A DNA stretch of 64,000 nt, taken from positions 1 through 64,000 of the forward strand of contig NZ_JAMZNK010000027.1 of the NCBI RefSeq assembly GCF_027980145.1, given 5' to 3'. Source of the stretch: Flavobacterium azizsancarii. Its GTDB lineage: Bacteria; Bacteroidota; Bacteroidia; Flavobacteriales; Flavobacteriaceae. The position numbers were made by a program, and so were the translations under genes. The notes below the pieces were generated by a model, which worked only from the letters and a program-made list of their open reading frames with translations, made no database searches and was not told where the DNA came from. Of the stretch, positions 1-64,000 are shown piece after piece. The stretch's first letter is position 1; each line of letters starts with the position of its first letter.

Positions 1-681
1 AATTTTCACAAAGATCAAAAAATGATTAGTGAAGATTTGGCTTTGGGTAATATTCTTCAAGAACACATAAGTAATAAAAAAGATATTGCGGTTTTTGATC
101 GAGGAATGAAGGAAAGAAAAACAATGGTTGAGCTCTCCAATAAGGATAAATATTTTGTTACTCGAATTTACAAATCATCTAAGTATGAAATAGAAAAAGG
201 CAGTAAAGTTATACCGTTGGATTTTGAAGATGAAACTATTAAGTTGATAAAACACAGTAAAGTTTATCTTTATGCCAATCAAAAAAAGACTAAAATAGTT
301 TTTAGATTAGTAGAAGGGATATTGAAATCTGATGGAGAAAAAATATTATTTTTAAGCAACTTGCCCGAAGAAGAATTTACGGCAGATCAAATAGCAAAAA
401 TTTACAAAAAGCGCTGGGATATTGAGCGTTTCTTTAGATTTATAAAACAAGAACTTAATTTTAAACACTATTTTTCAAGACAATGGAATGGAATTCAAGT
501 AATGATATATATTATTCTAATTGCATCCATTTTACTTTTGAGTTACATAAAACTCAATGGCTTAAAAGGATATAAGATCCCCAAAATTTCATTTTGTAAT
601 CAATTACAAAATGAAATCATTCAACAAGTAGTAATACATTGTGGTGGGGATCCTAGTAAATTAGAAACATTCAATACATGA
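1..681 (+). CDS. IS4-type DDE transposase, 5'-truncated by the window edge
   Basis: This is the C-terminal part of a cut-and-paste transposase. The reading frame is open through base 1, so the N-terminus with the first catalytic Asp lies outside the window; the Met at base 22 is probably internal. FDRG carries the second Asp. The later YKKRWDIERFFRFIK fits the Y-x2-R-x3-E-x6-K signature of the IS4 family and supplies the catalytic Glu. A hydrophobic stretch (IYIILIASILLLSYI) follows, usual in this family. The stop is followed by non-coding DNA in which I could not identify the terminal inverted repeat. I cannot tell whether the element is intact beyond the left edge. Confidence 0.9.
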   Translation, partial: NFHKDQKMISEDLALGNILQEHISNKKDIAVFDRGMKERKTMVELSNKDKYFVTRIYKSSKYEIEKGSKVIPLDFEDETIKLIKHSKVYLYANQKKTKIVFRLVEGILKSDGEKILFLSNLPEEEFTADQIAKIYKKRWDIERFFRFIKQELNFKHYFSRQWNGIQVMIYIILIASILLLSYIKLNGLKGYKIPKISFCNQLQNEIIQQVVIHCGGDPSKLETFNT

Positions 682-823
682 AAGAAAGTTCCTTACACTC
701 TTGGTTTTGAACTTTGACAAAGATGATCATACTCTCAATTTTTGTCATTTCCGAAGAAGCGATTCCACTAGTATTTCCGTTTGGATATGAACCAATATTT
801 TTCGGTTTTCCTGTAAAAAAACA

Positions 824-861
824 AAAAGAGGAACTCTCAGGGTATTGAGAGTTCCTCTTTT
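824..861 (-). terminator. Intrinsic terminator of the RND operon
   Basis: A perfect 16-bp stem (arms 824-839 and 846-861, 6-nt loop) is flanked by A/T runs on both sides. It lies just beyond the stop of the outer-membrane factor gene at 913 and could also stop transcription coming from the transposase. Confidence 0.88.
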
Positions 862-912
862 ATAACTTCAAATTTAATTAAAAAAAAGTGCTTTTGAAGC
901 AATCTTAATCGT

Positions 913-2418
913 TTAATTTATTCCTCCTCCTAAAGCTTTGTACAGTAAAACCTGCGAGTCGGCATTCTTTAATTGTATCTCAACAAAATCAAGTTCAGCC
1001 TGAAGTTTGTTTTTCTGGGCACTAATTATTTCGAGATAATTGGCGGAACCGCTCAAATACAAATCATTTGAAACATTTACTGCTATTTCAAGATGTTCGA
1101 TCTCTTTTGATTTATGCGCTAATACATTCTGAAATGCTTCTGTTCGATGCAACAAAGCACTTAGTTCATTATAAGCAATTGTGATCGTATTTTGATACTG
1201 AAGAAATGTAATCTGCTGTTTTTTGTTAGCGATAAAAAACTCTTGTTTGATTTGTCCTTTGTTAAAAATTGGTGCAGAAAGACCTCCAAGCATTTGCCAG
1301 GCGAGCGATTTGGGTTCAAAAAAGGTAGAAAAAGAAAAAGAGTTAAGTCCGCCGTAAGCTCCAAGATTCAGACTTGGGAAAAAAGCAGCACGCGCCGCTT
1401 TGGCATCTGCATTTGTGGCCGATAATTCAAAATAAGCTTCAGACACATCAGGCCTGTTATGGATGATGGAATCTACACTAATTTTTTGATTTAATACTTC
1501 GAGATGTCCTGATAAAAAATCAGTACTTCTTTCGATAGTACCGCCATATTCTCCCAGAAGGTTCAATAAAGCTTTTTCAGTCTGGTCTATGCTCAGGTAC
1601 AATTGATCAGCTTCGGCAAGGATATTATTATTTTGCGCATTAAATTGCTGTACGGCTAATTCTGTTGCTTTACCAACTGATCTTTGGGCCGAAATAATAT
1701 CAAGGGCGTGTTGCTGGGTGACTAGGTTTTTTTTATAAATAATCGCCTGCTTATCGAGCGCAACAAGTTTATAGTAAAGCTCTGCAATGTCTGTTAAGAG
1801 TTTGGTTTGCAATAACCTCATTCCTTCTTTTGATGCAAAATACCTCTGACGTGCTGCTTTTTTGCGGTTGCTTAATTTTCCCCATATATCCGCTTCCCAG
1901 GATACTTTTCCTGCCAGAAATAAGTTTGGGGTTACATCTGTGGCAATCCTTTGTTTATCGGTTATATTTTGCGAAAGATTGGTATCAAAATTTCCTACGC
2001 CATCCATTGTATATTTACCATAACGTGTTCCTGACAAATCTGCCTGAATGTCAAATGAAGGTAATAAAGCAAGTTTAGCCACTTTTAGATGTGAATTGGC
2101 AATTGCTATTCTTTCCTGCATGATGAGATAGTCAGGATTTTGAGCAACGGCTTTATCGAGTAATTTTTTTAATTTGGGATCTTTAAAATAGGTATCTGTT
2201 TTTAAAGGAATAAAGGCTTCAAGACTGTCTGCTGTTTTTTTATTTTTGGCATCAAAGTTTGCAGGCAGTGCTTTTGCCTTTTGCTGTTCTGCCACTTTAG
2301 GGGCAGAACAGGCTAATAAAAGCATGAAGGATGTTAGTATTAAAAAATAATTTAAGTTCTCTTTAGTACGTACCAAAGGTCTTATCATTGTGAGGGATCT
2401 ATTGATTGAATTTTTCAT
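913..2418 (-). CDS. Outer-membrane efflux lipoprotein (TolC/NodT family)
   Basis: This is the outer-membrane channel of a tripartite RND drug pump. Residues 1-37 form a lipoprotein signal with lipobox LLAC. The preceding extension (MKNSINRSLTMIRPLVRTKE) is long, so initiation at the internal Met 11 is possible. The rest has the duplicated TolC architecture: long helices with Ala/Gln/Lys-rich stretches, WEADIWGK near the first strand hairpin, the RPDV motif of the second repeat, and a terminal ALGGG. Length (501 aa) is normal for the family. It starts 9 nt after the stop of the RND pump gene, so the adaptor, pump and channel genes form one operon. Substrate is unknown. Confidence 0.93.
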   Translation of the reverse strand: MKNSINRSLTMIRPLVRTKENLNYFLILTSFMLLLACSAPKVAEQQKAKALPANFDAKNKKTADSLEAFIPLKTDTYFKDPKLKKLLDKAVAQNPDYLIMQERIAIANSHLKVAKLALLPSFDIQADLSGTRYGKYTMDGVGNFDTNLSQNITDKQRIATDVTPNLFLAGKVSWEADIWGKLSNRKKAARQRYFASKEGMRLLQTKLLTDIAELYYKLVALDKQAIIYKKNLVTQQHALDIISAQRSVGKATELAVQQFNAQNNNILAEADQLYLSIDQTEKALLNLLGEYGGTIERSTDFLSGHLEVLNQKISVDSIIHNRPDVSEAYFELSATNADAKAARAAFFPSLNLGAYGGLNSFSFSTFFEPKSLAWQMLGGLSAPIFNKGQIKQEFFIANKKQQITFLQYQNTITIAYNELSALLHRTEAFQNVLAHKSKEIEHLEIAVNVSNDLYLSGSANYLEIISAQKNKLQAELDFVEIQLKNADSQVLLYKALGGGIN

Positions 2419-2427
2419 TGTTTATGT

Positions 2428-5400
2428 TTATTTTTTCATAGCTTTTTCCATTTTAGCAAACAGGATATAAAGTCCCGGGATAATAATAAGCCCAAAAACA
2501 GTTCCTATGAACATTCCTCCGGCTGCGGCGGTACCAATAGAACGGTTACCAATTGCACCTGCTCCTGAAGCGATACACAAAGGAATAAGCCCGGAGATAA
2601 AAGCAAATGAAGTCATTAAAATAGGTCTGAAACGAAGTCTCGCGCCTTCTATTGCAGCCTCAGTAATGCCTTGACCTTCTTTGTTCTGAGCCATTGCAAA
2701 CTCAACAATAAGAATTGCATTTTTGGCCAGCAGTCCTATAAGCATTACCAGTGCGACCTGAGCATAAATATTATTGTCTAATCCCACGATGACAAGGGCG
2801 AGATAAGAACCAAAAACACCCACAGGAAGAGATAAAAGTACAGGAAACGGAAGTAATAAACTTTCGTATTGGGCGGCAAGCAATAAGTAGACAAAAAGCA
2901 GACACAATGCAAAAATGTATATGGTCTGGTTTCCTGACAGAATTTCTTCGCGTGTCATACCGGACCATTCGAGTTCGAACTTATTTGGGAGTTTTTCTGC
3001 GGCAAGTTTCTCAACAGCTGCAATGGCATCTCCTGAGCTATAACCTGCAGCCGGTTCACCATTAATCATGGCAGACATGTACATATTATAACGAGTAAGC
3101 ACTTCAGGACCATAAACGCGTTCGAGTTTTACGAAGGTCGAGAACGGAACCATTTCTCCGGAATCATTTTTAAGATACATGTCCAGGATACTTTCGGGAT
3201 TTTTTCGAAACTGAGGACTCGCTTGCACCATTACTTTATACATTTGAGAAAAACGGATAAAGTTTGTCGCATAAAAGGAACCTAACATAGTTTGTAAAGT
3301 TGACATGGCATTGTCTACAGAAATTCCTTTTTTGGCGGCCTGATCATAATCAATATGTATGAGATATTGAGGAAAAGTGGCATCAAAACTTGTAAATGAG
3401 TTTTGTATTTCCGGAGACGCATTTAATTCTTTTATAAAGTTTCTCGTTACCTCATCTGTGTTACTGATTGGACCACCTGATTTATCAAGCAAACGCAATT
3501 CAAAACCACTGGTATTACCAAATCCGGGAACTGTAGGAGGGGCAAAAACCTCGATCTGCGCATCAGAAATTCCTTTTGTTTTCTGGGTTAGTTTGGTAAT
3601 GAATTCATTTACAGATATATTTCTGTCACTCCAGTCTTTCAGGTTGATCATTCCCATACCATAAGAAGCTCCTGCAATTTCTGTTACAATGCTGTAACCG
3701 GCAAGTGTTGTGACATTATCTACACCTTCGATTTCTTTTGCAATACGTGTTACCTCATCAAGTACTTTTTCTGTACGTTCTACTGTTGCGCCTTGCGGAG
3801 TAGTAACATTCACATAGACCATTCCCTGATCTTCTGACGGGATAAATCCTGAAGGCAAAAATACAGATGTTCCCCAGGTAAGCGCGCAGAATAAAACCAA
3901 AAGACCTATGGTTATAGAACTGCGATCTGCAAATTTTGAAAGTACTCTGATGTATTGTGAAGTGATTTTGTCGAACCATTTATTAAATCGGGCAAAGAAA
4001 CGATCCAATAGAGACGTTTTCGGTTTATTAGGATCATGCGGCCTAAGCATTATGGCACATAAAGCAGGGGTAAGAGTAAGGGCATTAATACCAGAAATTA
4101 CAATACTAATCGCCATTGTCAGCGAAAATTGCCTATAGAAAACCCCAACTGGACCGCTCAGGAAAGCTACAGGTATAAATACGGCAGCCATAACAATTGT
4201 AATTGCAATAACAGCACCCGTGATTTCTTTCATGGCGCTTATGGTGGCCGGCAACGGATCCATATGTTCTTCGGTAATTTTAACGTGAACGGCTTCAACT
4301 ACCACGATGGCATTGTCGACGACGATTCCTATCGATAGTACCAAGGCAAAAAGTGTCAAAAGGTTGATAGAAAATCCCATCATTGACATAAAAGTAAAAG
4401 AACCAATTAATGCCACAGGTACGGCCAATACGGGAATAAGCGTAGAACGCCAGTCTTGCAGGAATATAAAAACCACAAAGGCTACAAGAATAAAAGCTTC
4501 TATAAGTGTTTTTAAAACTTCGTCGATAGAAGCGTCAAGAAAACGGGATACATCATAAGCAATATTATAATTCATTCCCGGAGGAAAAGAAGTTCCTTTT
4601 AGTTCTGCCATTTTCGCTTTTACGCTTGCAATTACTTCAGAGGCATTAGAGCCCGGGCGCTGTTTTAGCATGATCGAAGCAGAAGGTTTTCCGTCAGTTT
4701 TTGAAACCATTCCGTAACTCATAGATCCTAATTCGATCTTTGAGATATCTTTTAATTTTAAAACCGTACCATCTGAATTTGCTCTAAGTGGTATTTCTTC
4801 ATACTGTTTTGGCTCATAGAATTTTCCGCCATATTTGATTACATATTGCAGCTGACTGTCCAATTGTCCTGATCCTTCACCCACTTTACCGGGAGCAGCA
4901 GAGATGTTTTGCTTTTGCAGTGAACTTATAACTTCATTTGCAGAGATATTATACGAAAGCATTTTTTGAGGATCAAGCCATACCCTCATCGAGTACTCTT
5001 TTTGTCCCATTATTTCGGCACGTCCTACACCATCAATACGCTTTAGTTCCTGAAGAATGTTGATATCTGTGAAATTAAAAATAAACTGTTCGTCCTGAAT
5101 GTCATCCGTACTGGTAATATTCAGGTACATCAACATACTGTTTACTTCTTTTTCTGTAGTTACTCCGGCCCGAATCACTTCTTCGGGAAGTTCATCGAGT
5201 ATGGTCGTTACCCTGTTTTGTACGTTTACCGCAGCCAGATCAGGATCAGTTCCTACTTCAAAAAACACCTGTATAAGGGTGAGACCATCATTTGATGTTA
5301 CAGTAGACATATACGTCATTCCCGGCACACCGTTTATGGCGCGCTCTAGAGGTAATGCAACGGCATTGACGGATACTTCGGCATTGGCTCCGGTATATTT

Positions 5401-5541
5401 TGCTGTTACGGTTACTGACGGGGGAACAATATCCGGAAATTGTGTTATAGGCAATTGGAACAAGGCTAATATTCCGAGGAGAACTATCATAACCGAAATG
5501 ATTAATGATAATATTTTTCTCCTGATAAATAACTCTATCAT
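2428..5541 (-). CDS. HAE1-family RND efflux pump (AcrB-like)
   Basis: Inner-membrane proton/drug antiporter of the AcrB type, full length at 1037 aa. It has the N-terminal TM1 (residues 8-28), a porter domain, a TM2-TM6 block beginning near residue 335, the central hydrophilic loop, and a second porter and TM block ending at AKMEKAMKK. The relay Lys is in AKNAILIVEFA. The TM4 motif reads GIVVDNAIVVVE: the first relay Asp is present, but the residue equivalent to AcrB Asp408 is Asn, whereas the second pump in this window has VVDDAIVVVE. The gene sits between its adaptor and channel genes. Either proton coupling differs in this pump or the protein is impaired; the remainder looks intact. Confidence 0.96.
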   Translation of the reverse strand: MIELFIRRKILSLIISVMIVLLGILALFQLPITQFPDIVPPSVTVTAKYTGANAEVSVNAVALPLERAINGVPGMTYMSTVTSNDGLTLIQVFFEVGTDPDLAAVNVQNRVTTILDELPEEVIRAGVTTEKEVNSMLMYLNITSTDDIQDEQFIFNFTDINILQELKRIDGVGRAEIMGQKEYSMRVWLDPQKMLSYNISANEVISSLQKQNISAAPGKVGEGSGQLDSQLQYVIKYGGKFYEPKQYEEIPLRANSDGTVLKLKDISKIELGSMSYGMVSKTDGKPSASIMLKQRPGSNASEVIASVKAKMAELKGTSFPPGMNYNIAYDVSRFLDASIDEVLKTLIEAFILVAFVVFIFLQDWRSTLIPVLAVPVALIGSFTFMSMMGFSINLLTLFALVLSIGIVVDNAIVVVEAVHVKITEEHMDPLPATISAMKEITGAVIAITIVMAAVFIPVAFLSGPVGVFYRQFSLTMAISIVISGINALTLTPALCAIMLRPHDPNKPKTSLLDRFFARFNKWFDKITSQYIRVLSKFADRSSITIGLLVLFCALTWGTSVFLPSGFIPSEDQGMVYVNVTTPQGATVERTEKVLDEVTRIAKEIEGVDNVTTLAGYSIVTEIAGASYGMGMINLKDWSDRNISVNEFITKLTQKTKGISDAQIEVFAPPTVPGFGNTSGFELRLLDKSGGPISNTDEVTRNFIKELNASPEIQNSFTSFDATFPQYLIHIDYDQAAKKGISVDNAMSTLQTMLGSFYATNFIRFSQMYKVMVQASPQFRKNPESILDMYLKNDSGEMVPFSTFVKLERVYGPEVLTRYNMYMSAMINGEPAAGYSSGDAIAAVEKLAAEKLPNKFELEWSGMTREEILSGNQTIYIFALCLLFVYLLLAAQYESLLLPFPVLLSLPVGVFGSYLALVIVGLDNNIYAQVALVMLIGLLAKNAILIVEFAMAQNKEGQGITEAAIEGARLRFRPILMTSFAFISGLIPLCIASGAGAIGNRSIGTAAAGGMFIGTVFGLIIIPGLYILFAKMEKAMKK

Positions 5542-5566
5542 TTTATATCTTTTTAATTGTAATTAA

Positions 5567-6673
5567 TTACAAGCTTACGCTTTGCATTTGTTTCATGTTT
5601 ATTTTGTCGCCGTCTCTTAGTGATTGTGTTCCTTCCTGAACAATAAGGTCATCTTTTTTCAAACCTTTGTTTAGAATGTAGACATCATCAAGAGTGCTTG
5701 CAATGGTTATATTGGTCATCTTTACGATGCCTTCTTTGTTGACAACGAAGACAAATTGCTTGTCCTGAATAGAAAAAACAGCTTTGTGAGGTATTAAAAC
5801 AACATTAGTTCTTGGTTCTGAAATAATTAAATTTCCGGATGTTCCGTGTTTTATAAATCCTTGTGGATTACTGAATTTAGCTTTGTATTGAATAGAACCG
5901 GTTTGTCTGTCAATATCTCCATCGGCAGTTTTCAGTTCTCCTTTATGATCGTATACTTTTCCGTTTGGCAATACCAGTTTGATATCTCCATTGGTATTAA
6001 GGCTTTTGTCTGCCATCATTTCGAAATAAGTATTTTCAGGGATAGAGAAATAGGCATATACATCGTCTAGCTGCGAAAGTGTTGTAAGGAGCGAACCGTT
6101 TTCGACAAGACTTCCTTCCTTAAACGGAATACGGTCTATTGTTCCTTCGAAAGGAGCACGTATTGTAGTAAAACTTATTTGCTGATTGATCGATTTTTTT
6201 TCTGCGGCAGCATGAGCCACTTTAGCTGATGCGGCATCGTGTTTTGCTTTGGATAATTCTAATTCCTGACTCACAATTACTTTTTTATTGTACAGCGTTT
6301 GTGCCTGTTCAAGTTCTACAGTTGCAATTCGAAGATCGGCCATTGTGTTTTTATACACTGCCTGAGCTTTTAGAAGCTGTATTTGGAGTTCTGCGTCGCT
6401 GATTTTAAAAAGAAGTTGCCCTTTTTTTACTTTTTGACCTTCGCTGATAAAAACTTTATCCAGCAATCCCGGTATGCGCACATGGATTTCGACATTGTTT
6501 TTTGCATGAACATCAGCAACAAACTTGTTTGAAACTATAGTGTCTGTTAAGGTAATTTTATATACTGGCAGTGTTTTTATATTGTCGGAATCTTTTTTTG
6601 TTTTATCCCCGCAAGAGATTAGAACTAAGAATGATAAACTGTACAAGAGACTTTGATTTTTACTAATGATCAT
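5567..6673 (-). CDS. RND periplasmic adaptor (membrane fusion protein), lipoprotein
   Basis: AcrA/HlyD-type adaptor connecting the inner-membrane pump to the outer-membrane channel. The N-terminus is a lipoprotein signal (LVLISCG, Cys near residue 22). A lipoyl/barrel-sandwich half (VRIPGLLDKVFISEGQKVKK) comes next, then an alpha-hairpin rich in Ala/Lys, the second lipoyl half (TIRAPFEGTIDRIPFKEGSLV), and a beta-barrel ending in a membrane-proximal domain. It is the first gene of the three-gene operon; the pump starts 25 nt downstream. No dedicated regulator gene adjoins it. Confidence 0.93.
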   Translation of the reverse strand: MIISKNQSLLYSLSFLVLISCGDKTKKDSDNIKTLPVYKITLTDTIVSNKFVADVHAKNNVEIHVRIPGLLDKVFISEGQKVKKGQLLFKISDAELQIQLLKAQAVYKNTMADLRIATVELEQAQTLYNKKVIVSQELELSKAKHDAASAKVAHAAAEKKSINQQISFTTIRAPFEGTIDRIPFKEGSLVENGSLLTTLSQLDDVYAYFSIPENTYFEMMADKSLNTNGDIKLVLPNGKVYDHKGELKTADGDIDRQTGSIQYKAKFSNPQGFIKHGTSGNLIISEPRTNVVLIPHKAVFSIQDKQFVFVVNKEGIVKMTNITIASTLDDVYILNKGLKKDDLIVQEGTQSLRDGDKINMKQMQSVSL

Positions 6674-6899
6674 AATTGATTTTTAAAATTTTATATAAAT
6701 ATATCGCCTCCCTTATAATGATTTACAGGGAGTCGTAGTGAACTGAATTTTGAAAATGGAAAGCGCGCCGGATGCTGCCTTTACAGGCAGTACGGTTCTT
6801 GAAAACTATTTTTAGAGCTTATATATTCTTTAAAAATAAAGAACATAAAATGCCATTACAGAAAGGATTCTATAGCTAAAAACAGGAAATAATAAAATT

Positions 6900-7262
6900 C
6901 TAGAAAAGTTGATACAGATGGAGGTGGGTGTGTTGCTGACACTGGTATATTGAGGTAATACCGTAGATCAGACCATTTTTTAAGATCTTAAACTGAACTA
7001 ACTTGTTGTTGTAAAAGTTTTTTAAGATGCAGCTTACTGAGCTTCCATTACGATTTTTAAGGTTTTTCTTTACTACAAAATGAATGTCCAGATCGCTGGA
7101 TAATGAGATTGTAGAAGATTCTACCTGAGGAATATCAGAAGCCATAAAAAGATCCTGTGACTGATTGTAATGCAGTTCAGAAGGATATTGATAATATTCT
7201 ATGCAGCCAACAAATGTAAGCACGAATACTAAAATAAGAGATATGAACTTAAGATGTTTCAT
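6900..7262 (-). CDS. Small predicted lipoprotein, unknown function
   Basis: A 120-aa protein with a clear lipoprotein signal (MKHLKFISLILVFVLTFVGC, Cys 20 as lipidation site), so probably anchored in the envelope. The mature part has alternating hydrophobic residues consistent with beta structure and two further cysteines (SSVSCILKN and YQCQQH). I do not recognise a family. It is transcribed in the same direction as the RND operon, with a 226-nt gap to the adaptor gene, so co-transcription is possible but not shown. The His-rich C-terminus (CQQHTHLHLYQLF) is unusual. Confidence 0.6.
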   Translation of the reverse strand: MKHLKFISLILVFVLTFVGCIEYYQYPSELHYNQSQDLFMASDIPQVESSTISLSSDLDIHFVVKKNLKNRNGSSVSCILKNFYNNKLVQFKILKNGLIYGITSIYQCQQHTHLHLYQLF

Positions 7263-7685
7263 AGTTGAACGGGCATTCTTTGCTTTTGGATATCTAAATA
7301 GATGTGCTTATAGGTAATATGGCGCCAAATATAGTAATTTGGGAATTGAATGTTTATTAAATTTTCTTTAAAAAATCACAATTAGAAAGATGATAATATT
7401 AAATTAACTTATTTATAGCATCTTAACGTTTTCTTTAATTTTGATAGTTTTCTCTTTTTATAGTCCAATTTTTTAGTTCATAGGATAATTTTTTATTTTT
7501 TATTGGTTCTCTATATTTTAGGCTTCAAATTTTATGCAGTACAATTTTGTTTGGCAGGCAAGTATATGTAGGAATTTTAATTTTCTAATATGTTAAAGAA
7601 TATCTTAAATATAATATTGTGTGCCTGTATTTTATAATACAGAGAATAAAACAGTTATAATGACGTTCTTAAACAAAACGATATT
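7263..7685. other. Divergent intergenic region before mreB
   Basis: AT-rich spacer between the divergently transcribed lipoprotein gene and mreB. The only structure I see is a short palindrome at 7625-7642 (7-bp arms CTGTATT/AATACAG, 4-nt loop), 44 nt before the mreB start, which could be an operator or leader hairpin. No convincing TAnnTTTG element was found for mreB. Confidence 0.4.
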
Positions 7686-8714
7686 ATGGGTTTATTTGAT
7701 TTTATGATGGCGGAGATAGCGATGGATTTGGGTACTGCTAACACTTTAATAATATATGACGGAAAGATAGTAGTAGACAGCCCTTCGATCGTCGCAAGAG
7801 ATATTAGAAACGGAAAAATTATTGCGGTAGGCAAAGAGGCAAGTTTAATGCAGGGAAAAACGCATGAAAATATAAAAACAATCCGACCGCTTAAAGATGG
7901 GGTTATTGCAGATTTTGATGCTTCGGAGAAAATGATCAGCTGGTTTATAAAAAACATACCTGAATTAAAGAAGAACTTTTTTACTCCCGCATTGCGAATG
8001 GTAGTCTGTATTCCAAGTGGTATTACTGAGGTAGAAATGAGAGCCGTAAAGGAATCGTGCGAACGGGTAAACGGGAAAGAAGTCTTTTTAATTCATGAAC
8101 CTATGGCGGCTGCGATTGGGATTGGTCTGGATGTAATGCTGCCTAAAGGAAATCTTATTGTTGATATTGGCGGGGGAACTACAGAAATTGCAGTGATTGC
8201 GCTTGGCGGAATAATTTGCGATAAGTCGATAAAAATTGCAGGTGATGTTTTTACTAATGATATTTTGTATTACATGAGAACGCAGCACAATTTGTATATT
8301 GGAGATGCTTCTGCAGAGATGATAAAGATTCAGGTTGGTTCTGCAATGGAAGAACTGGAACACGCCCCTGATGACATGACGGTTCGCGGAAGGGATTTGC
8401 TTACCGGAAAACCTAAAGAGATTAAGATTACTTACAGAGAAATTGCAAGAGCGCTGGATAAGTCAATACAAAGAATTGAAGATGCTATTATGGTAACGCT
8501 TTCTTTGACGCCACCGGAATTATCAGCGGATATTTATAATACGGGATTGTATCTCGCAGGCGGAGGAGCAATGTTACGAGGCCTTGACAAAAGATTATCA
8601 CAAAAAACAGATTTACCGGTTTATATTGCCGAAGATCCTTTAAGGGCTGTAGTTGTTGGTACTGGAATTGTCCTGAAAAATATAGCGAAGTATAAAAGTG
8701 TACTGATAAAATAA
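7686..8714 (+). CDS. mreB: Rod shape-determining protein MreB (solitary copy)
   Basis: Bacterial actin homologue that polymerises under the membrane and positions the elongation peptidoglycan machinery. At 342 aa it is full length. Visible nucleotide-binding motifs are phosphate-1 (MDLGTANTLIIYDG, residues 13-26), phosphate-2 (IVDIGGGTTEIAVIALG) and the adenosine motif (GLYLAGGGAMLRGL). The N-terminus MGLFDFMM resembles the short amphipathic membrane helix of MreB. mreC, mreD, pbp2 and rodA, the usual neighbours, are absent: a frameshifted barrel gene and a metal efflux operon lie downstream and a lipoprotein gene upstream. It may therefore be a second, accessory mreB; the rest of the genome would settle this. 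Confidence 0.95.
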   Translation: MGLFDFMMAEIAMDLGTANTLIIYDGKIVVDSPSIVARDIRNGKIIAVGKEASLMQGKTHENIKTIRPLKDGVIADFDASEKMISWFIKNIPELKKNFFTPALRMVVCIPSGITEVEMRAVKESCERVNGKEVFLIHEPMAAAIGIGLDVMLPKGNLIVDIGGGTTEIAVIALGGIICDKSIKIAGDVFTNDILYYMRTQHNLYIGDASAEMIKIQVGSAMEELEHAPDDMTVRGRDLLTGKPKEIKITYREIARALDKSIQRIEDAIMVTLSLTPPELSADIYNTGLYLAGGGAMLRGLDKRLSQKTDLPVYIAEDPLRAVVVGTGIVLKNIAKYKSVLIK

Positions 8715-8761
8715 ATGCAAGTGTATGAGTTTTAAAAAAAACACTGCCTGCATATAAATTG

Positions 8762-8835
8762 AACACGAATTTCAAGAATTTTCACAAACTGGGTTAATCC
8801 ACAGTAAATTAGTGATAATTAGTGAAATTCGTGTT
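8762..8835. repeat. Intergenic palindromic repeat (AACACGAATTTCA type)
   Basis: Perfect 13-bp inverted arms (8762-8774 and 8823-8835) flank about 48 nt that are themselves partly complementary. The arm sequence recurs at 30572-30585, and related AATTCGTG phrases occur in the tandem repeat at 15.7-16.1 kb. This indicates a dispersed family of intergenic elements. It lies between the convergent mreB and barrel genes and may also act as a bidirectional transcription barrier. Confidence 0.7.
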
Positions 8836-8861
8836 TAATTTATACTCATTGGCAAAAGCAA

Positions 8862-9439
8862 TCAATTATCCTTAAACCTGTATCCGAGTGTAACAGAGAA
8901 GCTTTCATTATAAATTTTCCATTGTTGTTGGGTATCGGCATTTTCTAGTATGGGGACAAAGCCGCGAATAAATCTTCCTCCAATAGTGATTCCGTTTGAT
9001 AATTCATAATTAATACCAGTTACAAATCCGGCATCCATTTTCTGGCTGTAATTTTCTGAAGCTGTGCCATTGCCATAAATAGATTTCCTCTGTAATAAAA
9101 AGTGGGGCTAACGGGAAAGATATCAATATACTGACGTTTAAATTTGCTTGAAAACTCAGGATTTATCCCATCATCAATTTTGATTGTCATCAATTGCCGA
9201 CTATAGAATAGTTCATGTTTTAAACCAAAATATTTGGATGTTTTATTATCGATTGTAATTCCTATAATCTGTCCTGTTATACTTTTTTGAGAACCATTAC
9301 TGGATAAATTATCTATATTTTTCCCCGTCAAAGAAGTTCGGTTAATACCGCCACTTATTCCAAAAGTTAACCCTTCTTGTTGCGCGCTGATTTTTAGTAT
9401 AAAAAAGAGCATAAAGCAGATTGTATATGTGTTTTTCAT
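8862..9439 (-). pseudogene. PorT-like outer-membrane beta-barrel protein, frameshifted
   Basis: Read from 9439, the gene starts with a Sec signal (MKNTYTICFMLFFILKISAQ) and continues as an outer-membrane barrel of the PorT type (GLTFGISGGINRTSLTG, KYFGLKHELFYSRQ, FKRQYIDIFPVSPTFYYRGN). In this frame it ends early at 9020. A one-base shift near 9070 restores a good continuation: GNGTASENYSQKMDAG, then GFVTGINYELSNG, GGRFIRGF and a terminal SVTLGYRFKDN stopping at 8862, giving about 193 residues with an aromatic final strand as expected for a barrel. The span of 578 nt is one short of a multiple of three. Either the gene is a recent pseudogene or the assembly has a one-base error. It precedes no obvious partner. 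Confidence 0.82.
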
Positions 9440-9454
9440 TATTTCTATATTTTT

Positions 9455-10747
9455 CTAAAAATTAATATCCCAAATTCCAGCTGTTTTTTCGAGTTCAACC
9501 AGTGCAGCAGCATAATTGTAGAGAGTTTCATAATAATTAAGTTGTGTTTCATTATAAGTTCGTTGGGCATTTAAAACTTCGAGTAAACTGGTTTCTCCAC
9601 GTTTGTAACTGTATATTTTTCCATCAAGGAGGCGTTGCGCATCGGCCAGTAAGCCGGTATTAAATTGTCGGACTTGTTTTTGTGTAGTGAGATAATTTAA
9701 CCATGCCTTTCGAACTTCTGTCTGAATCTGCAATTCAGTTTGTTGGTACAAAATCTCGGCTTGTTGTACCGTATATTCGGCTGCTTTTAATTCTCCTTTA
9801 TTCCGATTAGAAAATTTAAGAGGAATAGAAATACCGGCAGAAACTGCATTCGTAGATGGAGTAGGAGCTACAACATTAGTAACTACAGAAGTACTTTCAA
9901 CACCCATATTTACGCCGAGGTCCAGCATTCTGTTTGCTTTAGTTAGTTTTAAAACATCCTGCGATACGTTTTTGTTTTTAAGTGCTGCCAATAGATCAGT
10001 TCGATTGTTTTTGGCAGAAATAATAAGCTCGTTCAAATTAAATAAGCGATCAAAATTTGTTAAATCCCCAATGGGAGAATACAGCGTGTCTGCTTTTTGA
10101 TTCCCCGTCAAAGTAGCAAGTTCGAGTAAAGCAGTTTTCCAATCCGCTTCACTTTGGTACACATCATTAAGCATAGTATGGGCTTCGAGTTTACTTTGGC
10201 GCGCATCTATTTCGGCTATACTTCCCAACTTAAATCGAATACTATCTGCTACAGCAATGTTTTTAAGAATAGTATAGGAGTTTAATTGCACCTTGAATAT
10301 TTCTTTTTGTTTTAAGCTGGTTAAGTATTCTAAAGTAGCATCGGCACGCAGGTTACGAAAATAATCTTCCAGTAAAGCTTTGGTCAGTTCGTTGGTACTT
10401 TTTGCAACGTTTATTCGGGCTTTGCGTTTTCCGCCCAGTTCTAATGTCCAAGTTATTTCAGTGGAAAAGCCATAACCCATTTGCATTCTTCGCTGCCCGT
10501 TATCACTAGCGCCTATGGCCAGTTCAGGATCAGGGAATACTTTTGAGGCCTCGATATTCGCTTCGGCAATATTGACATTAAATTTTTCGGCAGCATATCC
10601 TAAATTGTTTTTATTTACTAAGGATAAGAACTCGGGATAATTCATTTTTACTCGTATAAATGTGGTGTCAATCTGAGCATTTGACACAGTCGAAATAGTG
10701 AGTAATACCGAAAGTATCACCCATTTGGTTTTTATATTTTTAATCAT
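9455..10747 (-). CDS. CzcC-like outer-membrane channel of a metal RND system
   Basis: TolC-fold outer-membrane factor for heavy-metal export. It carries a cleavable signal (LLTISTVSNAQ) rather than a lipobox. Family marks are FPDPELAIG near residue 70, TLELGGKRKARI typical of CzcC/CusC-type proteins of this phylum, and long coiled helices in two repeats ending in ETLYNYAAALVELEKTAG. The start codon overlaps the stop of the czcA-like gene by 4 nt (ATGA), so translation is coupled. Length (430 aa) is normal. The metal cannot be read from this subunit alone; the pump motif suggests divalent Co/Zn/Cd/Ni. Confidence 0.93.
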   Translation of the reverse strand: MIKNIKTKWVILSVLLTISTVSNAQIDTTFIRVKMNYPEFLSLVNKNNLGYAAEKFNVNIAEANIEASKVFPDPELAIGASDNGQRRMQMGYGFSTEITWTLELGGKRKARINVAKSTNELTKALLEDYFRNLRADATLEYLTSLKQKEIFKVQLNSYTILKNIAVADSIRFKLGSIAEIDARQSKLEAHTMLNDVYQSEADWKTALLELATLTGNQKADTLYSPIGDLTNFDRLFNLNELIISAKNNRTDLLAALKNKNVSQDVLKLTKANRMLDLGVNMGVESTSVVTNVVAPTPSTNAVSAGISIPLKFSNRNKGELKAAEYTVQQAEILYQQTELQIQTEVRKAWLNYLTTQKQVRQFNTGLLADAQRLLDGKIYSYKRGETSLLEVLNAQRTYNETQLNYYETLYNYAAALVELEKTAGIWDINF

Positions 10748-13700
10748 AATATATTATTTTTCTGATTGTCGATTTTATTTTCTAATACTTCGTTTTCCTG
10801 ACCAAATTTCTTCTCGATGAGGTAATAAAGAGCGGGTAAAACAAATAGTGTCAGGATTGTAGAGAATAATAATCCGTATACAATTACGGTTGCCAAAGGT
10901 CTTTGTACATCACTGCCGATGCCTGTTGCTAATGATGCAGGTAATAATCCTAATACGGCAACAGTTGCTGTCATCAATACGGGACGAAAGCGTTGTTTTG
11001 CTCCATTTGTTACGGCGATGAGTAAAGCCATTCCGTTTTTTCGAAGCTGATTGATGTGTGAAATCATAATAACCCCATTTTGGATTGCAACGCCAAACAA
11101 AGCAATAAAACCAACTGCCGATGATACATTAAGGGTCATACCTCGAATATTAAGTGCTAACATTCCGCCAAATAATGCCAAAGGAACAATACTCATTAGC
11201 AATCCTGCCTGACGAAATTTCCCAAAAGCCCCATACAATAACACAAACATTAAGGCAAGTGCCAGCGGTACAATAACTGCCAGATGACTGTAAGCCCGTT
11301 CCTGATTTTCAAATTGTCCGCCCCATTTTATTTTATAGTGTTCGTGATCATATTTTACATTCTTTTCGATTTTATCTTGTGCTTCGCTGAGGAAAGAACT
11401 TAAATCGGCACCTCTTAAGTTCACCCGAACCGTAAGATGACGTTTGTTCATTTCTCTGGCAATAGTACTTTCTCCTGTATTGAGTTTGATATCGCATACC
11501 TGAGATAACGGAATTTTAATACCCTCGGAATTCGTCAACATCAGGTTTCCAATTTTTTCAGGAGTGTTCCGGCTTTCTTCATTGTAGCGTGTGATGATAT
11601 CGTAGACTTTATTGCCTACAAAAATCTGAGAAACCGCTTTTCCGCCCATTGCTACTTCTATTAATTCTGATACATCGTCTACATTCAATCCGTATTGTGC
11701 GATTTTCTGGCGATCGGCAATAACTTGTATTTGCGGTAAAGGAGGTTCCTGATCGATAGCAAGGTCAACGGCCCCTTTTACACTTTCCAGCGTTTTGATG
11801 ACATCTTCGGCAATTCGACGGGTTTCTTTATAATCTTCCCCGTATATTTTTACCACCAATTCGCTGTGTGCTCCGGAGATTTTATCCATTACACCATCAA
11901 TCATAGGTTGCGAGAAACCAACATTGTATCCTGGCATAGCCGCATATTCAGCAGCAAGCTCTTTGATTAAATCTGCTTTGGTTTTACCTGATTTCCATTC
12001 CCTATAAGGTTTTAATCCAATACTGCATTCGAAATGAGAAGGTGTCCAGGCATCAGTTCCATCATCATTGCGTCCTGATTGTACCATCATATAAGTCACT
12101 TCTTCATGTTTTAAAGTCCTATGACGAAGTGTATCACTCATTTCTTTTGATTTCTCTAAAGTTATCCCCGGTGGCAACGAAACCTGTAACCAGACGGAAC
12201 CTTCATCGAGTGGCGGTAAAAAATCTTTTCCTACCATTACGGTAAGAATAAAGGCAAGAGTCAGTACTGCAATCAAAGGAGCAAAAACTTTTTTTGGAGC
12301 CTGCATTATTTTTAAAATTCCGTTGTGATAAGAAACGGTAAGTTTATCCAGCCATTTATTATGATACATTTTTTGTGGCTTACGATAGATAAAATAAGCC
12401 AGTCCCGGAATTAGTAGTAATGCAGCCAATAAAGCACCAAAAAGGGCGTAGCCAACGGTAAATGCCATGGGTGTAAATAACTTTTTCTCTACCCGCTCAA
12501 AAGCAAACAATGGCAGGTAAGCTGTTATGATAATCAAGGTGGCAAAAAAGATAGGCCGCGCAACGCTTTTTACACTAAAGGCTACGCTTTTTTCGGTGAG
12601 TTCTTCCTTTTCATTGTCTTCCCGTTTTTTCAGGATGGTTTCCATCATTACAATAGCTCCATCTACAATAATTCCAAAGTCAATAGCTCCAAGTGAAAGC
12701 AAGTTGGCGGGAATATTGGTAAGTTTCATAAGGATAAAAGCAATTAAAAGCGAAATAGGGATTGTAATTGCAACTAATAATGCACCTCTCCAGCTGCCTA
12801 GAAAAATAATTAATACGATGATTACCAAAGCCATTCCTTCTAATAAAGTATGAGAAACGGTGGTAAGTGTAGTATCTACTAAATCAGTTCTGTCTAAAAA
12901 GGCATGAATCTGAACCCCTTCAGGAAGATAATTTTTGTTTAAATCATCAACAGCTTCGTTTACACCTTTCAGCACTACTGATGGATTTTGGTTTTTTAGC
13001 AAAAGCACAATCCCTTCGATATTATCCGAATAATCTGCACCACGTTTGTCTGTATATCCCAAGGCGCCTTTACGCTCCAGATTGCCGTATTTTAATTTCC
13101 CCAGATCATTTAAATAAACAGGAACACCATTTACTGATTTTACTACAATACGACCGATATCGTCCAGATTTTTTACTAAACCAATTCCGCGTACTACATA
13201 CGACTGATCACCACGATCGATGACACTTCCGCCAACATTGGCATTGTTTTTTTCGATAGTTTCCGTTATTTCACTTAGCGATAAACCGTATTGTTCTATT
13301 TTTCGAGGATCCAATTCAATTTGATATTGAGTTGTGATCCCTCCAAAATTAGTAACATCGGCAATGCCTGAAACCTGTTTTATTCTTGGAATAATAGTAT
13401 ATTCTTGTAACTCGCTTAATTCACGTAAGTCATGGCTTTTACTTTCAATGATGTAACGATATATTTCTCCTGTAGGAGAGGTAAGCGGGTCTAAACCAGG
13501 CTTTGCTCCATAAGGTAATTCGACATCGTTCAAACGTTCCTGAATTCTGGTTCGGGCGAAGTAATCCTCGATTCCATCATCAAAAACGATAGTTACCATA
13601 GATAGGCCAAAAGTGCTTTTGCTTCGCATCACATGCATGCCCGGTAAACCATTTATAGCGCGTTCTATTGGAATCGTGATTTGTTGTTCTATCTCTTCCG

Positions 13701-13872
13701 CAGCTAAACCCGGGACCTGTGTGACTACTTGCGAGGTTACATCGCCAATATCCGGGTAAGCTTCTACAGAGAGCTTTGTCCAGGAATAGTAGCCAAATAG
13801 GGATAGAAGTAAAAACAAAGCCAGAATGAGCCAGCGTTTTGCTATTGTTGTTTCAAATATATTTTTTTTCAT
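10744..13872 (-). CDS. CzcA-type heavy-metal efflux RND pump
   Basis: Inner-membrane metal/proton antiporter of the HME-RND subclass, full length at 1042 aa with two TM blocks and two periplasmic porter domains. The TM4 signature DFGIIVDGAIVMMETI matches the DFG-x3-DG-x5-E pattern linked to Co2+, Zn2+, Cd2+ or Ni2+ pumps, not the CusA copper/silver type. Other family marks are IPIERAINGLPGM, SPTGEIYRYIIES, and GAIDFG ahead of TM4. It is flanked by its adaptor upstream and channel downstream in the same orientation. The sensor kinase and regulator at 16.1-18.2 kb are the likely controllers. Metal preference is inference from the motif. Confidence 0.95.
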   Translation of the reverse strand: MKKNIFETTIAKRWLILALFLLLSLFGYYSWTKLSVEAYPDIGDVTSQVVTQVPGLAAEEIEQQITIPIERAINGLPGMHVMRSKSTFGLSMVTIVFDDGIEDYFARTRIQERLNDVELPYGAKPGLDPLTSPTGEIYRYIIESKSHDLRELSELQEYTIIPRIKQVSGIADVTNFGGITTQYQIELDPRKIEQYGLSLSEITETIEKNNANVGGSVIDRGDQSYVVRGIGLVKNLDDIGRIVVKSVNGVPVYLNDLGKLKYGNLERKGALGYTDKRGADYSDNIEGIVLLLKNQNPSVVLKGVNEAVDDLNKNYLPEGVQIHAFLDRTDLVDTTLTTVSHTLLEGMALVIIVLIIFLGSWRGALLVAITIPISLLIAFILMKLTNIPANLLSLGAIDFGIIVDGAIVMMETILKKREDNEKEELTEKSVAFSVKSVARPIFFATLIIITAYLPLFAFERVEKKLFTPMAFTVGYALFGALLAALLLIPGLAYFIYRKPQKMYHNKWLDKLTVSYHNGILKIMQAPKKVFAPLIAVLTLAFILTVMVGKDFLPPLDEGSVWLQVSLPPGITLEKSKEMSDTLRHRTLKHEEVTYMMVQSGRNDDGTDAWTPSHFECSIGLKPYREWKSGKTKADLIKELAAEYAAMPGYNVGFSQPMIDGVMDKISGAHSELVVKIYGEDYKETRRIAEDVIKTLESVKGAVDLAIDQEPPLPQIQVIADRQKIAQYGLNVDDVSELIEVAMGGKAVSQIFVGNKVYDIITRYNEESRNTPEKIGNLMLTNSEGIKIPLSQVCDIKLNTGESTIAREMNKRHLTVRVNLRGADLSSFLSEAQDKIEKNVKYDHEHYKIKWGGQFENQERAYSHLAVIVPLALALMFVLLYGAFGKFRQAGLLMSIVPLALFGGMLALNIRGMTLNVSSAVGFIALFGVAIQNGVIMISHINQLRKNGMALLIAVTNGAKQRFRPVLMTATVAVLGLLPASLATGIGSDVQRPLATVIVYGLLFSTILTLFVLPALYYLIEKKFGQENEVLENKIDNQKNNIL

Positions 13873-13879
13873 ACGAGTG

Positions 13880-13980
13880 TTTGTTAAGTTGCTAAGGTTC
13901 TAAGTTGTTGATTTGCTGAGTTGCTAAGTTTTTGAGACTGTGACTGAGCACTGAACACTGAGCACTGCGACTGAATACTT
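13880..13980. repeat. Imperfect short tandem repeats between adaptor and pump genes
   Basis: The 114-nt gap inside the metal efflux operon is made of degenerate short repeats: GTTGCTAAG/GTTGCTGAG-type words followed by GACTGAGCACTGA/ACACTGAGCACTG words. Such heptamer-like satellites are common between flavobacterial genes. No ORF is supported. The repeat separates adaptor and pump, which are otherwise tightly packed in such operons. Confidence 0.65.
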
Positions 13981-13986
13981 TTTAGT

Positions 13987-15159
13987 CTATTTCGCTTCCA
14001 GCAGATAAAAAGCACCTTCGCTTATGATGGTTTCATTTGGTTGTAATCCGGATAAGATTGCTATTTTTCCTTTGTCAGAAATTCCTGTTTCGACATAACG
14101 TCTCATATATTTTCCTTTTGCAATCTGAACAAAAACAAAGCTTTTGTCATTAAACTGTAATACAGCTTTAGCAGGAACAAAGAGCGTATTCACGGGTGTG
14201 TCGATAAATTTTACGGTTACATACATTCCCGGTTTCAGGGTGTGATCATTATTAATACATTCGATTAAAACCTGTACGCTTCGGGTAGCTTCGTCCACAA
14301 TTTCTTCTACATGGTATACCTTTCCTGTAATTTTTTTATTAGGGTAAGAAGCGACCTGAATTTCTGCACCATCTAATTCGTGAATAAAACGGATGTCTTT
14401 TTCTTTAACCTGACCCACAACCCAAACTTTTTTTAAATTGGCGACTTTAGCTTTCGGGGCATCATCATCTTTTATGTATTGTCCCATTACGACTTCATTT
14501 GTTATAATTTCTCCGGCAATAGGAGAGGTGATTACAAGTGATTGACCAAAAACAAGTTTATCGATATTGACTCCAAATATTTTTAAGCTTGCTATCGCAT
14601 TTTGATATTCTTTTTCACTCACCTCAAAATTTGTTTCTGCTTCTTCAAGATCTTTTTGAGAACCAACACCATTGGTCTTTAAATCCTGTTGGCGTTTTAA
14701 TGAAAGTTTAGCAATTTGATAAGCAGATTTTGACTGAAAAAAGTTTTTTTGAGCATCAATAAAATCGGGGGAAACCATCTCAAAAAGAGGCGTTCCGGGT
14801 TGTGTTTTTATTCCCAGTTTTAAATAAATTTTTGTAACCCTGCCGGAAAATGGAGGCGCGATTTCGGCATAAGAATTTGGAATTGCTTTTACTGTTCCGG
14901 CTGTTATTAATTCTAATTGAAAGGGTTCGTTTTTAACAGTTTCTAGTTTTATTTTAGGAGCAATTATCGAGGTTACAGGAATAGTAATGGTATCTTTTTG
15001 TAAAGAAAAATTTTCAGTTCCTTTTGTTTCCGTTTTGTTGCCACAAGCTGTAAAAGCGGTTGCAGTAATTAAGATTAATAAAATTTTTTGGTATCCAAAT
15101 TTTAGATTTTGGATTTTTGTTCTCTGTATTCTACAGCTGGTTTTTCTTTTATTTGTCAT
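13987..15159 (-). CDS. CzcB-like periplasmic adaptor of the metal RND pump, lipoprotein
   Basis: Membrane fusion protein with barrel-sandwich halves (YAEIAPPFSGRVTKIYLKLG and ITSPIAGEIITNEVVMGQYI), an alpha hairpin, and a beta-barrel domain (VANLKKVWVVGQVKEKDI). A lipobox (TAFTACG) is preceded by an unusually long basic extension (MTNKRKTSCRIQRTKIQNLK). The DNA for that extension contains a palindrome around 15088-15118 (CCAAATTTTAGATTTTGG-like), so a repeat may have inserted into the signal-peptide coding region, or the true start lies further in. The gene leads the efflux operon. No metal-binding His-rich N-terminal domain is present. Confidence 0.92.
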   Translation of the reverse strand: MTNKRKTSCRIQRTKIQNLKFGYQKILLILITATAFTACGNKTETKGTENFSLQKDTITIPVTSIIAPKIKLETVKNEPFQLELITAGTVKAIPNSYAEIAPPFSGRVTKIYLKLGIKTQPGTPLFEMVSPDFIDAQKNFFQSKSAYQIAKLSLKRQQDLKTNGVGSQKDLEEAETNFEVSEKEYQNAIASLKIFGVNIDKLVFGQSLVITSPIAGEIITNEVVMGQYIKDDDAPKAKVANLKKVWVVGQVKEKDIRFIHELDGAEIQVASYPNKKITGKVYHVEEIVDEATRSVQVLIECINNDHTLKPGMYVTVKFIDTPVNTLFVPAKAVLQFNDKSFVFVQIAKGKYMRRYVETGISDKGKIAILSGLQPNETIISEGAFYLLEAK

Positions 15160-16134
15160 AATAGTATTGATTTAAATAATATGTTCTGCGATTGTTGTTA
15201 TTAGGCAATAACAAGACTATATCTTATAAAATGCTGAGGTACAAGTCTCATTAAGGATTGAATTTTGTGGTTTTTTCTGCTAATATTTAATCAGCATTTC
15301 GTTTGTGGAGGAATTTAAAAAAAGGATTTCGACATGATTTTTTTTGGTTTTAATTCGCTGCTGCGAAAAAGTCAATGACATGTCTGCAGAAGTGAAATTT
15401 ATATTTTTTGTTTACCGGGAAGAGGAGGGATATCCATTTTTTTAATTTTTTGTTTCGTAAAATATTTTCCGTTTATGATGGTGCAAAAATAGAACAAGCC
15501 CCGAAGAGGAGCCATTAGAGATGTTTTAGAAAAAAATTAGAATTTTATTAGAGACCGATATAATCCATTCAGAAATTTCCGATACGTTTAAAGTAAATTG
15601 GAATAATAGTAATGTTTATGTTTTTAAGTTATTGATTCCAAAGTCCCGGCGGGACAATATGTTTATAGCATTTTTTTGCCCATTTAAAGTGTTAGGGAAT
15701 ATATATATATATATATGATAATGTGCGGAATTTGTGGTAAAAAAAATGGCAACAATTCTTTTGATCAATGGAGAAAAAAATATCTAACAGGTTTTAGAAA
15801 CCTGTTAGCATAGCGTAATAAATATTACAGAATAAATTCGTGAAAATTCGAGGAATTTGTGGCTAAAAAAATGAAAACAATTCTTTTGACCAATGGAGAA
15901 AAAAATACCTAACAGGTTTTAGAAACCAGTTAGGATATTGTAATAATATAACAGAATAAATTAGTGAAAATTCGAGGAATTCGTGGCTAAAAAAATGAGA
16001 AATAATTCTTTTGATTAATGCAGAAAAAATACCTAACAGGTTTCTAAAACCTGTTAGGATAGCGTAATAAATACCACAGAATAATTAGTGAAAATTCGAG
16101 GAATTCGTGGCTAAAAAAACAAAAAAAAAGAGTT
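15160..16134. other. Long intergenic region with tandem repeats, no gene
   Basis: 975 nt between the metal efflux operon and its probable two-component system hold no supported ORF. The part next to the adaptor gene (15160-15500) should contain the efflux promoter. A TA dinucleotide tract lies at about 15700-15717, followed by the 125-bp triplicated repeat annotated separately. Confidence 0.6.
15751..16125. repeat. Three tandem copies of a 125-bp repeat carrying a hairpin
   Basis: Copies begin at 15751, 15876 and 16001, exactly 125 nt apart, each starting AACAATTCTTTTGA or a close variant and ending with GGAATTCGTGGCTAAAAAAA-like sequence; a partial unit precedes the first. Each has a near-perfect palindrome with arms CTAACAGGTTT/AAACCTGTTAG and a 3-nt loop. 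The loop is TAG in copies 1 and 2 but CTA in copy 3, as if that palindrome had been inverted; copy 2 has one arm mismatch. The array lies downstream of the sensor kinase and could end its transcript. Confidence 0.88.
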
Positions 16135-17520
16135 TTATACGATGGTATTATTGATACCATGATAAAGTTCAACCGTAAATATGGTTCCTAATTTTTTATC
16201 TGATGCAACAGAAATGTTTCCATGATGCAGAAAGATGATTTTTTGGGTCAGTGATAATCCAATGCCATTTCCGTCAGCATAGATTCTATTTAATCCTCTG
16301 TAGAATGGCCTGAAAATATGTTTTAAATCCTCTTCCAGTATACCAATACCATTATCGATAAATTGCAAAATAATTTTCTCTTTTTTTAATGATACTATAA
16401 CTTTACTCTGTTTGTTTTCTGAGAATTTACAGCCATTTTCAAACAAGTTGACAAAAGCGACTTTTAGCAGATATTCATTCCCATTAATTGTAATTTGATC
16501 ATCGTCTTCAAAATCCTCTTCAAAATGTATTGTGATGGTATAATTTGCATTTGACTTTTGAACTTGTTGTCTGGCATCTAACAAAATTTCGTCGACACGA
16601 ACTTGTTTGAATGCAATCTCCGAAGGATCATAATTAGCTTTGGCAAAATCAAGTAAACCATTCGACAATTTTGCGAGTTTTTTAGCATCTTGCAAAGTGT
16701 TAAGAATAGCAACTTTATATTCTTCATTATTGCGTTCCTTGTTAGTCGATAGTTCCAGTTCTGTAATAATTGCAGAAAGCGGCGTGCGCAATTCGTGAGA
16801 AATATTAGAAACAAATTGTTTTTGCGAATCAAAAGAGTTTTCTAATCGATTCAGCATTTTATTAAAAGTAGTTGCCAGTTCAGAAATCTCGTCTTTGCTT
16901 TCGTTGGTATACAATCGTAAATCAAGATTTGTAGCCGAAATAGTTTTTGCTTTATCCGTCATTCTCACAATAGGTTCAAATGTTTTTTTAGAAAAAAACC
17001 AACCTGCAATATAGAGAAATAAAATAGAGATAATAAAAACAATAATACAGGTTTTGAGCAAGTTATGTAGTTTTATGTATCCAAAACCATCGTAAGCTGC
17101 TGCTGTTACCACATATTCTTTGCCCTGAAATTTATATTTCATGCCTATAACCTGCCAATCATCCTGATAAAATTTGATTTCATTTTTCTGCTCGATTTCA
17201 TCAATCATTGATTTTGTTTCCTTTACAACGTCAATATCAACAGCATCGTGGTATAATAACTGAAAAGAACTGGTATAAATTGCGACTTCAACTTCATTTA
17301 AGGTAGCGCGATTGTTTCTGTATATGTTTTGTAAAGTTTTGCTGTCTACTTTGGCATTAAAAAACAGATTCGCTTTAGTAATGGCTTCTTTTTTGAGTAA
17401 GGTGTAGAACTCTTTTTCTCTGTTTTTGTTAGCAGAAATCAGGATAATAGCAGCAAATATTAGTAAAATAGTAGCTGTTGTAAGTGTAAACAATATGGTT
17501 AATCGTGTTCTTATTTTCAT
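16135..17520 (-). CDS. Sensor histidine kinase, CusS-like
   Basis: Membrane sensor that phosphorylates the response regulator encoded just upstream. TM1 is at residues 8-30, a periplasmic domain at about 31-152, and TM2 at 156-178. A HAMP linker (FEPIVRMTDKAKTISATNLD) follows, then the HisKA domain with phospho-acceptor His242 (SNISHELRTPLSA) and the ATPase with N-box NLFENGCKF, G1 DNGIGI and G2 GNGIGLSL. Its start overlaps the regulator stop by 4 nt. Position upstream of, and collinear with, the metal efflux operon suggests metal sensing, but the periplasmic domain shows no obvious His/Met/Cys cluster. C-terminus and length (461 aa) are normal. Confidence 0.94.
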   Translation of the reverse strand: MKIRTRLTILFTLTTATILLIFAAIILISANKNREKEFYTLLKKEAITKANLFFNAKVDSKTLQNIYRNNRATLNEVEVAIYTSSFQLLYHDAVDIDVVKETKSMIDEIEQKNEIKFYQDDWQVIGMKYKFQGKEYVVTAAAYDGFGYIKLHNLLKTCIIVFIISILFLYIAGWFFSKKTFEPIVRMTDKAKTISATNLDLRLYTNESKDEISELATTFNKMLNRLENSFDSQKQFVSNISHELRTPLSAIITELELSTNKERNNEEYKVAILNTLQDAKKLAKLSNGLLDFAKANYDPSEIAFKQVRVDEILLDARQQVQKSNANYTITIHFEEDFEDDDQITINGNEYLLKVAFVNLFENGCKFSENKQSKVIVSLKKEKIILQFIDNGIGILEEDLKHIFRPFYRGLNRIYADGNGIGLSLTQKIIFLHHGNISVASDKKLGTIFTVELYHGINNTIV

Positions 17521-18197
17521 TCCGCTTTCAAAATAAATCCCATTCCAGATCGGGTATGAATAAGTTTTTTGTCAAAATCTTTGTCGACTTTTTTTCTTAG
17601 GTAATTAATATATACGTCGATAAAATTTGTACCAGTATCAAAATGAGTGTCCCATACTTTTTCTGCAATTTCGGTTCGTGATAAAACACGATCAGAGTTT
17701 TGAAGCATATACTCTAAAAGTTTAAATTCTTTAGGAGTAAGATTTATTTCAGTATCGTTTCTCTTTACATTTTTGGTTTGCATATTCATTTCAAGATCGT
17801 CATATTTTAAAATGAATCCGGTATTGTTTACAGCACCATTCGTTCGTTTCAATAAAGCCCTGATGCGAACCAAAAGTTCACGCATTTCAAAAGGTTTGGT
17901 AAGATAATCATCTGCACCGGCATCAAAACCTTCTACTTTATCATCTGTAGTGCCTAGCGCAGTCAACATTATAATGGGTAAGTCCGGTTTTACCTGGCGT
18001 ATTTCCCTGCACAAATCAAGACCATCAAGCTTTGGTAAAATAATATCAGTAATAACCAGATCATACGGATTATTAAGAATCAATTTTTTTCCGGAGACTC
18101 CGTCATAGGCCATCGTTGGAATAAAACCGTGCTCATTTAGTCCCCGTTGTATTAATTCAGCTACCCTTTGGTCGTCTTCTATTATTAAAATTTTCAT
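17517..18197 (-). CDS. OmpR/CusR-type response regulator
   Basis: Two-domain DNA-binding response regulator of 226 aa. The receiver domain (1-115) has acidic residues in IIEDDQ, the phosphorylated Asp in DLVITDIILPKLDG (about residue 51), and the Lys of YLTKPFEMREL. The winged-helix output domain spans about 130-225 (LTPKEFKLLEYMLQN, IDVYINYLRKKVD, HTRSGMGFIL). It is translationally coupled to the sensor kinase. Its likely targets are its own promoter and the czc-like operon; I found no clear operator repeats. A TAnnTTTG-like element (TAACTTTG on the minus strand, 18203-18210) lies only 6 nt before the start, so its role is uncertain. Confidence 0.95.
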   Translation of the reverse strand: MKILIIEDDQRVAELIQRGLNEHGFIPTMAYDGVSGKKLILNNPYDLVITDIILPKLDGLDLCREIRQVKPDLPIIMLTALGTTDDKVEGFDAGADDYLTKPFEMRELLVRIRALLKRTNGAVNNTGFILKYDDLEMNMQTKNVKRNDTEINLTPKEFKLLEYMLQNSDRVLSRTEIAEKVWDTHFDTGTNFIDVYINYLRKKVDKDFDKKLIHTRSGMGFILKAE

Positions 18198-18528
18198 CGA
18201 TACAAAGTTATAATATTGAAAGTAGATTAGGGGAAAATTAATAAATAATAATATTTACCATCATAAAACATTATAAAATCAAATTTAATGGAATGCGTTG
18301 ATTTTTATAATTTGACAACATTAAGACCTGTTTTTAAGATTTTTCAACTCAAATGAAGATTATAAAACACTATTCTCTTTTTTCAGACTTAGAAAGGATG
18401 TTCGGTATTATTTTCGGTAGCTTAAAACTACGGTTGAGCATTAAAAAATGATCTTACAGTACTTTTTATAAGAGACCGAAATTATTAATTAATCAATTTT
18501 ACGAGAATAATTGCTTAATTGATACTTT
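18198..18528. other. Divergent intergenic region
   Basis: 331 nt between the response regulator (-) and the universal stress protein (+) should hold promoters for both. It is AT-rich, and I see no strong repeat or small ORF in it. Confidence 0.4.
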
Positions 18529-19362
18529 ATGACTTTAACTCCTACCATTATAGCAGCAACTAATTTTTCTGCTATTGCAAATAATGCGGTGAATTATGCT
18601 GCCGGACTTGCAAAAAGCGCAAATGCTAAACTTATACTTTTCAATTCCTTTTCGTTAAGTGTTCACAGTGCCAATTCGCAAATTACAGCCCACGGTCTGC
18701 AAAAGCAGCTGGATCAGGCTACAGAGAAGCTCAATGCTTTAGGAAAAGATCTTTCTGCACTTTTTAATATCGAAGTAAGCTGTGTTTGCAGTTATTCTTT
18801 TTTAGAAGATGAGCTTGCTGTTTTAATTGATACTACCAAAGCTGAACTTATTGTTATGGGTATGGCAGAACGCTCTTTTGAACAGGAGTTGCTGGGTAAT
18901 TCAACTACGTCTGTGATAAAGAATTTGCATACACCGGTATTGGCTGTTCCTTTGAATGCCCGTTTTCAAAATATCAAAAAAATACTATATGCCTGCGACA
19001 CTTTAAGCTTTTCTTCTATTAAAAGATTTAGCTGGTTAAGAGACATGGTTGGGAACATTGGAGCGGAGGTAGAATTTTTTAGTGTAAATGAAAAAATAGA
19101 CGATCTAAAGCAGGAACAAGAGCGTTTATTATTGAATTCTACACTCGAAGAAGAGTTTCAAGAGGTCAAATACCTGTATAAGACGGTAAAATCGAATTCA
19201 GTCATTAATGAGATAAAGAAAGAAATTAACAATTATGATGCGGATATCTTAGTAATGGTGCCACAAAAATATGGTTTTTGGGATTCTTTGGTGCATAAAA
19301 GTAAAACTAGAATTATGGCTGCAGGTTTAAGCGTTCCATTGTTGTCTTTTCCAAATTTCTGA
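18529..19362 (+). CDS. Tandem-domain universal stress protein
   Basis: Cytoplasmic UspA-superfamily protein with two alpha/beta domains in one 277-aa chain, a layout common in Bacteroidota. The first domain (about 1-143) starts IIAATNFSAIANNAVNYAAGLA and contains AELIVMGMAERSFEQELLGNSTTSVIKNLHTPVLAVP, which resembles the ATP-binding G-x2-G-x9-G-S/T loop. The second domain (about 150-277) has ADILVMVPQKYGFWDSLVHKSKTR in the same place but lacks the glycine loop, so only the N-terminal domain may bind nucleotide. The gene stands 75 nt before fabH. A stress-survival role is inferred from the family. Confidence 0.9.
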   Translation: MTLTPTIIAATNFSAIANNAVNYAAGLAKSANAKLILFNSFSLSVHSANSQITAHGLQKQLDQATEKLNALGKDLSALFNIEVSCVCSYSFLEDELAVLIDTTKAELIVMGMAERSFEQELLGNSTTSVIKNLHTPVLAVPLNARFQNIKKILYACDTLSFSSIKRFSWLRDMVGNIGAEVEFFSVNEKIDDLKQEQERLLLNSTLEEEFQEVKYLYKTVKSNSVINEIKKEINNYDADILVMVPQKYGFWDSLVHKSKTRIMAAGLSVPLLSFPNF

Positions 19363-19437
19363 CGTTATTTTGCAGTATCTTTTTTATTATATAAAAAACA
19401 GCAAAAAAAGAAAATCAAAATAACAAAAACAAAAACA

Positions 19438-20487
19438 ATGAAGGCAACAATTACAGCTATAGGTGGCTTCGTACCAAGTTCTATACTTAGTAATGAGATG
19501 ATTTCAAGAATGGTTGATACAACCGGAGAATGGATTGAAAAAAGAACCGGAATAAAGGAACGAAGAATAGCTACTGATGAAAATCTGTCTACTTCGGATC
19601 TTGCAAGTGCAGCAATTGAAAACTTATTAGATACATATGAAGTTGATCGTTTAGAAATAGATGGCTTAGTATTAGCTACTGCAACGCCTGATCATCTTCT
19701 TACCCCAACAGCCAGTAAAGTATGTGAAAAGAACGGATTTGCAAATGCATTTGGTTTCGACTTAAACGGTGCCTGCAGCGGATTTTTATATGCGTTGGAA
19801 ATGGCGACTACAATGATCGAAAGCGGACGCTACAAAAAGGTTATCGTTGTGGGAGCAGATACAATGAGTTCTATCGTAGATTATGAAGATAGAAATACTT
19901 GTATTCTTTTTGGTGACGGAGCAGGAGCAGTTCTTTTAGAAAAAACAGAATCTGAATACGGGGTAATGAAAAGCATCCTGAGAACTGACGGTAGTGGTAC
20001 ATCATCACTATTAGTGCCTGCAGGCGGTTCTAAAGTACCATCCAGTATGCAAAGTATTTTGCATAGAGAGCATTTTATCAAACAAGAAGGTTCATTTGTA
20101 TTTAAAAAAGCAGTTGAATCTATGACAAGCGTTTCACAAGATGCTTTGTTAAGTAATGGTTTAAGTGTAGAAGATGTTGACTGGGTTGTGCCACATCAGG
20201 CTAATCTTAGAATTATCAAGTCTGTAAGCGAGCATTTGAATATTAGTATTGAAAAGGTAAAAGTAAATATCGAAAAATACGGGAATACAACATCAGCAAC
20301 TATTCCGTTATGTTTATGGGATTTTGCAGCTGATTTTAAGGAAGGTCAAAACGTATTGATTACTACTTTTGGAGCTGGATTTTCATGGGGAGCAACTTGT
20401 GTAAAATGGGGAGTTATGCGTGAACTTAAAGCTGTAAAAGAATCTAAAAATGACAACTTACTAGAGCACGATTTGATGTATCAATAG
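19438..20487 (+). CDS. fabH: 3-oxoacyl-ACP synthase III (KASIII)
   Basis: Condenses an acyl-CoA with malonyl-ACP to start fatty-acid synthesis, in the cytoplasm. The catalytic triad is visible: Cys113 in NGACSGFLYAL, His253 in VPHQANLR and Asn283 in EKYGNTTSA. The N-terminal signature TTGEWIEKRTGIKERR and the C-terminal GAGFSWGATCVKWG are typical. At 349 aa it is about 20 residues longer than the usual enzyme because of a polar tail ending LLEHDLMYQ. The usual fatty-acid neighbours (plsX, rpmF, acpP) are absent and the gene follows a stress protein, so it may be a second KASIII specialised for particular acyl primers or stress. Confidence 0.94.
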   Translation: MKATITAIGGFVPSSILSNEMISRMVDTTGEWIEKRTGIKERRIATDENLSTSDLASAAIENLLDTYEVDRLEIDGLVLATATPDHLLTPTASKVCEKNGFANAFGFDLNGACSGFLYALEMATTMIESGRYKKVIVVGADTMSSIVDYEDRNTCILFGDGAGAVLLEKTESEYGVMKSILRTDGSGTSSLLVPAGGSKVPSSMQSILHREHFIKQEGSFVFKKAVESMTSVSQDALLSNGLSVEDVDWVVPHQANLRIIKSVSEHLNISIEKVKVNIEKYGNTTSATIPLCLWDFAADFKEGQNVLITTFGAGFSWGATCVKWGVMRELKAVKESKNDNLLEHDLMYQ

Positions 20488-20541
20488 AAAAGCATTTTTG
20501 CCTTGATCATCTTAATTTACCAACTGTCATTATAGTAGCCT

Positions 20542-21636
20542 ATGAATTCAAATACGCCAAATAAAACTGCTGGTAAGAATTTTTTCTATAAGTATTATAG
20601 AATTATAGTGATACCGGTTGTCTTTTTGCTCTATCTCTCCTCGTATTATTTTTTGAATCCTTATCAGGATTTTGAACAGAATACTTTGTTAGTTTTAGAT
20701 TGGACAGTCGATATTTTTATAATTTTAATGTATTGCGCGGTACTTACGGAATTAAGTCTTTTTGTTGGCCGTAGTTTGAATCATTGGATAAGTTGGGATC
20801 AAAAGCCTATTTTCAGGGCCTTTGCACAATTTGTATGTCTTATTGTAGGGAATATTCTTTTAAATTATTTCTTTTCATGGTTGTGGCATTTTTTCTATTC
20901 CTGGACACCACTAAAAGAGAGTGAACTTGTACAAATATGGCAGTCAAATTTAATGGCTGCTATATTGTCTCTTTTTATAAGCTTTATCCACACCAGTATA
21001 TTTTTACTTAATCGTTGGCGCGTTACTTCTGAAGAAGCCGCTGAATTAAAAATTCAGGCCTCTCAATTACAGCAAGCTGTAATGCGCTCAGAATTAGATT
21101 CTTTGAAGTTGCAGCTTGATCCGCATTTTGTATTTAATAATTTCAGCACCCTGACAGAATTAATTCATGAAGACCAGCAATCAGCAGCTTCATTTCTCGA
21201 GAATATTACACGGGTTTACCGTTATATGATTTCAAATCTTGATAAGGATACCATTACCGTAAGGGAAGAAATAGAATTTTTGAATGCATATTTTTATCTT
21301 CTAAAAAAGCGTCTTGGCGAAAAGGTAGAATTGAAACTACAAGTAGATATGGGATGTTTAGATTTTCATTTGCCGCCTTTAACATTGCAATTGCTGGTAG
21401 AAAATGCTGTAAAACACAATAGTGCAACATTGTCAAATCCACTTATTATTGCGATTTATTCAGATGTTGGAGATCTTGTTGTTCGTAATAATTTGCAATC
21501 AACATCCGGAAAAAGCTTTGTTTCTACTGGAGTTGGTAATAAAAATATAGAGTTTAGATATAAAATTTTATTCGACAGAATGCCTGTTTTTTCTGAGTCC
21601 AATGGTTTTTATTGTGTACGTCTGCCCTTAATATAA
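20542..21636 (+). CDS. LytS/YehU-type membrane sensor histidine kinase
   Basis: Sensor of the short LytS-type class. Four TM segments occupy about residues 20-165, followed by a coiled linker (SEEAAELKIQASQLQQAVMR) and a His_kinase domain whose phospho-acceptor is in QLDPHFVFNNFSTL. The ATPase part has N-box LLVENAVKHN, and the G-region appears as GVGNKNIEFRYKILF. There is no separate periplasmic domain, so it probably senses a membrane or small-molecule cue. The LytTR regulator starts 4 nt after its stop. Length (364 aa) is normal. Confidence 0.92.
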   Translation: MNSNTPNKTAGKNFFYKYYRIIVIPVVFLLYLSSYYFLNPYQDFEQNTLLVLDWTVDIFIILMYCAVLTELSLFVGRSLNHWISWDQKPIFRAFAQFVCLIVGNILLNYFFSWLWHFFYSWTPLKESELVQIWQSNLMAAILSLFISFIHTSIFLLNRWRVTSEEAAELKIQASQLQQAVMRSELDSLKLQLDPHFVFNNFSTLTELIHEDQQSAASFLENITRVYRYMISNLDKDTITVREEIEFLNAYFYLLKKRLGEKVELKLQVDMGCLDFHLPPLTLQLLVENAVKHNSATLSNPLIIAIYSDVGDLVVRNNLQSTSGKSFVSTGVGNKNIEFRYKILFDRMPVFSESNGFYCVRLPLI

Positions 21637-21640
21637 TACT

Positions 21641-22396
21641 ATGAAAATTTTAATTGTAGAAGATGAAAGTATCAACGCCAACCGTCTTAAAAGACTGTTG
21701 GAAGAACTAGAGCCTGAGTGCGAGATCTTAGGAATAATAGATACTGTTCACGAAACAGTAAAATGGCTGAACAGCAATGAAATGCCGGATTTAATCACAA
21801 TGGATATCAGGCTGGCAGATGGTATAAGCTTTTCGATTTTTGAAGAAACAAAGATCAGCTGTCCTGTAATATTTACTACAGCGTATGACGAGTATGCGGT
21901 AAGGGCTTTTAAGGTAAACAGTATTGATTATTTGATGAAACCAATCGAGAAAAATGAACTCGAACAGGCACTTACCAAATTTAAATCTTTAGCAAAAGTT
22001 AAAAATGATACTGATGATATTGCCGGAATATTAAAAGGTTTCATGAATAAACCTTCTTTTAGATTGCGTTTTTTAGTAACCTATCGTGATGGTTATAAAA
22101 GCGTTGATGTTGCAGATATTGATTTTGTATATTCAGAATTTAAAACCTCGCACCTTTTTCTGAAAAATGAAACCATAATACCAATTCCTCAAACCATGGA
22201 GGAACTTGAAGAAGAACTTGATCCCGATGTTTTTTTTCGAGCCAACAGACAATTTTTTATTCGCGCCGAAAGCATAAAATCAATTGCCAATTATTTTAAT
22301 GCCAAACTTAAAATTCAGCTTCAGGCAGATCCCGAGCGCGAGGTTATTATAAGCAGAGAAAAAGCCCCTTTTTTTAAGCAATGGATGGATCGCTAA
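21641..22396 (+). CDS. LytTR-family response regulator
   Basis: Partner of the upstream LytS-like kinase. The receiver domain (about 1-120) has acidic pocket IVEDES, phospho-acceptor Asp in LITMDIRLADG, Thr in TTAYDEYAVRAF and Lys in YLMKPIEKNEL. The LytTR DNA-binding domain follows (about 140-250: FLVTYRDGYKSVDVADIDFV, FFRANRQFFI). Targets are unknown; the nearest candidates are the cyclase-like gene 150 nt downstream and the RND operon at 23.8 kb. Full length at 251 aa. Confidence 0.94.
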   Translation: MKILIVEDESINANRLKRLLEELEPECEILGIIDTVHETVKWLNSNEMPDLITMDIRLADGISFSIFEETKISCPVIFTTAYDEYAVRAFKVNSIDYLMKPIEKNELEQALTKFKSLAKVKNDTDDIAGILKGFMNKPSFRLRFLVTYRDGYKSVDVADIDFVYSEFKTSHLFLKNETIIPIPQTMEELEEELDPDVFFRANRQFFIRAESIKSIANYFNAKLKIQLQADPEREVIISREKAPFFKQWMDR

Positions 22397-22568
22397 AACA
22401 GTGATTAAAATTCATTTTAGAAGACGTAACCTACTATTGGGTTCATATAATCGCTGTTTGGGTAAGACTTACCTGAATTTACAGATACACTCGTTTTAAT
22501 TTTGTTGTTATATCATTTTCTGACCTAATGTTTATTGTTCAGGATTGATTGCATCAAAATTATTAATA

Positions 22569-23639
22569 ATGAAATACTCCGTCAGGACATTTTTAAGACT
22601 TAAACAGTGCTTGCAATTTATTGCGCTTTGGGTCACTGCTTTTTTTTTCTATGTCTTTATCAGCTATAGCATAATCGATGATTCTTATTTTCTAAATCAA
22701 CAGCTTACTACGGCAGATTTTTTAGTATCAGAACTTTCCAGAGCTTTATCGACAGGAGTATTCATGGGGTTTGTTTTTTATCTTTTACAAGAATATATCT
22801 ATCCTCGTTTTTTTCATGGTTACGGTATTCTGATGGCCAGTTTACTCCAAAGTCTCTTGTTTATAATGGTCTGTTATATTGTATTTATAATTGTTCTTCA
22901 GCTTAGTAAAGTGCATTATATCAGAATCAATAATTTAATTGCATTACGGTTTAATGCAAAGTGGCTCACATGTTTTACCATTTATTGTTTGATAGTTCAC
23001 CTCTTCATTACACTGGTACAGGCTTTTCGCCAAAGGTTAGGCGGTAATTACTGTAAAAGTCTGCTGCACGGCAATTATATGAGTCCGGTTATAGAATATC
23101 GGATTTTTATGTTCCTCGATATGTATCCTTCAAGAACAATAGCAGAAGTTGAACATTATCAATACAGTCACTTATTGCAGGAATGTTTTATTGATTTATC
23201 CGAAATAGTGACAGAACAGAATGCAGAAGTATATCAATATGTTAATGATGGAGTAATCCTGACATGGAAAGTCAAACAAGGATTTGAAAGAAAGCAATGC
23301 ATAGCCCTCTATACTATTTTTTCTTCCAGACTATTAGAAAAGAAAGATTTATATCAAAAGAAATTTGGTTTAGTTCCCAAATTCAAAGCTTCAATTAATG
23401 AGGGGCTTGTAACTGTTGCCGAAATAGGCCAGATAAAAACAGAAATTGCTTATCATGGTGATGTATTAAGTACGACAGCAAGTGTTCGTGATTTGTGCCG
23501 CGATCAGGGAAATCTTCTCATTACGCAGGCATTTTTTAAACAATTATCATTTTTGGAGCAGGATAACTTCACGGAGATTGAAACAACTGTTTTACGCGGC
23601 AAAAAAAGACCCGTTGTTATCTATAAATCCAACGGATAA
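22569..23639 (+). CDS. Membrane class III cyclase-like protein with degenerate active site
   Basis: Four TM helices (about residues 15-155) precede a C-terminal adenylate/guanylate cyclase-fold domain (about 178-356). The metal Asp residues are kept (Asp184 in MFLDMY; Asp227 in YVNDGVILTW), as is the late G-D (HGDVL, 296-300). The conserved transition-state Asn and Arg of the usual GDxxNxxAR pattern are Ser301 and Ser305 here (GDVLSTTAS), so ordinary cyclase activity is doubtful. I chose ATG 22569; an in-frame TTG at 22545 would add eight residues. It follows the LytS/LytTR pair. It may be a ligand-binding pseudo-cyclase, a cyclase with unusual chemistry, or a diverged relic. Confidence 0.75.
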   Translation: MKYSVRTFLRLKQCLQFIALWVTAFFFYVFISYSIIDDSYFLNQQLTTADFLVSELSRALSTGVFMGFVFYLLQEYIYPRFFHGYGILMASLLQSLLFIMVCYIVFIIVLQLSKVHYIRINNLIALRFNAKWLTCFTIYCLIVHLFITLVQAFRQRLGGNYCKSLLHGNYMSPVIEYRIFMFLDMYPSRTIAEVEHYQYSHLLQECFIDLSEIVTEQNAEVYQYVNDGVILTWKVKQGFERKQCIALYTIFSSRLLEKKDLYQKKFGLVPKFKASINEGLVTVAEIGQIKTEIAYHGDVLSTTASVRDLCRDQGNLLITQAFFKQLSFLEQDNFTEIETTVLRGKKRPVVIYKSNG

Positions 23640-23809
23640 AAAATATAATTCTACTTCTTAAATAGAGGCAAGTGTGCTGTTTTTCTCAGTTGTGCTATTG
23701 TTCGTTTCAGTATCAAAATAATACGTTTGGGTAAAGTTCCAAAAATTAAAAAGGCATTTGAGTTGTTATTTTGCCGTCAAATTCGATGTATTCATTAAAA
23801 TGAAATAAA

Positions 23810-24949
23810 ATGACAAAACAGTTTTTCCAGAATAATAAGACACTTAGCAATATGGTAGTTTTATTAATTATAATTAGCTTTTCTTCATGTGGCAAAAGCG
23901 GACCAGGCGCAGAAGCTTTTGCACCTCCAAAACCAGAAGTAGATTTTTTTCAGGCTGCAATCATTACAGGTGAAGTAGAAAAAAAATATCCGGGAATTAT
24001 TGAAGGTTCAGTAAACGTTGACATCAAACCTCAGGTGTCAGGATATCTTGAAGCAATTTATGTAAAAGAGGGCGATTATGTCAACAAAGGGCAATCGTTG
24101 TTTAAAATCAAGGCAGATGTTTTTAAAGAGCAAGTAAACAACAGTCAGGCAGCTTATAAAAATGCCCTGGCAAATCTTGCAAATGCCAAGTTAGAAATCG
24201 AAAAGATCAAACCGCTTGTTGATGCAAAAGTATATTCTGACATGCAGCTAAAAACGGCACAGGCAAATTATGAAGCAGCATCTGCACAGGCAGCACAAGC
24301 AAAAGCAGCACTGGGATCATCACAGATCAATGCCGATTTTTCTTTGATAAAAGCTCCCGTAAGCGGTTATATCAGCAGAATTCCTAATCGCGTAGGTAAT
24401 CTTGTTACGCCAACAGATCCTGTTCCGTTGACTATTCTTTCTGAGATTAATACTGTATTTGTTTATTTCTCATTAAGTGAAGCCGATTATCTGTCTTTCT
24501 TAAAAGACTCAAAATCAAACCAAACAGTTAGTCTGATTCTGGCTGACGATAGTGTATACGAGCATCAGGGAAAATTAGAAGTTGCGAGTGGTAATATTGA
24601 TCGTACGACAGGAACCATAGCTTTAAAAGCCATTTTTCCAAACCCTAAAAAACAATTGCGTTCAGGAGGTTCAGCGCGAGTAGTATTAAACAATAGTCTG
24701 AACTCAGTAATTACAGTTCCAATGGCAAGTGTAAAGGATATTCAGGACAAATTTTTTGTTTACGTTCTAAAAACGGGCAACAAAGTAGGGATGGTTCCTA
24801 TTGAAATTGCCGGTAGCACCGGAACGGATTATTTTGTAAAAAGTGGTGTAAAATCAGGTGACAAGATCGCATTGAACAGTATTGATTTGCTGTACGATAA
24901 TGTCGAAGTAGTTCCTAAAATTGCTGCGAAAGCACTCAGCAATAAATAA
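23810..24949 (+). CDS. RND periplasmic adaptor, lipoprotein (second HAE1 system)
   Basis: AcrA-like membrane fusion protein, 379 aa. A lipoprotein signal ends in ISFSSCG (Cys about residue 27). The barrel-sandwich half VDIKPQVSGYLEAIYVKEGD, an Ala/Lys-rich alpha hairpin, the second half SLIKAPVSGYISRIPNRVGN and a C-terminal beta-barrel are all present. It starts the operon; the pump begins 32 nt downstream. It is only moderately similar to the adaptor at 5.6-6.7 kb, so the two systems are paralogous and not a recent duplication. Confidence 0.94.
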   Translation: MTKQFFQNNKTLSNMVVLLIIISFSSCGKSGPGAEAFAPPKPEVDFFQAAIITGEVEKKYPGIIEGSVNVDIKPQVSGYLEAIYVKEGDYVNKGQSLFKIKADVFKEQVNNSQAAYKNALANLANAKLEIEKIKPLVDAKVYSDMQLKTAQANYEAASAQAAQAKAALGSSQINADFSLIKAPVSGYISRIPNRVGNLVTPTDPVPLTILSEINTVFVYFSLSEADYLSFLKDSKSNQTVSLILADDSVYEHQGKLEVASGNIDRTTGTIALKAIFPNPKKQLRSGGSARVVLNNSLNSVITVPMASVKDIQDKFFVYVLKTGNKVGMVPIEIAGSTGTDYFVKSGVKSGDKIALNSIDLLYDNVEVVPKIAAKALSNK

Positions 24950-24981
24950 TTTTTTGGTTTTAATATTAAATAACATTTTCC

Positions 24982-27900
24982 ATGTTAAAAAAAATAATAG
25001 ACAGGCCTGTATTGGCTACGGTTATCTCCATTGTTTTGGTGATATTAGGTATCATAGGTCTTACAAGATTATCGGTAACGAGGTTTCCTGATATTTCGCC
25101 GCCAACCGTAATGGTAAGTGGTTCTTATCCCGGAGGAAATAGTGAAACTGTTATTCGTTCTGTGGTAACACCTCTCGAGGAGCAGATTAATGGTGTTGAA
25201 AACATGCAGTATATAAAATCTACAGCCAGTAATGACGGATCTTTTTCGATCAGTGTCATTTTTAAACAAGGTGTAGATCCGGATCAGGCTGCGGTAAACG
25301 TTCAGAACAGAGTACAGCAAGCGACGCCAAAACTACCTCAGGAAGTTGTAAGAATGGGACTTACAACTTCGAAGCAGCAAAATAGTATGATTGTTGTTTT
25401 TAATCTTTATACAGATGACAACAATAAATACGATGAGTTGTTTTTGCAAAATTATGCCAATATCAATCTTGTTCCCCAAATTAAGCGTGTTCCCGGTGTA
25501 GGACAGGTACAAATTTTTGGACAGAAAGATTATGCAATGCGAGTATGGCTTGATCCTCGAAAAATGGCCAATGCCGGACTTGTACCTTTAGATGTAACGC
25601 AGGCAATTGCCAGTCAAAGTTTAGAGTCAGCTCCGGGAAAACTGGGCGAAGAATCAAAAGCAGCATTAGAGTACGTTATCCGATATAAAGGAAAGAAAAA
25701 CAAACCGGAACAATATGAAAACATTGTTGTTAAAAACGATGGTAATAATATCTTAAGGCTTAAAGATGTTGCAAGAGTAGAGTTTGGTTCTATTTCATAC
25801 AGTGGAGATAATAAATCCAGCGGTAAAAATGCCGTAACAATGGCAATCTTACAAACATCAGGTTCGAATGCAAATGATATCGAGATAGGTATTAATCAGG
25901 AAGTAGAAAGATTGTCTAAATCTTTTCCTCCCGGTATCAAGTACGTTAACGTAATGAGTACCAAAGAGCGGCTTGATGAAGCCACGGGACAGGTAAAATC
26001 TACTTTGATGGAAGCATTCGTTCTGGTTTTTATAGTAGTTTTTATTTTCCTTCAGGACATTCGATCTACAATTATTCCGGCAATTGCAGTTCCTGTTGCT
26101 ATTATAGGAACATTTTTCTTCCTGCTCGTATTTGGATTTACCATAAATATCCTAACGCTTTTTGCCTTGGTACTTGCCATTGGGATTGTCGTCGATGATG
26201 CTATTGTGGTCGTCGAAGCTGTGCACAGTAAAATGGAAGAAGATTCCGGTCTTACTGCTAAAGAGGCGACTCATAGCGCGATGACAGAAATTACGGGAGC
26301 AGTTATCTCGATAACCTTAGTAATGTCAGCTGTATTTATTCCAATTGGTTTTATGACAGGATCATCAGGTATTTTCTATAAGCAATTTGCCTATACACTT
26401 GCGATTGCAATTATTATTTCGGCAGTAAATGCACTTACCCTTACGCCGGCATTATGTGCGCTTTTGCTAAAGAACAATCATAATGGAGAACATAAAGACA
26501 ATAGTCATAAAACAGGATTTAAAGAACGTTTTTTTATAGGTTTTAATACAAGCTTCAATAACTTAACAGGAAAGTATATCAAAGGAGTTCGTTTTCTAAT
26601 TGGCAGAAAATGGCTTGCAGGAGGATTAGTTGTAGGAATCAGTGCGATTGCTATCATGATGATGATATCTACTCCTAAAAGTTTTGTACCTCTTGAAGAT
26701 GATGGTTTTATGATTTACAGTTTATCGATGCCACCTGGTACAGCATTAGATCGTACTACAGAAGTGGTAAAGAAAATGGAGAAAGAACTTTCTACAGTAG
26801 AAGCAATTGCGAACAATACCAGTATTACAGGTTTTAACATTTTGAGTAATAGTGCCAGTACTGCCTACGGATTAGGATTTATAAAATTAAAACCTAAAAA
26901 AGAAAGAGGAGAAGTAAAGGATATCGAAACGATCCTGAATAACGTAAGCGGTAAATTATCGAAGATAAAAGAAGGTTCTATAATGGTGCTTAGAATGCCT
27001 CCCGTTGAAGGATTTGGTGTTACAAGTGGAGCAGAAATAGTGCTTCAGGATAGAACAGCACGTGATCCGGCAACATTAAAAGCGATGGCTGATAAAGTAA
27101 TAGGGCAAATAATGCAACAGCCCGGAGTGGAATATGCTTATACGACTTTCAGGGCAGATTATCCGCAGTTTGAACTTGAAGTAGATGAGGAAAAAGCGAG
27201 CCAAATGGGAATCAATGTTCGAGATCTCCTGAATAATATTCAGACTTATTTTGCCGGAGACCAGTCAGCAGATTTTTCAAGATTTGGAAAATTTTACAGA
27301 GTAAATGTTAAGGCCGATGGTGTTTTTAGAACTGATCAGGATGCCTTTAACGAAATCTTTGTTCGTAATGCCAAAATGGAAATGGTTCCTGTAAAATCCC
27401 TGGTAAAACTTCGTAAAGTTTACGGACCGGAATCTGTTAATCGTTATAATCTTTATAATTCGGTTAATATTACGGCGGTAGCATTACCGGGATTTAGTAA
27501 CGGACAAATTATGGGAAATCTTGAAACGGTTCTGGATAAACTTCCATCTGATTACAGCTACGAATGGACAGGATTGAGTCTTGAAGAAAAAGCAGGAGGA
27601 AACCAGACTATTGCCATTTTTGGATTATGTCTTCTTTTTGTGTTCTTTTTACTGGCAGCCCAGTACGAAAGTTATTTATTGCCGCTTGCAGTTTTACTTT
27701 CTATCCCAACCGGAATATTAGGTGCTTTTGCAGGAGTCAAAGCGGTGGGACTTGACAATAATATTTATGTTCAGGTAGGATTAATCATGCTTGTAGGTCT
27801 TCTGGCAAAGAACGCCATTCTTATTGTAGAGTTTGCCCTTCAGAGGCGTAACGCCGGTTTGTCAATAACCGAAGCCGCCATAGAAGGAGCAAAGTCAAGA

Positions 27901-28137
27901 TTAAGACCTATTATAATGACATCCCTGGCATTTATTGCAGGTATGATTCCTTTGATGTTTGCCTCTGGAGGTACAGCAATTGGAAACAGATCTATTAGTG
28001 TAAGTGCTGCTATTGGAATGTTTAGCGGAGTAGTTTTGGGAGTTTTTGTAATTCCGTTACTTTTTATACTCTTCCAATATCTACAAGAAAAAGTATCCGG
28101 TAAAAAGAGTGTAATTCAACCTATAAAAGAAGAATAA
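24982..28137 (+). CDS. HAE1-family RND efflux pump (second system)
   Basis: AcrB-type proton/drug antiporter of 1051 aa with both TM blocks and porter domains complete. The TM4 proton relay is canonical (GIVVDDAIVVVEAVHSKM), as is AKNAILIVEFAL with the relay Lys. TM1 lies at residues 10-30, and the protein ends in a basic cytoplasmic tail (KVSGKKSVIQPIKEE). Its stop overlaps the start of the channel gene by one base (TAATG). Substrates are unknown. The contrast with the Asp-to-Asn pump at 2.4-5.5 kb is described under findings. Confidence 0.97.
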   Translation: MLKKIIDRPVLATVISIVLVILGIIGLTRLSVTRFPDISPPTVMVSGSYPGGNSETVIRSVVTPLEEQINGVENMQYIKSTASNDGSFSISVIFKQGVDPDQAAVNVQNRVQQATPKLPQEVVRMGLTTSKQQNSMIVVFNLYTDDNNKYDELFLQNYANINLVPQIKRVPGVGQVQIFGQKDYAMRVWLDPRKMANAGLVPLDVTQAIASQSLESAPGKLGEESKAALEYVIRYKGKKNKPEQYENIVVKNDGNNILRLKDVARVEFGSISYSGDNKSSGKNAVTMAILQTSGSNANDIEIGINQEVERLSKSFPPGIKYVNVMSTKERLDEATGQVKSTLMEAFVLVFIVVFIFLQDIRSTIIPAIAVPVAIIGTFFFLLVFGFTINILTLFALVLAIGIVVDDAIVVVEAVHSKMEEDSGLTAKEATHSAMTEITGAVISITLVMSAVFIPIGFMTGSSGIFYKQFAYTLAIAIIISAVNALTLTPALCALLLKNNHNGEHKDNSHKTGFKERFFIGFNTSFNNLTGKYIKGVRFLIGRKWLAGGLVVGISAIAIMMMISTPKSFVPLEDDGFMIYSLSMPPGTALDRTTEVVKKMEKELSTVEAIANNTSITGFNILSNSASTAYGLGFIKLKPKKERGEVKDIETILNNVSGKLSKIKEGSIMVLRMPPVEGFGVTSGAEIVLQDRTARDPATLKAMADKVIGQIMQQPGVEYAYTTFRADYPQFELEVDEEKASQMGINVRDLLNNIQTYFAGDQSADFSRFGKFYRVNVKADGVFRTDQDAFNEIFVRNAKMEMVPVKSLVKLRKVYGPESVNRYNLYNSVNITAVALPGFSNGQIMGNLETVLDKLPSDYSYEWTGLSLEEKAGGNQTIAIFGLCLLFVFFLLAAQYESYLLPLAVLLSIPTGILGAFAGVKAVGLDNNIYVQVGLIMLVGLLAKNAILIVEFALQRRNAGLSITEAAIEGAKSRLRPIIMTSLAFIAGMIPLMFASGGTAIGNRSISVSAAIGMFSGVVLGVFVIPLLFILFQYLQEKVSGKKSVIQPIKEE

Positions 28138-29546
28138 TGAGAGTACTATTTAAAATTGGAGTTTCTTTATTTACGGGTGTTTTGCTAACATCATGTGTGG
28201 TAGGGAAAAAATATGCTCGCACAGATTTAAATGCACCTGAAAAATATCGTGAAGAAGTCGCATTAACCGGAGATACAGTTTTGCATCCCTGGAAAAGTTA
28301 TTATAAAGATCCGCTACTGGTTGATTTGATCGAAAAAGCCCTCGTTAAAAACAACGAGGTGCTTATCGCCATGAAAAGTATGGAACAGCTTGATCTTACT
28401 TACAAACAGGCAAAATTATCGTTATTGCCAACGCTTGATTTTGATGCAGGTGCGAGCCGTAGTTATCAGTCTAAAAATTCGCTTAATGGTTCTTTGAGTG
28501 CACAATTTATTGGCAAGGATTATATGGACGATTACAGTGCAAATCTTAGATTATCCTGGGAAGCTGATATATGGGGAAAAGCGGCCATGCAAAAAAGAGA
28601 TGCCAAAGCAGGTTATTTTGCTCAGAAAGAAAATCTTTCGGCCCTAAAAACAAGAATTATAGTGCAGGTTGCCCAATCTTATTATAACCTTTTAGGATTA
28701 GACGAACAGCTTAAAATAGCGCAGAAAAATATTGATTTGAGTAATAATACTTTAAGTATGATGCAAATGCAATATAAATCCGGTATGATAAGTTCATTGG
28801 CAGTTTACCAAACGGAGGCACAAAAGAAAACAGCGGAATTGTTGGTTCCTTTAGCAAAGGCAAATATAGCGGTTCAGGAAAATGCATTGCAAATTTTATG
28901 TGGTGAATATCCTAACAGTATTACACGAACAGGAAATCTTGATGTAGCAGAATTTGCTGTTGCTTTGCCGTCAGGAATTCCCGTATCACTTTTAAGCCGA
29001 AGACCAGATGTCAAGGCTGCTGAGTATGCCGTTATGTCTGCCAATGCTAAAACAGGTTTGGCAAAAGCAACCATGTATCCAACGTTGAGTCTTAGTCCAT
29101 CTATTGGAGTGAATTCTTTTGAATTTGATACCTGGTTTAATTTCCCGGGTTCAGTAACAAAAACCATTGCGGCAAATTTGGTACAGCCTATCTTTAAAAA
29201 ACGTGCTTTAAAAACAGCTTATGAAATTGCTGTTTTAGAACAAGAGAAAGCCGTTGTTCAGTTTAAACAATCATTTATTGTAGCTGTAGGAGAAGTTTCA
29301 GACGCGATGTCAAGATTAAAAAATGCTGATGAACGTATAGAACTTGCTACAGAAAAATCAGTTTCATTAGATAAGGCAACCAGCGATGCCAATTTACTTT
29401 ATAAGAGCGGAATGGTAACTTATCTGGATGTTATTGTAGCACAAAATGGTGCTTTGCAAAATGATCTTGATGTTGTGACCATCAAATTAGAAAAATTGAA
29501 TGCAGCAATAAATTTATATCGTGCTTTAGGCGGCGGGGTAGAGTAA
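28137..29546 (+). CDS. Outer-membrane efflux lipoprotein (NodT/OprM type, second system)
   Basis: Outer-membrane channel of the tripartite pump, 469 aa. A lipoprotein signal ends LLTSCVV (Cys about residue 20). Family motifs include WEADIWGKAA, SRRPDVKAAEY and the terminal YRALGGGVE. The start codon overlaps the pump stop by one base, giving tight coupling. A strong intrinsic terminator begins 17 nt after the stop, so it is the last gene of the operon. Confidence 0.94.
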   Translation: MRVLFKIGVSLFTGVLLTSCVVGKKYARTDLNAPEKYREEVALTGDTVLHPWKSYYKDPLLVDLIEKALVKNNEVLIAMKSMEQLDLTYKQAKLSLLPTLDFDAGASRSYQSKNSLNGSLSAQFIGKDYMDDYSANLRLSWEADIWGKAAMQKRDAKAGYFAQKENLSALKTRIIVQVAQSYYNLLGLDEQLKIAQKNIDLSNNTLSMMQMQYKSGMISSLAVYQTEAQKKTAELLVPLAKANIAVQENALQILCGEYPNSITRTGNLDVAEFAVALPSGIPVSLLSRRPDVKAAEYAVMSANAKTGLAKATMYPTLSLSPSIGVNSFEFDTWFNFPGSVTKTIAANLVQPIFKKRALKTAYEIAVLEQEKAVVQFKQSFIVAVGEVSDAMSRLKNADERIELATEKSVSLDKATSDANLLYKSGMVTYLDVIVAQNGALQNDLDVVTIKLEKLNAAINLYRALGGGVE

Positions 29547-29562
29547 GCTTACTATTTTAGAA

Positions 29563-29601
29563 AAAAATCCATCATCTGTTTTTTATAGGTGATGGATTTT
29601 T
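29563..29601 (+). terminator. Intrinsic terminator of the second RND operon
   Basis: A 14-bp stem with one G-T pair (29563-29576 with 29588-29601, 11-nt loop), A-rich on the 5' side and T-rich on the 3' side, 16 nt past the channel gene stop. It works in the plus direction. Confidence 0.88.
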
Positions 29602-29700
29602 ATGGGTTGTAATTAGTGAAAAAGCAGTTGACGGGGATACTTTTCACTATTTAAAAGTGAATTAATACCAAAACCATTATTTAATTTTAATGATTATCTC

Positions 29701-30477
29701 ATGAAAAAAAGTGTAGTTATCTTTTCTTTATTTTTTATTATTGGCTGCCAAAACTATCATTCTGCAGTAGGGAGTCAGGAAAAGACAAATGAAATCATGT
29801 CGATTGACAAGAAAAATATTATTTCTTCAGATATCTTAACGTCTGAACAACAGGCAAAACTCACTCCCATTGAAGTATTGGAACGATTAAAAAGCGGTAA
29901 CAAAGCTTTTGTTGAAGATAATCTTACGATTCGTAATACTACAAAAAGAGTCAGGAAAGCATCTTTAGGGCAGTATCCAAAAGCGGTAATTCTTTCTTGT
30001 CTGGATTCTCGCGTTCCTGTCGAAGATGTTTTTCATAGTGGTATCGGAAATCTATTTGTTGCCAGAGTAGCAGGAAATATCGTAAACGATGATATTTTAG
30101 GAAGTCTGGAATATGCGTGCAAAGTTTCAGGAGCAAAAGTAGTTTTAGTTTTGGGCCATGAATATTGCGGTGCTATCAAATCTGCTATAAGTAATGTCAA
30201 GTTAGGTAATATAACTACTTTGCTGGATAAAATACAACCTGCAGTTAAAGAAGCAAGTTTGAATTTTAAAGGTGAAAAAACAGCTTCGAACGAAGCGTTC
30301 GTAGAAGCGGTATGTGATGCAAATGTTTTATTAGATATCGATCAAATTCGTGAGAGAAGCAGTATTCTAAAGGAAATGGAACAAAAAGGCGAAATATTAT
30401 TAGTTGGCGCTGTTTACAATATGCAAACAGGAGAAGTACAGTTTTTTGATGCTGATAAAACTGTTCATAGAAGGTAA
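29701..30477 (+). CDS. Exported beta-class carbonic anhydrase, predicted lipoprotein
   Basis: Interconverts CO2 and bicarbonate with a zinc centre. Zinc ligands and active-site residues are visible: Cys100, Asp102 and Arg104 in LSCLDSR, then His153 and Cys156 in GHEYCGA. The N-terminus MKKSVVIFSLFFIIGCQ is a lipoprotein signal with Cys16, so the enzyme should sit in the periplasm or on an envelope membrane, unlike the second carbonic anhydrase at 44.0-44.6 kb, which has no signal. A short palindrome (TTCACT/AGTGAA, 29643-29661) lies upstream. No bicarbonate transporter adjoins it. Confidence 0.92.
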   Translation: MKKSVVIFSLFFIIGCQNYHSAVGSQEKTNEIMSIDKKNIISSDILTSEQQAKLTPIEVLERLKSGNKAFVEDNLTIRNTTKRVRKASLGQYPKAVILSCLDSRVPVEDVFHSGIGNLFVARVAGNIVNDDILGSLEYACKVSGAKVVLVLGHEYCGAIKSAISNVKLGNITTLLDKIQPAVKEASLNFKGEKTASNEAFVEAVCDANVLLDIDQIRERSSILKEMEQKGEILLVGAVYNMQTGEVQFFDADKTVHRR

Positions 30478-30526
30478 AGCTATAAACGAATGATTATTTT
30501 TATGAATGTCAAGCCATTATAAATTT

Positions 30527-30689
30527 AAAAAGAGTTTTAAAAACCCAGTCTGTGAATACTAGTATAAAAAAAACACGAATTTCACTAATTAGCACAAATT
30601 GTAAGTGGTTAATTTAGTTTGTGAAATTTGGGTTCAAAATTGTTCTCTAATATTTGTGCACACAGACTGGGTTTTCAAAGCTCTTTTTT
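30527..30689. repeat. Nested palindromic intergenic element
   Basis: Outer arms of about 28 nt (about 30527-30554 and 30661-30688) match with two mismatches. They contain CCCAGTCTGTG/CACAGACTGGG and end in A- and T-runs, like terminators facing both ways. Inside is a second inverted repeat (AACACGAATTTCAC at 30572-30585 against GTGAAATTTGGGTT at 30621-30634) whose left arm matches the repeat at 8762. The whole could fold into one long hairpin. It lies between the carbonic anhydrase gene and the decayed carbohydrate genes. Confidence 0.75.
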
Positions 30690-30738
30690 TAATTATGCGA
30701 AGGGATTTCATTGATTAATCCCGGGAAAATCATTCTAA

Positions 30739-31317
30739 TTAAAACTCCCATCTCACAAAAGCTTCCATAGCAGCATAACGGGATAACCCCAATTGATTGT
30801 AGAGTTCAGCAGTTTCGCTGTTTCTGTCTTCGGCTCTTTGCCAAAATTCCCTTGCATCTGTTCCCTGAAAAACAACACCATCTTTTTGCGATTGATGTTT
30901 GAAAATTTCGTGACGTTTTGCCAGAACCTGATCCGGACTCATTGGTACCGCCATTTCAACCTCGCCAATTCCCCATTCCTGCCAGGCACCTCGATACAAC
31001 CAAACCCAGCAATCGTTCATAAATGGTTTTGGTTTTAATGTTTTTACAGCTTCAAAAATTGCATCCAGACAAACTTTGTGAGTTCCGTGCGGATCTGCCA
31101 AATCTCCGGCTGCATAGATTTGGTGTGGTTTTATTTTTTCGATTAAATCCATCGTCAATTGAATGTCTTCCTGACCTAAAGATTTTTCTCAATAGTTCCG
31201 GTTTCTAAGTTAATAGCGGCAAAACTTGATTTATCGATTTTTGCTTCCTGCGCAAAAGTGTTTTGAGCAAGAAGTATGATAAATACAAAAATAAATGTGG
31301 TTTTTTATAATTTTCAT
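30739..31317 (-). pseudogene. Decayed chimera: signal peptide of a lost gene joined to the nagB 3' end
   Basis: The last 139 codons encode the C-terminal part of a Bacteroidota-type glucosamine-6-phosphate deaminase with its LmbE-like tail (HQIYAAGDLADPHGTHK, LYRGAWQEWG, RYAAMEAFVRWEF). Upstream, another frame gives ETGTIEKNL and then a stop, corresponding to the residues just before GQEDIQL in such proteins, so a frameshift separates them. Directly before that comes an unrelated export signal (TTFIFVFIILLAQNTFAQ) with an ATG at 31317 that is out of frame by one base in an A-run. A deletion therefore appears to have fused two genes, followed by at least two frameshifts. About three-quarters of nagB is missing, and function is very unlikely. 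Confidence 0.8.
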
Positions 31318-31331
31318 CTCAGTTGGCTAAA

Positions 31332-32546
31332 TTACGATTTCTGCGAGAAATCAATTTTTTTGATTGTAGCGTATCTTTTTAAAGCTTCCAGATAGTAATA
31401 ATCAGCGTAACCAAGTGGTGTATCAATCTCTGAATTGTATAAAAAAGCACCTACGCTATGTTTTAGTAAAAAGAAGCTATTCTCACCCGGTTTTGCTAAA
31501 TAAGCATCTGATGATAGCGATTTTAATATATCCTCGGCATAGTTTGCGTACTTTTTTCCGTCTTTTGCCTGAGTACTCAAATCTAATAAAGCGGATGCTA
31601 TTACAGCAGCAGCAGACGCATCTCTTGGCGCACGTTCAGCAATATCTAAGGCATTGTGTACATCAAAATCCCAAACGGGAACTTTATCTTTTGGCATTCG
31701 CGGATGGTTCATAATAAAAGAGGCAATATGTTCTGCTTGTTCCAGAAACTTTGGATTTTTAGTATTGGCATAACACAAGGTATACCCATATAATCCCCAA
31801 GCCTGACCACGCGCCCAAGCCGATTCGTCTGTAACACCCTGATGTGTTGCTTTGCGCAATACTTTGCCTGTTTTGGGATCATAATCAACCAAATGATAAG
31901 AACTGTAATCTTTTCTAAAATGGTTTTTCATAGTGGTTAAAGCGTGCGTAGTAGCGGCATCAGTATATTCGGGTTTGTTAAACTGATTGGCACTCCAATA
32001 TAAATATTCGAGGTTCATCATATTATCGATAATTACAGGATAATGCCACCATGCAAAGTCCCAGGAACGAATTTTACCCACTGTTGGACTAAAACGGGCA
32101 TAAAGTTTTGCAGCGCCATCTGCCAAAACGGGAAGTTAAATTTTGTCTCCCATAATTCTGTATGCATTTCCGTAAGAACAAAAAAGCATGAAACCCACAT
32201 CATGGGTATTTTTTATATTTCGAATAGAATCCAGTGCGAGTGTAAACTTTTTTGCTTCGTTTTCTAATGTTTTGTCTCCTGTAAGTTCATATCCGTACCA
32301 AAGACTTCCGGGAAAGAAACCCGTTGTCCAATCGGTTAAGCCGGCTAATCTTACCGTTCCGTCGGGATTTACAGAACGCGGATTTTTTCCCGGTTTATAG
32401 GTTTGTGCCGCTTTGTTTAATTGAAACTGAATTACCCCAGTTGTTTTTTTAAACCAAGCCAAAGAAGTATCATCAGGATTGGGCTGGGCAAAAGCACTTA
32501 AGGTAACGGTGAAAATGGCAAGAAATAGGTTAAAGGTTTTTTTCAT
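31332..32546 (-). pseudogene. GH88-family unsaturated glucuronyl hydrolase with an in-frame stop
   Basis: Secreted glycoside hydrolase that would remove 4,5-unsaturated uronic acid from polysaccharide-lyase products. A signal (MKKTFNLFLAIFTVTLSAFA) and the alpha6/alpha6-barrel motifs TDWTTGFFPGSLWYGYE, NTHDVGFM (Asp88-type residue) and IIDNMMNLEYLYW (Asp149-type catalytic residue) are present, then DESAWARGQAWGLYGYT and ERAPRDASAAA. Codon 137 (32136-32138) is TAA in RIMGDKI-stop-LPVLADGA; the frame is otherwise continuous to 31332, about 404 residues, a normal GH88 length. A single substitution (for example TAT or TAC to TAA) explains it. No polysaccharide lyase or SusCD pair lies nearby. Confidence 0.88.
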
Positions 32547-32933
32547 AGTTGAATCGTTTATATCTGTACTCTTTTTGTTTGAATATTTTATAAAGCGAAG
32601 TTAAACGGGAGGTTGAAAAAGGACTTTCAGTTTTTATTATAAATGTTTTGAATTTGTGTAAATATTGTCTCCGGAGGATTTTAAGAGACGAAATCCCAGT
32701 TATTGAGCAATAATTGTTTTGTTATCAAAATGAGAAGATTTTATCATTTTGATAGCTGTATTAATCGTCTATAAAATACTGTGTTTTTTTTAAGTGTTTG
32801 ATAATCAGTAGTTAATTTGTGTGACTTGTTTAGGATGTTGTATTTGGTATCTAATTTGAATATAAGATGCTGTATTTCTAATAAATTCAATACTTAACAT
32901 TATTAATAAAACGGGAAATACGTTAAACCAAAT
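32547..32933. other. Intergenic region between pseudogene and acetyltransferase
   Basis: 387 nt, AT-rich, between divergent units. It should hold the promoter of the acetyltransferase gene. I see no repeat, hairpin or ORF that I would support. Confidence 0.35.
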
Positions 32934-33584
32934 ATGAAAACCCAACAGAATATTATAGATTTTGCAGGAAAGGATTTCCTGCTATCAGAGCCATTTCAAA
33001 ATAAAACAACTTTACTAAGCAACAATCAGATTGCTGAAAAGCTGCTCGATTTTACGATTGAAGCAACGAATGCGAGCCACGTTTTGTGGATCAAAGAAAT
33101 AAGCGATATGACATTAGCATCTGCTTTAGCTCGCGGAACTGGTATCTCCGGCCGTTCTGCGGAATTGCTTGAGGAAAAAATTAAAAAAGGCGAAGCAATT
33201 ATCGCTTTTGCAACAGATGGGCGATGGGCAGGTTTCTCTTTTATCTCTTCCTGGGATAATGGTCAGTTTGTTTCTAATTCCGGATTGATTGTAGCGCCTG
33301 AATTTAGACACACAGGTCTGGCAAAAAAGATTAAAAGAAAGATTTTTGAGTTAAGCCGCCAGAAATATCCTGACGCAAGGATATTTAGTCTGACTACCGG
33401 GCTGGCAGTTATGAAAATGAACCATGAACTGGGTTTTGAACCCGCTACTTATTCAGAGTTAACTACTGATGATGTTTTTTGGGAAGGATGTAAGTCTTGT
33501 ATCAATTGCCCGATATTAATGAGTAAAGAGAGAAAAAACTGTTTGTGTACAGCGATGGTTTATAATCCTAAACATACTATCTAA
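32934..33584 (+). CDS. GNAT acetyltransferase resembling Bacteroidota ArgA-like N-acetylglutamate synthase
   Basis: The central GNAT core shows ARGTGISGRSAELLEEKIKKG, GLIVAPEFRHTGLAKKIK (the acetyl-CoA pyrophosphate loop) and FSLTTGLAVMKMNHELGFEP. This pattern resembles the GNAT enzyme often found beside argG/argC in Bacteroidota and thought to make N-acetylglutamate or N-succinyl-type precursors. The C-terminus has a cysteine cluster (CKSCINC and NCLC) that could bind metal. No arginine genes are nearby and the N-terminal 35 residues look like an extra segment, so it may be an orphan paralogue with another substrate. It is monocistronic, followed by a terminator. Confidence 0.78.
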   Translation: MKTQQNIIDFAGKDFLLSEPFQNKTTLLSNNQIAEKLLDFTIEATNASHVLWIKEISDMTLASALARGTGISGRSAELLEEKIKKGEAIIAFATDGRWAGFSFISSWDNGQFVSNSGLIVAPEFRHTGLAKKIKRKIFELSRQKYPDARIFSLTTGLAVMKMNHELGFEPATYSELTTDDVFWEGCKSCINCPILMSKERKNCLCTAMVYNPKHTI

Positions 33585-33693
33585 GACGAAAGGAACAAAT
33601 TGAAGACACAAATATTCAGGATTGCTGCTCTTTGATTTGCTGGTTATTCATTGAATTTTGTGTCGGAGTGAGAGAATAAAATTCAGAAGGCAT

Positions 33694-33753
33694 AAAAAAG
33701 TCCGTTTTTTTACGAAATCCTGATTGGAAAATTTGTAAAAAGACGGACTTTTT
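33694..33753. terminator. Bidirectional terminator between convergent genes
   Basis: Inverted arms AAAAAGTCCGT (about 33695-33705) and ACGGACTTTTT (33743-33753), with T/A runs extending inward, separate the acetyltransferase (+) from the hybrid kinase (-). Confidence 0.8.
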
Positions 33754-33818
33754 AGAATTTGAAATCTATTCTGGGAAATTAAAATCCTGAACAGATGATT
33801 TCTATTGGTATATTTATT

Positions 33819-35810
33819 TTATCGAATTTTTTTTAGAATTGTAGTGACTTCAATGATTTCATTATGCAAAATATTGATCTTATCCAGGGTTTCAGAACTA
33901 AATTGTCCGCGGAAGGCTTCTTTCTCAATAATAGATACATAATTACTTAAATCCTTAAGCAGGAATATATCAAGACTTGACTTCATGTTATGCGAAAGTC
34001 TTTTAACGGTATCTATATCATTATTATTAATTGCCAATCCTAAAAGGGTTATTTCATTGGGGATTTTTTCTAAAAAAAGGTCAATCATATCTTGTCTAAA
34101 ACCTAAATCACCAAAAGATACTTCTTCTAAGAAAGAAAGATCTATTTTCCTTTTCAATACAAGGGTAACATCTTTGCTCAACGCCATTTTTATAGCCTCT
34201 AAAAGCGCTTCCTGTTTAAAAGGTTTTGGTACATAAGCATTCATTCCTTCATTATAACAGCGTTCCTGTTCGCCAACAAGAGAGTGCGCGGTCATGGCAA
34301 TAATAGGAATGTTTAATTTCATTGTATTCCTGATGTACTGTGTAGTTTGATAACCATCTTTGACAGGCATCTGAAGATCCATTAGAATTAGATCATATTT
34401 ATTTTTTGATAAAAATTCTATTCCTATTTCTCCATTTCCTGCAATATCCAATTCAAAACCAAAATTACGGATAACGTTTTTTACCAGTTTTTGATTAAGA
34501 AAATTGTCTTCGCAAAGAAGGATTTTTAGTTTTCCTAAATTATAATCTGATAACGGCAGGTTTACTGTCTCAATATAATTTGCTTTTTTATAGTTAAGCA
34601 CAAAGAAAAATTCAGAACCGCGTCCAGGTTTACTTTTTACCTGAATTTCGCCATTTTGCAATTCAATTAATTGTTTTACAATATTAAGGCCAAGTCCCGT
34701 ACCGCCAAATCTTCTGGTAGTACTTTCTTCTGCCTGGGTAAATCGTTCAAAAATATGCTCAAGCTTTTGCTCTGGTATTCCAATACCGGTATCTTTTATA
34801 GAGAATTTAAGCGAATAATGTTCGGCAGTTTCTTCGATATTTTTTACGGAAACAGTTACTTCGCCTTCTTCAGTAAATTTAAGGGCATTGCCGGTTAGGT
34901 TTACTAAAATCTGGTTAAGTCTTCCCTGATCACCAATAACGATTTCAGGCATATCAGCATCAAGAAAGAGATTAAATTCGACCGCTGCAGGCACTTTTAC
35001 TTTTAGTAAATTATAGATGTGTTTAAGCGAGTTTTTTAGATTAAAGGGCTGTTCATCAATCGTTAAATTACCAGATTCGATTTTCGAAAGATCAAGAATA
35101 TCATTTACGATTAAGAGTAAGTTTTCCTGTGCAATTTGCATACTTTCAATATAATCGCGCTGAACAGCATTTAGATTTGTTTGGTCTAAAAGATCTGTAA
35201 AACCCATTATCGCATTAAGTGGCGTCCTGATCTCGTGACTCATATTAGCTAAAAAACTATCTTTTGCCAATACAGCACGCTGGACAATTTTTTTCTGAGC
35301 AGCTAATTCAAGGTTCTTAGTTCTTAGTTCCAGTTGGTTGATCACATGCTTTGCAACAATAGAGAGCGCATTGAGCTGGTTTTCGCTCAGCTCTTTAGAA
35401 ACATGGTCGATAGCACAAATAGTTCCGATGTTATAGCCATCAGGCGTGGTTAGCGGAATACCTGCATAGAATCTGACTTTGAGACCGTCAACAACATTTG
35501 GATCATTTTTAAAACGTTCGTTTAAATACGTATCACGAATTTCAACCGTTTTTGATTCCATAATGGTATATCGGCAGAAAGTAATTTCGCGTGGTACTTC
35601 TGATGCACCAAGTCCAATTTCAGATTTAAACCATTGTCTGTTTTTATCTATAAAAGAAATATGCGCAATAGGAACATTACAGATGTAGGCAACCAGTTTA
35701 GTTGCATCATCAAAAGCATATTCAGGAAGCGTATCAAGGATATTGTATCGCTTTAATGCTGCCAGACGTTCTGACTCATTATGCGGTAGGGGACTTTCAG
35801 GATTATTCAT
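33819..35810 (-). CDS. Soluble GAF hybrid histidine kinase with receiver and HPt domains
   Basis: A 663-aa cytosolic phosphorelay protein without TM segments. Domains in order are: GAF (about 25-165; FIDKNRQWFKSEIG, FYAGIPL), HisKA with His192 (ANMSHEIRTPLNAIMGF), HATPase (NLTGNALKFTEEG, DTGIGIPEQKLEHIFERF, GGTGLGLNIVKQL), receiver (about 428-550; LCEDNFLNQKLV and LILMDLQMPVKDG with the phospho-Asp), and a C-terminal HPt whose His lies in RLSHNMKSSLDIF. All relay steps short of a DNA-binding regulator are in one chain; the output partner is elsewhere. GAF-first soluble kinases usually sense small molecules or redox state; the ligand is unknown. Confidence 0.95.
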   Translation of the reverse strand: MNNPESPLPHNESERLAALKRYNILDTLPEYAFDDATKLVAYICNVPIAHISFIDKNRQWFKSEIGLGASEVPREITFCRYTIMESKTVEIRDTYLNERFKNDPNVVDGLKVRFYAGIPLTTPDGYNIGTICAIDHVSKELSENQLNALSIVAKHVINQLELRTKNLELAAQKKIVQRAVLAKDSFLANMSHEIRTPLNAIMGFTDLLDQTNLNAVQRDYIESMQIAQENLLLIVNDILDLSKIESGNLTIDEQPFNLKNSLKHIYNLLKVKVPAAVEFNLFLDADMPEIVIGDQGRLNQILVNLTGNALKFTEEGEVTVSVKNIEETAEHYSLKFSIKDTGIGIPEQKLEHIFERFTQAEESTTRRFGGTGLGLNIVKQLIELQNGEIQVKSKPGRGSEFFFVLNYKKANYIETVNLPLSDYNLGKLKILLCEDNFLNQKLVKNVIRNFGFELDIAGNGEIGIEFLSKNKYDLILMDLQMPVKDGYQTTQYIRNTMKLNIPIIAMTAHSLVGEQERCYNEGMNAYVPKPFKQEALLEAIKMALSKDVTLVLKRKIDLSFLEEVSFGDLGFRQDMIDLFLEKIPNEITLLGLAINNNDIDTVKRLSHNMKSSLDIFLLKDLSNYVSIIEKEAFRGQFSSETLDKINILHNEIIEVTTILKKIR

Positions 35811-36100
35811 TATTTGGGGCGGTAAAATACAAAAATAGAAATAATATTGATATTTTCTTTAAATCTCGCATGAAATGGCCTGTAAAGGAAAAACTTAACA
35901 TGTATTTATCTTTCAAAAAACAGTAAGGCTTTATTTTTACCAGCCGGATCAGCTGCTGTTTTTTAATATTATTGTGCTTATTAGCTATTTTTGAAAAAAG
36001 TTAAGAACTGAAAAAACAATTATCGGTTGATTTTTATAGATTTGTAAAATCTGTACATTCCCAAAAACCGATTGGGAAACAATTATAAAATTTAAAGACA

Positions 36101-36736
36101 ATGAAATCTGTTACTTCAATTTTTTTATTTTTAATGTTTGTCCATTCAAATTCATATGCACAACTGAGTTCAGATAAAATATTCGAAAGCTTTAAACAAG
36201 GAGAACGCACAAACTGTTCGTCGATTGCTTTTATCAAGGCTGCTCTAAATGTTTACGGATTAAACGATCTTTTTATAGTTGAAAAGGTAAACGACAGCTT
36301 AAATAAAATAACACTAAAGAATGATGCATCATTTAATTTGAAAAATGATGAAATCAATAAAGCTAAAATTTCTGCCGGTTTTGTATTTATAAAGGACAAT
36401 TGCGAGAGTGAAAAAATAACAGATTATGCAATATTGACTTATGCTGTGATGGCAAAATATAAGCAAATTATCGACAAGGAGGCTACTTTTAATAAGGCAT
36501 TAGAGGATCTTGAGGATGGTGCAGTATATACACCGACTATTTATAAATATTTAGGATTTAAAATAGGCAAACAAATAGAAAAACTAAAACGACAATCAGG
36601 CAGTGAGTTTTGCGGCGTTGTTGCCTGGTCTACAGCACACGCAGTTTTTGTTTGTGAAGAGTTTATGGATTATTATGGAAACAAAAAAAGTATATGGATA
36701 AAATATCCGGGACGTTTTAGAATAATCAAGTCCTAG
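36101..36736 (+). CDS. Secreted protein of unknown function, possible cysteine-protease-like fold
   Basis: A 211-aa protein with a clear Sec signal (IFLFLMFVHSNSYAQ, cleavage near residue 20). The mature part begins with a Cys in a helix-start context (GERTNCSSIAFIKAAL, Cys39) and later has FCGVVAWSTAHAVFVCEEF (Cys171, His180) followed by beta strands. Cys near the start with His in a strand later is the order seen in papain/calpain-type enzymes, but I see no firm family signature and the inference is weak. Four or more cysteines could instead form disulfides. The gene stands alone. Confidence 0.6.
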   Translation: MKSVTSIFLFLMFVHSNSYAQLSSDKIFESFKQGERTNCSSIAFIKAALNVYGLNDLFIVEKVNDSLNKITLKNDASFNLKNDEINKAKISAGFVFIKDNCESEKITDYAILTYAVMAKYKQIIDKEATFNKALEDLEDGAVYTPTIYKYLGFKIGKQIEKLKRQSGSEFCGVVAWSTAHAVFVCEEFMDYYGNKKSIWIKYPGRFRIIKS

Positions 36737-36836
36737 CAATCATTTTTTAAACCTGTAGATCGTATCTTATTTACGCAGGCTGACGGAATAGGGGAATAGC
36801 AATTCTTTAAATTTAAAAAAAAAGAATTTAATACAG

Positions 36837-36866
36837 TTGTATTTTAAGTTAATTTATATATTTTTG
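36837..36866 (+). promoter_or_regulatory. Bacteroidota-type promoter for the 150-aa secreted protein
   Basis: A -33 TTG at 36837-36839, a 19-nt spacer, and a -7 TATTTTTG (TAnnTTTG) at 36859-36866. This matches the established flavobacterial consensus and places the transcript start about 25 nt before ATG 36897. It also argues against the upstream in-frame Met at 36837 as the start. Confidence 0.75.
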
Positions 36867-36896
36867 TTTTTATCAACAACCAATTACACAAAAAAA

Positions 36897-37349
36897 ATGA
36901 AGAGTAAGATTATTTTACTAGGTGTCCTTTTCTTCCTGACAACTGGCGCTATTTCAGCACAAGCAAAAAATGCTCCAAGAAGTATTATCAGTACAACAGC
37001 TCTAATTCGCAAATATCATGATCAAAAAGAATTGAGTGGTATGCAAAAAGGAGAACTTTTAGAATTATACATTGAGCGTATTAAAGTTTTAGTAAAAACC
37101 CTGCCTTATATTGCTTTGGTTACTAAACCGGGTGTTACAATGGCAGACTTAGGTATTCCGGACGATGGTGTACACAAAAAGATATTAGAATCTCAGGCAG
37201 CCGGAACTACGACTTTCTTAGATACTACAGTAGAATTTCAGAGAAAGATGATGCCATATTCTGATAAAGGAAATCTTATCGCAGCCATCTTATTTTATGA
37301 AAATACATTAAAATCTTTGCACGAGTTCAATGAATTGAATGAAATGTAA
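36897..37349 (+). CDS. Small secreted protein of unknown function
   Basis: A 150-aa protein with signal peptide MKSKIILLGVLFFLTTGAIS and cleavage near AQA. The mature domain is mainly helical (LSGMQKGELLELYIERIKVL, FYENTLKSLHEFNELNEM) and contains no cysteine. I do not recognise a family. The ATG at 36897 is preferred over an in-frame Met 20 codons upstream because the promoter overlaps that upstream segment and only the shorter form starts with a signal peptide. A strong terminator 27 nt after the stop makes it a single-gene transcript, probably well expressed. Confidence 0.78.
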   Translation: MKSKIILLGVLFFLTTGAISAQAKNAPRSIISTTALIRKYHDQKELSGMQKGELLELYIERIKVLVKTLPYIALVTKPGVTMADLGIPDDGVHKKILESQAAGTTTFLDTTVEFQRKMMPYSDKGNLIAAILFYENTLKSLHEFNELNEM

Positions 37350-37738
37350 TTAAGCAATAGAAATAAAAGAAAAACAAAAATCCCATTTCGTTTGAAATGG
37401 GATTTTTGCTTTTATATAATAAATAAACCCTGAATCCGTTATTCCTTTTGTTAGTTCATAATTAATAAGATACAATCGTGTATTTAAGCCTGACAGCCAT
37501 TTTTTCTGATATTTGTTTTATTTTTATATTCAGATGTTTGCATATAAAATCCGAGTATCTTTGGGCATGATTAAAATAAGAATATTACCGGCTCTTCTTT
37601 TTACAATTCAGAATTTTCATTTTGATTCAACATATTATCATAAACAAAATTTAATGAATTAATAATCTTCATTATTAGTTCAAACCCCTTATTAGGCTTT
37701 AATTAGTTCCACACTCAACCTTAACAACTGTACACTAT
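37350..37738. other. Intergenic region with terminator and possible promoter
   Basis: After the terminator at 37376-37407 the region contains TATCTTTG at 37556-37563 (TAnnTTTG type), with a TTTG 15 nt upstream, which may drive the acyltransferase gene through a leader of about 170 nt. A 31-codon ORF starts at 37567 in that leader, but I have no evidence that it is translated. Confidence 0.4.
37376..37407 (+). terminator. Strong intrinsic terminator
   Basis: Perfect 14-bp stem AAAAATCCCATTTC/GAAATGGGATTTTT with a 4-nt loop, 26 nt past the small secreted protein gene, followed by more T residues. Confidence 0.93.
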
Positions 37739-38557
37739 ATGACATTGATATCCAAAGAAAAATTTTCTGAAATTGCTGGTCTCTCTAAAATTCCTATTCC
37801 GGGATTACCTTCTTATTTAATGAAAGTAATGAAAATAAACAATCTCAATACGATTGTAAAAGAGGCAGGAAATCTTGAAGGTGCAGATTTTGCTAATCAT
37901 GTCTTAGAGAAAATTGGTGTAGAAGTGCAGTTAGACGCCACCGAATTATTAAATATTCCCACCGAAGGAGCTTTTATAGTAGTTGCAAACCATCCTTACG
38001 GAGGTATCGAATCATTGGCATTATTAAGTACTCTTGCAAAAATACGTCCTGACACAATGTACATGGGGAATTTCTTATTGAAGAAAATTCCAAATCTTGA
38101 AAAATGTATTATTGCAGTAAATCCGTTTGAAAACGTGCAAAATTCTGCAAGTATTACAGGACTTAAAATGACACTGAAAGCTCTTGGAGAAGGAACTCCG
38201 GTCGCCATATTTCCTGCGGGAGAAGTTTCTTCGTATAATTTTAAAACGAGTCAGATTACAGATCCGGAATGGCATCCTGTAGTTGGCAAAATTATAAGTA
38301 AAGCCAATGTGCCTATTTTACCTATATACTTTCATGGTAACAATGGTTTTTTCTTTAGTATGCTAAAGTCGATTCATCCTATGCTGCAGACTTCAAAACT
38401 AATCTCTGAACTTTTTAATAAGCAAGGGCATATTTTGAAAATTACAATTGGTGAAAAGATTTTTTTAAATGAAGGAAAAGGAAAAGCGTTTGATCCTTTA
38501 TTATTAAATAACCTTAGAAGCAAGTTGTACGCACTTAAAAATCAATTGCATAATTAA
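37739..38557 (+). CDS. Lysophospholipid/ornithine-lipid type acyltransferase (PlsC superfamily)
   Basis: A 272-aa enzyme predicted to transfer an acyl chain to a lysophospholipid or acyl-amino-acid acceptor at the inner membrane. The motif ANHPYGGIESL is the NHPxGGxD/E form of the acyltransferase His-acid motif in the hemolysin-like branch. Later blocks are YMGNFLLKKIPNLEKCIIAVNPF, VAIFPAGEVSSYNFKT (the FPxG acceptor motif) and PILPIYFHGNNGFFF. No long TM segment is present. The acceptor cannot be told from sequence alone. Confidence 0.85.
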   Translation: MTLISKEKFSEIAGLSKIPIPGLPSYLMKVMKINNLNTIVKEAGNLEGADFANHVLEKIGVEVQLDATELLNIPTEGAFIVVANHPYGGIESLALLSTLAKIRPDTMYMGNFLLKKIPNLEKCIIAVNPFENVQNSASITGLKMTLKALGEGTPVAIFPAGEVSSYNFKTSQITDPEWHPVVGKIISKANVPILPIYFHGNNGFFFSMLKSIHPMLQTSKLISELFNKQGHILKITIGEKIFLNEGKGKAFDPLLLNNLRSKLYALKNQLHN

Positions 38558-38643
38558 TTGATTCTGGATTTTTATGCCGGTATTTATAAATAACGGCAAG
38601 GAAAATTGAGATCGATTTAGAAGATAAAAACATCAAAATAAAG

Positions 38644-38678
38644 AAACTTCCAAAATCATTTGATTAGGAGGTTTTTTT
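38644..38678 (+). terminator. Probable terminator after the acyltransferase gene
   Basis: Arms AAACTTCC (38644-38651) and GGAGGTTT (38667-38674) with one G-T pair and a T-run to 38678, in the gap between convergent genes. Confidence 0.65.
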
Positions 38679-38693
38679 GTTTTAAAAGAATAC

Positions 38694-39914
38694 CTAGAAT
38701 AATTCCAGTTGATTATTAGGGTTTGCAGGTTTCTTTTTGGGAGGTTTAGCATCTCCAAAAATAGTTCTTCCGCCATATTTGTGCGATTCATCGCGTTCTC
38801 TCTGAATCAATGCATCAAAGTTAGTGTTGGGCGTAAAGCTTTCTTCCGCTTTTCTTGATATTTCAGATAGTTTCTGAATGGCTTGTATTTTGTCACTGTT
38901 TCCTATTTTAGCACGATTAATTGCTCTTTGTAAAGTGTCTATTGTTTCATCATAGATTTTTACCGGAACAGGAAACGGATGTCCGTCTTTTCCTCCGTGC
39001 GCGAATGAAAAACGAGCAGGATCATCAAATCGGGTAGGAGTACCGTAAATTATTTCACTAACCAATGCTAATGATTGCAAGGCTCTTGGTCCCATTCCTT
39101 TTAAAAGTAATAGTTCTTCAAAATCCTCCGGCTTATTTTCATGTGTTGCCCAAAGCATGGCACCAAGTCTTTTCATATTTACATCTTCCATCCTGACATC
39201 GTGATGCGCCGGCATCGAAAGATATTGCATCTCCTTGATAATTTTTGTTGGAGATTCTTTTGATAATTCTAAGATACCTTCTCTGGATTTTGTGGCAGCC
39301 TGAGCAGTAAGATTTAAAATAGTGCCTTGATTTTCGCCATAAATAAAGGTATGTGGTTCATTTATAAAAGATTTTAAATCTTGCGAATGCCAATGGTATC
39401 TCCTGGCTGTTTGTGAGTTGGGATTCATTCCTTGCTGAATAACGGCCCATTGCCCTTTATTGTCGACAATAAAATTATGCTGGTACAATTGAAATCCGTC
39501 CTGAATGGCTGTATTATCAACTTTGGCAGTTAACCTGCTGCAATTTGCGAGATTATTACCATCAAGTCCGGTTTTTTCGCCTACAAATAAAAGTTCCTGA
39601 GGTGTTAGCAGAGAATTTTTGCCTTTGCCCCCGCAAATGTATATTCCAAGTTCTTTTGAATGTGGATTTACTGATTTTTTTAGTGCTCCAAGTACAGATG
39701 TTGTAATCCCGGACGAATGCCAGTCCATGCCCATTACAGCACCAAAACTCTGAAACCAGAAGGGATTACTTAGTTTGCTGATTACCTCAGAAGTAGAAAA
39801 TTCCATAGCAATTGTTTCTACAATAGCCAAACCAAGTTTAGACATACGCTCAGCAAGCCATAACGGAACGTGTCCATAATGTAAGGGAAGATCTGCTGTA
39901 CCGGAACGTTTCAT
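38694..39914 (-). CDS. DUF763 protein
   Basis: A 406-aa member of DUF763, a conserved family of bacteria and archaea without assigned function. The start MKRSGTADLPLHYGHVPLWL is the usual beginning of the family, so ATG 39914 is preferred over an in-frame TTG eight codons upstream. Other conserved blocks are FGAVMGMDWHSSGITTSVLG, ICGGKGKNSL, DGFQLYQHNFIVDNKGQWAV and QGMNPNSQTARRYHWHS. A helix-hairpin-helix-like stretch (LLLKGMGPRALQSLALVSE) hints at nucleic-acid contact. It is not in an evident operon. Confidence 0.9.
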   Translation of the reverse strand: MKRSGTADLPLHYGHVPLWLAERMSKLGLAIVETIAMEFSTSEVISKLSNPFWFQSFGAVMGMDWHSSGITTSVLGALKKSVNPHSKELGIYICGGKGKNSLLTPQELLFVGEKTGLDGNNLANCSRLTAKVDNTAIQDGFQLYQHNFIVDNKGQWAVIQQGMNPNSQTARRYHWHSQDLKSFINEPHTFIYGENQGTILNLTAQAATKSREGILELSKESPTKIIKEMQYLSMPAHHDVRMEDVNMKRLGAMLWATHENKPEDFEELLLLKGMGPRALQSLALVSEIIYGTPTRFDDPARFSFAHGGKDGHPFPVPVKIYDETIDTLQRAINRAKIGNSDKIQAIQKLSEISRKAEESFTPNTNFDALIQRERDESHKYGGRTIFGDAKPPKKKPANPNNQLELF

Positions 39915-40169
39915 CTGATGGGATTTGTATTGGTACAAAAATAAGCAAAAATATTGCTAAATAATTAATGCATTGTACATTGATTATTTAGCAATAGCTG
40001 TAGCAATTCTTTTTTGTCACTTGAAAAGCAGCAATTAAGAATCTTATTTTTAGCAATAGATAGAAATAAAAAGTGATGCGGATATTTTCTAAAAAGCATA
40101 CAAATAGTTAATAAAAAATACTTGGTCTTATATCAGTTTTATAACTGTATAATTGCCAATTCAGGTCAC

Positions 40170-40478
40170 TTACTTTCCAGACCCTTTCATTCGGTTTTGA
40201 CTTCTCATTAAGCTGTAATCACAAACCCCGTTTACAGTATATTCTATTTTGTATTCGGACAGAAGTTGCGTAATTATTTCCATTGTAGCATTTTCATCCA
40301 GACCAATTTGTATACCAAGATCAATAACATTATGATGTCCGTTACTTTTTATTAAAGCTTCCAGAAATTTATCCTTATCTCTCATCCGTTTTATTTTTTT
40401 TTGAAATGCAGTTGTTATTTTTACAAAACTATACATTAAATGTTTACCGTTCATGGTTGATATTTTATGAATTGCCAT
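40170..40478 (-). CDS. Small protein, unknown; possible winged-helix-like fold
   Basis: A protein of up to 102 aa without signal peptide. Its core (from about residue 32: DKDKFLEALIKSNGHHNVIDLGIQIGLDENATMEIITQLLSE) alternates helices as a small HTH or winged-helix domain would, then a strand-rich end (YKIEYTVNGVCDYSLM). Family not recognised. Start is uncertain: ATG 40478 overlaps the upstream small gene by 14 nt, ATG 40454 lies 11 nt past that gene's stop, and ATG 40385 would leave only the core. It is probably co-transcribed with the upstream secreted peptide gene. Confidence 0.55.
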   Translation of the reverse strand: MAIHKISTMNGKHLMYSFVKITTAFQKKIKRMRDKDKFLEALIKSNGHHNVIDLGIQIGLDENATMEIITQLLSEYKIEYTVNGVCDYSLMRSQNRMKGSGK

Positions 40479-40677
40479 TTACAGGAAAAATATTTTCGTA
40501 TACTAATTCCGGATTGTGATGCTCATCTCTCCTAATATCAACAAACTTGCTCCACATGCTATTTGTTTCCTCTTTTACAGATTCACGAATTACGCTGCCT
40601 TGTGTTTGTTGGCAAAAAGCTTTTTGACAAATGGCAAGGATTATTAATAAAAGGTATAATAAAAATTTTGTGATCAT
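40465..40677 (-). CDS. Short secreted peptide, unknown
   Basis: A 70-aa product with an N-terminal signal or anchor (MITKFLLYLLLIILAICQKAF) and likely cleavage before QQTQG. The remaining 45 residues are charged and have no recognisable motif. It overlaps the following small gene and probably shares its transcript. Confidence 0.5.
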   Translation of the reverse strand: MITKFLLYLLLIILAICQKAFCQQTQGSVIRESVKEETNSMWSKFVDIRRDEHHNPELVYENIFPVNGNS

Positions 40678-40766
40678 AATTAGAGTTTATTAAATGCTTA
40701 GTTAAGAATCATTATTATGAATACTGAAGGAGAGACTGTATATCGTTGTAAATATTGCCCGAATAA

Positions 40767-41417
40767 TTATTGATTATTCTTTAACCATTCTAAACGTCTT
40801 TGGTCCGGAAGATGGGTAATTTTAAAATCTTCAAAAATAGCAGTAAAACCTTTTCCGTCAGGGCTTGCCGCCATCATACCAACTTGTACGGTTTTATATT
40901 CCGGAAAATATACTGTGTTTGTCATCGTATAGTTGATTCCGTCGATTGAATAAAAAATTTCAACCGCATCAAGTCGGCGTACCGCTTTCATCCATACGTT
41001 TTTAGGTTTTTCTTTTAATCCCATTACACTCCAGGAACTTTTATCGATCGTATGAACGGTACTGATATTATAAACACCGTCTACATATTCGACCCCTGTT
41101 TTGATATAATTGTTTTCATCTATTCGTAACATCAGGCAAACCTGGTCGAATCTGGTTTTATAAACGCCGCTCATTTTTACAACTACTTCAAATTCGCCGC
41201 TTCTTTCTGTATAACGAAATGGTCCGTCGTAAACTGTGAATCCGTAATGGCTTTTGTTCCAGTAATCAGATTGCGGCGTAACCTGCATGGTAAGCTTATT
41301 GTCTTTTATTTCCCACTCAGCCGGCTCATTGAGCCAGTTCATTGAATTTAATTTTTGAGCATTTACTTTTACAGCCATAATGCCTATAAAGATTAAAACT
41401 AAGTGCATTCTGTTCAT
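40767..41417 (-). CDS. DUF1349 (concanavalin-like) secreted protein
   Basis: A 216-aa protein with Sec signal (HLVLIFIGIMAVKVNAQ) and a beta-sandwich of the DUF1349 type: MNWLNEPAEWEIKDNKLTMQ, SDYWNKSHYGFTVYDGPF, GEFEVVVKMSG, RFDQVCLMLRIDENNYIKTG and VGMMAASPDGKGF. Such domains are lectin/glucanase-like and are often attached to carbohydrate-active proteins, but this one stands alone and is exported, so a glycan-related role is only a guess. A TACTTTG element on the minus strand (41450-41456) lies about 33 nt upstream and may be its -7 region. Confidence 0.88.
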   Translation of the reverse strand: MNRMHLVLIFIGIMAVKVNAQKLNSMNWLNEPAEWEIKDNKLTMQVTPQSDYWNKSHYGFTVYDGPFRYTERSGEFEVVVKMSGVYKTRFDQVCLMLRIDENNYIKTGVEYVDGVYNISTVHTIDKSSWSVMGLKEKPKNVWMKAVRRLDAVEIFYSIDGINYTMTNTVYFPEYKTVQVGMMAASPDGKGFTAIFEDFKITHLPDQRRLEWLKNNQ

Positions 41418-41581
41418 GATTTCTTAAATTTGAATTTTATTAATAATTTACAAAGTAGGGGATTCGTTATTTTTCTAACAATAGTTATTTATAACCATTT
41501 TACGTCAGAACGAAATATTTTTCTATTTTTAACGATCTTTATAGTAATTCGATACTATTAGAAAATAAATGAATTACTATT

Positions 41582-42355
41582 ATGAATCCCATCTCGAAAT
41601 TAGAAGATAATTTTTCTTTTGAATTTATTGACAGCCCGGATACGCGAAGAGAAGCGCTGGAAGAAGCTATTAATACAATGAAGGAATATGTAAAAATAGA
41701 TCATTCAGTAGCTGTACTATCTGATTTGGCAGATAACAAAAGTTACATTTTTACGGGTGATTTTGGAAGTTTTTTTGAAATGGATACTTCGGGATTTTTA
41801 ACTATTGATTCTATTTGGGAAGAGGATATTTATCAGCGCATTCATCCTGAAGATCTTTTTGAGAGACATCTTTTAGAATTGGAGTTTTTTAATTTCTTAA
41901 AAACGGTAGCGCCTGAAGAGAGATTGGCTTATGCTACTAAATGTAAAATCAGGACTTTGAATGCAAAAAAGGAATACCAGCGTATTTTGCATCGTAGTTT
42001 TTATCTAAAAAACAGTTCAGAAGGCGGTTTGTGGCTTGCGGTTTGTCTCTACAATTATTTATTTGAAAAAAATGGATCTGCAACCGGCATTGACGGGAAG
42101 ATCGTGAATACCAAAACAGGGGAAAGTTTTCATGTTGACACGTATATAAACTGTATTAATTTGCTGACACTGCGTGAAAAAGAAATTTTATCATTGATTA
42201 GTAAAGGCGAAATCAGCAAGGAAATTGCGGCTCAGTTGAATATAAGTATCAATACTGTAAACAGGCACAGACAGAATATATTAGAAAAACTTCAGGTAAA
42301 TAATTCTATTGAAGCGGTACGAACTGCAGATGCTTTGAATTTGTTACAGATTTAG
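41582..42355 (+). CDS. PAS-LuxR type transcriptional regulator
   Basis: A 257-aa DNA-binding protein. The N-terminal two-thirds resemble a PAS-like sensor fold (VLSDLADNKSYIFTGDFGSFFEM, EDIYQRIHPEDLFERHLLE). The LuxR/GerE helix-turn-helix is at the C-terminus (LTLREKEILSLISKGEISKEIAAQLNISINTVNRHRQN across about residues 194-232). No receiver domain is present, so it probably responds to a ligand or partner. It overlaps the convergent DHA2 transporter gene by 12 nt at the 3' ends. The DUF1349 gene is divergent and could be a target. Confidence 0.9.
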   Translation: MNPISKLEDNFSFEFIDSPDTRREALEEAINTMKEYVKIDHSVAVLSDLADNKSYIFTGDFGSFFEMDTSGFLTIDSIWEEDIYQRIHPEDLFERHLLELEFFNFLKTVAPEERLAYATKCKIRTLNAKKEYQRILHRSFYLKNSSEGGLWLAVCLYNYLFEKNGSATGIDGKIVNTKTGESFHVDTYINCINLLTLREKEILSLISKGEISKEIAAQLNISINTVNRHRQNILEKLQVNNSIEAVRTADALNLLQI

Positions 42356-43876
42356 TTTTGTTGTCTTCTTTGATCCGGAGAATATAATTGCAAGTGCTAA
42401 TATTCCTAAAATTGATCCTGCTACAATTAATACTATATTGTGCGCGCCCTGGAAAGCGATCATTGCCGCATTTTTCATTTCCTGTTGTTTGGCAGCGTCA
42501 AGGTTATTGGCTATAATAAGTACATCGCTAATTGAATTATATGACTTATTACCAATCTCTGATAATAAATCTTTGCTTATAGAGAATTTTCTAATAAAAA
42601 CCTGTGATAGTACGATTCCAAAAAAGGCAATTCCTAAACCTGTACCCAGCTCATATGCAATTGATTCCATAGAACCTGCAGTTCCGGCTTTGTCTATTGG
42701 TGCAGTCGCCATGATTGAATTTGTAGCGGCCATTAAAATCATTCCCAGACTAAAACCTAAAACAACCAGCCAGCCAAATACGGGAATGGTCAAAGAGCTG
42801 AAATTTAGAGTACTCAGCATAAAAAACGAAAATGAGGATATGAAAAGCACCGTAATAATTAGTTTTCGAAAACCTATTTTACCAATTAAATAACCGGTTA
42901 AGGGTCCTGCCAAAGCTGAAGAAAAAGCAAAAGGAATCATGAATAATCCTGCGTTTATGGGGCTAAACTTATGTACAAACTGCAATTCTTGTGCTAATAA
43001 AAATTCGAATCCAACAATAACAGCCATCGGTACAAAACACAATAACATAGCAAACAAAATCTGCTTGTTTTGCAGTAAGGATATATCGATCATTGCGGTA
43101 TCTGTATTCTTTTGTTTTTTGAAGAACCATCTTAATAATAAAAAACCAAATAATCCGGCTATCGCAGAAACATATAAAGACTGATTTTCTTTAAAAATAC
43201 TTTTTAGTGCGTACACGAAAACAATCACGCCAATTAATAACAAACAGGCATCTTTAAAAATCCAGGGTTTTTTAGGATCTGAAATGCCATTGGGAACACC
43301 AAACCAAATTAACGGAATAACGATTAACAATAACGGAATATTAATAAGAAATACGGCTTCCCATGAATAATACTCTACAAGTATCCCGCCAATTAACGGT
43401 CCTATTGCGGCTCCCATAGTTCCTACAGCAGCCCAAATTCCTAAAGCACGGCCACATTTTTCCTGGTCCGGAAAAGTCTGACGGATAATAGCGAGTGTTA
43501 CGGGCATAATCATTGAACCTCCCAATGCTAGTAATGCGCGGGATAAAATTAAATAGAGAGGCTGGGTAGATAAGCCGGCAAATAAAGAGGCTAAAGCAAA
43601 TATACTGACTCCAAAAATCAAGATTTTTTTATGACCAATTTTATCTCCCAATACACCCATTGGCAAAAGTAAACCTGCCATTATTAAGGGATATGTATCT
43701 ATAATCCAGATTACTTCATTGCCTGTTGCGCCTAAAGAAAGCGTAAGTGAAGGAATCGCTATATGCAAAATAGTTGCATCTATGGTTACGGGAATAAGCG
43801 CAAGAATAATAATTGCAAGTATCAGCCATTCGTTTATTTTAGCTTTTTTCTTTGGCGATCCAATTAATTTATTCAT
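42344..43876 (-). CDS. DHA2-family (EmrB/QacA-type) MFS exporter, 14 TM
   Basis: A 510-aa drug/proton antiporter candidate. Motif A appears as GVLGDKIGHKKILIFG, and motif C of antiporters as GRALGIWAAVGTMGAAIGPLIGGIL. VTIDATILHIAIPSL in TM1 is the D1 motif typical of 14-TM DHA2 exporters. Hydrophobic segments continue to residue 505 and a short basic tail follows. No adaptor or TetR regulator is adjacent; the convergent LuxR gene overlaps its 3' end. Substrate unknown. Confidence 0.93.
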   Translation of the reverse strand: MNKLIGSPKKKAKINEWLILAIIILALIPVTIDATILHIAIPSLTLSLGATGNEVIWIIDTYPLIMAGLLLPMGVLGDKIGHKKILIFGVSIFALASLFAGLSTQPLYLILSRALLALGGSMIMPVTLAIIRQTFPDQEKCGRALGIWAAVGTMGAAIGPLIGGILVEYYSWEAVFLINIPLLLIVIPLIWFGVPNGISDPKKPWIFKDACLLLIGVIVFVYALKSIFKENQSLYVSAIAGLFGFLLLRWFFKKQKNTDTAMIDISLLQNKQILFAMLLCFVPMAVIVGFEFLLAQELQFVHKFSPINAGLFMIPFAFSSALAGPLTGYLIGKIGFRKLIITVLFISSFSFFMLSTLNFSSLTIPVFGWLVVLGFSLGMILMAATNSIMATAPIDKAGTAGSMESIAYELGTGLGIAFFGIVLSQVFIRKFSISKDLLSEIGNKSYNSISDVLIIANNLDAAKQQEMKNAAMIAFQGAHNIVLIVAGSILGILALAIIFSGSKKTTKLNL

Positions 43877-43985
43877 AATCCTGCTCTCTTTATATTATAA
43901 ATACAAAGTAAGGTTAAAATAAAGGGAACAGGTTATTAAAAACACCAAAATCACTAGCTCCAAAAGAGATTTGGTTCTTTTTGAA

Positions 43986-44609
43986 CTATTCGTAAAACTT
44001 CACTTTTCCTGTTTCTACGTCATAAAGTGCCCCAATTATTTTAATTTTTTCCTGTTGCTCTAATTCAGCAATAATAGGACTTTCTTTTCTTACTCTTTCG
44101 ATAGTAAGATGTACGTTGATTTCAGTAACATTTTTTACAAAATCTGCATTCGAACCATCTCTGTTTTCTTTTGTAGTTTTTTCGTTTAAAATGGCTGGTT
44201 GTATCTTATGGAGTAAAGTCGTTAAATTTCCCATTTCAACATGATTACAAGCGCCGGTAATAGCACCACAATTAGTATGGCCCAGTATTATTAAAACCTT
44301 AGTACCTGCCATTTTTGTGGCAAATTCCATACTGCCCAAAATGTCTTCGTTGAGGATGTTTCCTGCGATACGAATGCTGAAAATATCCCCTAATCCCTGA
44401 TCAAAAATAAGTTCGGCAGAAGTCCTGCTGTCGATACAGCTTAAAATAGTAGCAAAAGGAAATTGCCCGTTAGAAGTTTCATTTACCTGCTGTAATAAAT
44501 TACGGTTTGCTTTTAGATTGTTTACAAATCTTTCGTTACCCAGTTTTAAAAAATCGAGGGCAGCTGTTGGGGTTAAGTTGCTTTGAGTTTCTTTGGAATG
44601 TGTATACAT
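43986..44609 (-). CDS. Cytoplasmic beta-class carbonic anhydrase
   Basis: A 207-aa zinc enzyme. Active-site residues are Cys58, Asp60 and Arg62 in LSCIDSR, then His111 and Cys114 in GHTNCGA. There is no signal peptide, so it is cytoplasmic and differs in location from the lipoprotein homologue at 29.7-30.5 kb, with which it shares the same domain layout, including NLTTLLHKIQPAI. Monocistronic. Confidence 0.94.
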   Translation of the reverse strand: MYTHSKETQSNLTPTAALDFLKLGNERFVNNLKANRNLLQQVNETSNGQFPFATILSCIDSRTSAELIFDQGLGDIFSIRIAGNILNEDILGSMEFATKMAGTKVLIILGHTNCGAITGACNHVEMGNLTTLLHKIQPAILNEKTTKENRDGSNADFVKNVTEINVHLTIERVRKESPIIAELEQQEKIKIIGALYDVETGKVKFYE

Positions 44610-44733
44610 AATTTTAATTATCTTATTTTTATATAAGTGTGGATTTTAATTAAAGTACAAATTTATAAATTATCCAGCCATTTTTAATTGAATACAGAAA
44701 TTGAATGGAAAATAAACTCAGGCAATGCTAAAA

Positions 44734-45462
44734 TTACTTGTTTAATAAAAAATCACCATAGAAATCAGGGATATCACTTTTGTAAATCTGTTGGGCCACT
44801 TCGTTTATATTGTAGTCTACTTTTACTATTTCTGCTTCAATTCCTTTTTCGGTAATAGTCAATATACAATAGGTGGCTTTTCTGTCGGTTTCTCTGCTTC
44901 GTCCTACAGAACCTGAATTAACAAATAATACATTCGAATGGTTTTGTATGTAAGAAAGATGTGTGTGCCCCATTATAACTGCATCTATACCTTTATCCTT
45001 TAATTCTTTTGCAGTATCATTTTTTAAATCTGATTCATAAATATAAGTATCATTACTGAGCAGACCTGCATGTACGAGAAGTATTTTTTTTGTTACCTCA
45101 TTGATCCTGTATGTCAGTTCTAAATTATAAGGCAATGAAGCCAGCCAATTTTTATTTGCTGCAGCAATTTCGGTTTTACTGTGATTAATAGCGATGAGTC
45201 TGTTGGCGGTTTCTTTTTGGTCGTGATGAACTAACGGCACGATAGGAATATCAAAAGCGATTCTTTCGTCGTGATTCCCTAATAAACAGGGGATTCCTTT
45301 ATTTTTAATTTTTTCAATAACTTCATTTCCCCATGGGGCAAAATCAACCAGGTCGCCAAGGCAATAAGTCTGGTGTATTGACCTGTTTTTAATATCATTT
45401 AATACCTCGTTCAGCGCGATAAGATTGGCGTGAATATCACTTATTATTGCAATTTGTATCAT
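44734..45462 (-). CDS. Calcineurin-like metallophosphoesterase (YfcE/MJ0936-like)
   Basis: A 242-aa two-metal phosphoesterase. Metal ligands are in ISDIHANLIAL (D-x-H), YCLGDLVDFAPWG (GD), CLLGNHDE (GNHD), LVHAGL and VIMGHTHLSY (GHTH). The C-terminal strand NSGSVGRSRETDRKATYCIL is usual in this branch, which includes phosphodiesterases of modest specificity. Cytoplasmic, monocistronic; natural substrate unknown. Confidence 0.92.
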   Translation of the reverse strand: MIQIAIISDIHANLIALNEVLNDIKNRSIHQTYCLGDLVDFAPWGNEVIEKIKNKGIPCLLGNHDERIAFDIPIVPLVHHDQKETANRLIAINHSKTEIAAANKNWLASLPYNLELTYRINEVTKKILLVHAGLLSNDTYIYESDLKNDTAKELKDKGIDAVIMGHTHLSYIQNHSNVLFVNSGSVGRSRETDRKATYCILTITEKGIEAEIVKVDYNINEVAQQIYKSDIPDFYGDFLLNK

Positions 45463-45526
45463 TTGTTTTAAGTTTTTAATAAGAGATCAAAACAGCATCT
45501 AATGTTGATTTTAGATCTGTTTATTT

Positions 45527-46693
45527 TTAAAGTTTATTTTTACTGGAAAGCCATACAATTGCAGCTGCGATTATACTCCATAATAACATTTGCAGCAATG
45601 CAAAGTGCCAGCCGCCTAAAGTCCAGCTAATTAATCCGAAAAATGTTCCTATTCCTGCACCAATAAAGTAGGTGGTCATATATACAGTATTCAAACGACT
45701 ATGTGCTTCTTCGTCTAAGGCATAAATTCTTGTAAAGTTTGTGATTTGTGTTGCCTGAACACCAATATCCAAAAAGAAGATTGCGCCAATTAATACCGCA
45801 ACAGATTCAGGAAACAGGATCATGGCAATAATGCTGCCCATAATAAGGCCAATAGTAAGGGCGAGATTTTTGAAAATTTGTCCTTTGTCCGCTAATTTTC
45901 CAAAATAAGGAGCAACTAAAGCGCCGCCAATTGCGATGACTCCAAAAAGCCCAATAGTTGACGATGAATACTTAAACGGAGTACCGCTTAAATGAAATGT
46001 CAAGGTGGTCCAGAACGAGCAGAATATTCCAAAAGAAAAAGCACCCAATAATGCTGCTTGTCTTAATATTTTATACCGCTTTACCAATTGCATGGTTGAG
46101 CGTAAGAGGTTGAGATAACTTCCTTTAAATTTAACGGGTACTTCGGGCAGGAATAACCATAACAATACAATACTGATTGTGACTAGCAAAGCAGAGAACC
46201 AATAAACACTTTGCCACCCCCAAATATCAGTAAGCCAACCGCTTATTAAACGTGATCCAAGGATACCACATAAAATACCGCTAAACACAACGCCTACGTT
46301 TTTCCCACGGTTTTCTTTATTTAAAGAGGCTGCCATTGGAAGAATAATTTGTGCGGGAGTAGAAAAAATACCGGCAAAGAAACTAAGGACCAATAGGGAT
46401 TCAAGGTGAGAGGTATTGGCGATGAGTATTAATGTAAGTACTAATAAAAAACAGATTCCGATAATTAATCGTTTTCTGTTCATTTTATCTCCTAACGGCA
46501 ACAAAAAAAACATTCCTACACCATAACCAATCTGAGCAAGCATGGCAATCTTGCCAACAGCATTTTCTGACTTGTGCAATGCTCCTGCGATATTTTGGAG
46601 AATGGGCTGACTGTAATAAACATTTGCGACAATTGTGCCGGCTGAAAAAGCCATAACCGGAATGGCGTATTTACTTTTATCTTTGATTAACAT
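45527..46693 (-). CDS. DHA1-like MFS transporter, 12 TM
   Basis: A 388-aa major facilitator with about 12 TM helices. The first-helix phrase FSAGTIVANVYYSQPILQNIA is typical of a bacterial DHA1 subgroup, motif A is LLPLGDKMNRKRLIIG, and the second-half copy is PYFGKLADKGQIFKN. It is divergent from an AraC regulator that begins 98 nt away, so that regulator probably controls it. Likely an efflux or small-molecule exporter; substrate unknown. Confidence 0.92.
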   Translation of the reverse strand: MLIKDKSKYAIPVMAFSAGTIVANVYYSQPILQNIAGALHKSENAVGKIAMLAQIGYGVGMFFLLPLGDKMNRKRLIIGICFLLVLTLILIANTSHLESLLVLSFFAGIFSTPAQIILPMAASLNKENRGKNVGVVFSGILCGILGSRLISGWLTDIWGWQSVYWFSALLVTISIVLLWLFLPEVPVKFKGSYLNLLRSTMQLVKRYKILRQAALLGAFSFGIFCSFWTTLTFHLSGTPFKYSSSTIGLFGVIAIGGALVAPYFGKLADKGQIFKNLALTIGLIMGSIIAMILFPESVAVLIGAIFFLDIGVQATQITNFTRIYALDEEAHSRLNTVYMTTYFIGAGIGTFFGLISWTLGGWHFALLQMLLWSIIAAAIVWLSSKNKL

Positions 46694-46715
46694 ATTTATT
46701 CTTGTATTAATAATG

Positions 46716-46743
46716 CAAACTTAGGTAGTTGAAAATGTACAAA
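46716..46743 (-). promoter_or_regulatory. Probable promoter of the DHA1 transporter gene
   Basis: On the minus strand, TAAGTTTG (46716-46723) fits TAnnTTTG and is preceded after 16 nt by TTTG (46740-46743). It lies 23 nt before the transporter start, in the short gap shared with the divergent AraC gene. Confidence 0.5.
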
Positions 46744-46791
46744 ATGGTATAATGCGATAAACAATTTGTATATTTTGCCGATATTTGCAAA

Positions 46792-47643
46792 ATGAAATTA
46801 GTTCAGTTTGAGCCGCTCTTTATAAGGTATTTCAGCACATCAGTATGGCCTTTTCCTTTGCACAATCACAATCATTATGAGTTTATGTTTGTAGCAGGAG
46901 GAAGCGGTACGCATGAACTGAATAAAATAAGCACTGAATATAAGGGAGATACAATGTTTTTTCTGGCTCCTGAAGATCATCACGATTTTTATATTGCAGA
47001 AGAATGCCAATTTAGCGTGATCAAATTCCTGCCCGGTGTATTAAAAGCAGGTATTAATTCGAGTACTACAGATTATTGGGATAATCTCTTAACCAGTTTA
47101 ACGAGAAAGTGGCATTTATATGCCGTGGAGATCAATAATGACGTACAGTTTTTAAACAAGATCAGTACTATTATGCAACTTATGATTTCTGAATGGCAGG
47201 ATAACAATCAGCAAGTGACAGAAATTCACACTAACCTTTTGAGAAGTTTGTTGTTGCTGATTGATAAAAGAATGAAAAATGCCAACGATACGACGGCTCA
47301 ATATGGCATGACGCAGATCGAGAGAATCCAAAATTATATTCATTCACATATTCATTTTCCAGAAAAATTAACGGTGAAAAATTTAAGCAATACTTTTAGA
47401 CTTTCTGAATCAGGTTTAAGGGGCATTTTTAAAAAGAATATGGAGATGTCTCTTGGTACCTATATCAGTTCTCTGAAGATTGAAATGATCAAAAACAGAA
47501 TTAGGAACAGTGAGTGTTCATTATCTGAAATTGCATTGGAATTTGGTTTTACGGATTCAAGTCATTTTAATAAATTTTTTCAAAAACATACAGCTATAAA
47601 TCCGTTAGGTTATCGAAAAGAAACTAAAGTAAACCCATTATAG
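46792..47643 (+). CDS. AraC-family regulator with cupin sensor
   Basis: A 283-aa regulator. The N-terminal cupin-like domain has PFPLHNHNHYEFMFVAGGSG and a PEDHHDFYI stretch. The C-terminal double HTH covers about residues 180-280 (LSESGLRGIFKKNMEMSLGTYI; SLSEIALEFGFTDSSHFNKFFQKHTAINPLGYRK). Divergence from the DHA1 transporter with a 98-nt shared gap makes that transporter the most likely target. The ligand is unknown. Confidence 0.93.
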   Translation: MKLVQFEPLFIRYFSTSVWPFPLHNHNHYEFMFVAGGSGTHELNKISTEYKGDTMFFLAPEDHHDFYIAEECQFSVIKFLPGVLKAGINSSTTDYWDNLLTSLTRKWHLYAVEINNDVQFLNKISTIMQLMISEWQDNNQQVTEIHTNLLRSLLLLIDKRMKNANDTTAQYGMTQIERIQNYIHSHIHFPEKLTVKNLSNTFRLSESGLRGIFKKNMEMSLGTYISSLKIEMIKNRIRNSECSLSEIALEFGFTDSSHFNKFFQKHTAINPLGYRKETKVNPL

Positions 47644-47669
47644 GATTGTATATTTTATGAAAAGTAATG

Positions 47670-49001
47670 CTAAATACTTATAAGAAAATAGCGCAGCAAA
47701 CCATATAGAAGACTGATTAGTATGAGGTATACCATGTTTAATTTATATCTTATAAGTAAAAACAAAGAGAACAAAACCCATCCCAGTGCCAGCCAATTTA
47801 TATTGGGTAATGAAATCATTTTACCCAAAAATAAAATGCTTTCTCCTAGGTAAAATGCAAGATTAACAATAACCCCAACAACAGAGGCGGTAACGAGTGA
47901 TAGAATAGCCTGAACTGTTTGATTTTTTTGAGATTTTTCAATTAAAGGAGCTCCTGTAAAAATCATAATAAAATTAGGAAGAAATGTAAAATAACTGGCT
48001 GTCAAAAGTCCCAGAGTTCCCATTAAAAGTGAACCGTTAAAATGGTTTAATCCCGCCATAAAGCCAACATACGATAAAACAATGACAAGTGGCCCCGGAG
48101 TAGTTTCAGCCAGGGCAAAACCGTCTACCATCTGGGTTTTTGAGAGCCAGGCCAATTTGCTTGTGACCAAACCGGCAACGTATGGAATTACAGTATACGA
48201 TCCGCCAATTGTTAAAAATGCAGATTTTGTAAAAAGCAGGGAGAGTTTTTGCCAAAATAAGCTATCTGCAAGAAAATAGGTAACTCCTAAAAAAGGAATA
48301 AGCCAAAGGAGCGCAAAAACTGAGAGCTGTTTTATTATTGTTTTTGCAGGTGTTTTATGGGGAGCCGTATTACTATTAACGTAGTATGAATTTTCGTAAT
48401 TGTCGATTTCATTTTTTCTCTTTTTTAAGATCATAAGACCAGGAGATACAAGGCTAATTATAATAGAAAAAAAGATTACGCTGATAATGATCCATGGTGT
48501 TGGAACGTTTAGAAACCACGAACAGATAAACGAGGAAAAAGCGACAAAATAATGTAAAAAACTCAGGAGTGATTTTTGGCTTACTTTCCAGGTAGCAAAT
48601 ATGATAATAGCCAAAACTGCAGGCTTTAATCCATCAAATACTGAAGTTAGTATTGGAGTGTTCCCATAAAGAGCATAAATAATGCTAAGGCATAAGAGGA
48701 TAAAAATAGAAGGCAAAATAAAGAACAAACCAGATATAATACCACCTTTTATTCCGTGAAGTTTCCATCCCAGATAAATGGCCAGCTGATGCGCTTCAGG
48801 TCCCGGCAGGATCATACAGGCATTAAGCGCAGAGAAAAATTTACTGTTGCTTACCCATTTCTTTTTTTCGACAAGAAAATCGTGCATAATTGTTACGTGT
48901 CCTGTTGTACCTCCAAAACTAATCCAGCCTAATATAAACCAAAAACGAAATGCCTCTGAAAATTTAGGTTGCTGAATTTTATTCTCTTTAATTGTATGCA
49001 T
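47670..49001 (-). CDS. chrA: Chromate transporter ChrA, two-domain
   Basis: A 443-aa CHR-family membrane protein with two homologous halves. The N-terminal half has WISFGGTTGHVTIMHDFLVEK and ILPGPEAHQLAIYLGW; the C-terminal half has TIGGSYTVIPYVAG and ETTPGPLVIVLSYVGF. The PGP signatures in both halves mark the long-chain CHR type, which exports chromate in characterised members; other anions are possible. Convergent with the AraC gene, 26 nt away, and without chromate reductase genes nearby. Confidence 0.92.
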   Translation of the reverse strand: MHTIKENKIQQPKFSEAFRFWFILGWISFGGTTGHVTIMHDFLVEKKKWVSNSKFFSALNACMILPGPEAHQLAIYLGWKLHGIKGGIISGLFFILPSIFILLCLSIIYALYGNTPILTSVFDGLKPAVLAIIIFATWKVSQKSLLSFLHYFVAFSSFICSWFLNVPTPWIIISVIFFSIIISLVSPGLMILKKRKNEIDNYENSYYVNSNTAPHKTPAKTIIKQLSVFALLWLIPFLGVTYFLADSLFWQKLSLLFTKSAFLTIGGSYTVIPYVAGLVTSKLAWLSKTQMVDGFALAETTPGPLVIVLSYVGFMAGLNHFNGSLLMGTLGLLTASYFTFLPNFIMIFTGAPLIEKSQKNQTVQAILSLVTASVVGVIVNLAFYLGESILFLGKMISLPNINWLALGWVLFSLFLLIRYKLNMVYLILISLLYGLLRYFLISI

Positions 49002-49685
49002 GAATGATTATCTCTTCTAATTGGGCTTCTTAAGTGACTCTATTATCAGAAGTTGTTTTGTTTTATTAAGTTGGATTATAACTGATTCAGAGTAGGGATT
49101 TCTTAGTTGCTAAATTAAAAAATAGTAGGGGTAAAACCTAAAATGAAACTTATAAAATTTGATTTTTTAATTAAAAAGAAGGAGTGTATTACAGGATTGT
49201 TTCTAAGTTTTTATGTTAGGGTATTAGATGTGTTACACAAAAAAAAAAAGATATAAAAAGATGTAATTGGATATTAAAGCAAATTTGAAAATTCTGCTTT
49301 TCCTTGTCTCTATGTTTGTTCCCATTTTTCTTATTGGGCAATAGTATAGCTGTTTTAATATTTTTGTAGTCCAATTCTTTAGTTGCCAAAAAGTGCTCAA
49401 AAGCATAAAAAAATCCCATTTATTGAGAGGTGGCATTTTTATTACTTATTGGTTAGTCGTATGAATAAGTTTTAAGGTTAGACATGATGCTAATCTGGTA
49501 AAAATAAAAGAAAAAAAGGGTGTGAATTCTAATTAATTATTTCGATTATATAATCCCATTTTTATTTTTATTCTAAATCTAAATTTTATTTAATTGGCGA
49601 TAATAACAGATGTATAGAAGAAGTGTATAAAAAAACATTTATTTTTGTTAGTAAGAATTATACCAAAAAACATTTTAATTTAAGA
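49002..49685. other. AT-rich intergenic region before the AraC cluster
   Basis: 684 nt between divergent chrA and the first AraC paralogue. Small antisense frames at 49216-49436 lack any supporting signal. TATTTTTG at 49640-49647 fits a -7 element for the AraC operon, but no good -33 partner or 25-nt box precedes it. Confidence 0.45.
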
Positions 49686-50669
49686 ATGAAAAAAATTACG
49701 CATCATTACGGAGTAGAATTGGATTGGGTTGAACCATTAACTTTAGAACTTGAAGGAAAGGTTGAAGGCAATTTTATTGTAGTGCCGGATCATATTCATA
49801 CCGGAGACAGATATTTTTTAGGTCTGGGTTCAAGTATCTCGGTTATGTATATAGACGTTGTGTACAATTCAGAAATTCATTTAAGGCAAGAAAACAAAAC
49901 AGATGATTTTATTGGGCTTTATTACAATCTTACAGAAGGAGAAGCTGTTTTATTATCTGATGATGTAGCGAATCCGATTGGGAGATGGAATTACAATTTG
50001 GCAATTTTAGACAGTACTTTATCTTCAGATTATATTGTTAAAGCAGGCAGTAAAACTTTTGCTCTTTGCATTTTTATAAAAAAGGATCTGATAAAAGAAT
50101 ATTTTCAGGATAATCCCTCTCTAAAAGAACATGCTGACGAAATTCTTAACCCTGAACTAAATACTATCGTTAAGTTTACGAGAATGAGTAACGACAGTTA
50201 TAATCTTTTAACGAATTTGAGAAGTCATGAAGTTGGAGGAACAGTTTTTGACTTATATTTAAGAGGAACGGTTCAAAATTTATTAGCGGAGTACATCGAA
50301 AAAATGACTTTTGAAGAAATTGTAATTGATAAGATCAATGAAAATGATTTATCGGTTATTATAAAGTCTCAATCTTATTTAGTAGAAAATCTGAATCAAC
50401 TATTTCCCAGTATCGAATTTCTGTCGCAACAGGCGAATATGTCTGAGTCTAAATATAAAAGTCTGTTTAAAAAAATTACCGGAATGACGCCAAATTCATT
50501 CTTCTTAAACAATAAACTTGTTGAAGCAAAACGGCTTTTGCAAGAGAGACAACTAAATATTGCAGAGGTTTCTGATAGCTTAAGTTTTACGAATAGTTCC
50601 TACTTTGCTGTAAAGTTCAGAGAATTTTTCGGAATGTCACCAAAGGATTTTGTCAAACAACTTGAATAA
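49686..50669 (+). CDS. AraC-type regulator, first of three paralogues
   Basis: A 327-aa protein with an N-terminal beta-rich sensor-like domain and a C-terminal AraC double HTH (about 225-325: IEFLSQQANMSESKYKSLF; LNIAEVSDSLSFTNSSYFAVKFREFFGMSPKDF). The start at 49686 (MKKITHHYGVELDW) aligns with the starts of the two following paralogues; an upstream in-frame Met at 49623 would add 21 residues overlapping a -7 element. It is the most divergent of the three. Its stop overlaps the next start by one base, so the first two are one operon. Likely a regulator of the surface-protein genes downstream. Confidence 0.9.
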   Translation: MKKITHHYGVELDWVEPLTLELEGKVEGNFIVVPDHIHTGDRYFLGLGSSISVMYIDVVYNSEIHLRQENKTDDFIGLYYNLTEGEAVLLSDDVANPIGRWNYNLAILDSTLSSDYIVKAGSKTFALCIFIKKDLIKEYFQDNPSLKEHADEILNPELNTIVKFTRMSNDSYNLLTNLRSHEVGGTVFDLYLRGTVQNLLAEYIEKMTFEEIVIDKINENDLSVIIKSQSYLVENLNQLFPSIEFLSQQANMSESKYKSLFKKITGMTPNSFFLNNKLVEAKRLLQERQLNIAEVSDSLSFTNSSYFAVKFREFFGMSPKDFVKQLE

Positions 50670-51664
50670 TGAAAGAGGTTCGTCATATATATTCTCTCAC
50701 TTCTGAATGGCTCTACGATAATGTAGAACAGCTAGGAGAAGGAGCGGAGGTAATTGACGGAAGATTAACAATAATGCCAGAACTGGCTGAAGGTGGCTTT
50801 TTCTTTACACAAGTTTCACCCGGTCTTTCGGCTGTGCTTTTAGATTTAACTTTTAAGGAACCTATTCAAATCAGAAGACTTCGATCAGATAATGATTTAT
50901 ATATCATACATTATGATTTTAGCGATGAAATAAATCTAATTCATATCGATGGCGTAAAACACAAAATAGGATATAAGGCTAATCTGGGATTAGGAGTTGT
51001 AGATAATGCTATCGAAAATATTTTTCAGCCCGTTGTTGGTGAGCGCGTTTTTGCGTTACGTTTATTGGTGACTAAAGAGTTATTAAGTGTTTCGATCAAC
51101 AATAAAAACAAAAAAAGCGATAATAAACGTAAAATTAAAAGTGATAAAAATACACTGTTTTTTTATGATCATATCGATAGTAAAAGCAAGCTCATAATGC
51201 ACGCTATAAAAAACAAATCTTTTTTAGATCCTGCGTTCGAAATTTATTTACAGGGAGTTAGTTTGAGATTGTTGGCGAAGTTTATTGATCGATATTCTAA
51301 TCTTGCTCAAATGCTGCATCATATACCTGAAAAAGAAGTTACAGCTTTAGACCTGACAAAGAATTTTATGCTGGGCAATTTGCTTCACGGATTTCCCGGA
51401 GTAGATATGTTGGCAGAGATGTCAGGAATGTCAGTTACAAAATATAAGTATTTATTTAGAAAAATTTTTACCACCACACCCAACCATTTTTTTACAAGAC
51501 AAAAAATGATTTTGGCCAATGAGTTTCTTAAAAGCGAAAATTTTAATGATATATCAGAGATTGCCCATAAATTAAATTATGTCAAAGTAAGCAAGTTCTC
51601 TTTTACATATTCCCGGCAATTTGGGAGAAAACCTGCGGATGATTTTTTAAAATCAGAATTTTAA
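50669..51664 (+). CDS. AraC-type regulator, second of three paralogues
   Basis: A 331-aa protein. N-terminal domain: IYSLTSEWLYDNVEQLGEG, GGFFFTQVSPGLSAVLLDLT, LYIIHYDFSDEINLIHIDG. C-terminal AraC domain: about 235-331 (VDMLAEMSGMSVTKYKYLFRKI; FNDISEIAHKLNYVKVSKF). It is very similar to the third paralogue, including long nearly identical nucleotide stretches (for example 51140-51300 against 52640-52800), so those two arose by recent tandem duplication. It is translationally coupled to the first paralogue. No 25-nt box precedes this operon, so it could be the activator of genes that carry the box. Confidence 0.92.
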   Translation: MKEVRHIYSLTSEWLYDNVEQLGEGAEVIDGRLTIMPELAEGGFFFTQVSPGLSAVLLDLTFKEPIQIRRLRSDNDLYIIHYDFSDEINLIHIDGVKHKIGYKANLGLGVVDNAIENIFQPVVGERVFALRLLVTKELLSVSINNKNKKSDNKRKIKSDKNTLFFYDHIDSKSKLIMHAIKNKSFLDPAFEIYLQGVSLRLLAKFIDRYSNLAQMLHHIPEKEVTALDLTKNFMLGNLLHGFPGVDMLAEMSGMSVTKYKYLFRKIFTTTPNHFFTRQKMILANEFLKSENFNDISEIAHKLNYVKVSKFSFTYSRQFGRKPADDFLKSEF

Positions 51665-52164
51665 TATTGCATATAAGTTTTTATTTGTATCAAGTCCTTT
51701 TCAATTCATTAAAGGATATTTCGGCTGTTAATCTAAACAGCAAACACTTCACATTTATTTTTACAGTAGTCTTAAAAATGTCTTATTATGATATTTATAT
51801 GACGTATTCAGGCTAAAAGTTTACTTCTATTTGCATCATAATTATTTAGTAAGATTAAGGTCGAAAATACCTTCTGAAAATTTATTTACAATTGAGTTAT
51901 AGAATGTTTTTATTGAAATTATTATGTTCCGGTAATTTTGGTAAGATTTTAAATTTGAATATGATTTTATGTTATTTCCATCAATAGCAAATCATTTTCA
52001 TACCTCAATTTTCCTTTTTTTCTTCTGGATAATTTACCCATTAAAGCTGTACAATAAACTATTGTCCCGCTTTCTCATACTTTAATTTATTAGCAATAGT
52101 CCTGTTTTTTTATGGGCTGTAAGATTCTTTAAATGTCTTGAGAAATCTTTATTAAACATTTAAA
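51665..52164. other. Long leader of the third AraC gene
   Basis: 500 nt between paralogues 2 and 3. It contains the box A promoter (51779-51833), which predicts a leader of about 325 nt. Close to the start a 9-bp hairpin (TTTAAATGT 52128-52136, ACATTTAAA 52156-52164) abuts the ATG and could hide the ribosome site. No ORF is supported. Confidence 0.5.
51779..51833 (+). promoter_or_regulatory. 25-nt box A plus -7 element, upstream of the third AraC gene
   Basis: Box A (51779-51803) begins TGTCTTAT and ends ATTTATATGAC. Exactly 26 nt later is TTTG (51830-51833; context CTATTTG), the -7 element. It is the first of four identically spaced sites in this locus. The predicted transcript start is near 51839. 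Confidence 0.8.
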
Positions 52165-53160
52165 ATGATGATTGAAATTAACCACAGATACTCTTTATCC
52201 TCAGAATGGCTAAGGGAACTTGCAGGGCAATTTGGAGTAGAATTAATTGATGAAAAATTACTGATTATACCAAAAGAATTTGCCGATGGCGGATTTTTTT
52301 TCACAACAATAACGCCCGGACTTTCGGTTGTGCTTTTAGATATAACATTTAATCAAAATATTCATTTAAGAAGACTTAAATCAGATAATAATTTATTCAT
52401 TATACATTATGATTTTAGCGATGAGATGAATCTGATCTATATTGATGGTGTCAAACACAGTATTGGATATAAAGCCAATCTGGGACTTGGGGTTTTTGAT
52501 AATGCGATCGAAAATGTTTTTCAGCCCGTAATTGGTGAGCGTGTTTTTGCAATGAGGCTAATGGTTACCAAAGATTTATTAAGTACATCGATTGCTAATG
52601 CAGATGAAGAAAACAGTGTTAAACGAAAAATAAAAAGTGACAAAAATACGCTGTTTTTTTACGATCATATCGATAGTAAAAGCAAGTTGATTATGCATGC
52701 GATAAAAAACAAATCATTCTTAGATCCTGCATTCGAAATTTATTTAAAAGGAGTAAGTTTAAGATTGCTTGCAAAGTTTATTGATCGATATTCTAACCTT
52801 ACTCCAATGCTTCATCACATTTCCGAAAAAGAAGTTGAGGCTTTAAATCTGGCTAAGGAATATTTATTGAATAATTTATTTAGTGCATTTCCCGGAGTTG
52901 TGTTTTTGGCCGAAATTGCTGGAATGTCAGTTACAAAGTTTAAATTTTTATTTAAAAAGATGTTTGTTAGTACTCCTAAACACTTTTTTTTGAGAGAAAA
53001 AATGATTTTAGCCAACGAGCTCCTTAAAAGCGAAAATTTTGAAAAAATATCAGATATAGCAAGGGAATTAGGGTATACAAAGACAAGTTTACTTACTATG
53101 GTGTACTTTCAACAGTTTAAAAGAAAACCGTGTGAAGATTTTATAAGCTCAAATTATTGA
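52165..53160 (+). CDS. AraC-type regulator, third paralogue, own box promoter
   Basis: A 331-aa close homologue of the preceding regulator (sensor-like N-terminal domain; YKANLGLGVFDNAIENVF; FFYDHIDSKSKLIMHAIKNK shared with paralogue 2). Its AraC HTH region is more diverged (VVFLAEIAGMSVTKFKFLF; FEKISDIARELGYTKTSLL), so it may bind a different or overlapping site. The gene is separated from paralogue 2 by 500 nt and has its own 25-nt box promoter, which suggests that it is a member of the regulon or is autoregulated. The start could be either of two adjacent ATGs. Confidence 0.92.
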   Translation: MMIEINHRYSLSSEWLRELAGQFGVELIDEKLLIIPKEFADGGFFFTTITPGLSVVLLDITFNQNIHLRRLKSDNNLFIIHYDFSDEMNLIYIDGVKHSIGYKANLGLGVFDNAIENVFQPVIGERVFAMRLMVTKDLLSTSIANADEENSVKRKIKSDKNTLFFYDHIDSKSKLIMHAIKNKSFLDPAFEIYLKGVSLRLLAKFIDRYSNLTPMLHHISEKEVEALNLAKEYLLNNLFSAFPGVVFLAEIAGMSVTKFKFLFKKMFVSTPKHFFLREKMILANELLKSENFEKISDIARELGYTKTSLLTMVYFQQFKRKPCEDFISSNY

Positions 53161-53197
53161 AAATTGAGAAAAACCAATTAAAATCTGAATAATAATG

Positions 53198-53252
53198 TGT
53201 CTTAATATGGTATTTATATGACCTCGATGGATAAAAAAATCACCTTACTTTG
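53198..53252 (+). promoter_or_regulatory. 25-nt box B plus -7 element, no gene directly downstream
   Basis: Box B (53198-53222) starts TGTCTTAATATGG and ends TTATATGAC. TTTG (53249-53252; context TTACTTTG) follows after 26 nt. The next feature is a terminator at 53351, not a gene. Confidence 0.8.
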
Positions 53253-53257
53253 TTATC

Positions 53258-53391
53258 TGTTTAATCGAAATTATAACCTAAACAAGTATTCCTTATTATG
53301 AATTAAAAAGTGTTGCTATTATTGTTCTTGAGATTTTTGGAGAAATCAACAAAACCTAATAACTAAATAAATTTAGCTATTAGGTTTTTTC
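53258..53391 (+). ncRNA. Candidate small RNA, about 130 nt
   Basis: The box B promoter predicts a start near 53258, and a strong hairpin with T6 tail ends transcription near 53391. Only trivial reading frames lie between. Either this is a small regulatory RNA co-regulated with the surface genes, or it is the stump of a deleted gene. No Rfam-type structure is recognised, and its existence rests on the promoter and terminator pair alone. Confidence 0.45.
53351..53390 (+). terminator. Intrinsic terminator
   Basis: Perfect 11-bp arms AAAACCTAATA (53351-53361) and TATTAGGTTTT (53378-53388), followed by more T. It can end both the third AraC transcript and the box B transcript. Confidence 0.88.
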
Positions 53392-53713
53392 TGTTAAGGT
53401 AAAATGATAGAAGTTTAGAGATAAGAATAATACTTTAATTTTTTTGTCAGGTGATTGAAACGACAAGTTTTTTGTTTTTTTGTCTTGTATGTCAATGATT
53501 TGTATAAGTAGCCTATGGTGGTTTTACTGATTTTCTACTGCTAATTGTATTTTTTAGAAAAAAGAAATAGCAAAATATAAAGCCTTCTAATGTGCTTTTC
53601 TTTTTCTGCTAGACATACTATAGGTAATACTTGTTTATAATGTTAAATAATTCACATTTTACAAATGCTGCTTTTCTTTTCGGTTAGCAATTATCTATCA
53701 TAAACTGTAATTA

Positions 53714-53768
53714 TGTCTTAATGTGTTATTTTTTTGACGTTTAGTGGATAGCGGATTAATTTCCTTTG
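53714..53768 (+). promoter_or_regulatory. 25-nt box C plus -7 element, upstream of the collagen-like gene
   Basis: Box C (53714-53738) starts TGTCTTAATGTG and ends TTTTTTTGAC. TTTG (53765-53768) follows after 26 nt. The predicted leader of the collagen-like gene is about 127 nt. Confidence 0.82.
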
Positions 53769-53900
53769 TACCATAAATTATTTATGTTATGCATTAAAGC
53801 TAAGTATGTTATAAATATCTATCATTTCTTTAACGATTTTGAAGGTATTAAGTGCTTTAACATATTGGTTTTGAGAATTAATATTTCATTTTAATAATTA

Positions 53901-56900
53901 ATGGCTAATACTATGCAAATAAGAAATCCTGGAGTTGATGGTACAAATGGTCTTGATGGAAAAGATTTTAAGTATGAAGATTTTACACCAGAACAATTAG
54001 TTGGTTTAACAGGACCACAAGGTCTAACCGGAACTGACGGATCAAATGGAACAAACGGTCTTGATGGAAAAGATTTTAAATATGAAGATTTTACACCAGA
54101 ACAATTAGTTGGATTAACGGGACCACAAGGAATCTCGGGAACAAATGGTCTTGATGGAGCTGTAGGACCTCAAGGAATTGCAGGAACAAATGGTATTGAT
54201 GGAGCTACAGGATCTCAGGGATTACCCGGAGTTGACGGAACAAATGGTATTGATGGAGCTGCAGGACCACAAGGAATCGCAGGAACAGATGGAGCAGTTG
54301 GACCGCAAGGTCTAGCCGGAGTTGACGGATCAAGTGGAACAAACGGTATTGATGGAAAAGATTTTAAGTATGAGGATTTTACACCAGAACAATTAGTTGG
54401 ATTAACTGGACCGCAGGGAATTGCAGGAACAAATGGAGTTGATGGAGCTACAGGACCACAAGGAATTGCAGGAACAAATGGAGTTGATGGAGCTACAGGA
54501 TCTCAGGGATTACCCGGAGTTGACGGAACAAATGGTATTGATGGAGCTGCAGGACCTCAGGGAATTGCAGGAACTGACGGATCAAATGGCGCAAATGGTC
54601 TTGATGGAAAAGATTTTAAATATGAAGATTTTACACCAGAACAATTAGTTGGATTAACGGGACCTCAAGGAATTGCAGGAACAAATGGTATTGATGGAGC
54701 TGCAGGACCACAAGGAATCGCAGGAACAGATGGAGCAGTTGGACCGCAAGGTCTAGCCGGAGTTGACGGATCAAGTGGAACAAACGGTCTTGATGGAAAA
54801 GATTTTAAGTATGAAGATTTTACACCAGAACAATTAGTTGGTTTAACGGGACCACAAGGAATTGCAGGAACAAATGGTATTGATGGAGCAGTTGGACCTC
54901 AGGGAATTGCAGGAACAAATGGTATTGATGGAGCGAGAGGATCTCAGGGATTACCTGGAGTTGACGGAACAAATGGAGTTGATGGAGTTGCAGGACCACA
55001 AGGAATCGCAGGAACAGATGGAGCACAAGGTGTAGCTGGATCAAATGGAACAAACGGTCTTGATGGAAAAGATTTCAAATATGAAGATTTTACACCAGAA
55101 CAATTAGTTGGTTTAACAGGACCACAAGGAATTGCAGGAACAAATGGTATTGATGGAGCGAGAGGATCTCAAGGATTAGCAGGAGTTGACGGAACAAATG
55201 GTATTGATGGAGTTGCAGGACCACAAGGAATCGCAGGAACAGATGGGGCAGTTGGACCACAAGGTCTAGCCGGAGTTGACGGATCAAATGGAACAAACGG
55301 TATTGATGGAAAAGATTTTAAGTATGAAGATTTTACACCAGAACAATTAGTTGGATTAACTGGACCGCAGGGAATTGCAGGAACAAATGGAGTTGATGGA
55401 GCTACAGGATCTCAGGGATTACCTGGAGTTGACGGAACAAATGGTATTGATGGGGCAGTTGGACCTCAAGGAATTGCTGGAACAGATGGAGCAGTTGGAC
55501 CGCAAGGAATTGCAGGAACAAATGGTATTGATGGAGCTGCAGGACCTCAAGGAATTGCAGGAACAGATGGAGCAGTTGGACCACAAGGTCTAGCCGGAAC
55601 TGACGGATCAAATGGTATTGATGGAAAAGATTTTAAATATGAAGATTTTACACCAGAACAATTAGTTGGATTAACTGGACCACAAGGAATTGCAGGAACA
55701 AATGGTATTGATGGGGCAGTTGGACCGCAGGGAATTGCAGGAACAAATGGAGTTGATGGAGCTACAGGATCTCAGGGATTACCTGGAGTTGACGGAACAA
55801 ATGGTATTGATGGGGCAGTTGGACCTCAAGGAATTGCTGGAACAGATGGAGCAGTTGGACCACAAGGTCTAGCCGGAACTGACGGAGTTGCAGGCCCAAA
55901 AGGTGATGTTGGAGCTACCGGAACTCAAGGTCCAATAGGATTGACAGGAGCCGCTGGTCCCAAAGGAGATGTTGGCGCGACAGGATTAGCTGGAACTGCA
56001 GGAGCACAAGGTCCCAAAGGAGATGTTGGCGCGACAGGATTAGCTGGAACTGCAGGAGCTCAAGGTCCCAAAGGAGATGTTGGTGCAACAGGATTACCTG
56101 GAACTGCAGGAGCTCAAGGTCCAATAGGAGATGTTGGCGCAACAGGATTACCTGGAACTACCGGAACTCAAGGTCCAATAGGATTGACAGGAGCCGCTGG
56201 TCCCAAAGGAGATGTTGGTGCGACAGGATTAGCCGGAACTACTGGAACTCAAGGTCCCAAAGGAGATGTTGGTGCTATAGGATTAACTGGTCCGGCAGGA
56301 GCAAAAGGAGACGCTGGTAATTCTGCGCCGGTTTATACAGCCGGAACAGGTATAGTCGTTGACAATACAAATCATGTAATATCAGCTCAAAACACAACAA
56401 ATCTATGGAATGCGAATCAATTACAAGGCAGACCAATAAATACAGCCGCTCCAACTTCTAATCAGGTTTTAGCGTGGAATGGTACAAATTGGTCGCCTGC
56501 AACTATAGCACTTAACGAACCATGGAGGGTAGCCGGAACTATAAATGAAGCCAACGCAAATACTCAAAGTATATATCAAATGGGGAATATCGGTATCGGA
56601 ACTACTGCTGCATCGACCTATAGATTAAATGTTTCTGGTGGTAATCAATTAATCGGAGGATCAGTTACACCAACATTGAATTTTCTTAGCAATGGTACAG
56701 GTAATACAAATGCTAATGCGCAAGGAGCAATCAGTTTTTGGGAAGCTGGAGCAGAAAATACCTGGGGAGGCGGATTGGAATTTAATAGCCCCGCAGCATC
56801 AGGTAATAACAGATTAGATATATATGGAGTAACTGCCGGCGTAAAAAGTACTATTGCAACTTTTGACGTGCAAAGTGGCAGATTAGGAATTGGGACAACC

Positions 56901-57863
56901 ACTCCAGGAAAAGAATTATCTGTAGTAGGAAGTGGTTTGTTTTCGAATACGTTACAAATTGATGGTACAGCCACAGGAGACGGAACCGTAAGAACAGGAT
57001 TGTTTTTTGGACCTGGTACCTCCGGAGAAGGTATAACTTCTAACAGAACAACTTCTGCTAATGGTAATGTAAGCGGATTAGATTTCTGGGCTGGAAATAA
57101 TAAACGTGTGTCTGTACTTAATAATGGTAATGTAGGTATTGGCAGGCTCGATGCAGGTCAAAAATTAGACGTTGCAGGAGTAATTAGAGGAACTGTTATG
57201 CATATTAATAGTGGAAGCATATCAGGAAATTACGGTGGAACAACTGAATTAAACTTTATTCGAAGTGCAGCAAATGACAGATGGGTTATGGGATCATCAC
57301 TTAATGGAAGAGGCAATGATTTTTTCGAACTGGCTCACATAAGTGGTGGAGGTATTTTTACCAATAGAGTCCTTGTTTATAACAGGACTAATAATAGTAT
57401 GGCAATTAATCAGGCAGATACAAATGATTCATATAGATTTTATGTAAACGGCGCTGCGGGCGGAACATCTGCCTGGAATTCCACTTCTGACAGAAGATAT
57501 AAAAAAGATATAACGCCAATTGTAAATGCGTTAGATAAAATCATGAAAATAAATGGAGTTGGTTATAACTGGAGAGCTGATGAATTTAAAGATATGACTT
57601 TTGATAACAAACACCAATTGGGTGTTATTGCTCAGGATATTGAAACAGTTTTACCAGAGGCAGTAACAGTCGATGATAAAGGATATTACTCAGTTTCGTA
57701 TACAACTCTTATCCCTGTACTTGTTGAAGCTGTTAAAGAACAGCAGAATGAAATCTTGCTAAAAGATAAAAAAATGCAGGAATTAGAACAAGTACAAAAG
57801 AATCAGCAAATAGAATTAGAAAATTTAAAAAATGCTGTAAAACAATTATTATCTAAAAAATAA
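53901..57863 (+). CDS. Collagen-like repeat protein with C-terminal endosialidase-chaperone (S74) domain
   Basis: A 1320-aa fibrous protein. Residues about 11-810 are Gly-X-Y triplets, interrupted eight times by a 15-residue module DFKYEDFTPEQLV flanked by Gly, of a kind known from trimeric phage and bacterial fibres. Residues about 870-1190 form a beta-rich head-fibre part (GNIGIGTTAASTYRLNVSGG, RLGIGTTTPGKELSVVG). The C-terminus is an intramolecular chaperone: TSDRRYKKDITPI (Ser-Lys self-cleavage pair near 1195-1202), GVGYNWR, LGVIAQDIETVLPEAV, then a coiled coil (LVEAVKEQQNEILLKDKKMQ). There is no signal peptide: the protein begins MANTMQIRNPG and an in-frame stop lies just upstream. How it is exported, or whether it is, is unclear. 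It has its own box promoter. Confidence 0.9.
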   Translation: MANTMQIRNPGVDGTNGLDGKDFKYEDFTPEQLVGLTGPQGLTGTDGSNGTNGLDGKDFKYEDFTPEQLVGLTGPQGISGTNGLDGAVGPQGIAGTNGIDGATGSQGLPGVDGTNGIDGAAGPQGIAGTDGAVGPQGLAGVDGSSGTNGIDGKDFKYEDFTPEQLVGLTGPQGIAGTNGVDGATGPQGIAGTNGVDGATGSQGLPGVDGTNGIDGAAGPQGIAGTDGSNGANGLDGKDFKYEDFTPEQLVGLTGPQGIAGTNGIDGAAGPQGIAGTDGAVGPQGLAGVDGSSGTNGLDGKDFKYEDFTPEQLVGLTGPQGIAGTNGIDGAVGPQGIAGTNGIDGARGSQGLPGVDGTNGVDGVAGPQGIAGTDGAQGVAGSNGTNGLDGKDFKYEDFTPEQLVGLTGPQGIAGTNGIDGARGSQGLAGVDGTNGIDGVAGPQGIAGTDGAVGPQGLAGVDGSNGTNGIDGKDFKYEDFTPEQLVGLTGPQGIAGTNGVDGATGSQGLPGVDGTNGIDGAVGPQGIAGTDGAVGPQGIAGTNGIDGAAGPQGIAGTDGAVGPQGLAGTDGSNGIDGKDFKYEDFTPEQLVGLTGPQGIAGTNGIDGAVGPQGIAGTNGVDGATGSQGLPGVDGTNGIDGAVGPQGIAGTDGAVGPQGLAGTDGVAGPKGDVGATGTQGPIGLTGAAGPKGDVGATGLAGTAGAQGPKGDVGATGLAGTAGAQGPKGDVGATGLPGTAGAQGPIGDVGATGLPGTTGTQGPIGLTGAAGPKGDVGATGLAGTTGTQGPKGDVGAIGLTGPAGAKGDAGNSAPVYTAGTGIVVDNTNHVISAQNTTNLWNANQLQGRPINTAAPTSNQVLAWNGTNWSPATIALNEPWRVAGTINEANANTQSIYQMGNIGIGTTAASTYRLNVSGGNQLIGGSVTPTLNFLSNGTGNTNANAQGAISFWEAGAENTWGGGLEFNSPAASGNNRLDIYGVTAGVKSTIATFDVQSGRLGIGTTTPGKELSVVGSGLFSNTLQIDGTATGDGTVRTGLFFGPGTSGEGITSNRTTSANGNVSGLDFWAGNNKRVSVLNNGNVGIGRLDAGQKLDVAGVIRGTVMHINSGSISGNYGGTTELNFIRSAANDRWVMGSSLNGRGNDFFELAHISGGGIFTNRVLVYNRTNNSMAINQADTNDSYRFYVNGAAGGTSAWNSTSDRRYKKDITPIVNALDKIMKINGVGYNWRADEFKDMTFDNKHQLGVIAQDIETVLPEAVTVDDKGYYSVSYTTLIPVLVEAVKEQQNEILLKDKKMQELEQVQKNQQIELENLKNAVKQLLSKK
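53930..56310 (+). repeat. Collagen-type coding repeat array
   Basis: Long-range homogenised coding repeats. The eight AAAGATTT-starting modules begin at 53961, 54069, 54357, 54609, 54798, 55068, 55311 and 55626. All intervals (108, 288, 252, 189, 270, 243, 315) are multiples of nine, so every copy stays in register with Gly-X-Y. From about 55890 the array switches to GPKGDVGATG-type repeats. High identity implies frequent slippage or recombination and a risk of assembly error. Confidence 0.92.
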
Positions 57864-57869
57864 AAGGAT

Positions 57870-57908
57870 TTAAGTACAGTCTTTATTAAAAGGCTGTGCT
57901 TAATTTTT
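57870..57908 (+). terminator. Terminator of the collagen-like gene
   Basis: Arms TTAAGTACAGTCTTT and AAAGGCTGTGCTTAA (G-T pairs included; 57870-57884 with about 57889-57903), then TTTTT. Starts 6 nt past the stop codon. Confidence 0.78.
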
Positions 57909-58018
57909 GCGTGTCATTAATAGTGTAAAGTGTTGTTAATCTTGTTTTTAATTTCTGTTTACTTGGTTAATACCAATATCTTTTTTTTTATTTAGATAAT
58001 AAGCACGTGGCAAAAAAA

Positions 58019-58073
58019 TGTCTTAATCTGATGTTTTTTTGACTTATTAAGGACAATGCTTTTTGTCTCTTTG
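58019..58073 (+). promoter_or_regulatory. 25-nt box D plus -7 element, upstream of the type B operon
   Basis: Box D (58019-58043) starts TGTCTTAATCTG and ends TTTTTTTGAC. TTTG (58070-58073) follows after 26 nt. The predicted leader is about 100 nt to ATG 58180. Confidence 0.82.
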
Positions 58074-58179
58074 CAATGTAAATAATGCTATCCAATTAAA
58101 TCTTTCAATGTATTACAATCTTAGATATGCAGACGATGCTATTTATTTAACCTGTATCGATACAGTAAACTGATTTTAT

Positions 58180-59442
58180 ATGAAAAAAAAAAACCACATT
58201 ATAAAAACAACAACAATTTTTTGCTTTCTTTTTTATTGCTCTTTAGCTAATCTACAGGCTCAATTGTTGAATCCGGATCAAATTAAAGTAGCACCCGGAA
58301 CTATAGTTTCGGTATATTTTGATTTTAAAAACACTTCTGGCGGAGAATTTATAAACGACGGTCAGGTACATATTTTTAACCACTGGACTAACGACGGAAA
58401 AGTTTATTTTACGCCTTCTCAACAAGGAACTACTTATTTTACAGGAAACGAAGAACAAATTATTGACGGCGATTTACCTTCACCTGCCGTATATACCCGT
58501 TTAAAAAATGTTGTTTTCAATAATAACTCTGGGGCATCACCTTTTTTATTGGCTACAGATATTTCTGTTTCCGGTAATTCAAATTTTCAAAAAGGAATTA
58601 TTGATGCTGACAGTTATAACGGAAAAGTAATTTTCGAAAGTAATGCTGTACATTCTAATACAAGTAATAATAGCTTTGTTGATGGCAGAGTTACAAAACT
58701 TGGAACAGCAGCTTTTGAATATCCTGTTGGAGATGCCAATTATTATCGTCCTTCTATACATGCAAATTCGGCAGATAATTTAGACAGCTATACTTCACAT
58801 TATTTTTTACAAAATTCAGATCCTGCTTATCCGCATAATAGTAAGCAAGATAATATTCGATTAATAGATGATAAAGAATATTGGGAAATTACTAAAGATA
58901 GCGGACTTACTAAAATTGTTCTTTCTCTTACTTTAAATCCGGAGACTACGCCATCATACATCTACGGAGAAAGTAATGACACACAAATACAAATTGTAAG
59001 ATGGGATCCTGCCACAGCAAAATGGATATCAGAAGGTGGTGTTGCAGATGTGGCACAAACAATGGTTACTGCACAGGTTTCAGGTTATGGCATTTTTACA
59101 GTAGCCAGAGTAGTTAAAATTCCAGAGGAAAAAGATGATTTGATTGTTTATAATGCTGTCTCACCAAACGGAGATGATAAAAATGATTTCTTCATTATAA
59201 AAGGCATTGATAAATACCCTGATAATACTGTTGAAATTTATAATCGATGGGGCGTTTTAGTTTATCAAACCAATGGTTATAACGAAAGTGATCGTGTTTT
59301 TAGAGGATTCTCAGACGGACGTGCAACCGTAAACAGAGGCGCTGGTCTGCCAACAGGAACTTACTTCTATATTCTAAAATATAAAACAGTAACTAACGTC
59401 AAAGAGAGAACAGGCTATCTGCACCTAAATCAAGATAATTAA
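58180..59442 (+). CDS. T9SS type B-sorted surface protein
   Basis: A 420-aa exported protein. A signal (TTTIFCFLFYCSLANLQAQ) is followed by a beta-rich region about 30-310 (GGEFINDGQVHIFNHWTNDGK; repeated strand/turn segments) and a gliding-motility type B C-terminal domain about 325-415 (NAVSPNGDDKNDFFIIKG, VEIYNRWGVLVYQ, GLPTGTYFYILKYK). Type B domains direct export through the type IX system and need a cognate SprF-type partner, which is encoded next. It leads an operon with SprF- and PorE-like genes, driven by the box D promoter. The exact role (adhesin or matrix anchor) is not readable from sequence. Confidence 0.92.
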   Translation: MKKKNHIIKTTTIFCFLFYCSLANLQAQLLNPDQIKVAPGTIVSVYFDFKNTSGGEFINDGQVHIFNHWTNDGKVYFTPSQQGTTYFTGNEEQIIDGDLPSPAVYTRLKNVVFNNNSGASPFLLATDISVSGNSNFQKGIIDADSYNGKVIFESNAVHSNTSNNSFVDGRVTKLGTAAFEYPVGDANYYRPSIHANSADNLDSYTSHYFLQNSDPAYPHNSKQDNIRLIDDKEYWEITKDSGLTKIVLSLTLNPETTPSYIYGESNDTQIQIVRWDPATAKWISEGGVADVAQTMVTAQVSGYGIFTVARVVKIPEEKDDLIVYNAVSPNGDDKNDFFIIKGIDKYPDNTVEIYNRWGVLVYQTNGYNESDRVFRGFSDGRATVNRGAGLPTGTYFYILKYKTVTNVKERTGYLHLNQDN

Positions 59443-59514
59443 AAAACGAATTTATAAGTAGTGTTTTAACAGCTATTAATAAGCACTGCAATTATTCTTC
59501 CAAAAAAAAATAAA

Positions 59515-60453
59515 ATGAATATAAAGAACATAAGATTATTGATCATAATTGTGCTCACCAGTAATTATATGAGCGCACAACAAGACGCACAATATACACA
59601 GTATATGTACAATCCAACTGTTGTAAATCCCGCATATGCCGGTTCTCGTGATGTCATGAGTATTTTTGGGCTCTATCGGACCCAATGGGTTGGATTAGAG
59701 GGAGCGCCAAAAACAGGAACACTTTCCATGCATACCCCAATAGAAAATTCGAGATTAGGCCTTGGTTTCTCGCTGGTTAATGATCGCATAGGCCCATCAG
59801 ACGAAACAAATTTATCGCTGGATATATCCTATACAATTGATGTTTCTTACCAATACAAATTAGCATTTGGAGTAAAAGGAAGTGCGAATCTAATAAACGT
59901 TGATTATACGAAACTAGATATTTATGATCCCTCAGATGCAAGATTTCAGCAGAATATAGATAATAAATTCTCGCCCAATGTAGGGGCAGGAATTTACCTG
60001 TATTCAGACAATACTTATATAGGACTTTCGGCTCCGGCATTATTGCAGACAAAACATTTTGACGGATCCGTGAACTACAATGATTCCGCTACATTTTTTG
60101 CAGGAGAACAAGTTCATTATTACCTAATGGCAGGACATGTTTTTGATTTAGATTATAATTTAAAATTTAAACCATCGGCATTGGTTAAAATGACCGAAGG
60201 AGCTCCGCTGCAGGTTGACTTATCTGCTAATTTTTTATTTAACGAAAAATTTACTGCCGGCGTAGCTTATCGCTGGAGTGCGGCATTAAGCGCATTAGTA
60301 GGCTTTCAGGTAAGCGACGGATTATTTATAGGATATGCCTATGATGCCGAAACAACAAAATTAGCCAATTATAATTCAGGCTCACATGAAATTTTCCTGC
60401 GCTTTGAAATGTTCAAAAAATACAACAAGATTGTTTCTCCAAGATTCTTCTAA
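59515..60453 (+). CDS. PorP/SprF-family outer-membrane protein
   Basis: A 312-aa T9SS-associated barrel protein. Its signal (LLIIIVLTSNYMSAQQ) precedes the family start DAQYTQYMYNPTVVNPAYAGSRD, an almost invariant PorP/SprF marker. Alternating barrel strands run to the C-terminus (SHEIFLRFEMFKKYNKIVSPRFF). SprF proteins work with a neighbouring type B-sorted substrate, here the preceding gene. It lies 72 nt downstream of that gene and 13 nt before the PorE-like gene. Confidence 0.95.
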   Translation: MNIKNIRLLIIIVLTSNYMSAQQDAQYTQYMYNPTVVNPAYAGSRDVMSIFGLYRTQWVGLEGAPKTGTLSMHTPIENSRLGLGFSLVNDRIGPSDETNLSLDISYTIDVSYQYKLAFGVKGSANLINVDYTKLDIYDPSDARFQQNIDNKFSPNVGAGIYLYSDNTYIGLSAPALLQTKHFDGSVNYNDSATFFAGEQVHYYLMAGHVFDLDYNLKFKPSALVKMTEGAPLQVDLSANFLFNEKFTAGVAYRWSAALSALVGFQVSDGLFIGYAYDAETTKLANYNSGSHEIFLRFEMFKKYNKIVSPRFF

Positions 60454-60466
60454 ACAGATATTTAAT

Positions 60467-62404
60467 ATGAAATCAAAAATACTATTGAGTGCCTTAATTT
60501 TAGTCGTTGGATTAGAAAGTTATGCTCAAAATAACAAAATTAAGAAAGCAGAAAAGCAATATGAACAACTCGCTTATATTGATGCTATAAAAATTTACGA
60601 AAACGTAGCGGATAAAGGATATAAATCAGTTGATTTGTTCCGGAAATTAGGAAATGCCTATTATTTTAATGGCCAGTTACAACAGGCAAACAAATGGTAT
60701 ACAGAACTTTTTTTGCTCGATCAAACCCTTGATCCCGAGTATTATTACCGTTATTCGCAAACCCTTAAATCAGTAGGCGATTATAATAATGCCAACAAAA
60801 TACTGGATGCCTTTAATACATTAAATGGCAATGATTCAAGAGCGAAATTGTATGAATCAAACAAAGATTATTATGCTGAAATCAAAGAAAATTCAGGACG
60901 TTATGTCATAGAAAATATCGATATAAATTCTGAATTATCAGATTACGGAACTTCGTTTTTAGGAGATAACATTGTATTCGCAAGTACCCGCGAACAAAGG
61001 GGAATTTCAAAAAACATACAAAAATGGACCAATCAGGCTTTTTCTACTTTGTATACAGCAAGAGTAAATGAAAATGGCACTTTAGATAAAGTACAGAATT
61101 TTAAGAATATTGTTGATTCTAAATTTAATGAAGCTACTCCTGTTTTTACCAAAGATGGACAAACAATGTATTTTACCCGTAACAATTATAATGATGGAAA
61201 AAAGGGAAAAGATGCACAAGGAACCACTTTACTAAAGCTGTACAAAGCAACTTTTGAGAATGGAAGATGGTCGAATGTAAAAGAACTTCCTTTTAATAGT
61301 GACTTATACAGTACAGCACATCCTGCATTAAGTCCTGATGAAAAAACACTATATTTTGCTTCTAACAGACCCGGAACCCTGGGAGAATCTGATATTTTTA
61401 AAGTAGCCATTTACAACAATGACCTTTATGGAACACTTGAAAATCTGGGAAACACAATCAATACAGAAGGCAAGGAAACTTTTCCGTTTGTATCTGCCCA
61501 AAATGAGCTCTATTTTTCCTCAAACGGACACCCGGGATTAGGAGGTTTAGACGTTTTTGTAAGTAAAATCAATTCAAACGGAAGTTTTGAAAAAGTTTCT
61601 AATGTAGGAACTCCAATAAACGGACCAATGGATGATTTTGCTTTCGTAATAAACACCACTGCCAATACAGGATATTTCTCTTCTAATCGTGATGGAGGAA
61701 AAGGCTTTGATGACATCTACCGATTTACTGAAACCAGAAAATTGTCTTGTGAACAATTAATTTCAGGAACAGTTACAGACAAAAAAAAACAATCTCTTCT
61801 GGCTGGAGCCAAAGTAATAATACTCGATGAACATATGAATGTTGTTAAAGAACTTTCTACTGATGACAAAGGAAGTTTTAGTTATGACAGTGCAGAATGT
61901 GGAAAAGTATATTACATACGAGTACTGAAAGAAGAATATCTGACCGCCGAAAAAAAGTTGGCATTACCAGTCAAAAAAGAAAAAACAGAGGTAAATATTG
62001 CTTTAGAAAAGAATGTCGAAAAAATTACAGTCGGAACAGATTTAGCCAAAATATTTGCAATCGAGATGATTTATTTTGATTTGGATAAATCAAATATTCG
62101 TCCTGATGCCGCCTTAGATATTACCAAAGTTGTAGAGGTAATGAAACAATATCCTACCATGAAAGTTGAGGTTGCATCGCACACTGATAGTCGTGCCTCT
62201 AAATCGTACAATCTTATACTATCGCAAAAAAGAGCACAATCTACCTTAGATTTTATGGTAAAATCCGGAATTGACAAAAGTAGATTAGTTGCTAAAGGAT
62301 ATGGAGAAGCCCATTTAGTAAATAAATGTGCTGATGGTGTAGAATGTTCTGAAGAAGAGCACCAACAAAACAGAAGAAGCCAGTTTGTTATTACAGCAAT
62401 GTAA
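60467..62404 (+). CDS. PorE-like OmpA-family protein (TPR, beta-propeller, OmpA)
   Basis: A 645-aa envelope protein typical of SprF/PorP operons. A signal (LLSALILVVGLESYAQ) is followed by TPR-like helices (about 25-140), WD40/PD40 beta-propeller repeats (about 150-450: FTKDGQTMYFTRNNYNDG, LSPDEKTLYFASNRPG, GGLDVFVSKI), a carboxypeptidase-regulatory-like domain (about 455-530) and a C-terminal OmpA peptidoglycan-binding domain (IYFDLDKSNIRPDAALDI, VASHTDSRASKSYNLILSQKRAQ, NRRSQFVITAM). ATG 60467 gives the signal peptide; an upstream in-frame Met at 60386 overlaps the previous gene by 68 nt and is not used here. Likely anchors the SprF-linked complex to the wall. Confidence 0.94.
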   Translation: MKSKILLSALILVVGLESYAQNNKIKKAEKQYEQLAYIDAIKIYENVADKGYKSVDLFRKLGNAYYFNGQLQQANKWYTELFLLDQTLDPEYYYRYSQTLKSVGDYNNANKILDAFNTLNGNDSRAKLYESNKDYYAEIKENSGRYVIENIDINSELSDYGTSFLGDNIVFASTREQRGISKNIQKWTNQAFSTLYTARVNENGTLDKVQNFKNIVDSKFNEATPVFTKDGQTMYFTRNNYNDGKKGKDAQGTTLLKLYKATFENGRWSNVKELPFNSDLYSTAHPALSPDEKTLYFASNRPGTLGESDIFKVAIYNNDLYGTLENLGNTINTEGKETFPFVSAQNELYFSSNGHPGLGGLDVFVSKINSNGSFEKVSNVGTPINGPMDDFAFVINTTANTGYFSSNRDGGKGFDDIYRFTETRKLSCEQLISGTVTDKKKQSLLAGAKVIILDEHMNVVKELSTDDKGSFSYDSAECGKVYYIRVLKEEYLTAEKKLALPVKKEKTEVNIALEKNVEKITVGTDLAKIFAIEMIYFDLDKSNIRPDAALDITKVVEVMKQYPTMKVEVASHTDSRASKSYNLILSQKRAQSTLDFMVKSGIDKSRLVAKGYGEAHLVNKCADGVECSEEEHQQNRRSQFVITAM

Positions 62405-62450
62405 TCTGGAAATAAATTTATCAGAAGTCATTTTATTGGTAAACAATAAA

Positions 62451-62485
62451 GCTCATCCTTTTAGGATTGGGGAAAAAGGATGAGC
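62451..62485 (+). terminator. Hairpin after the type B operon, possible terminator
   Basis: 12-bp arms GCTCATCCTTTT (62451-62462) and AAAAGGATGAGC (62474-62485) with an 11-nt loop. No T-run follows, so termination may be weak or the hairpin may act as an mRNA 3' stabiliser. Confidence 0.5.
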
Positions 62486-62515
62486 AGGCTTCTCTTGAAT
62501 AAAAATGTGAATTAG

Positions 62516-62869
62516 ATGATTATGAAAAAGGGAAAAGCGCTTGTATACGACAGTCAGCACTGTTTTTCAAGATTTTTGAAGTACGAGTTTAAAAAAGATC
62601 TGGCATTTGATGCCTACAAAAATTTTAAAAAATTCGATAATGTAATTGACCACTATACAATTATGTTGTTTGTCATTAATTCAGACAAGGAATTATACGA
62701 TCTGCTACGGATTTATAAAAGAGGCGTGCCCTTGATTGTCTGCACATTTGATAAAGAGATAAAAACAAAACTGGAAATCATAGAAGATATTCTGTTACTG
62801 GATCTTTCCAAAGTAAAATCAGAAATGAGATCACAGTTAAAGTTCTTTATAAATGTTACTTCTAAGTAA
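62516..62869 (+). CDS. Small cytoplasmic protein, possible degenerate receiver-like fold
   Basis: A 117-aa protein without signal peptide. The order beta (KALVYDSQH) - helix (FSRFLKYEFKKDLAF) - helix - beta (YTIMLFVINSD) - helix (KELYDLLRIYKRG) - beta (VPLIVCTF) - helix - beta (DILLLDLSKV) - helix resembles a receiver domain. The phospho-Asp position and acidic pair are not evident, and the Asp in VYDSQ is the only pocket-like residue. Family not recognised. Start may be ATG 62516 or 62522. It lies between two T9SS-related genes, 112 nt after the PorE-like gene. Confidence 0.6.
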   Translation: MIMKKGKALVYDSQHCFSRFLKYEFKKDLAFDAYKNFKKFDNVIDHYTIMLFVINSDKELYDLLRIYKRGVPLIVCTFDKEIKTKLEIIEDILLLDLSKVKSEMRSQLKFFINVTSK

Positions 62870-63000
62870 TAAAAAAATCAAGAATTAGAACATCCCCGGA
62901 CATAATTCTTTGTTGCAAAAAATTTCCGTTAATGAATTTGTAGTTGGAAGTAAAGATGTCCCAAGCAATCCTATTTACCAAAAACAAATAAATCTAAATT

Positions 63001-64000
63001 ATGAAAAATATAAAATTACTATTACTTTTTTTTGTCTTCCTACCCTTAACAGCAATCGCACAAGGGCTCGATTTTACCACAGTAACCACGCCTGTGTTTT
63101 GTGTAAATGATGGTTCGATTACCGTAACGGCTACTAATACAACAGGACGGGTACAATATGAACTGGTAAATTATAAGGCAACAAAAAGATCCGTAATAGG
63201 CGTTCCTCAGGATGACCCTGTTTTTCTAAACTTAGCTCCGGGTACTTATACCGTTGGAGTATATGATGATAATAATGCAGCAATCCCAGTCACAAAAGAA
63301 GTTATAGTACCAGATTACGGATCCGGAAGTACATTAACCATAAGCAGTATTTATTCTAATCAATTGGCGTATTGTGCTACTGATACAGATCCCGGTTCAA
63401 GATTAACAGTTGTTCCCAATGGAGGTAGTACACCTTATACCATAACAGTATTGGATACTAATGATGTTGTCGTGCGAGAAGAAAGCTCATATAGTAGTTA
63501 TAGTTTTCAGGCAATGTCTCCGGGTACCTATAAAATAAGAGTAAAAGACAATTGCGGAACTGTTGTAAACAGTAATAGCCCTCATGTTATAGCAAGAAAT
63601 ATAGTATATAATTTTACAGTTTCTACACCTATGTATTGGTATTGGGACAATAATGTTAAAGTCACTCATAGCGGTGCAGGAACCATCTGTGATCCTGTTA
63701 CAGATGCTTATTATGATTTTAGCTATTCGGGAGGAATTCCAGTCATTAAGGGTAATGATGCATTTCCGATATCTCAGGCGCCGGGAATAACCAGAATGTA
63801 TGCAGTAGAATATGATGGTGTCAAAACACCTTATATGACATATAGCGAGCTTCAGGCCTATAAACAACCTTTGCCATTAGATATAAATACATGGAAACCA
63901 ATGACTTTATGGGTTTCAATTTGTGGAGTTGAAAAGTCTACTATTTATGATTTTCCTTATCGAAAAAATGAATTTTTACCAAAACTTATTGCAAATGCAG
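63001..64000 (+). CDS. Large secreted adhesin-like protein, 3' end outside the window
   Basis: The frame is open from ATG 63001 to the last base (333 codons visible). A signal peptide (MKNIKLLLLFFVFLPLTAIA) precedes Ig-like beta modules with repeating phrases such as CVNDGSITVTATNTTG, NLAPGTYTVGVYDDN, NGGSTPYTITVLDTND and MSPGTYKIRVKDNCGT. These are typical of large T9SS-exported, type B-sorted cell-surface proteins in gliding flavobacteria, but the C-terminal sorting domain lies beyond the edge, so that is inference. The gene continues the surface-protein cluster. No 25-nt box precedes it within the 131-nt gap. Confidence 0.85.
   Translation, partial: MKNIKLLLLFFVFLPLTAIAQGLDFTTVTTPVFCVNDGSITVTATNTTGRVQYELVNYKATKRSVIGVPQDDPVFLNLAPGTYTVGVYDDNNAAIPVTKEVIVPDYGSGSTLTISSIYSNQLAYCATDTDPGSRLTVVPNGGSTPYTITVLDTNDVVVREESSYSSYSFQAMSPGTYKIRVKDNCGTVVNSNSPHVIARNIVYNFTVSTPMYWYWDNNVKVTHSGAGTICDPVTDAYYDFSYSGGIPVIKGNDAFPISQAPGITRMYAVEYDGVKTPYMTYSELQAYKQPLPLDINTWKPMTLWVSICGVEKSTIYDFPYRKNEFLPKLIANA

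Follow-up and report, generated by a model that had tools for sequence, protein, structure and literature searches.

The window, as we call the whole stretch of 64,000 nucleotides that was analyzed, contains genes for AraC-type regulators followed by genes for surface and secretion proteins (Table 1). An earlier note on this DNA had counted three AraC genes. Three are indeed present, but they are better read as a conserved pair, AraC1 and AraC2, plus a duplicate, AraC3, situated behind the first operator. AraC3 and AraC2 are 69% identical, and the tree places one duplication between them. HTH_18 is found in all three proteins, with the AraC3 match exactly at the cut-off; by Pfam, these proteins of 331-348 aa possess AraC-type domains only, and the periplasmic sensor, kinase and receiver that are fused to the AraC domain in HTCS regulators are absent from them. 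The structure predicted for AraC1 comprises a strand-rich N-terminal domain and an AraC DNA-binding domain, while the quality of the AraC3 model was too poor for use.

Table 1. Genes, operators and TTTG elements at the locus, in window positions.
Feature	Position	Strand	Remarks
AraC1	49686..50669	+	HTH_18; ORF open from GTG 49623, conserved start is ATG 49686 (alignment)
AraC2	50669..51664	+	HTH_18; start overlaps AraC1 stop; tandem pair with AraC1
Operator 1 (box 51779-51803 and second half-site, 21-bp direct repeat)	51779..51814	+	upstream of AraC3; 59.6 bits, E 1.6e-15; in training
TTTG, -7 region of operator 1	51830..51833	+	26 nt past box
AraC3	52165..53160	+	behind operator 1; duplicate of AraC2
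Operator 2	53198..53233	+	upstream of RNA unit; 41.4 bits; in training
TTTG of operator 2	53249..53252	+	
Putative short RNA, terminator hairpin at end	53257..53392	+	both ends inferred
Operator 3	53714..53749	+	upstream of collagen-like gene; 50.7 bits; in training
TTTG of operator 3	53765..53768	+	
Collagen-like protein, C-terminal S74 (endosialidase-chaperone type) domain	53901..57863	+	PF01391, PF13884
Operator 4	58019..58054	+	upstream of type B/SprF/OmpA operon; 54.2 bits; in training
TTTG of operator 4	58070..58073	+	
Protein with T9SS type B sorting domain (CHU_C)	58180..59442	+	PF13585, TIGR04131
PorP/SprF-family protein	59515..60453	+	PF11751, TIGR03519
OmpA-family protein, related to CHU_0125 and PorE models	60386..62404	+	below both curated cut-offs

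The block 53295-53395 of the RNA unit is conserved, with 91% identity to F. bizetiae and 88% to F. plurextorum, and the fold of the short RNA as a whole is no better than that of shuffled sequences (z -1.2). A small ORF considered in this unit was discarded, being an open frame that, judged by eye, lacks a start codon and shows a shift in F. plurextorum; the Rfam search over 49000-64000 gave one sub-threshold match, located elsewhere than the RNA unit. For the pairing predicted between the short RNA and the AraC3 leader, z is -2.8 when both come from the window, -3.6 in F. bizetiae and -3.4 in F. plurextorum, and this leader ranks second as a partner among 52 mechanical ORF starts. The AraC3 leader of F. 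frigidimaris pairs equally well, though that species yielded no block matching the RNA. We treat this putative pairing as a lead only. By eye, the leader and the short RNA look alike and hairpin-prone.

Anatomy of the operators

The earlier note had described four 25-nt boxes, at 51779, 53198, 53714 and 58019, each at a fixed distance from a TTTG. Our analysis agrees with this description: the consensus is matched with 0 mismatches in each box, the TG steps are seen at positions 1, 11 and 22, and TTTG starts exactly 26 nt past the GAC in 4/4 boxes. When up to 3 mismatches are allowed, the 4 matches are far above chance (a mean of 0.02 in 100 shuffles), and the whole genome of 5.84 Mb has 6 such places, 4 of which are the boxes of the window. 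All four boxes are intergenic, on the same strand and facing genes, and none is an arm of an inverted repeat among the 25 longest of the 86 found.

Two parts of that description have to be replaced, namely the single 25-nt box as the unit and the lack of conservation in the spacers. Each box opens an unequal direct repeat whose period is 21 bp (TGTCTTAWTCTG / TGACGTATTNNGG), so that the start of the supposedly unconserved spacer would be the second half-site. Across 25 aligned sites, the GAC is followed by GTATTNNGGCT, and conservation is also seen at positions 42-44 and 48-49. The repeat in these sites has p=0.0015 at offset 21 and p=0.057 with any offset allowed; in 44 sites elsewhere, chosen by the first half alone, the similarity between half-sites peaks at +21 only. 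The second half-site of operator 2 is degenerate (TGACCTCGATGG). Two direct half-sites about two helical turns apart, together with an AraC-type regulator encoded nearby, correspond to an AraC operator, and a 21-bp direct repeat is an arrangement characteristic of AraC-type DNA-binding domains.

The proposed fit to the Bacteroidota -7 element stands in part. TTTG is present in the -7 region of 23/25 aligned sites, but the TA of TAnnTTTG, the -7 sequence of housekeeping promoters in this phylum, is absent, with C or T at the second position in 25/25. The replacement of A by C or T fits a weakened -7 element that may depend on an activator. The downstream half-site lies over -33 at a fixed distance from -7, as in class II promoters, at a predicted position relative to the start. 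PMC9723704 places the -7 box at -12 to -5, a placing that would set the transcription start of operator 1 at about 51838.

Distribution of the sites in the genome and the genus

A matrix scan of the 5.84 Mb with the site model recovers the four window sites, a fifth site and two weaker ones elsewhere. The five best matches are confined to about 18 kb of a single contig; therefore, the regulon is essentially local. Candidate sites outside the window include C44:114968 and C75:52894. The local regulon proposed before extends beyond the window, since the fifth site (C87:69979-70041), which was not used for training and has the same 26-nt gap, lies 6 kb past it. Similar operators are also found elsewhere in the genus, mostly in a second register one helical turn further out.

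The 26-nt gap is kept in 23/25 aligned sites from related Flavobacterium species, and sites with this gap occupy corresponding places in several of them. Orthologues of operator 1 occupy the AraC2-AraC3 interval in F. bizetiae, F. frigidimaris, F. plurextorum, F. branchiicola, F. hydatis and Flavobacterium sp. YO12. In F. bizetiae, operator 2 has a weak counterpart that keeps the 26-nt gap; the counterpart in F. frigidimaris has no TTTG, and in F. plurextorum this operator is deleted. The collagen-like gene of F. branchiicola is also preceded by a site (L045 12123), and operator 4 has orthologues at L029 1635 and L045 18772. In F. plurextorum, a PAS gene lies behind a box; tblastn revealed no remnant of this gene in 49001-64000 of the window.

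Genes of the AraC1 type and the AraC2/3 type are in tandem at 37/40 loci, and relatives of the T9SS type B, SprF and OmpA genes lie within 6 kb of the AraC genes at 22/40; the window's own genome has 12 SprF genes. The 26 loci fetched by AraC homology alone contain 28 sites, some of them before type B and SprF genes, with TTTG at 36 nt in 12/28; no site above the threshold was found at 13 of these 26 loci. At the more distant AraC-pair loci, the 21-bp repeat appears mostly to have its TTTG at a distance of 36 nt, which is one helical turn more. Where only two araC genes are present (L048, L049 and L050), the site precedes the pair itself, and two loci with an AraC pair and T9SS genes (L051 and L054) have no site. 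In genomes of at least 4.5 Mb, the comparison of site presence with AraC family gave 7/17 versus 4/24, which is not significant (p=0.15).

Regulators of the operators

The operator reading is supported by sequence, spacing, conservation, local confinement and recurrence at AraC-pair loci. The AraC-dependent class II activator site suggested by the earlier note is thus well founded in the sequence as an AraC-type class II operator, with the direct repeat of 21 bp and not the single box as its unit. We consider it likely that the sites are class II-type operator-promoters of the AraC1 and AraC2 pair and that AraC3 is itself a target. Several results count against this reading: the 13 of 26 AraC-selected loci and the loci L051 and L054 that lack a site, the non-significant association of sites with the AraC family in large genomes, the sites in genomes with no match to that family at E 1e-30, the p=0.057 of the repeat over all offsets, and the lack of an operator before AraC1 in the window. 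AraC binding, activation, the transcript starts and the roles of the three AraC proteins are what we infer from the DNA, in the following way. Two AraC monomers would bind next to each other on the same face of the helix, at direct half-sites spaced by 21 bp; with a start 5 nt after TTTG, these half-sites would span about -59 to -48 and about -38 to -27. The downstream half-site would replace the -33 element and the -7 element (TYnnTTTG) would be weak, so that RNA polymerase would depend on the bound activator, as in class II. The activator would be the co-encoded pair, and AraC3, the duplicate of AraC2, would be switched on by the operator itself, giving positive feedback. The output of the regulon would comprise AraC3, the short RNA, the collagen-like protein and the type B/SprF/OmpA operon, together with a PF10136 gene that lies beyond the window.

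The operator might instead be read by another regulator, either an AraC protein other than these three or a response regulator whose gene lies elsewhere, with the nearby AraC genes as fellow targets or bystanders. Such a reading would accommodate the similar sites in 6/177 genomes without an AraC2/3 match at E 1e-30, the two weaker sites elsewhere in the own genome, and AraC1, before which no operator is found within the window. We hold it to be unlikely, given the local confinement of the best five sites, the tandem AraC genes at the loci and the sites recovered from loci fetched by AraC homology alone.

An alternative sigma-factor promoter, of which the boxes would be the upstream portion and in which no activator would take part, seems very improbable. 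Sigma contacts are not known to reach as far as about -59, to which the conservation and its 21-bp repeat extend, and a rigid sigma promoter should not permit two TTTG distances ten apart, even if the -7 element differs from TAnnTTTG in a fixed way and other sigma motifs exist in Flavobacterium, two of them serving the remFG-sprCDBF operon (PMC9723704). Since AraC3 is a duplicate of AraC2, some sites could share descent by duplication, but functionless copies of a small repeat or duplication leftovers are scarcely credible for intergenic boxes on one strand that all face genes and have same-gap counterparts at corresponding places in several species.

Returning to activation by the AraC pair, a bolder version appears rather doubtful to us. 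In it, AraC1 and its AraC2/3-type partner would form an obligate heterodimer on the unequal direct repeat (TGTCTTA versus TGACGTA), a two-protein AraC switch that would move with Flavobacterium adhesin cassettes and act in promoters of two geometries, which differ by exactly one helical turn (26 or 36 nt from TTTG). In this clade the switch would also produce a short RNA pairing with the leader of AraC3, its own activator.

Comparison with known systems

The literature that was searched contains no description of such an AraC operator. If our reading is true, it provides a sequence-defined, testable switch for a Flavobacterium type B/SprF surface cassette. Whether AraC proteins can act as heterodimers is a question prompted by the recurrence of the tandem AraC genes and by the unequal half-sites, and the natural contrast between 26-nt and 36-nt promoters lends itself to a study of helical phasing, in a phylum whose promoter is unusual.

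In E. coli, AraC reportedly binds at I1-I2 to a pair of direct half-sites with a spacing of 21 bp, of which the downstream half-site lies at the upstream element of the promoter. The proposed operator shares this spacing and this position of the downstream half-site; however, E. coli AraC is a single homodimeric arabinose regulator, whereas two AraC types and unequal half-sites are found here.

In F. psychrophilum, the remFG-sprCDBF operon is under sigma-54 and SM5 control (PMC9723704), and the main text of that article has no occurrence of AraC. Both cases concern regulated transcription of a SprB/SprF adhesin operon in Flavobacterium, with the difference that control is based on sigma factors there and would be exerted through an AraC operator here.

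The operators of the AraC-domain hybrid two-component (HTCS) regulators of Bacteroides thetaiotaomicron, a member of the same phylum, are described as direct repeats of two sites at an average distance of 21 bp, with a dimer inferred on one face of the helix (PMC3878776). The likeness concerns the layout of the 21-bp direct repeat and the AraC-type DNA-binding domain. Unlike the HTCS proteins, which are membrane sensors for polysaccharide use, the regulators described here have about 330 aa, are encoded as a tandem pair and have T9SS and surface genes as neighbors.

Operator anatomy

The earlier note described four 25-nt boxes, each followed at exactly 26 nt by a TTTG, and both observations held: all four boxes match the consensus with 0 mismatches (mean in shuffled sequence, 0.02), and the distance is exact in 4/4. 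Three intergenic stretches nearby have a TTTG density of 0.0116 per base; at this density an offset common to all four would arise by chance about once in a million. The 5.84-Mb genome of F. azizsancarii contains just two further consensus matches at three or fewer mismatches, and a weight-matrix scan of the window found no site beyond the four above its weak threshold.

A scan of the genome collection returned 13 loci encoding AraC2/AraC3 relatives, all Flavobacterium; these loci, one further relative and the window provided an alignment of 25 sites, in which the conserved unit exceeds the box and comprises an A-rich start, TGTCTTAWTCTGNTRTTTWTW, TGACGTATTNNGGCT, scattered conserved positions ahead of the -7 region, and TTTG. 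The spacer that the earlier note took as unconserved is partly conserved, through TGACGTATTNNGGCT and some positions before -7. The 26-nt gap is kept in 23 of the 25 sites (exceptions, L050 and L053). The suggested fit to the Bacteroidota -7 element applies to its TTTG and not to the TA of TAnnTTTG, the second position being C or T in 25/25.

The second part of the operator is similar to the first at 21 bp (in the 25 sites, p=0.0015 at this offset, 0.057 with every offset allowed). Because of the latter value, the repeat was checked in 44 sites from 38 other loci, picked solely on their first half. Their similarity to TGTCTTATT has a single sharp peak at +21, with 5.3/9 versus 2.8/9 in the reversed-sequence control, and one site, present in two relatives, carries an exact second copy of these nine letters. 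If the -7 box spans -12 to -5, as in PMC9723704, the half-sites fall at about -59 to -48 and about -38 to -27, and the downstream one would occupy the position expected for a -33 element. We infer class II activation at these operators.

Coordinates of operators and neighbouring features (L, loci from related genomes; C, contigs of the F. azizsancarii genome, C87 carrying the window)
Feature	Location	TTTG gap (nt)	Context
Box 1	window 51779	26	before AraC3
Box 2	window 53198	26	before putative RNA block
RNA block	window 53295-53395		about 100 nt, conserved, putative short RNA, terminator hairpin at end
Box 3	window 53714	26	before collagen-like gene
Collagen-like protein	window 53901-57863		repeats start almost immediately; S74 domain at end
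Box 4	window 58019	26	before type B/SprF/OmpA operon
Fifth operator	C87:69979-70041 (L039:7983)	26	before PF10136 gene, 690 aa
Model match, E=1.3e-4	C44:114968	25	
Model match, E=0.005	C75:52894	36	
Weak site	L043 12153 (F. frigidimaris)	26	before gene sized like the PF10136 gene
Weak site	L124 5004 (genome G187)	26	before gene sized like the PF10136 gene
Exact second TGTCTTATT copy	L035 4348; L036 5110		
Weak sites, minus strand	L138:7860; L139:7179	36	right behind AraC3
Operator doublets	L134 3519/3664; L138 2687/2789; L140 922/1046; L142 10016/10135		about 100-145 bp apart, facing 178-181 aa genes
Weaker operator	L044:11201 (F. plurextorum)		before 199-aa PAS protein (11395-11994)
AraC2 in two frames	L046:2010-3004 (Flavobacterium sp. 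YO12)		AraC1, AraC3 open
Another AraC gene	L039:10363-11394		adjoins TonB-dependent outer-membrane protein gene (11488-13887)

Two distances to the promoter

Thirty-eight further loci (26 obtained by AraC homology, 12 by model match) hold 62 distinct sites above the weak weight-matrix threshold, which four reversed-sequence sites also exceed. The gap to TTTG is 36 nt in 26 of these sites, 37 in 7 and 26 in 4; TTTG at 36 occurs in 1/226 weaker control sites. Among the 26 loci chosen by AraC homology alone, 28 sites score above the highest control, with gaps of 36 nt in 12 (p ~1e-16), 37 in 2 and 26 in 2. From these counts, mostly 36 elsewhere and 26 in the window's clade, the operator of the window's clade sits one helical turn nearer the promoter than the majority of sites in the rest of the genus. 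An activator tied to one helix face would tolerate such a one-turn shift. The two minus-strand weak sites behind AraC3, aimed into its 3' end, are possible antisense or short RNA promoters.

Probable regulators and target genes

AraC1, AraC2 and AraC3, encoded by the three araC genes of the window, all possess an AraC DNA-binding domain. AraC2 and AraC3 (69% identity) trace to one duplication predating the split of the window's clade in a 22-row tree (support 97/95, 100/98, 99/97), and AraC1 is 25% identical to AraC3. The structure model of AraC1 (mean pLDDT 75.8) has two domains: the N-terminal one is rich in strands and has cupins among its Foldseek hits, and the other contains two HTH motifs. 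The top full-length matches of the model are AraC-family regulators, with a low TM-score. An AraC1 relative lies immediately upstream of an AraC2/3 relative on the same strand at 37 of the 40 loci with an AraC2/3 relative; outside this count are L046, which is frame-broken, and L114 and L117, which have no AraC1 relative. L048, L049 and L050 have just two araC genes each, and there a site precedes the pair; in the window one precedes AraC3. We read this as self-activation through an operator upstream of the regulators' own genes. The AraC gene beyond the window end has no BLAST match to AraC1-3 at 1e-6.

At 22 of the 40 loci, relatives of type B, SprF or OmpA proteins lie no more than 6 kb away, a T9SS neighbourhood with a probability of 2e-12 even if chance is assumed to be 10%; the F. 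azizsancarii genome has 12 SprF genes. Pectinases occur at L138, L139 and L144; at one examined locus the genes include those for a histidine kinase, a sigma-54 response regulator and a protein similar to YcxB. In the 26 AraC-homology loci, sites lie 234-257 bp upstream of three type B relatives, 122-144 bp upstream of two SprF relatives and 91-321 bp upstream of genes of 177-212 aa, of which both checked are YcxB-like (L134; L137, checked as L037). The one gene checked behind the operator doublets is YcxB-like. The PAS protein of F. plurextorum is absent from the window at that place. The collagen-like protein has no evident signal peptide on inspection by eye, so the label "surface protein" in the earlier note is not secured.

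Box 2 faces no gene; the conserved block behind it shares 91% identity with its F. bizetiae counterpart and 88% with that of F. plurextorum, and is present in 2/199 sampled genus genomes (three or fewer mismatches). The box ahead of it is missing in F. plurextorum, and F. frigidimaris has a box-like sequence without TTTG. By eye, the hairpin looks similar to the AraC3 leader; pairing of the putative short RNA with this leader is suggestive only.

Extent of the predicted regulon and relation to known systems

With a sequence-only model built from the 25 aligned sites, the best matches in the F. azizsancarii genome are the four window sites, which are training members, followed by the untrained fifth operator (E=1.9e-7), 6 kb beyond the window. 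After the next two matches, a tail of weaker ones begins at E=0.03.

Among all sampled genomes other than the three with training sites, hand counts give sites in 7/19 genomes with the AraC family versus 6/177 without; in genomes of at least 4.5 Mb the association is not significant (7/17 versus 4/24, p=0.15, hand counts). Thirteen of the 26 loci chosen by AraC homology have no site above the control maximum, and no site was found in L051 and L054, where the pair and T9SS genes are present. These results, apart from the count over all genomes, indicate that operators of this shape probably serve more AraC proteins than the AraC1 and AraC2/3 pair. AraC binding at these predicted operators, and transcription from them, are predictions from sequence.

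In the literature searched, mostly outside subscription journals, neither the operator nor the two registers (gaps of 26 and 36 nt) nor AraC genes in tandem beside SprF genes were found described. The AraC direct-repeat activator site is already known as a kind; what sets this case apart is the pairing of regulators, the range of targets and the existence of two set distances to the promoter. The 21-bp spacing is common to these operators and to the direct repeats of the AraC-domain HTCS regulators of Bacteroides thetaiotaomicron, for which PMC3878776 gives 21 bp as an average distance.
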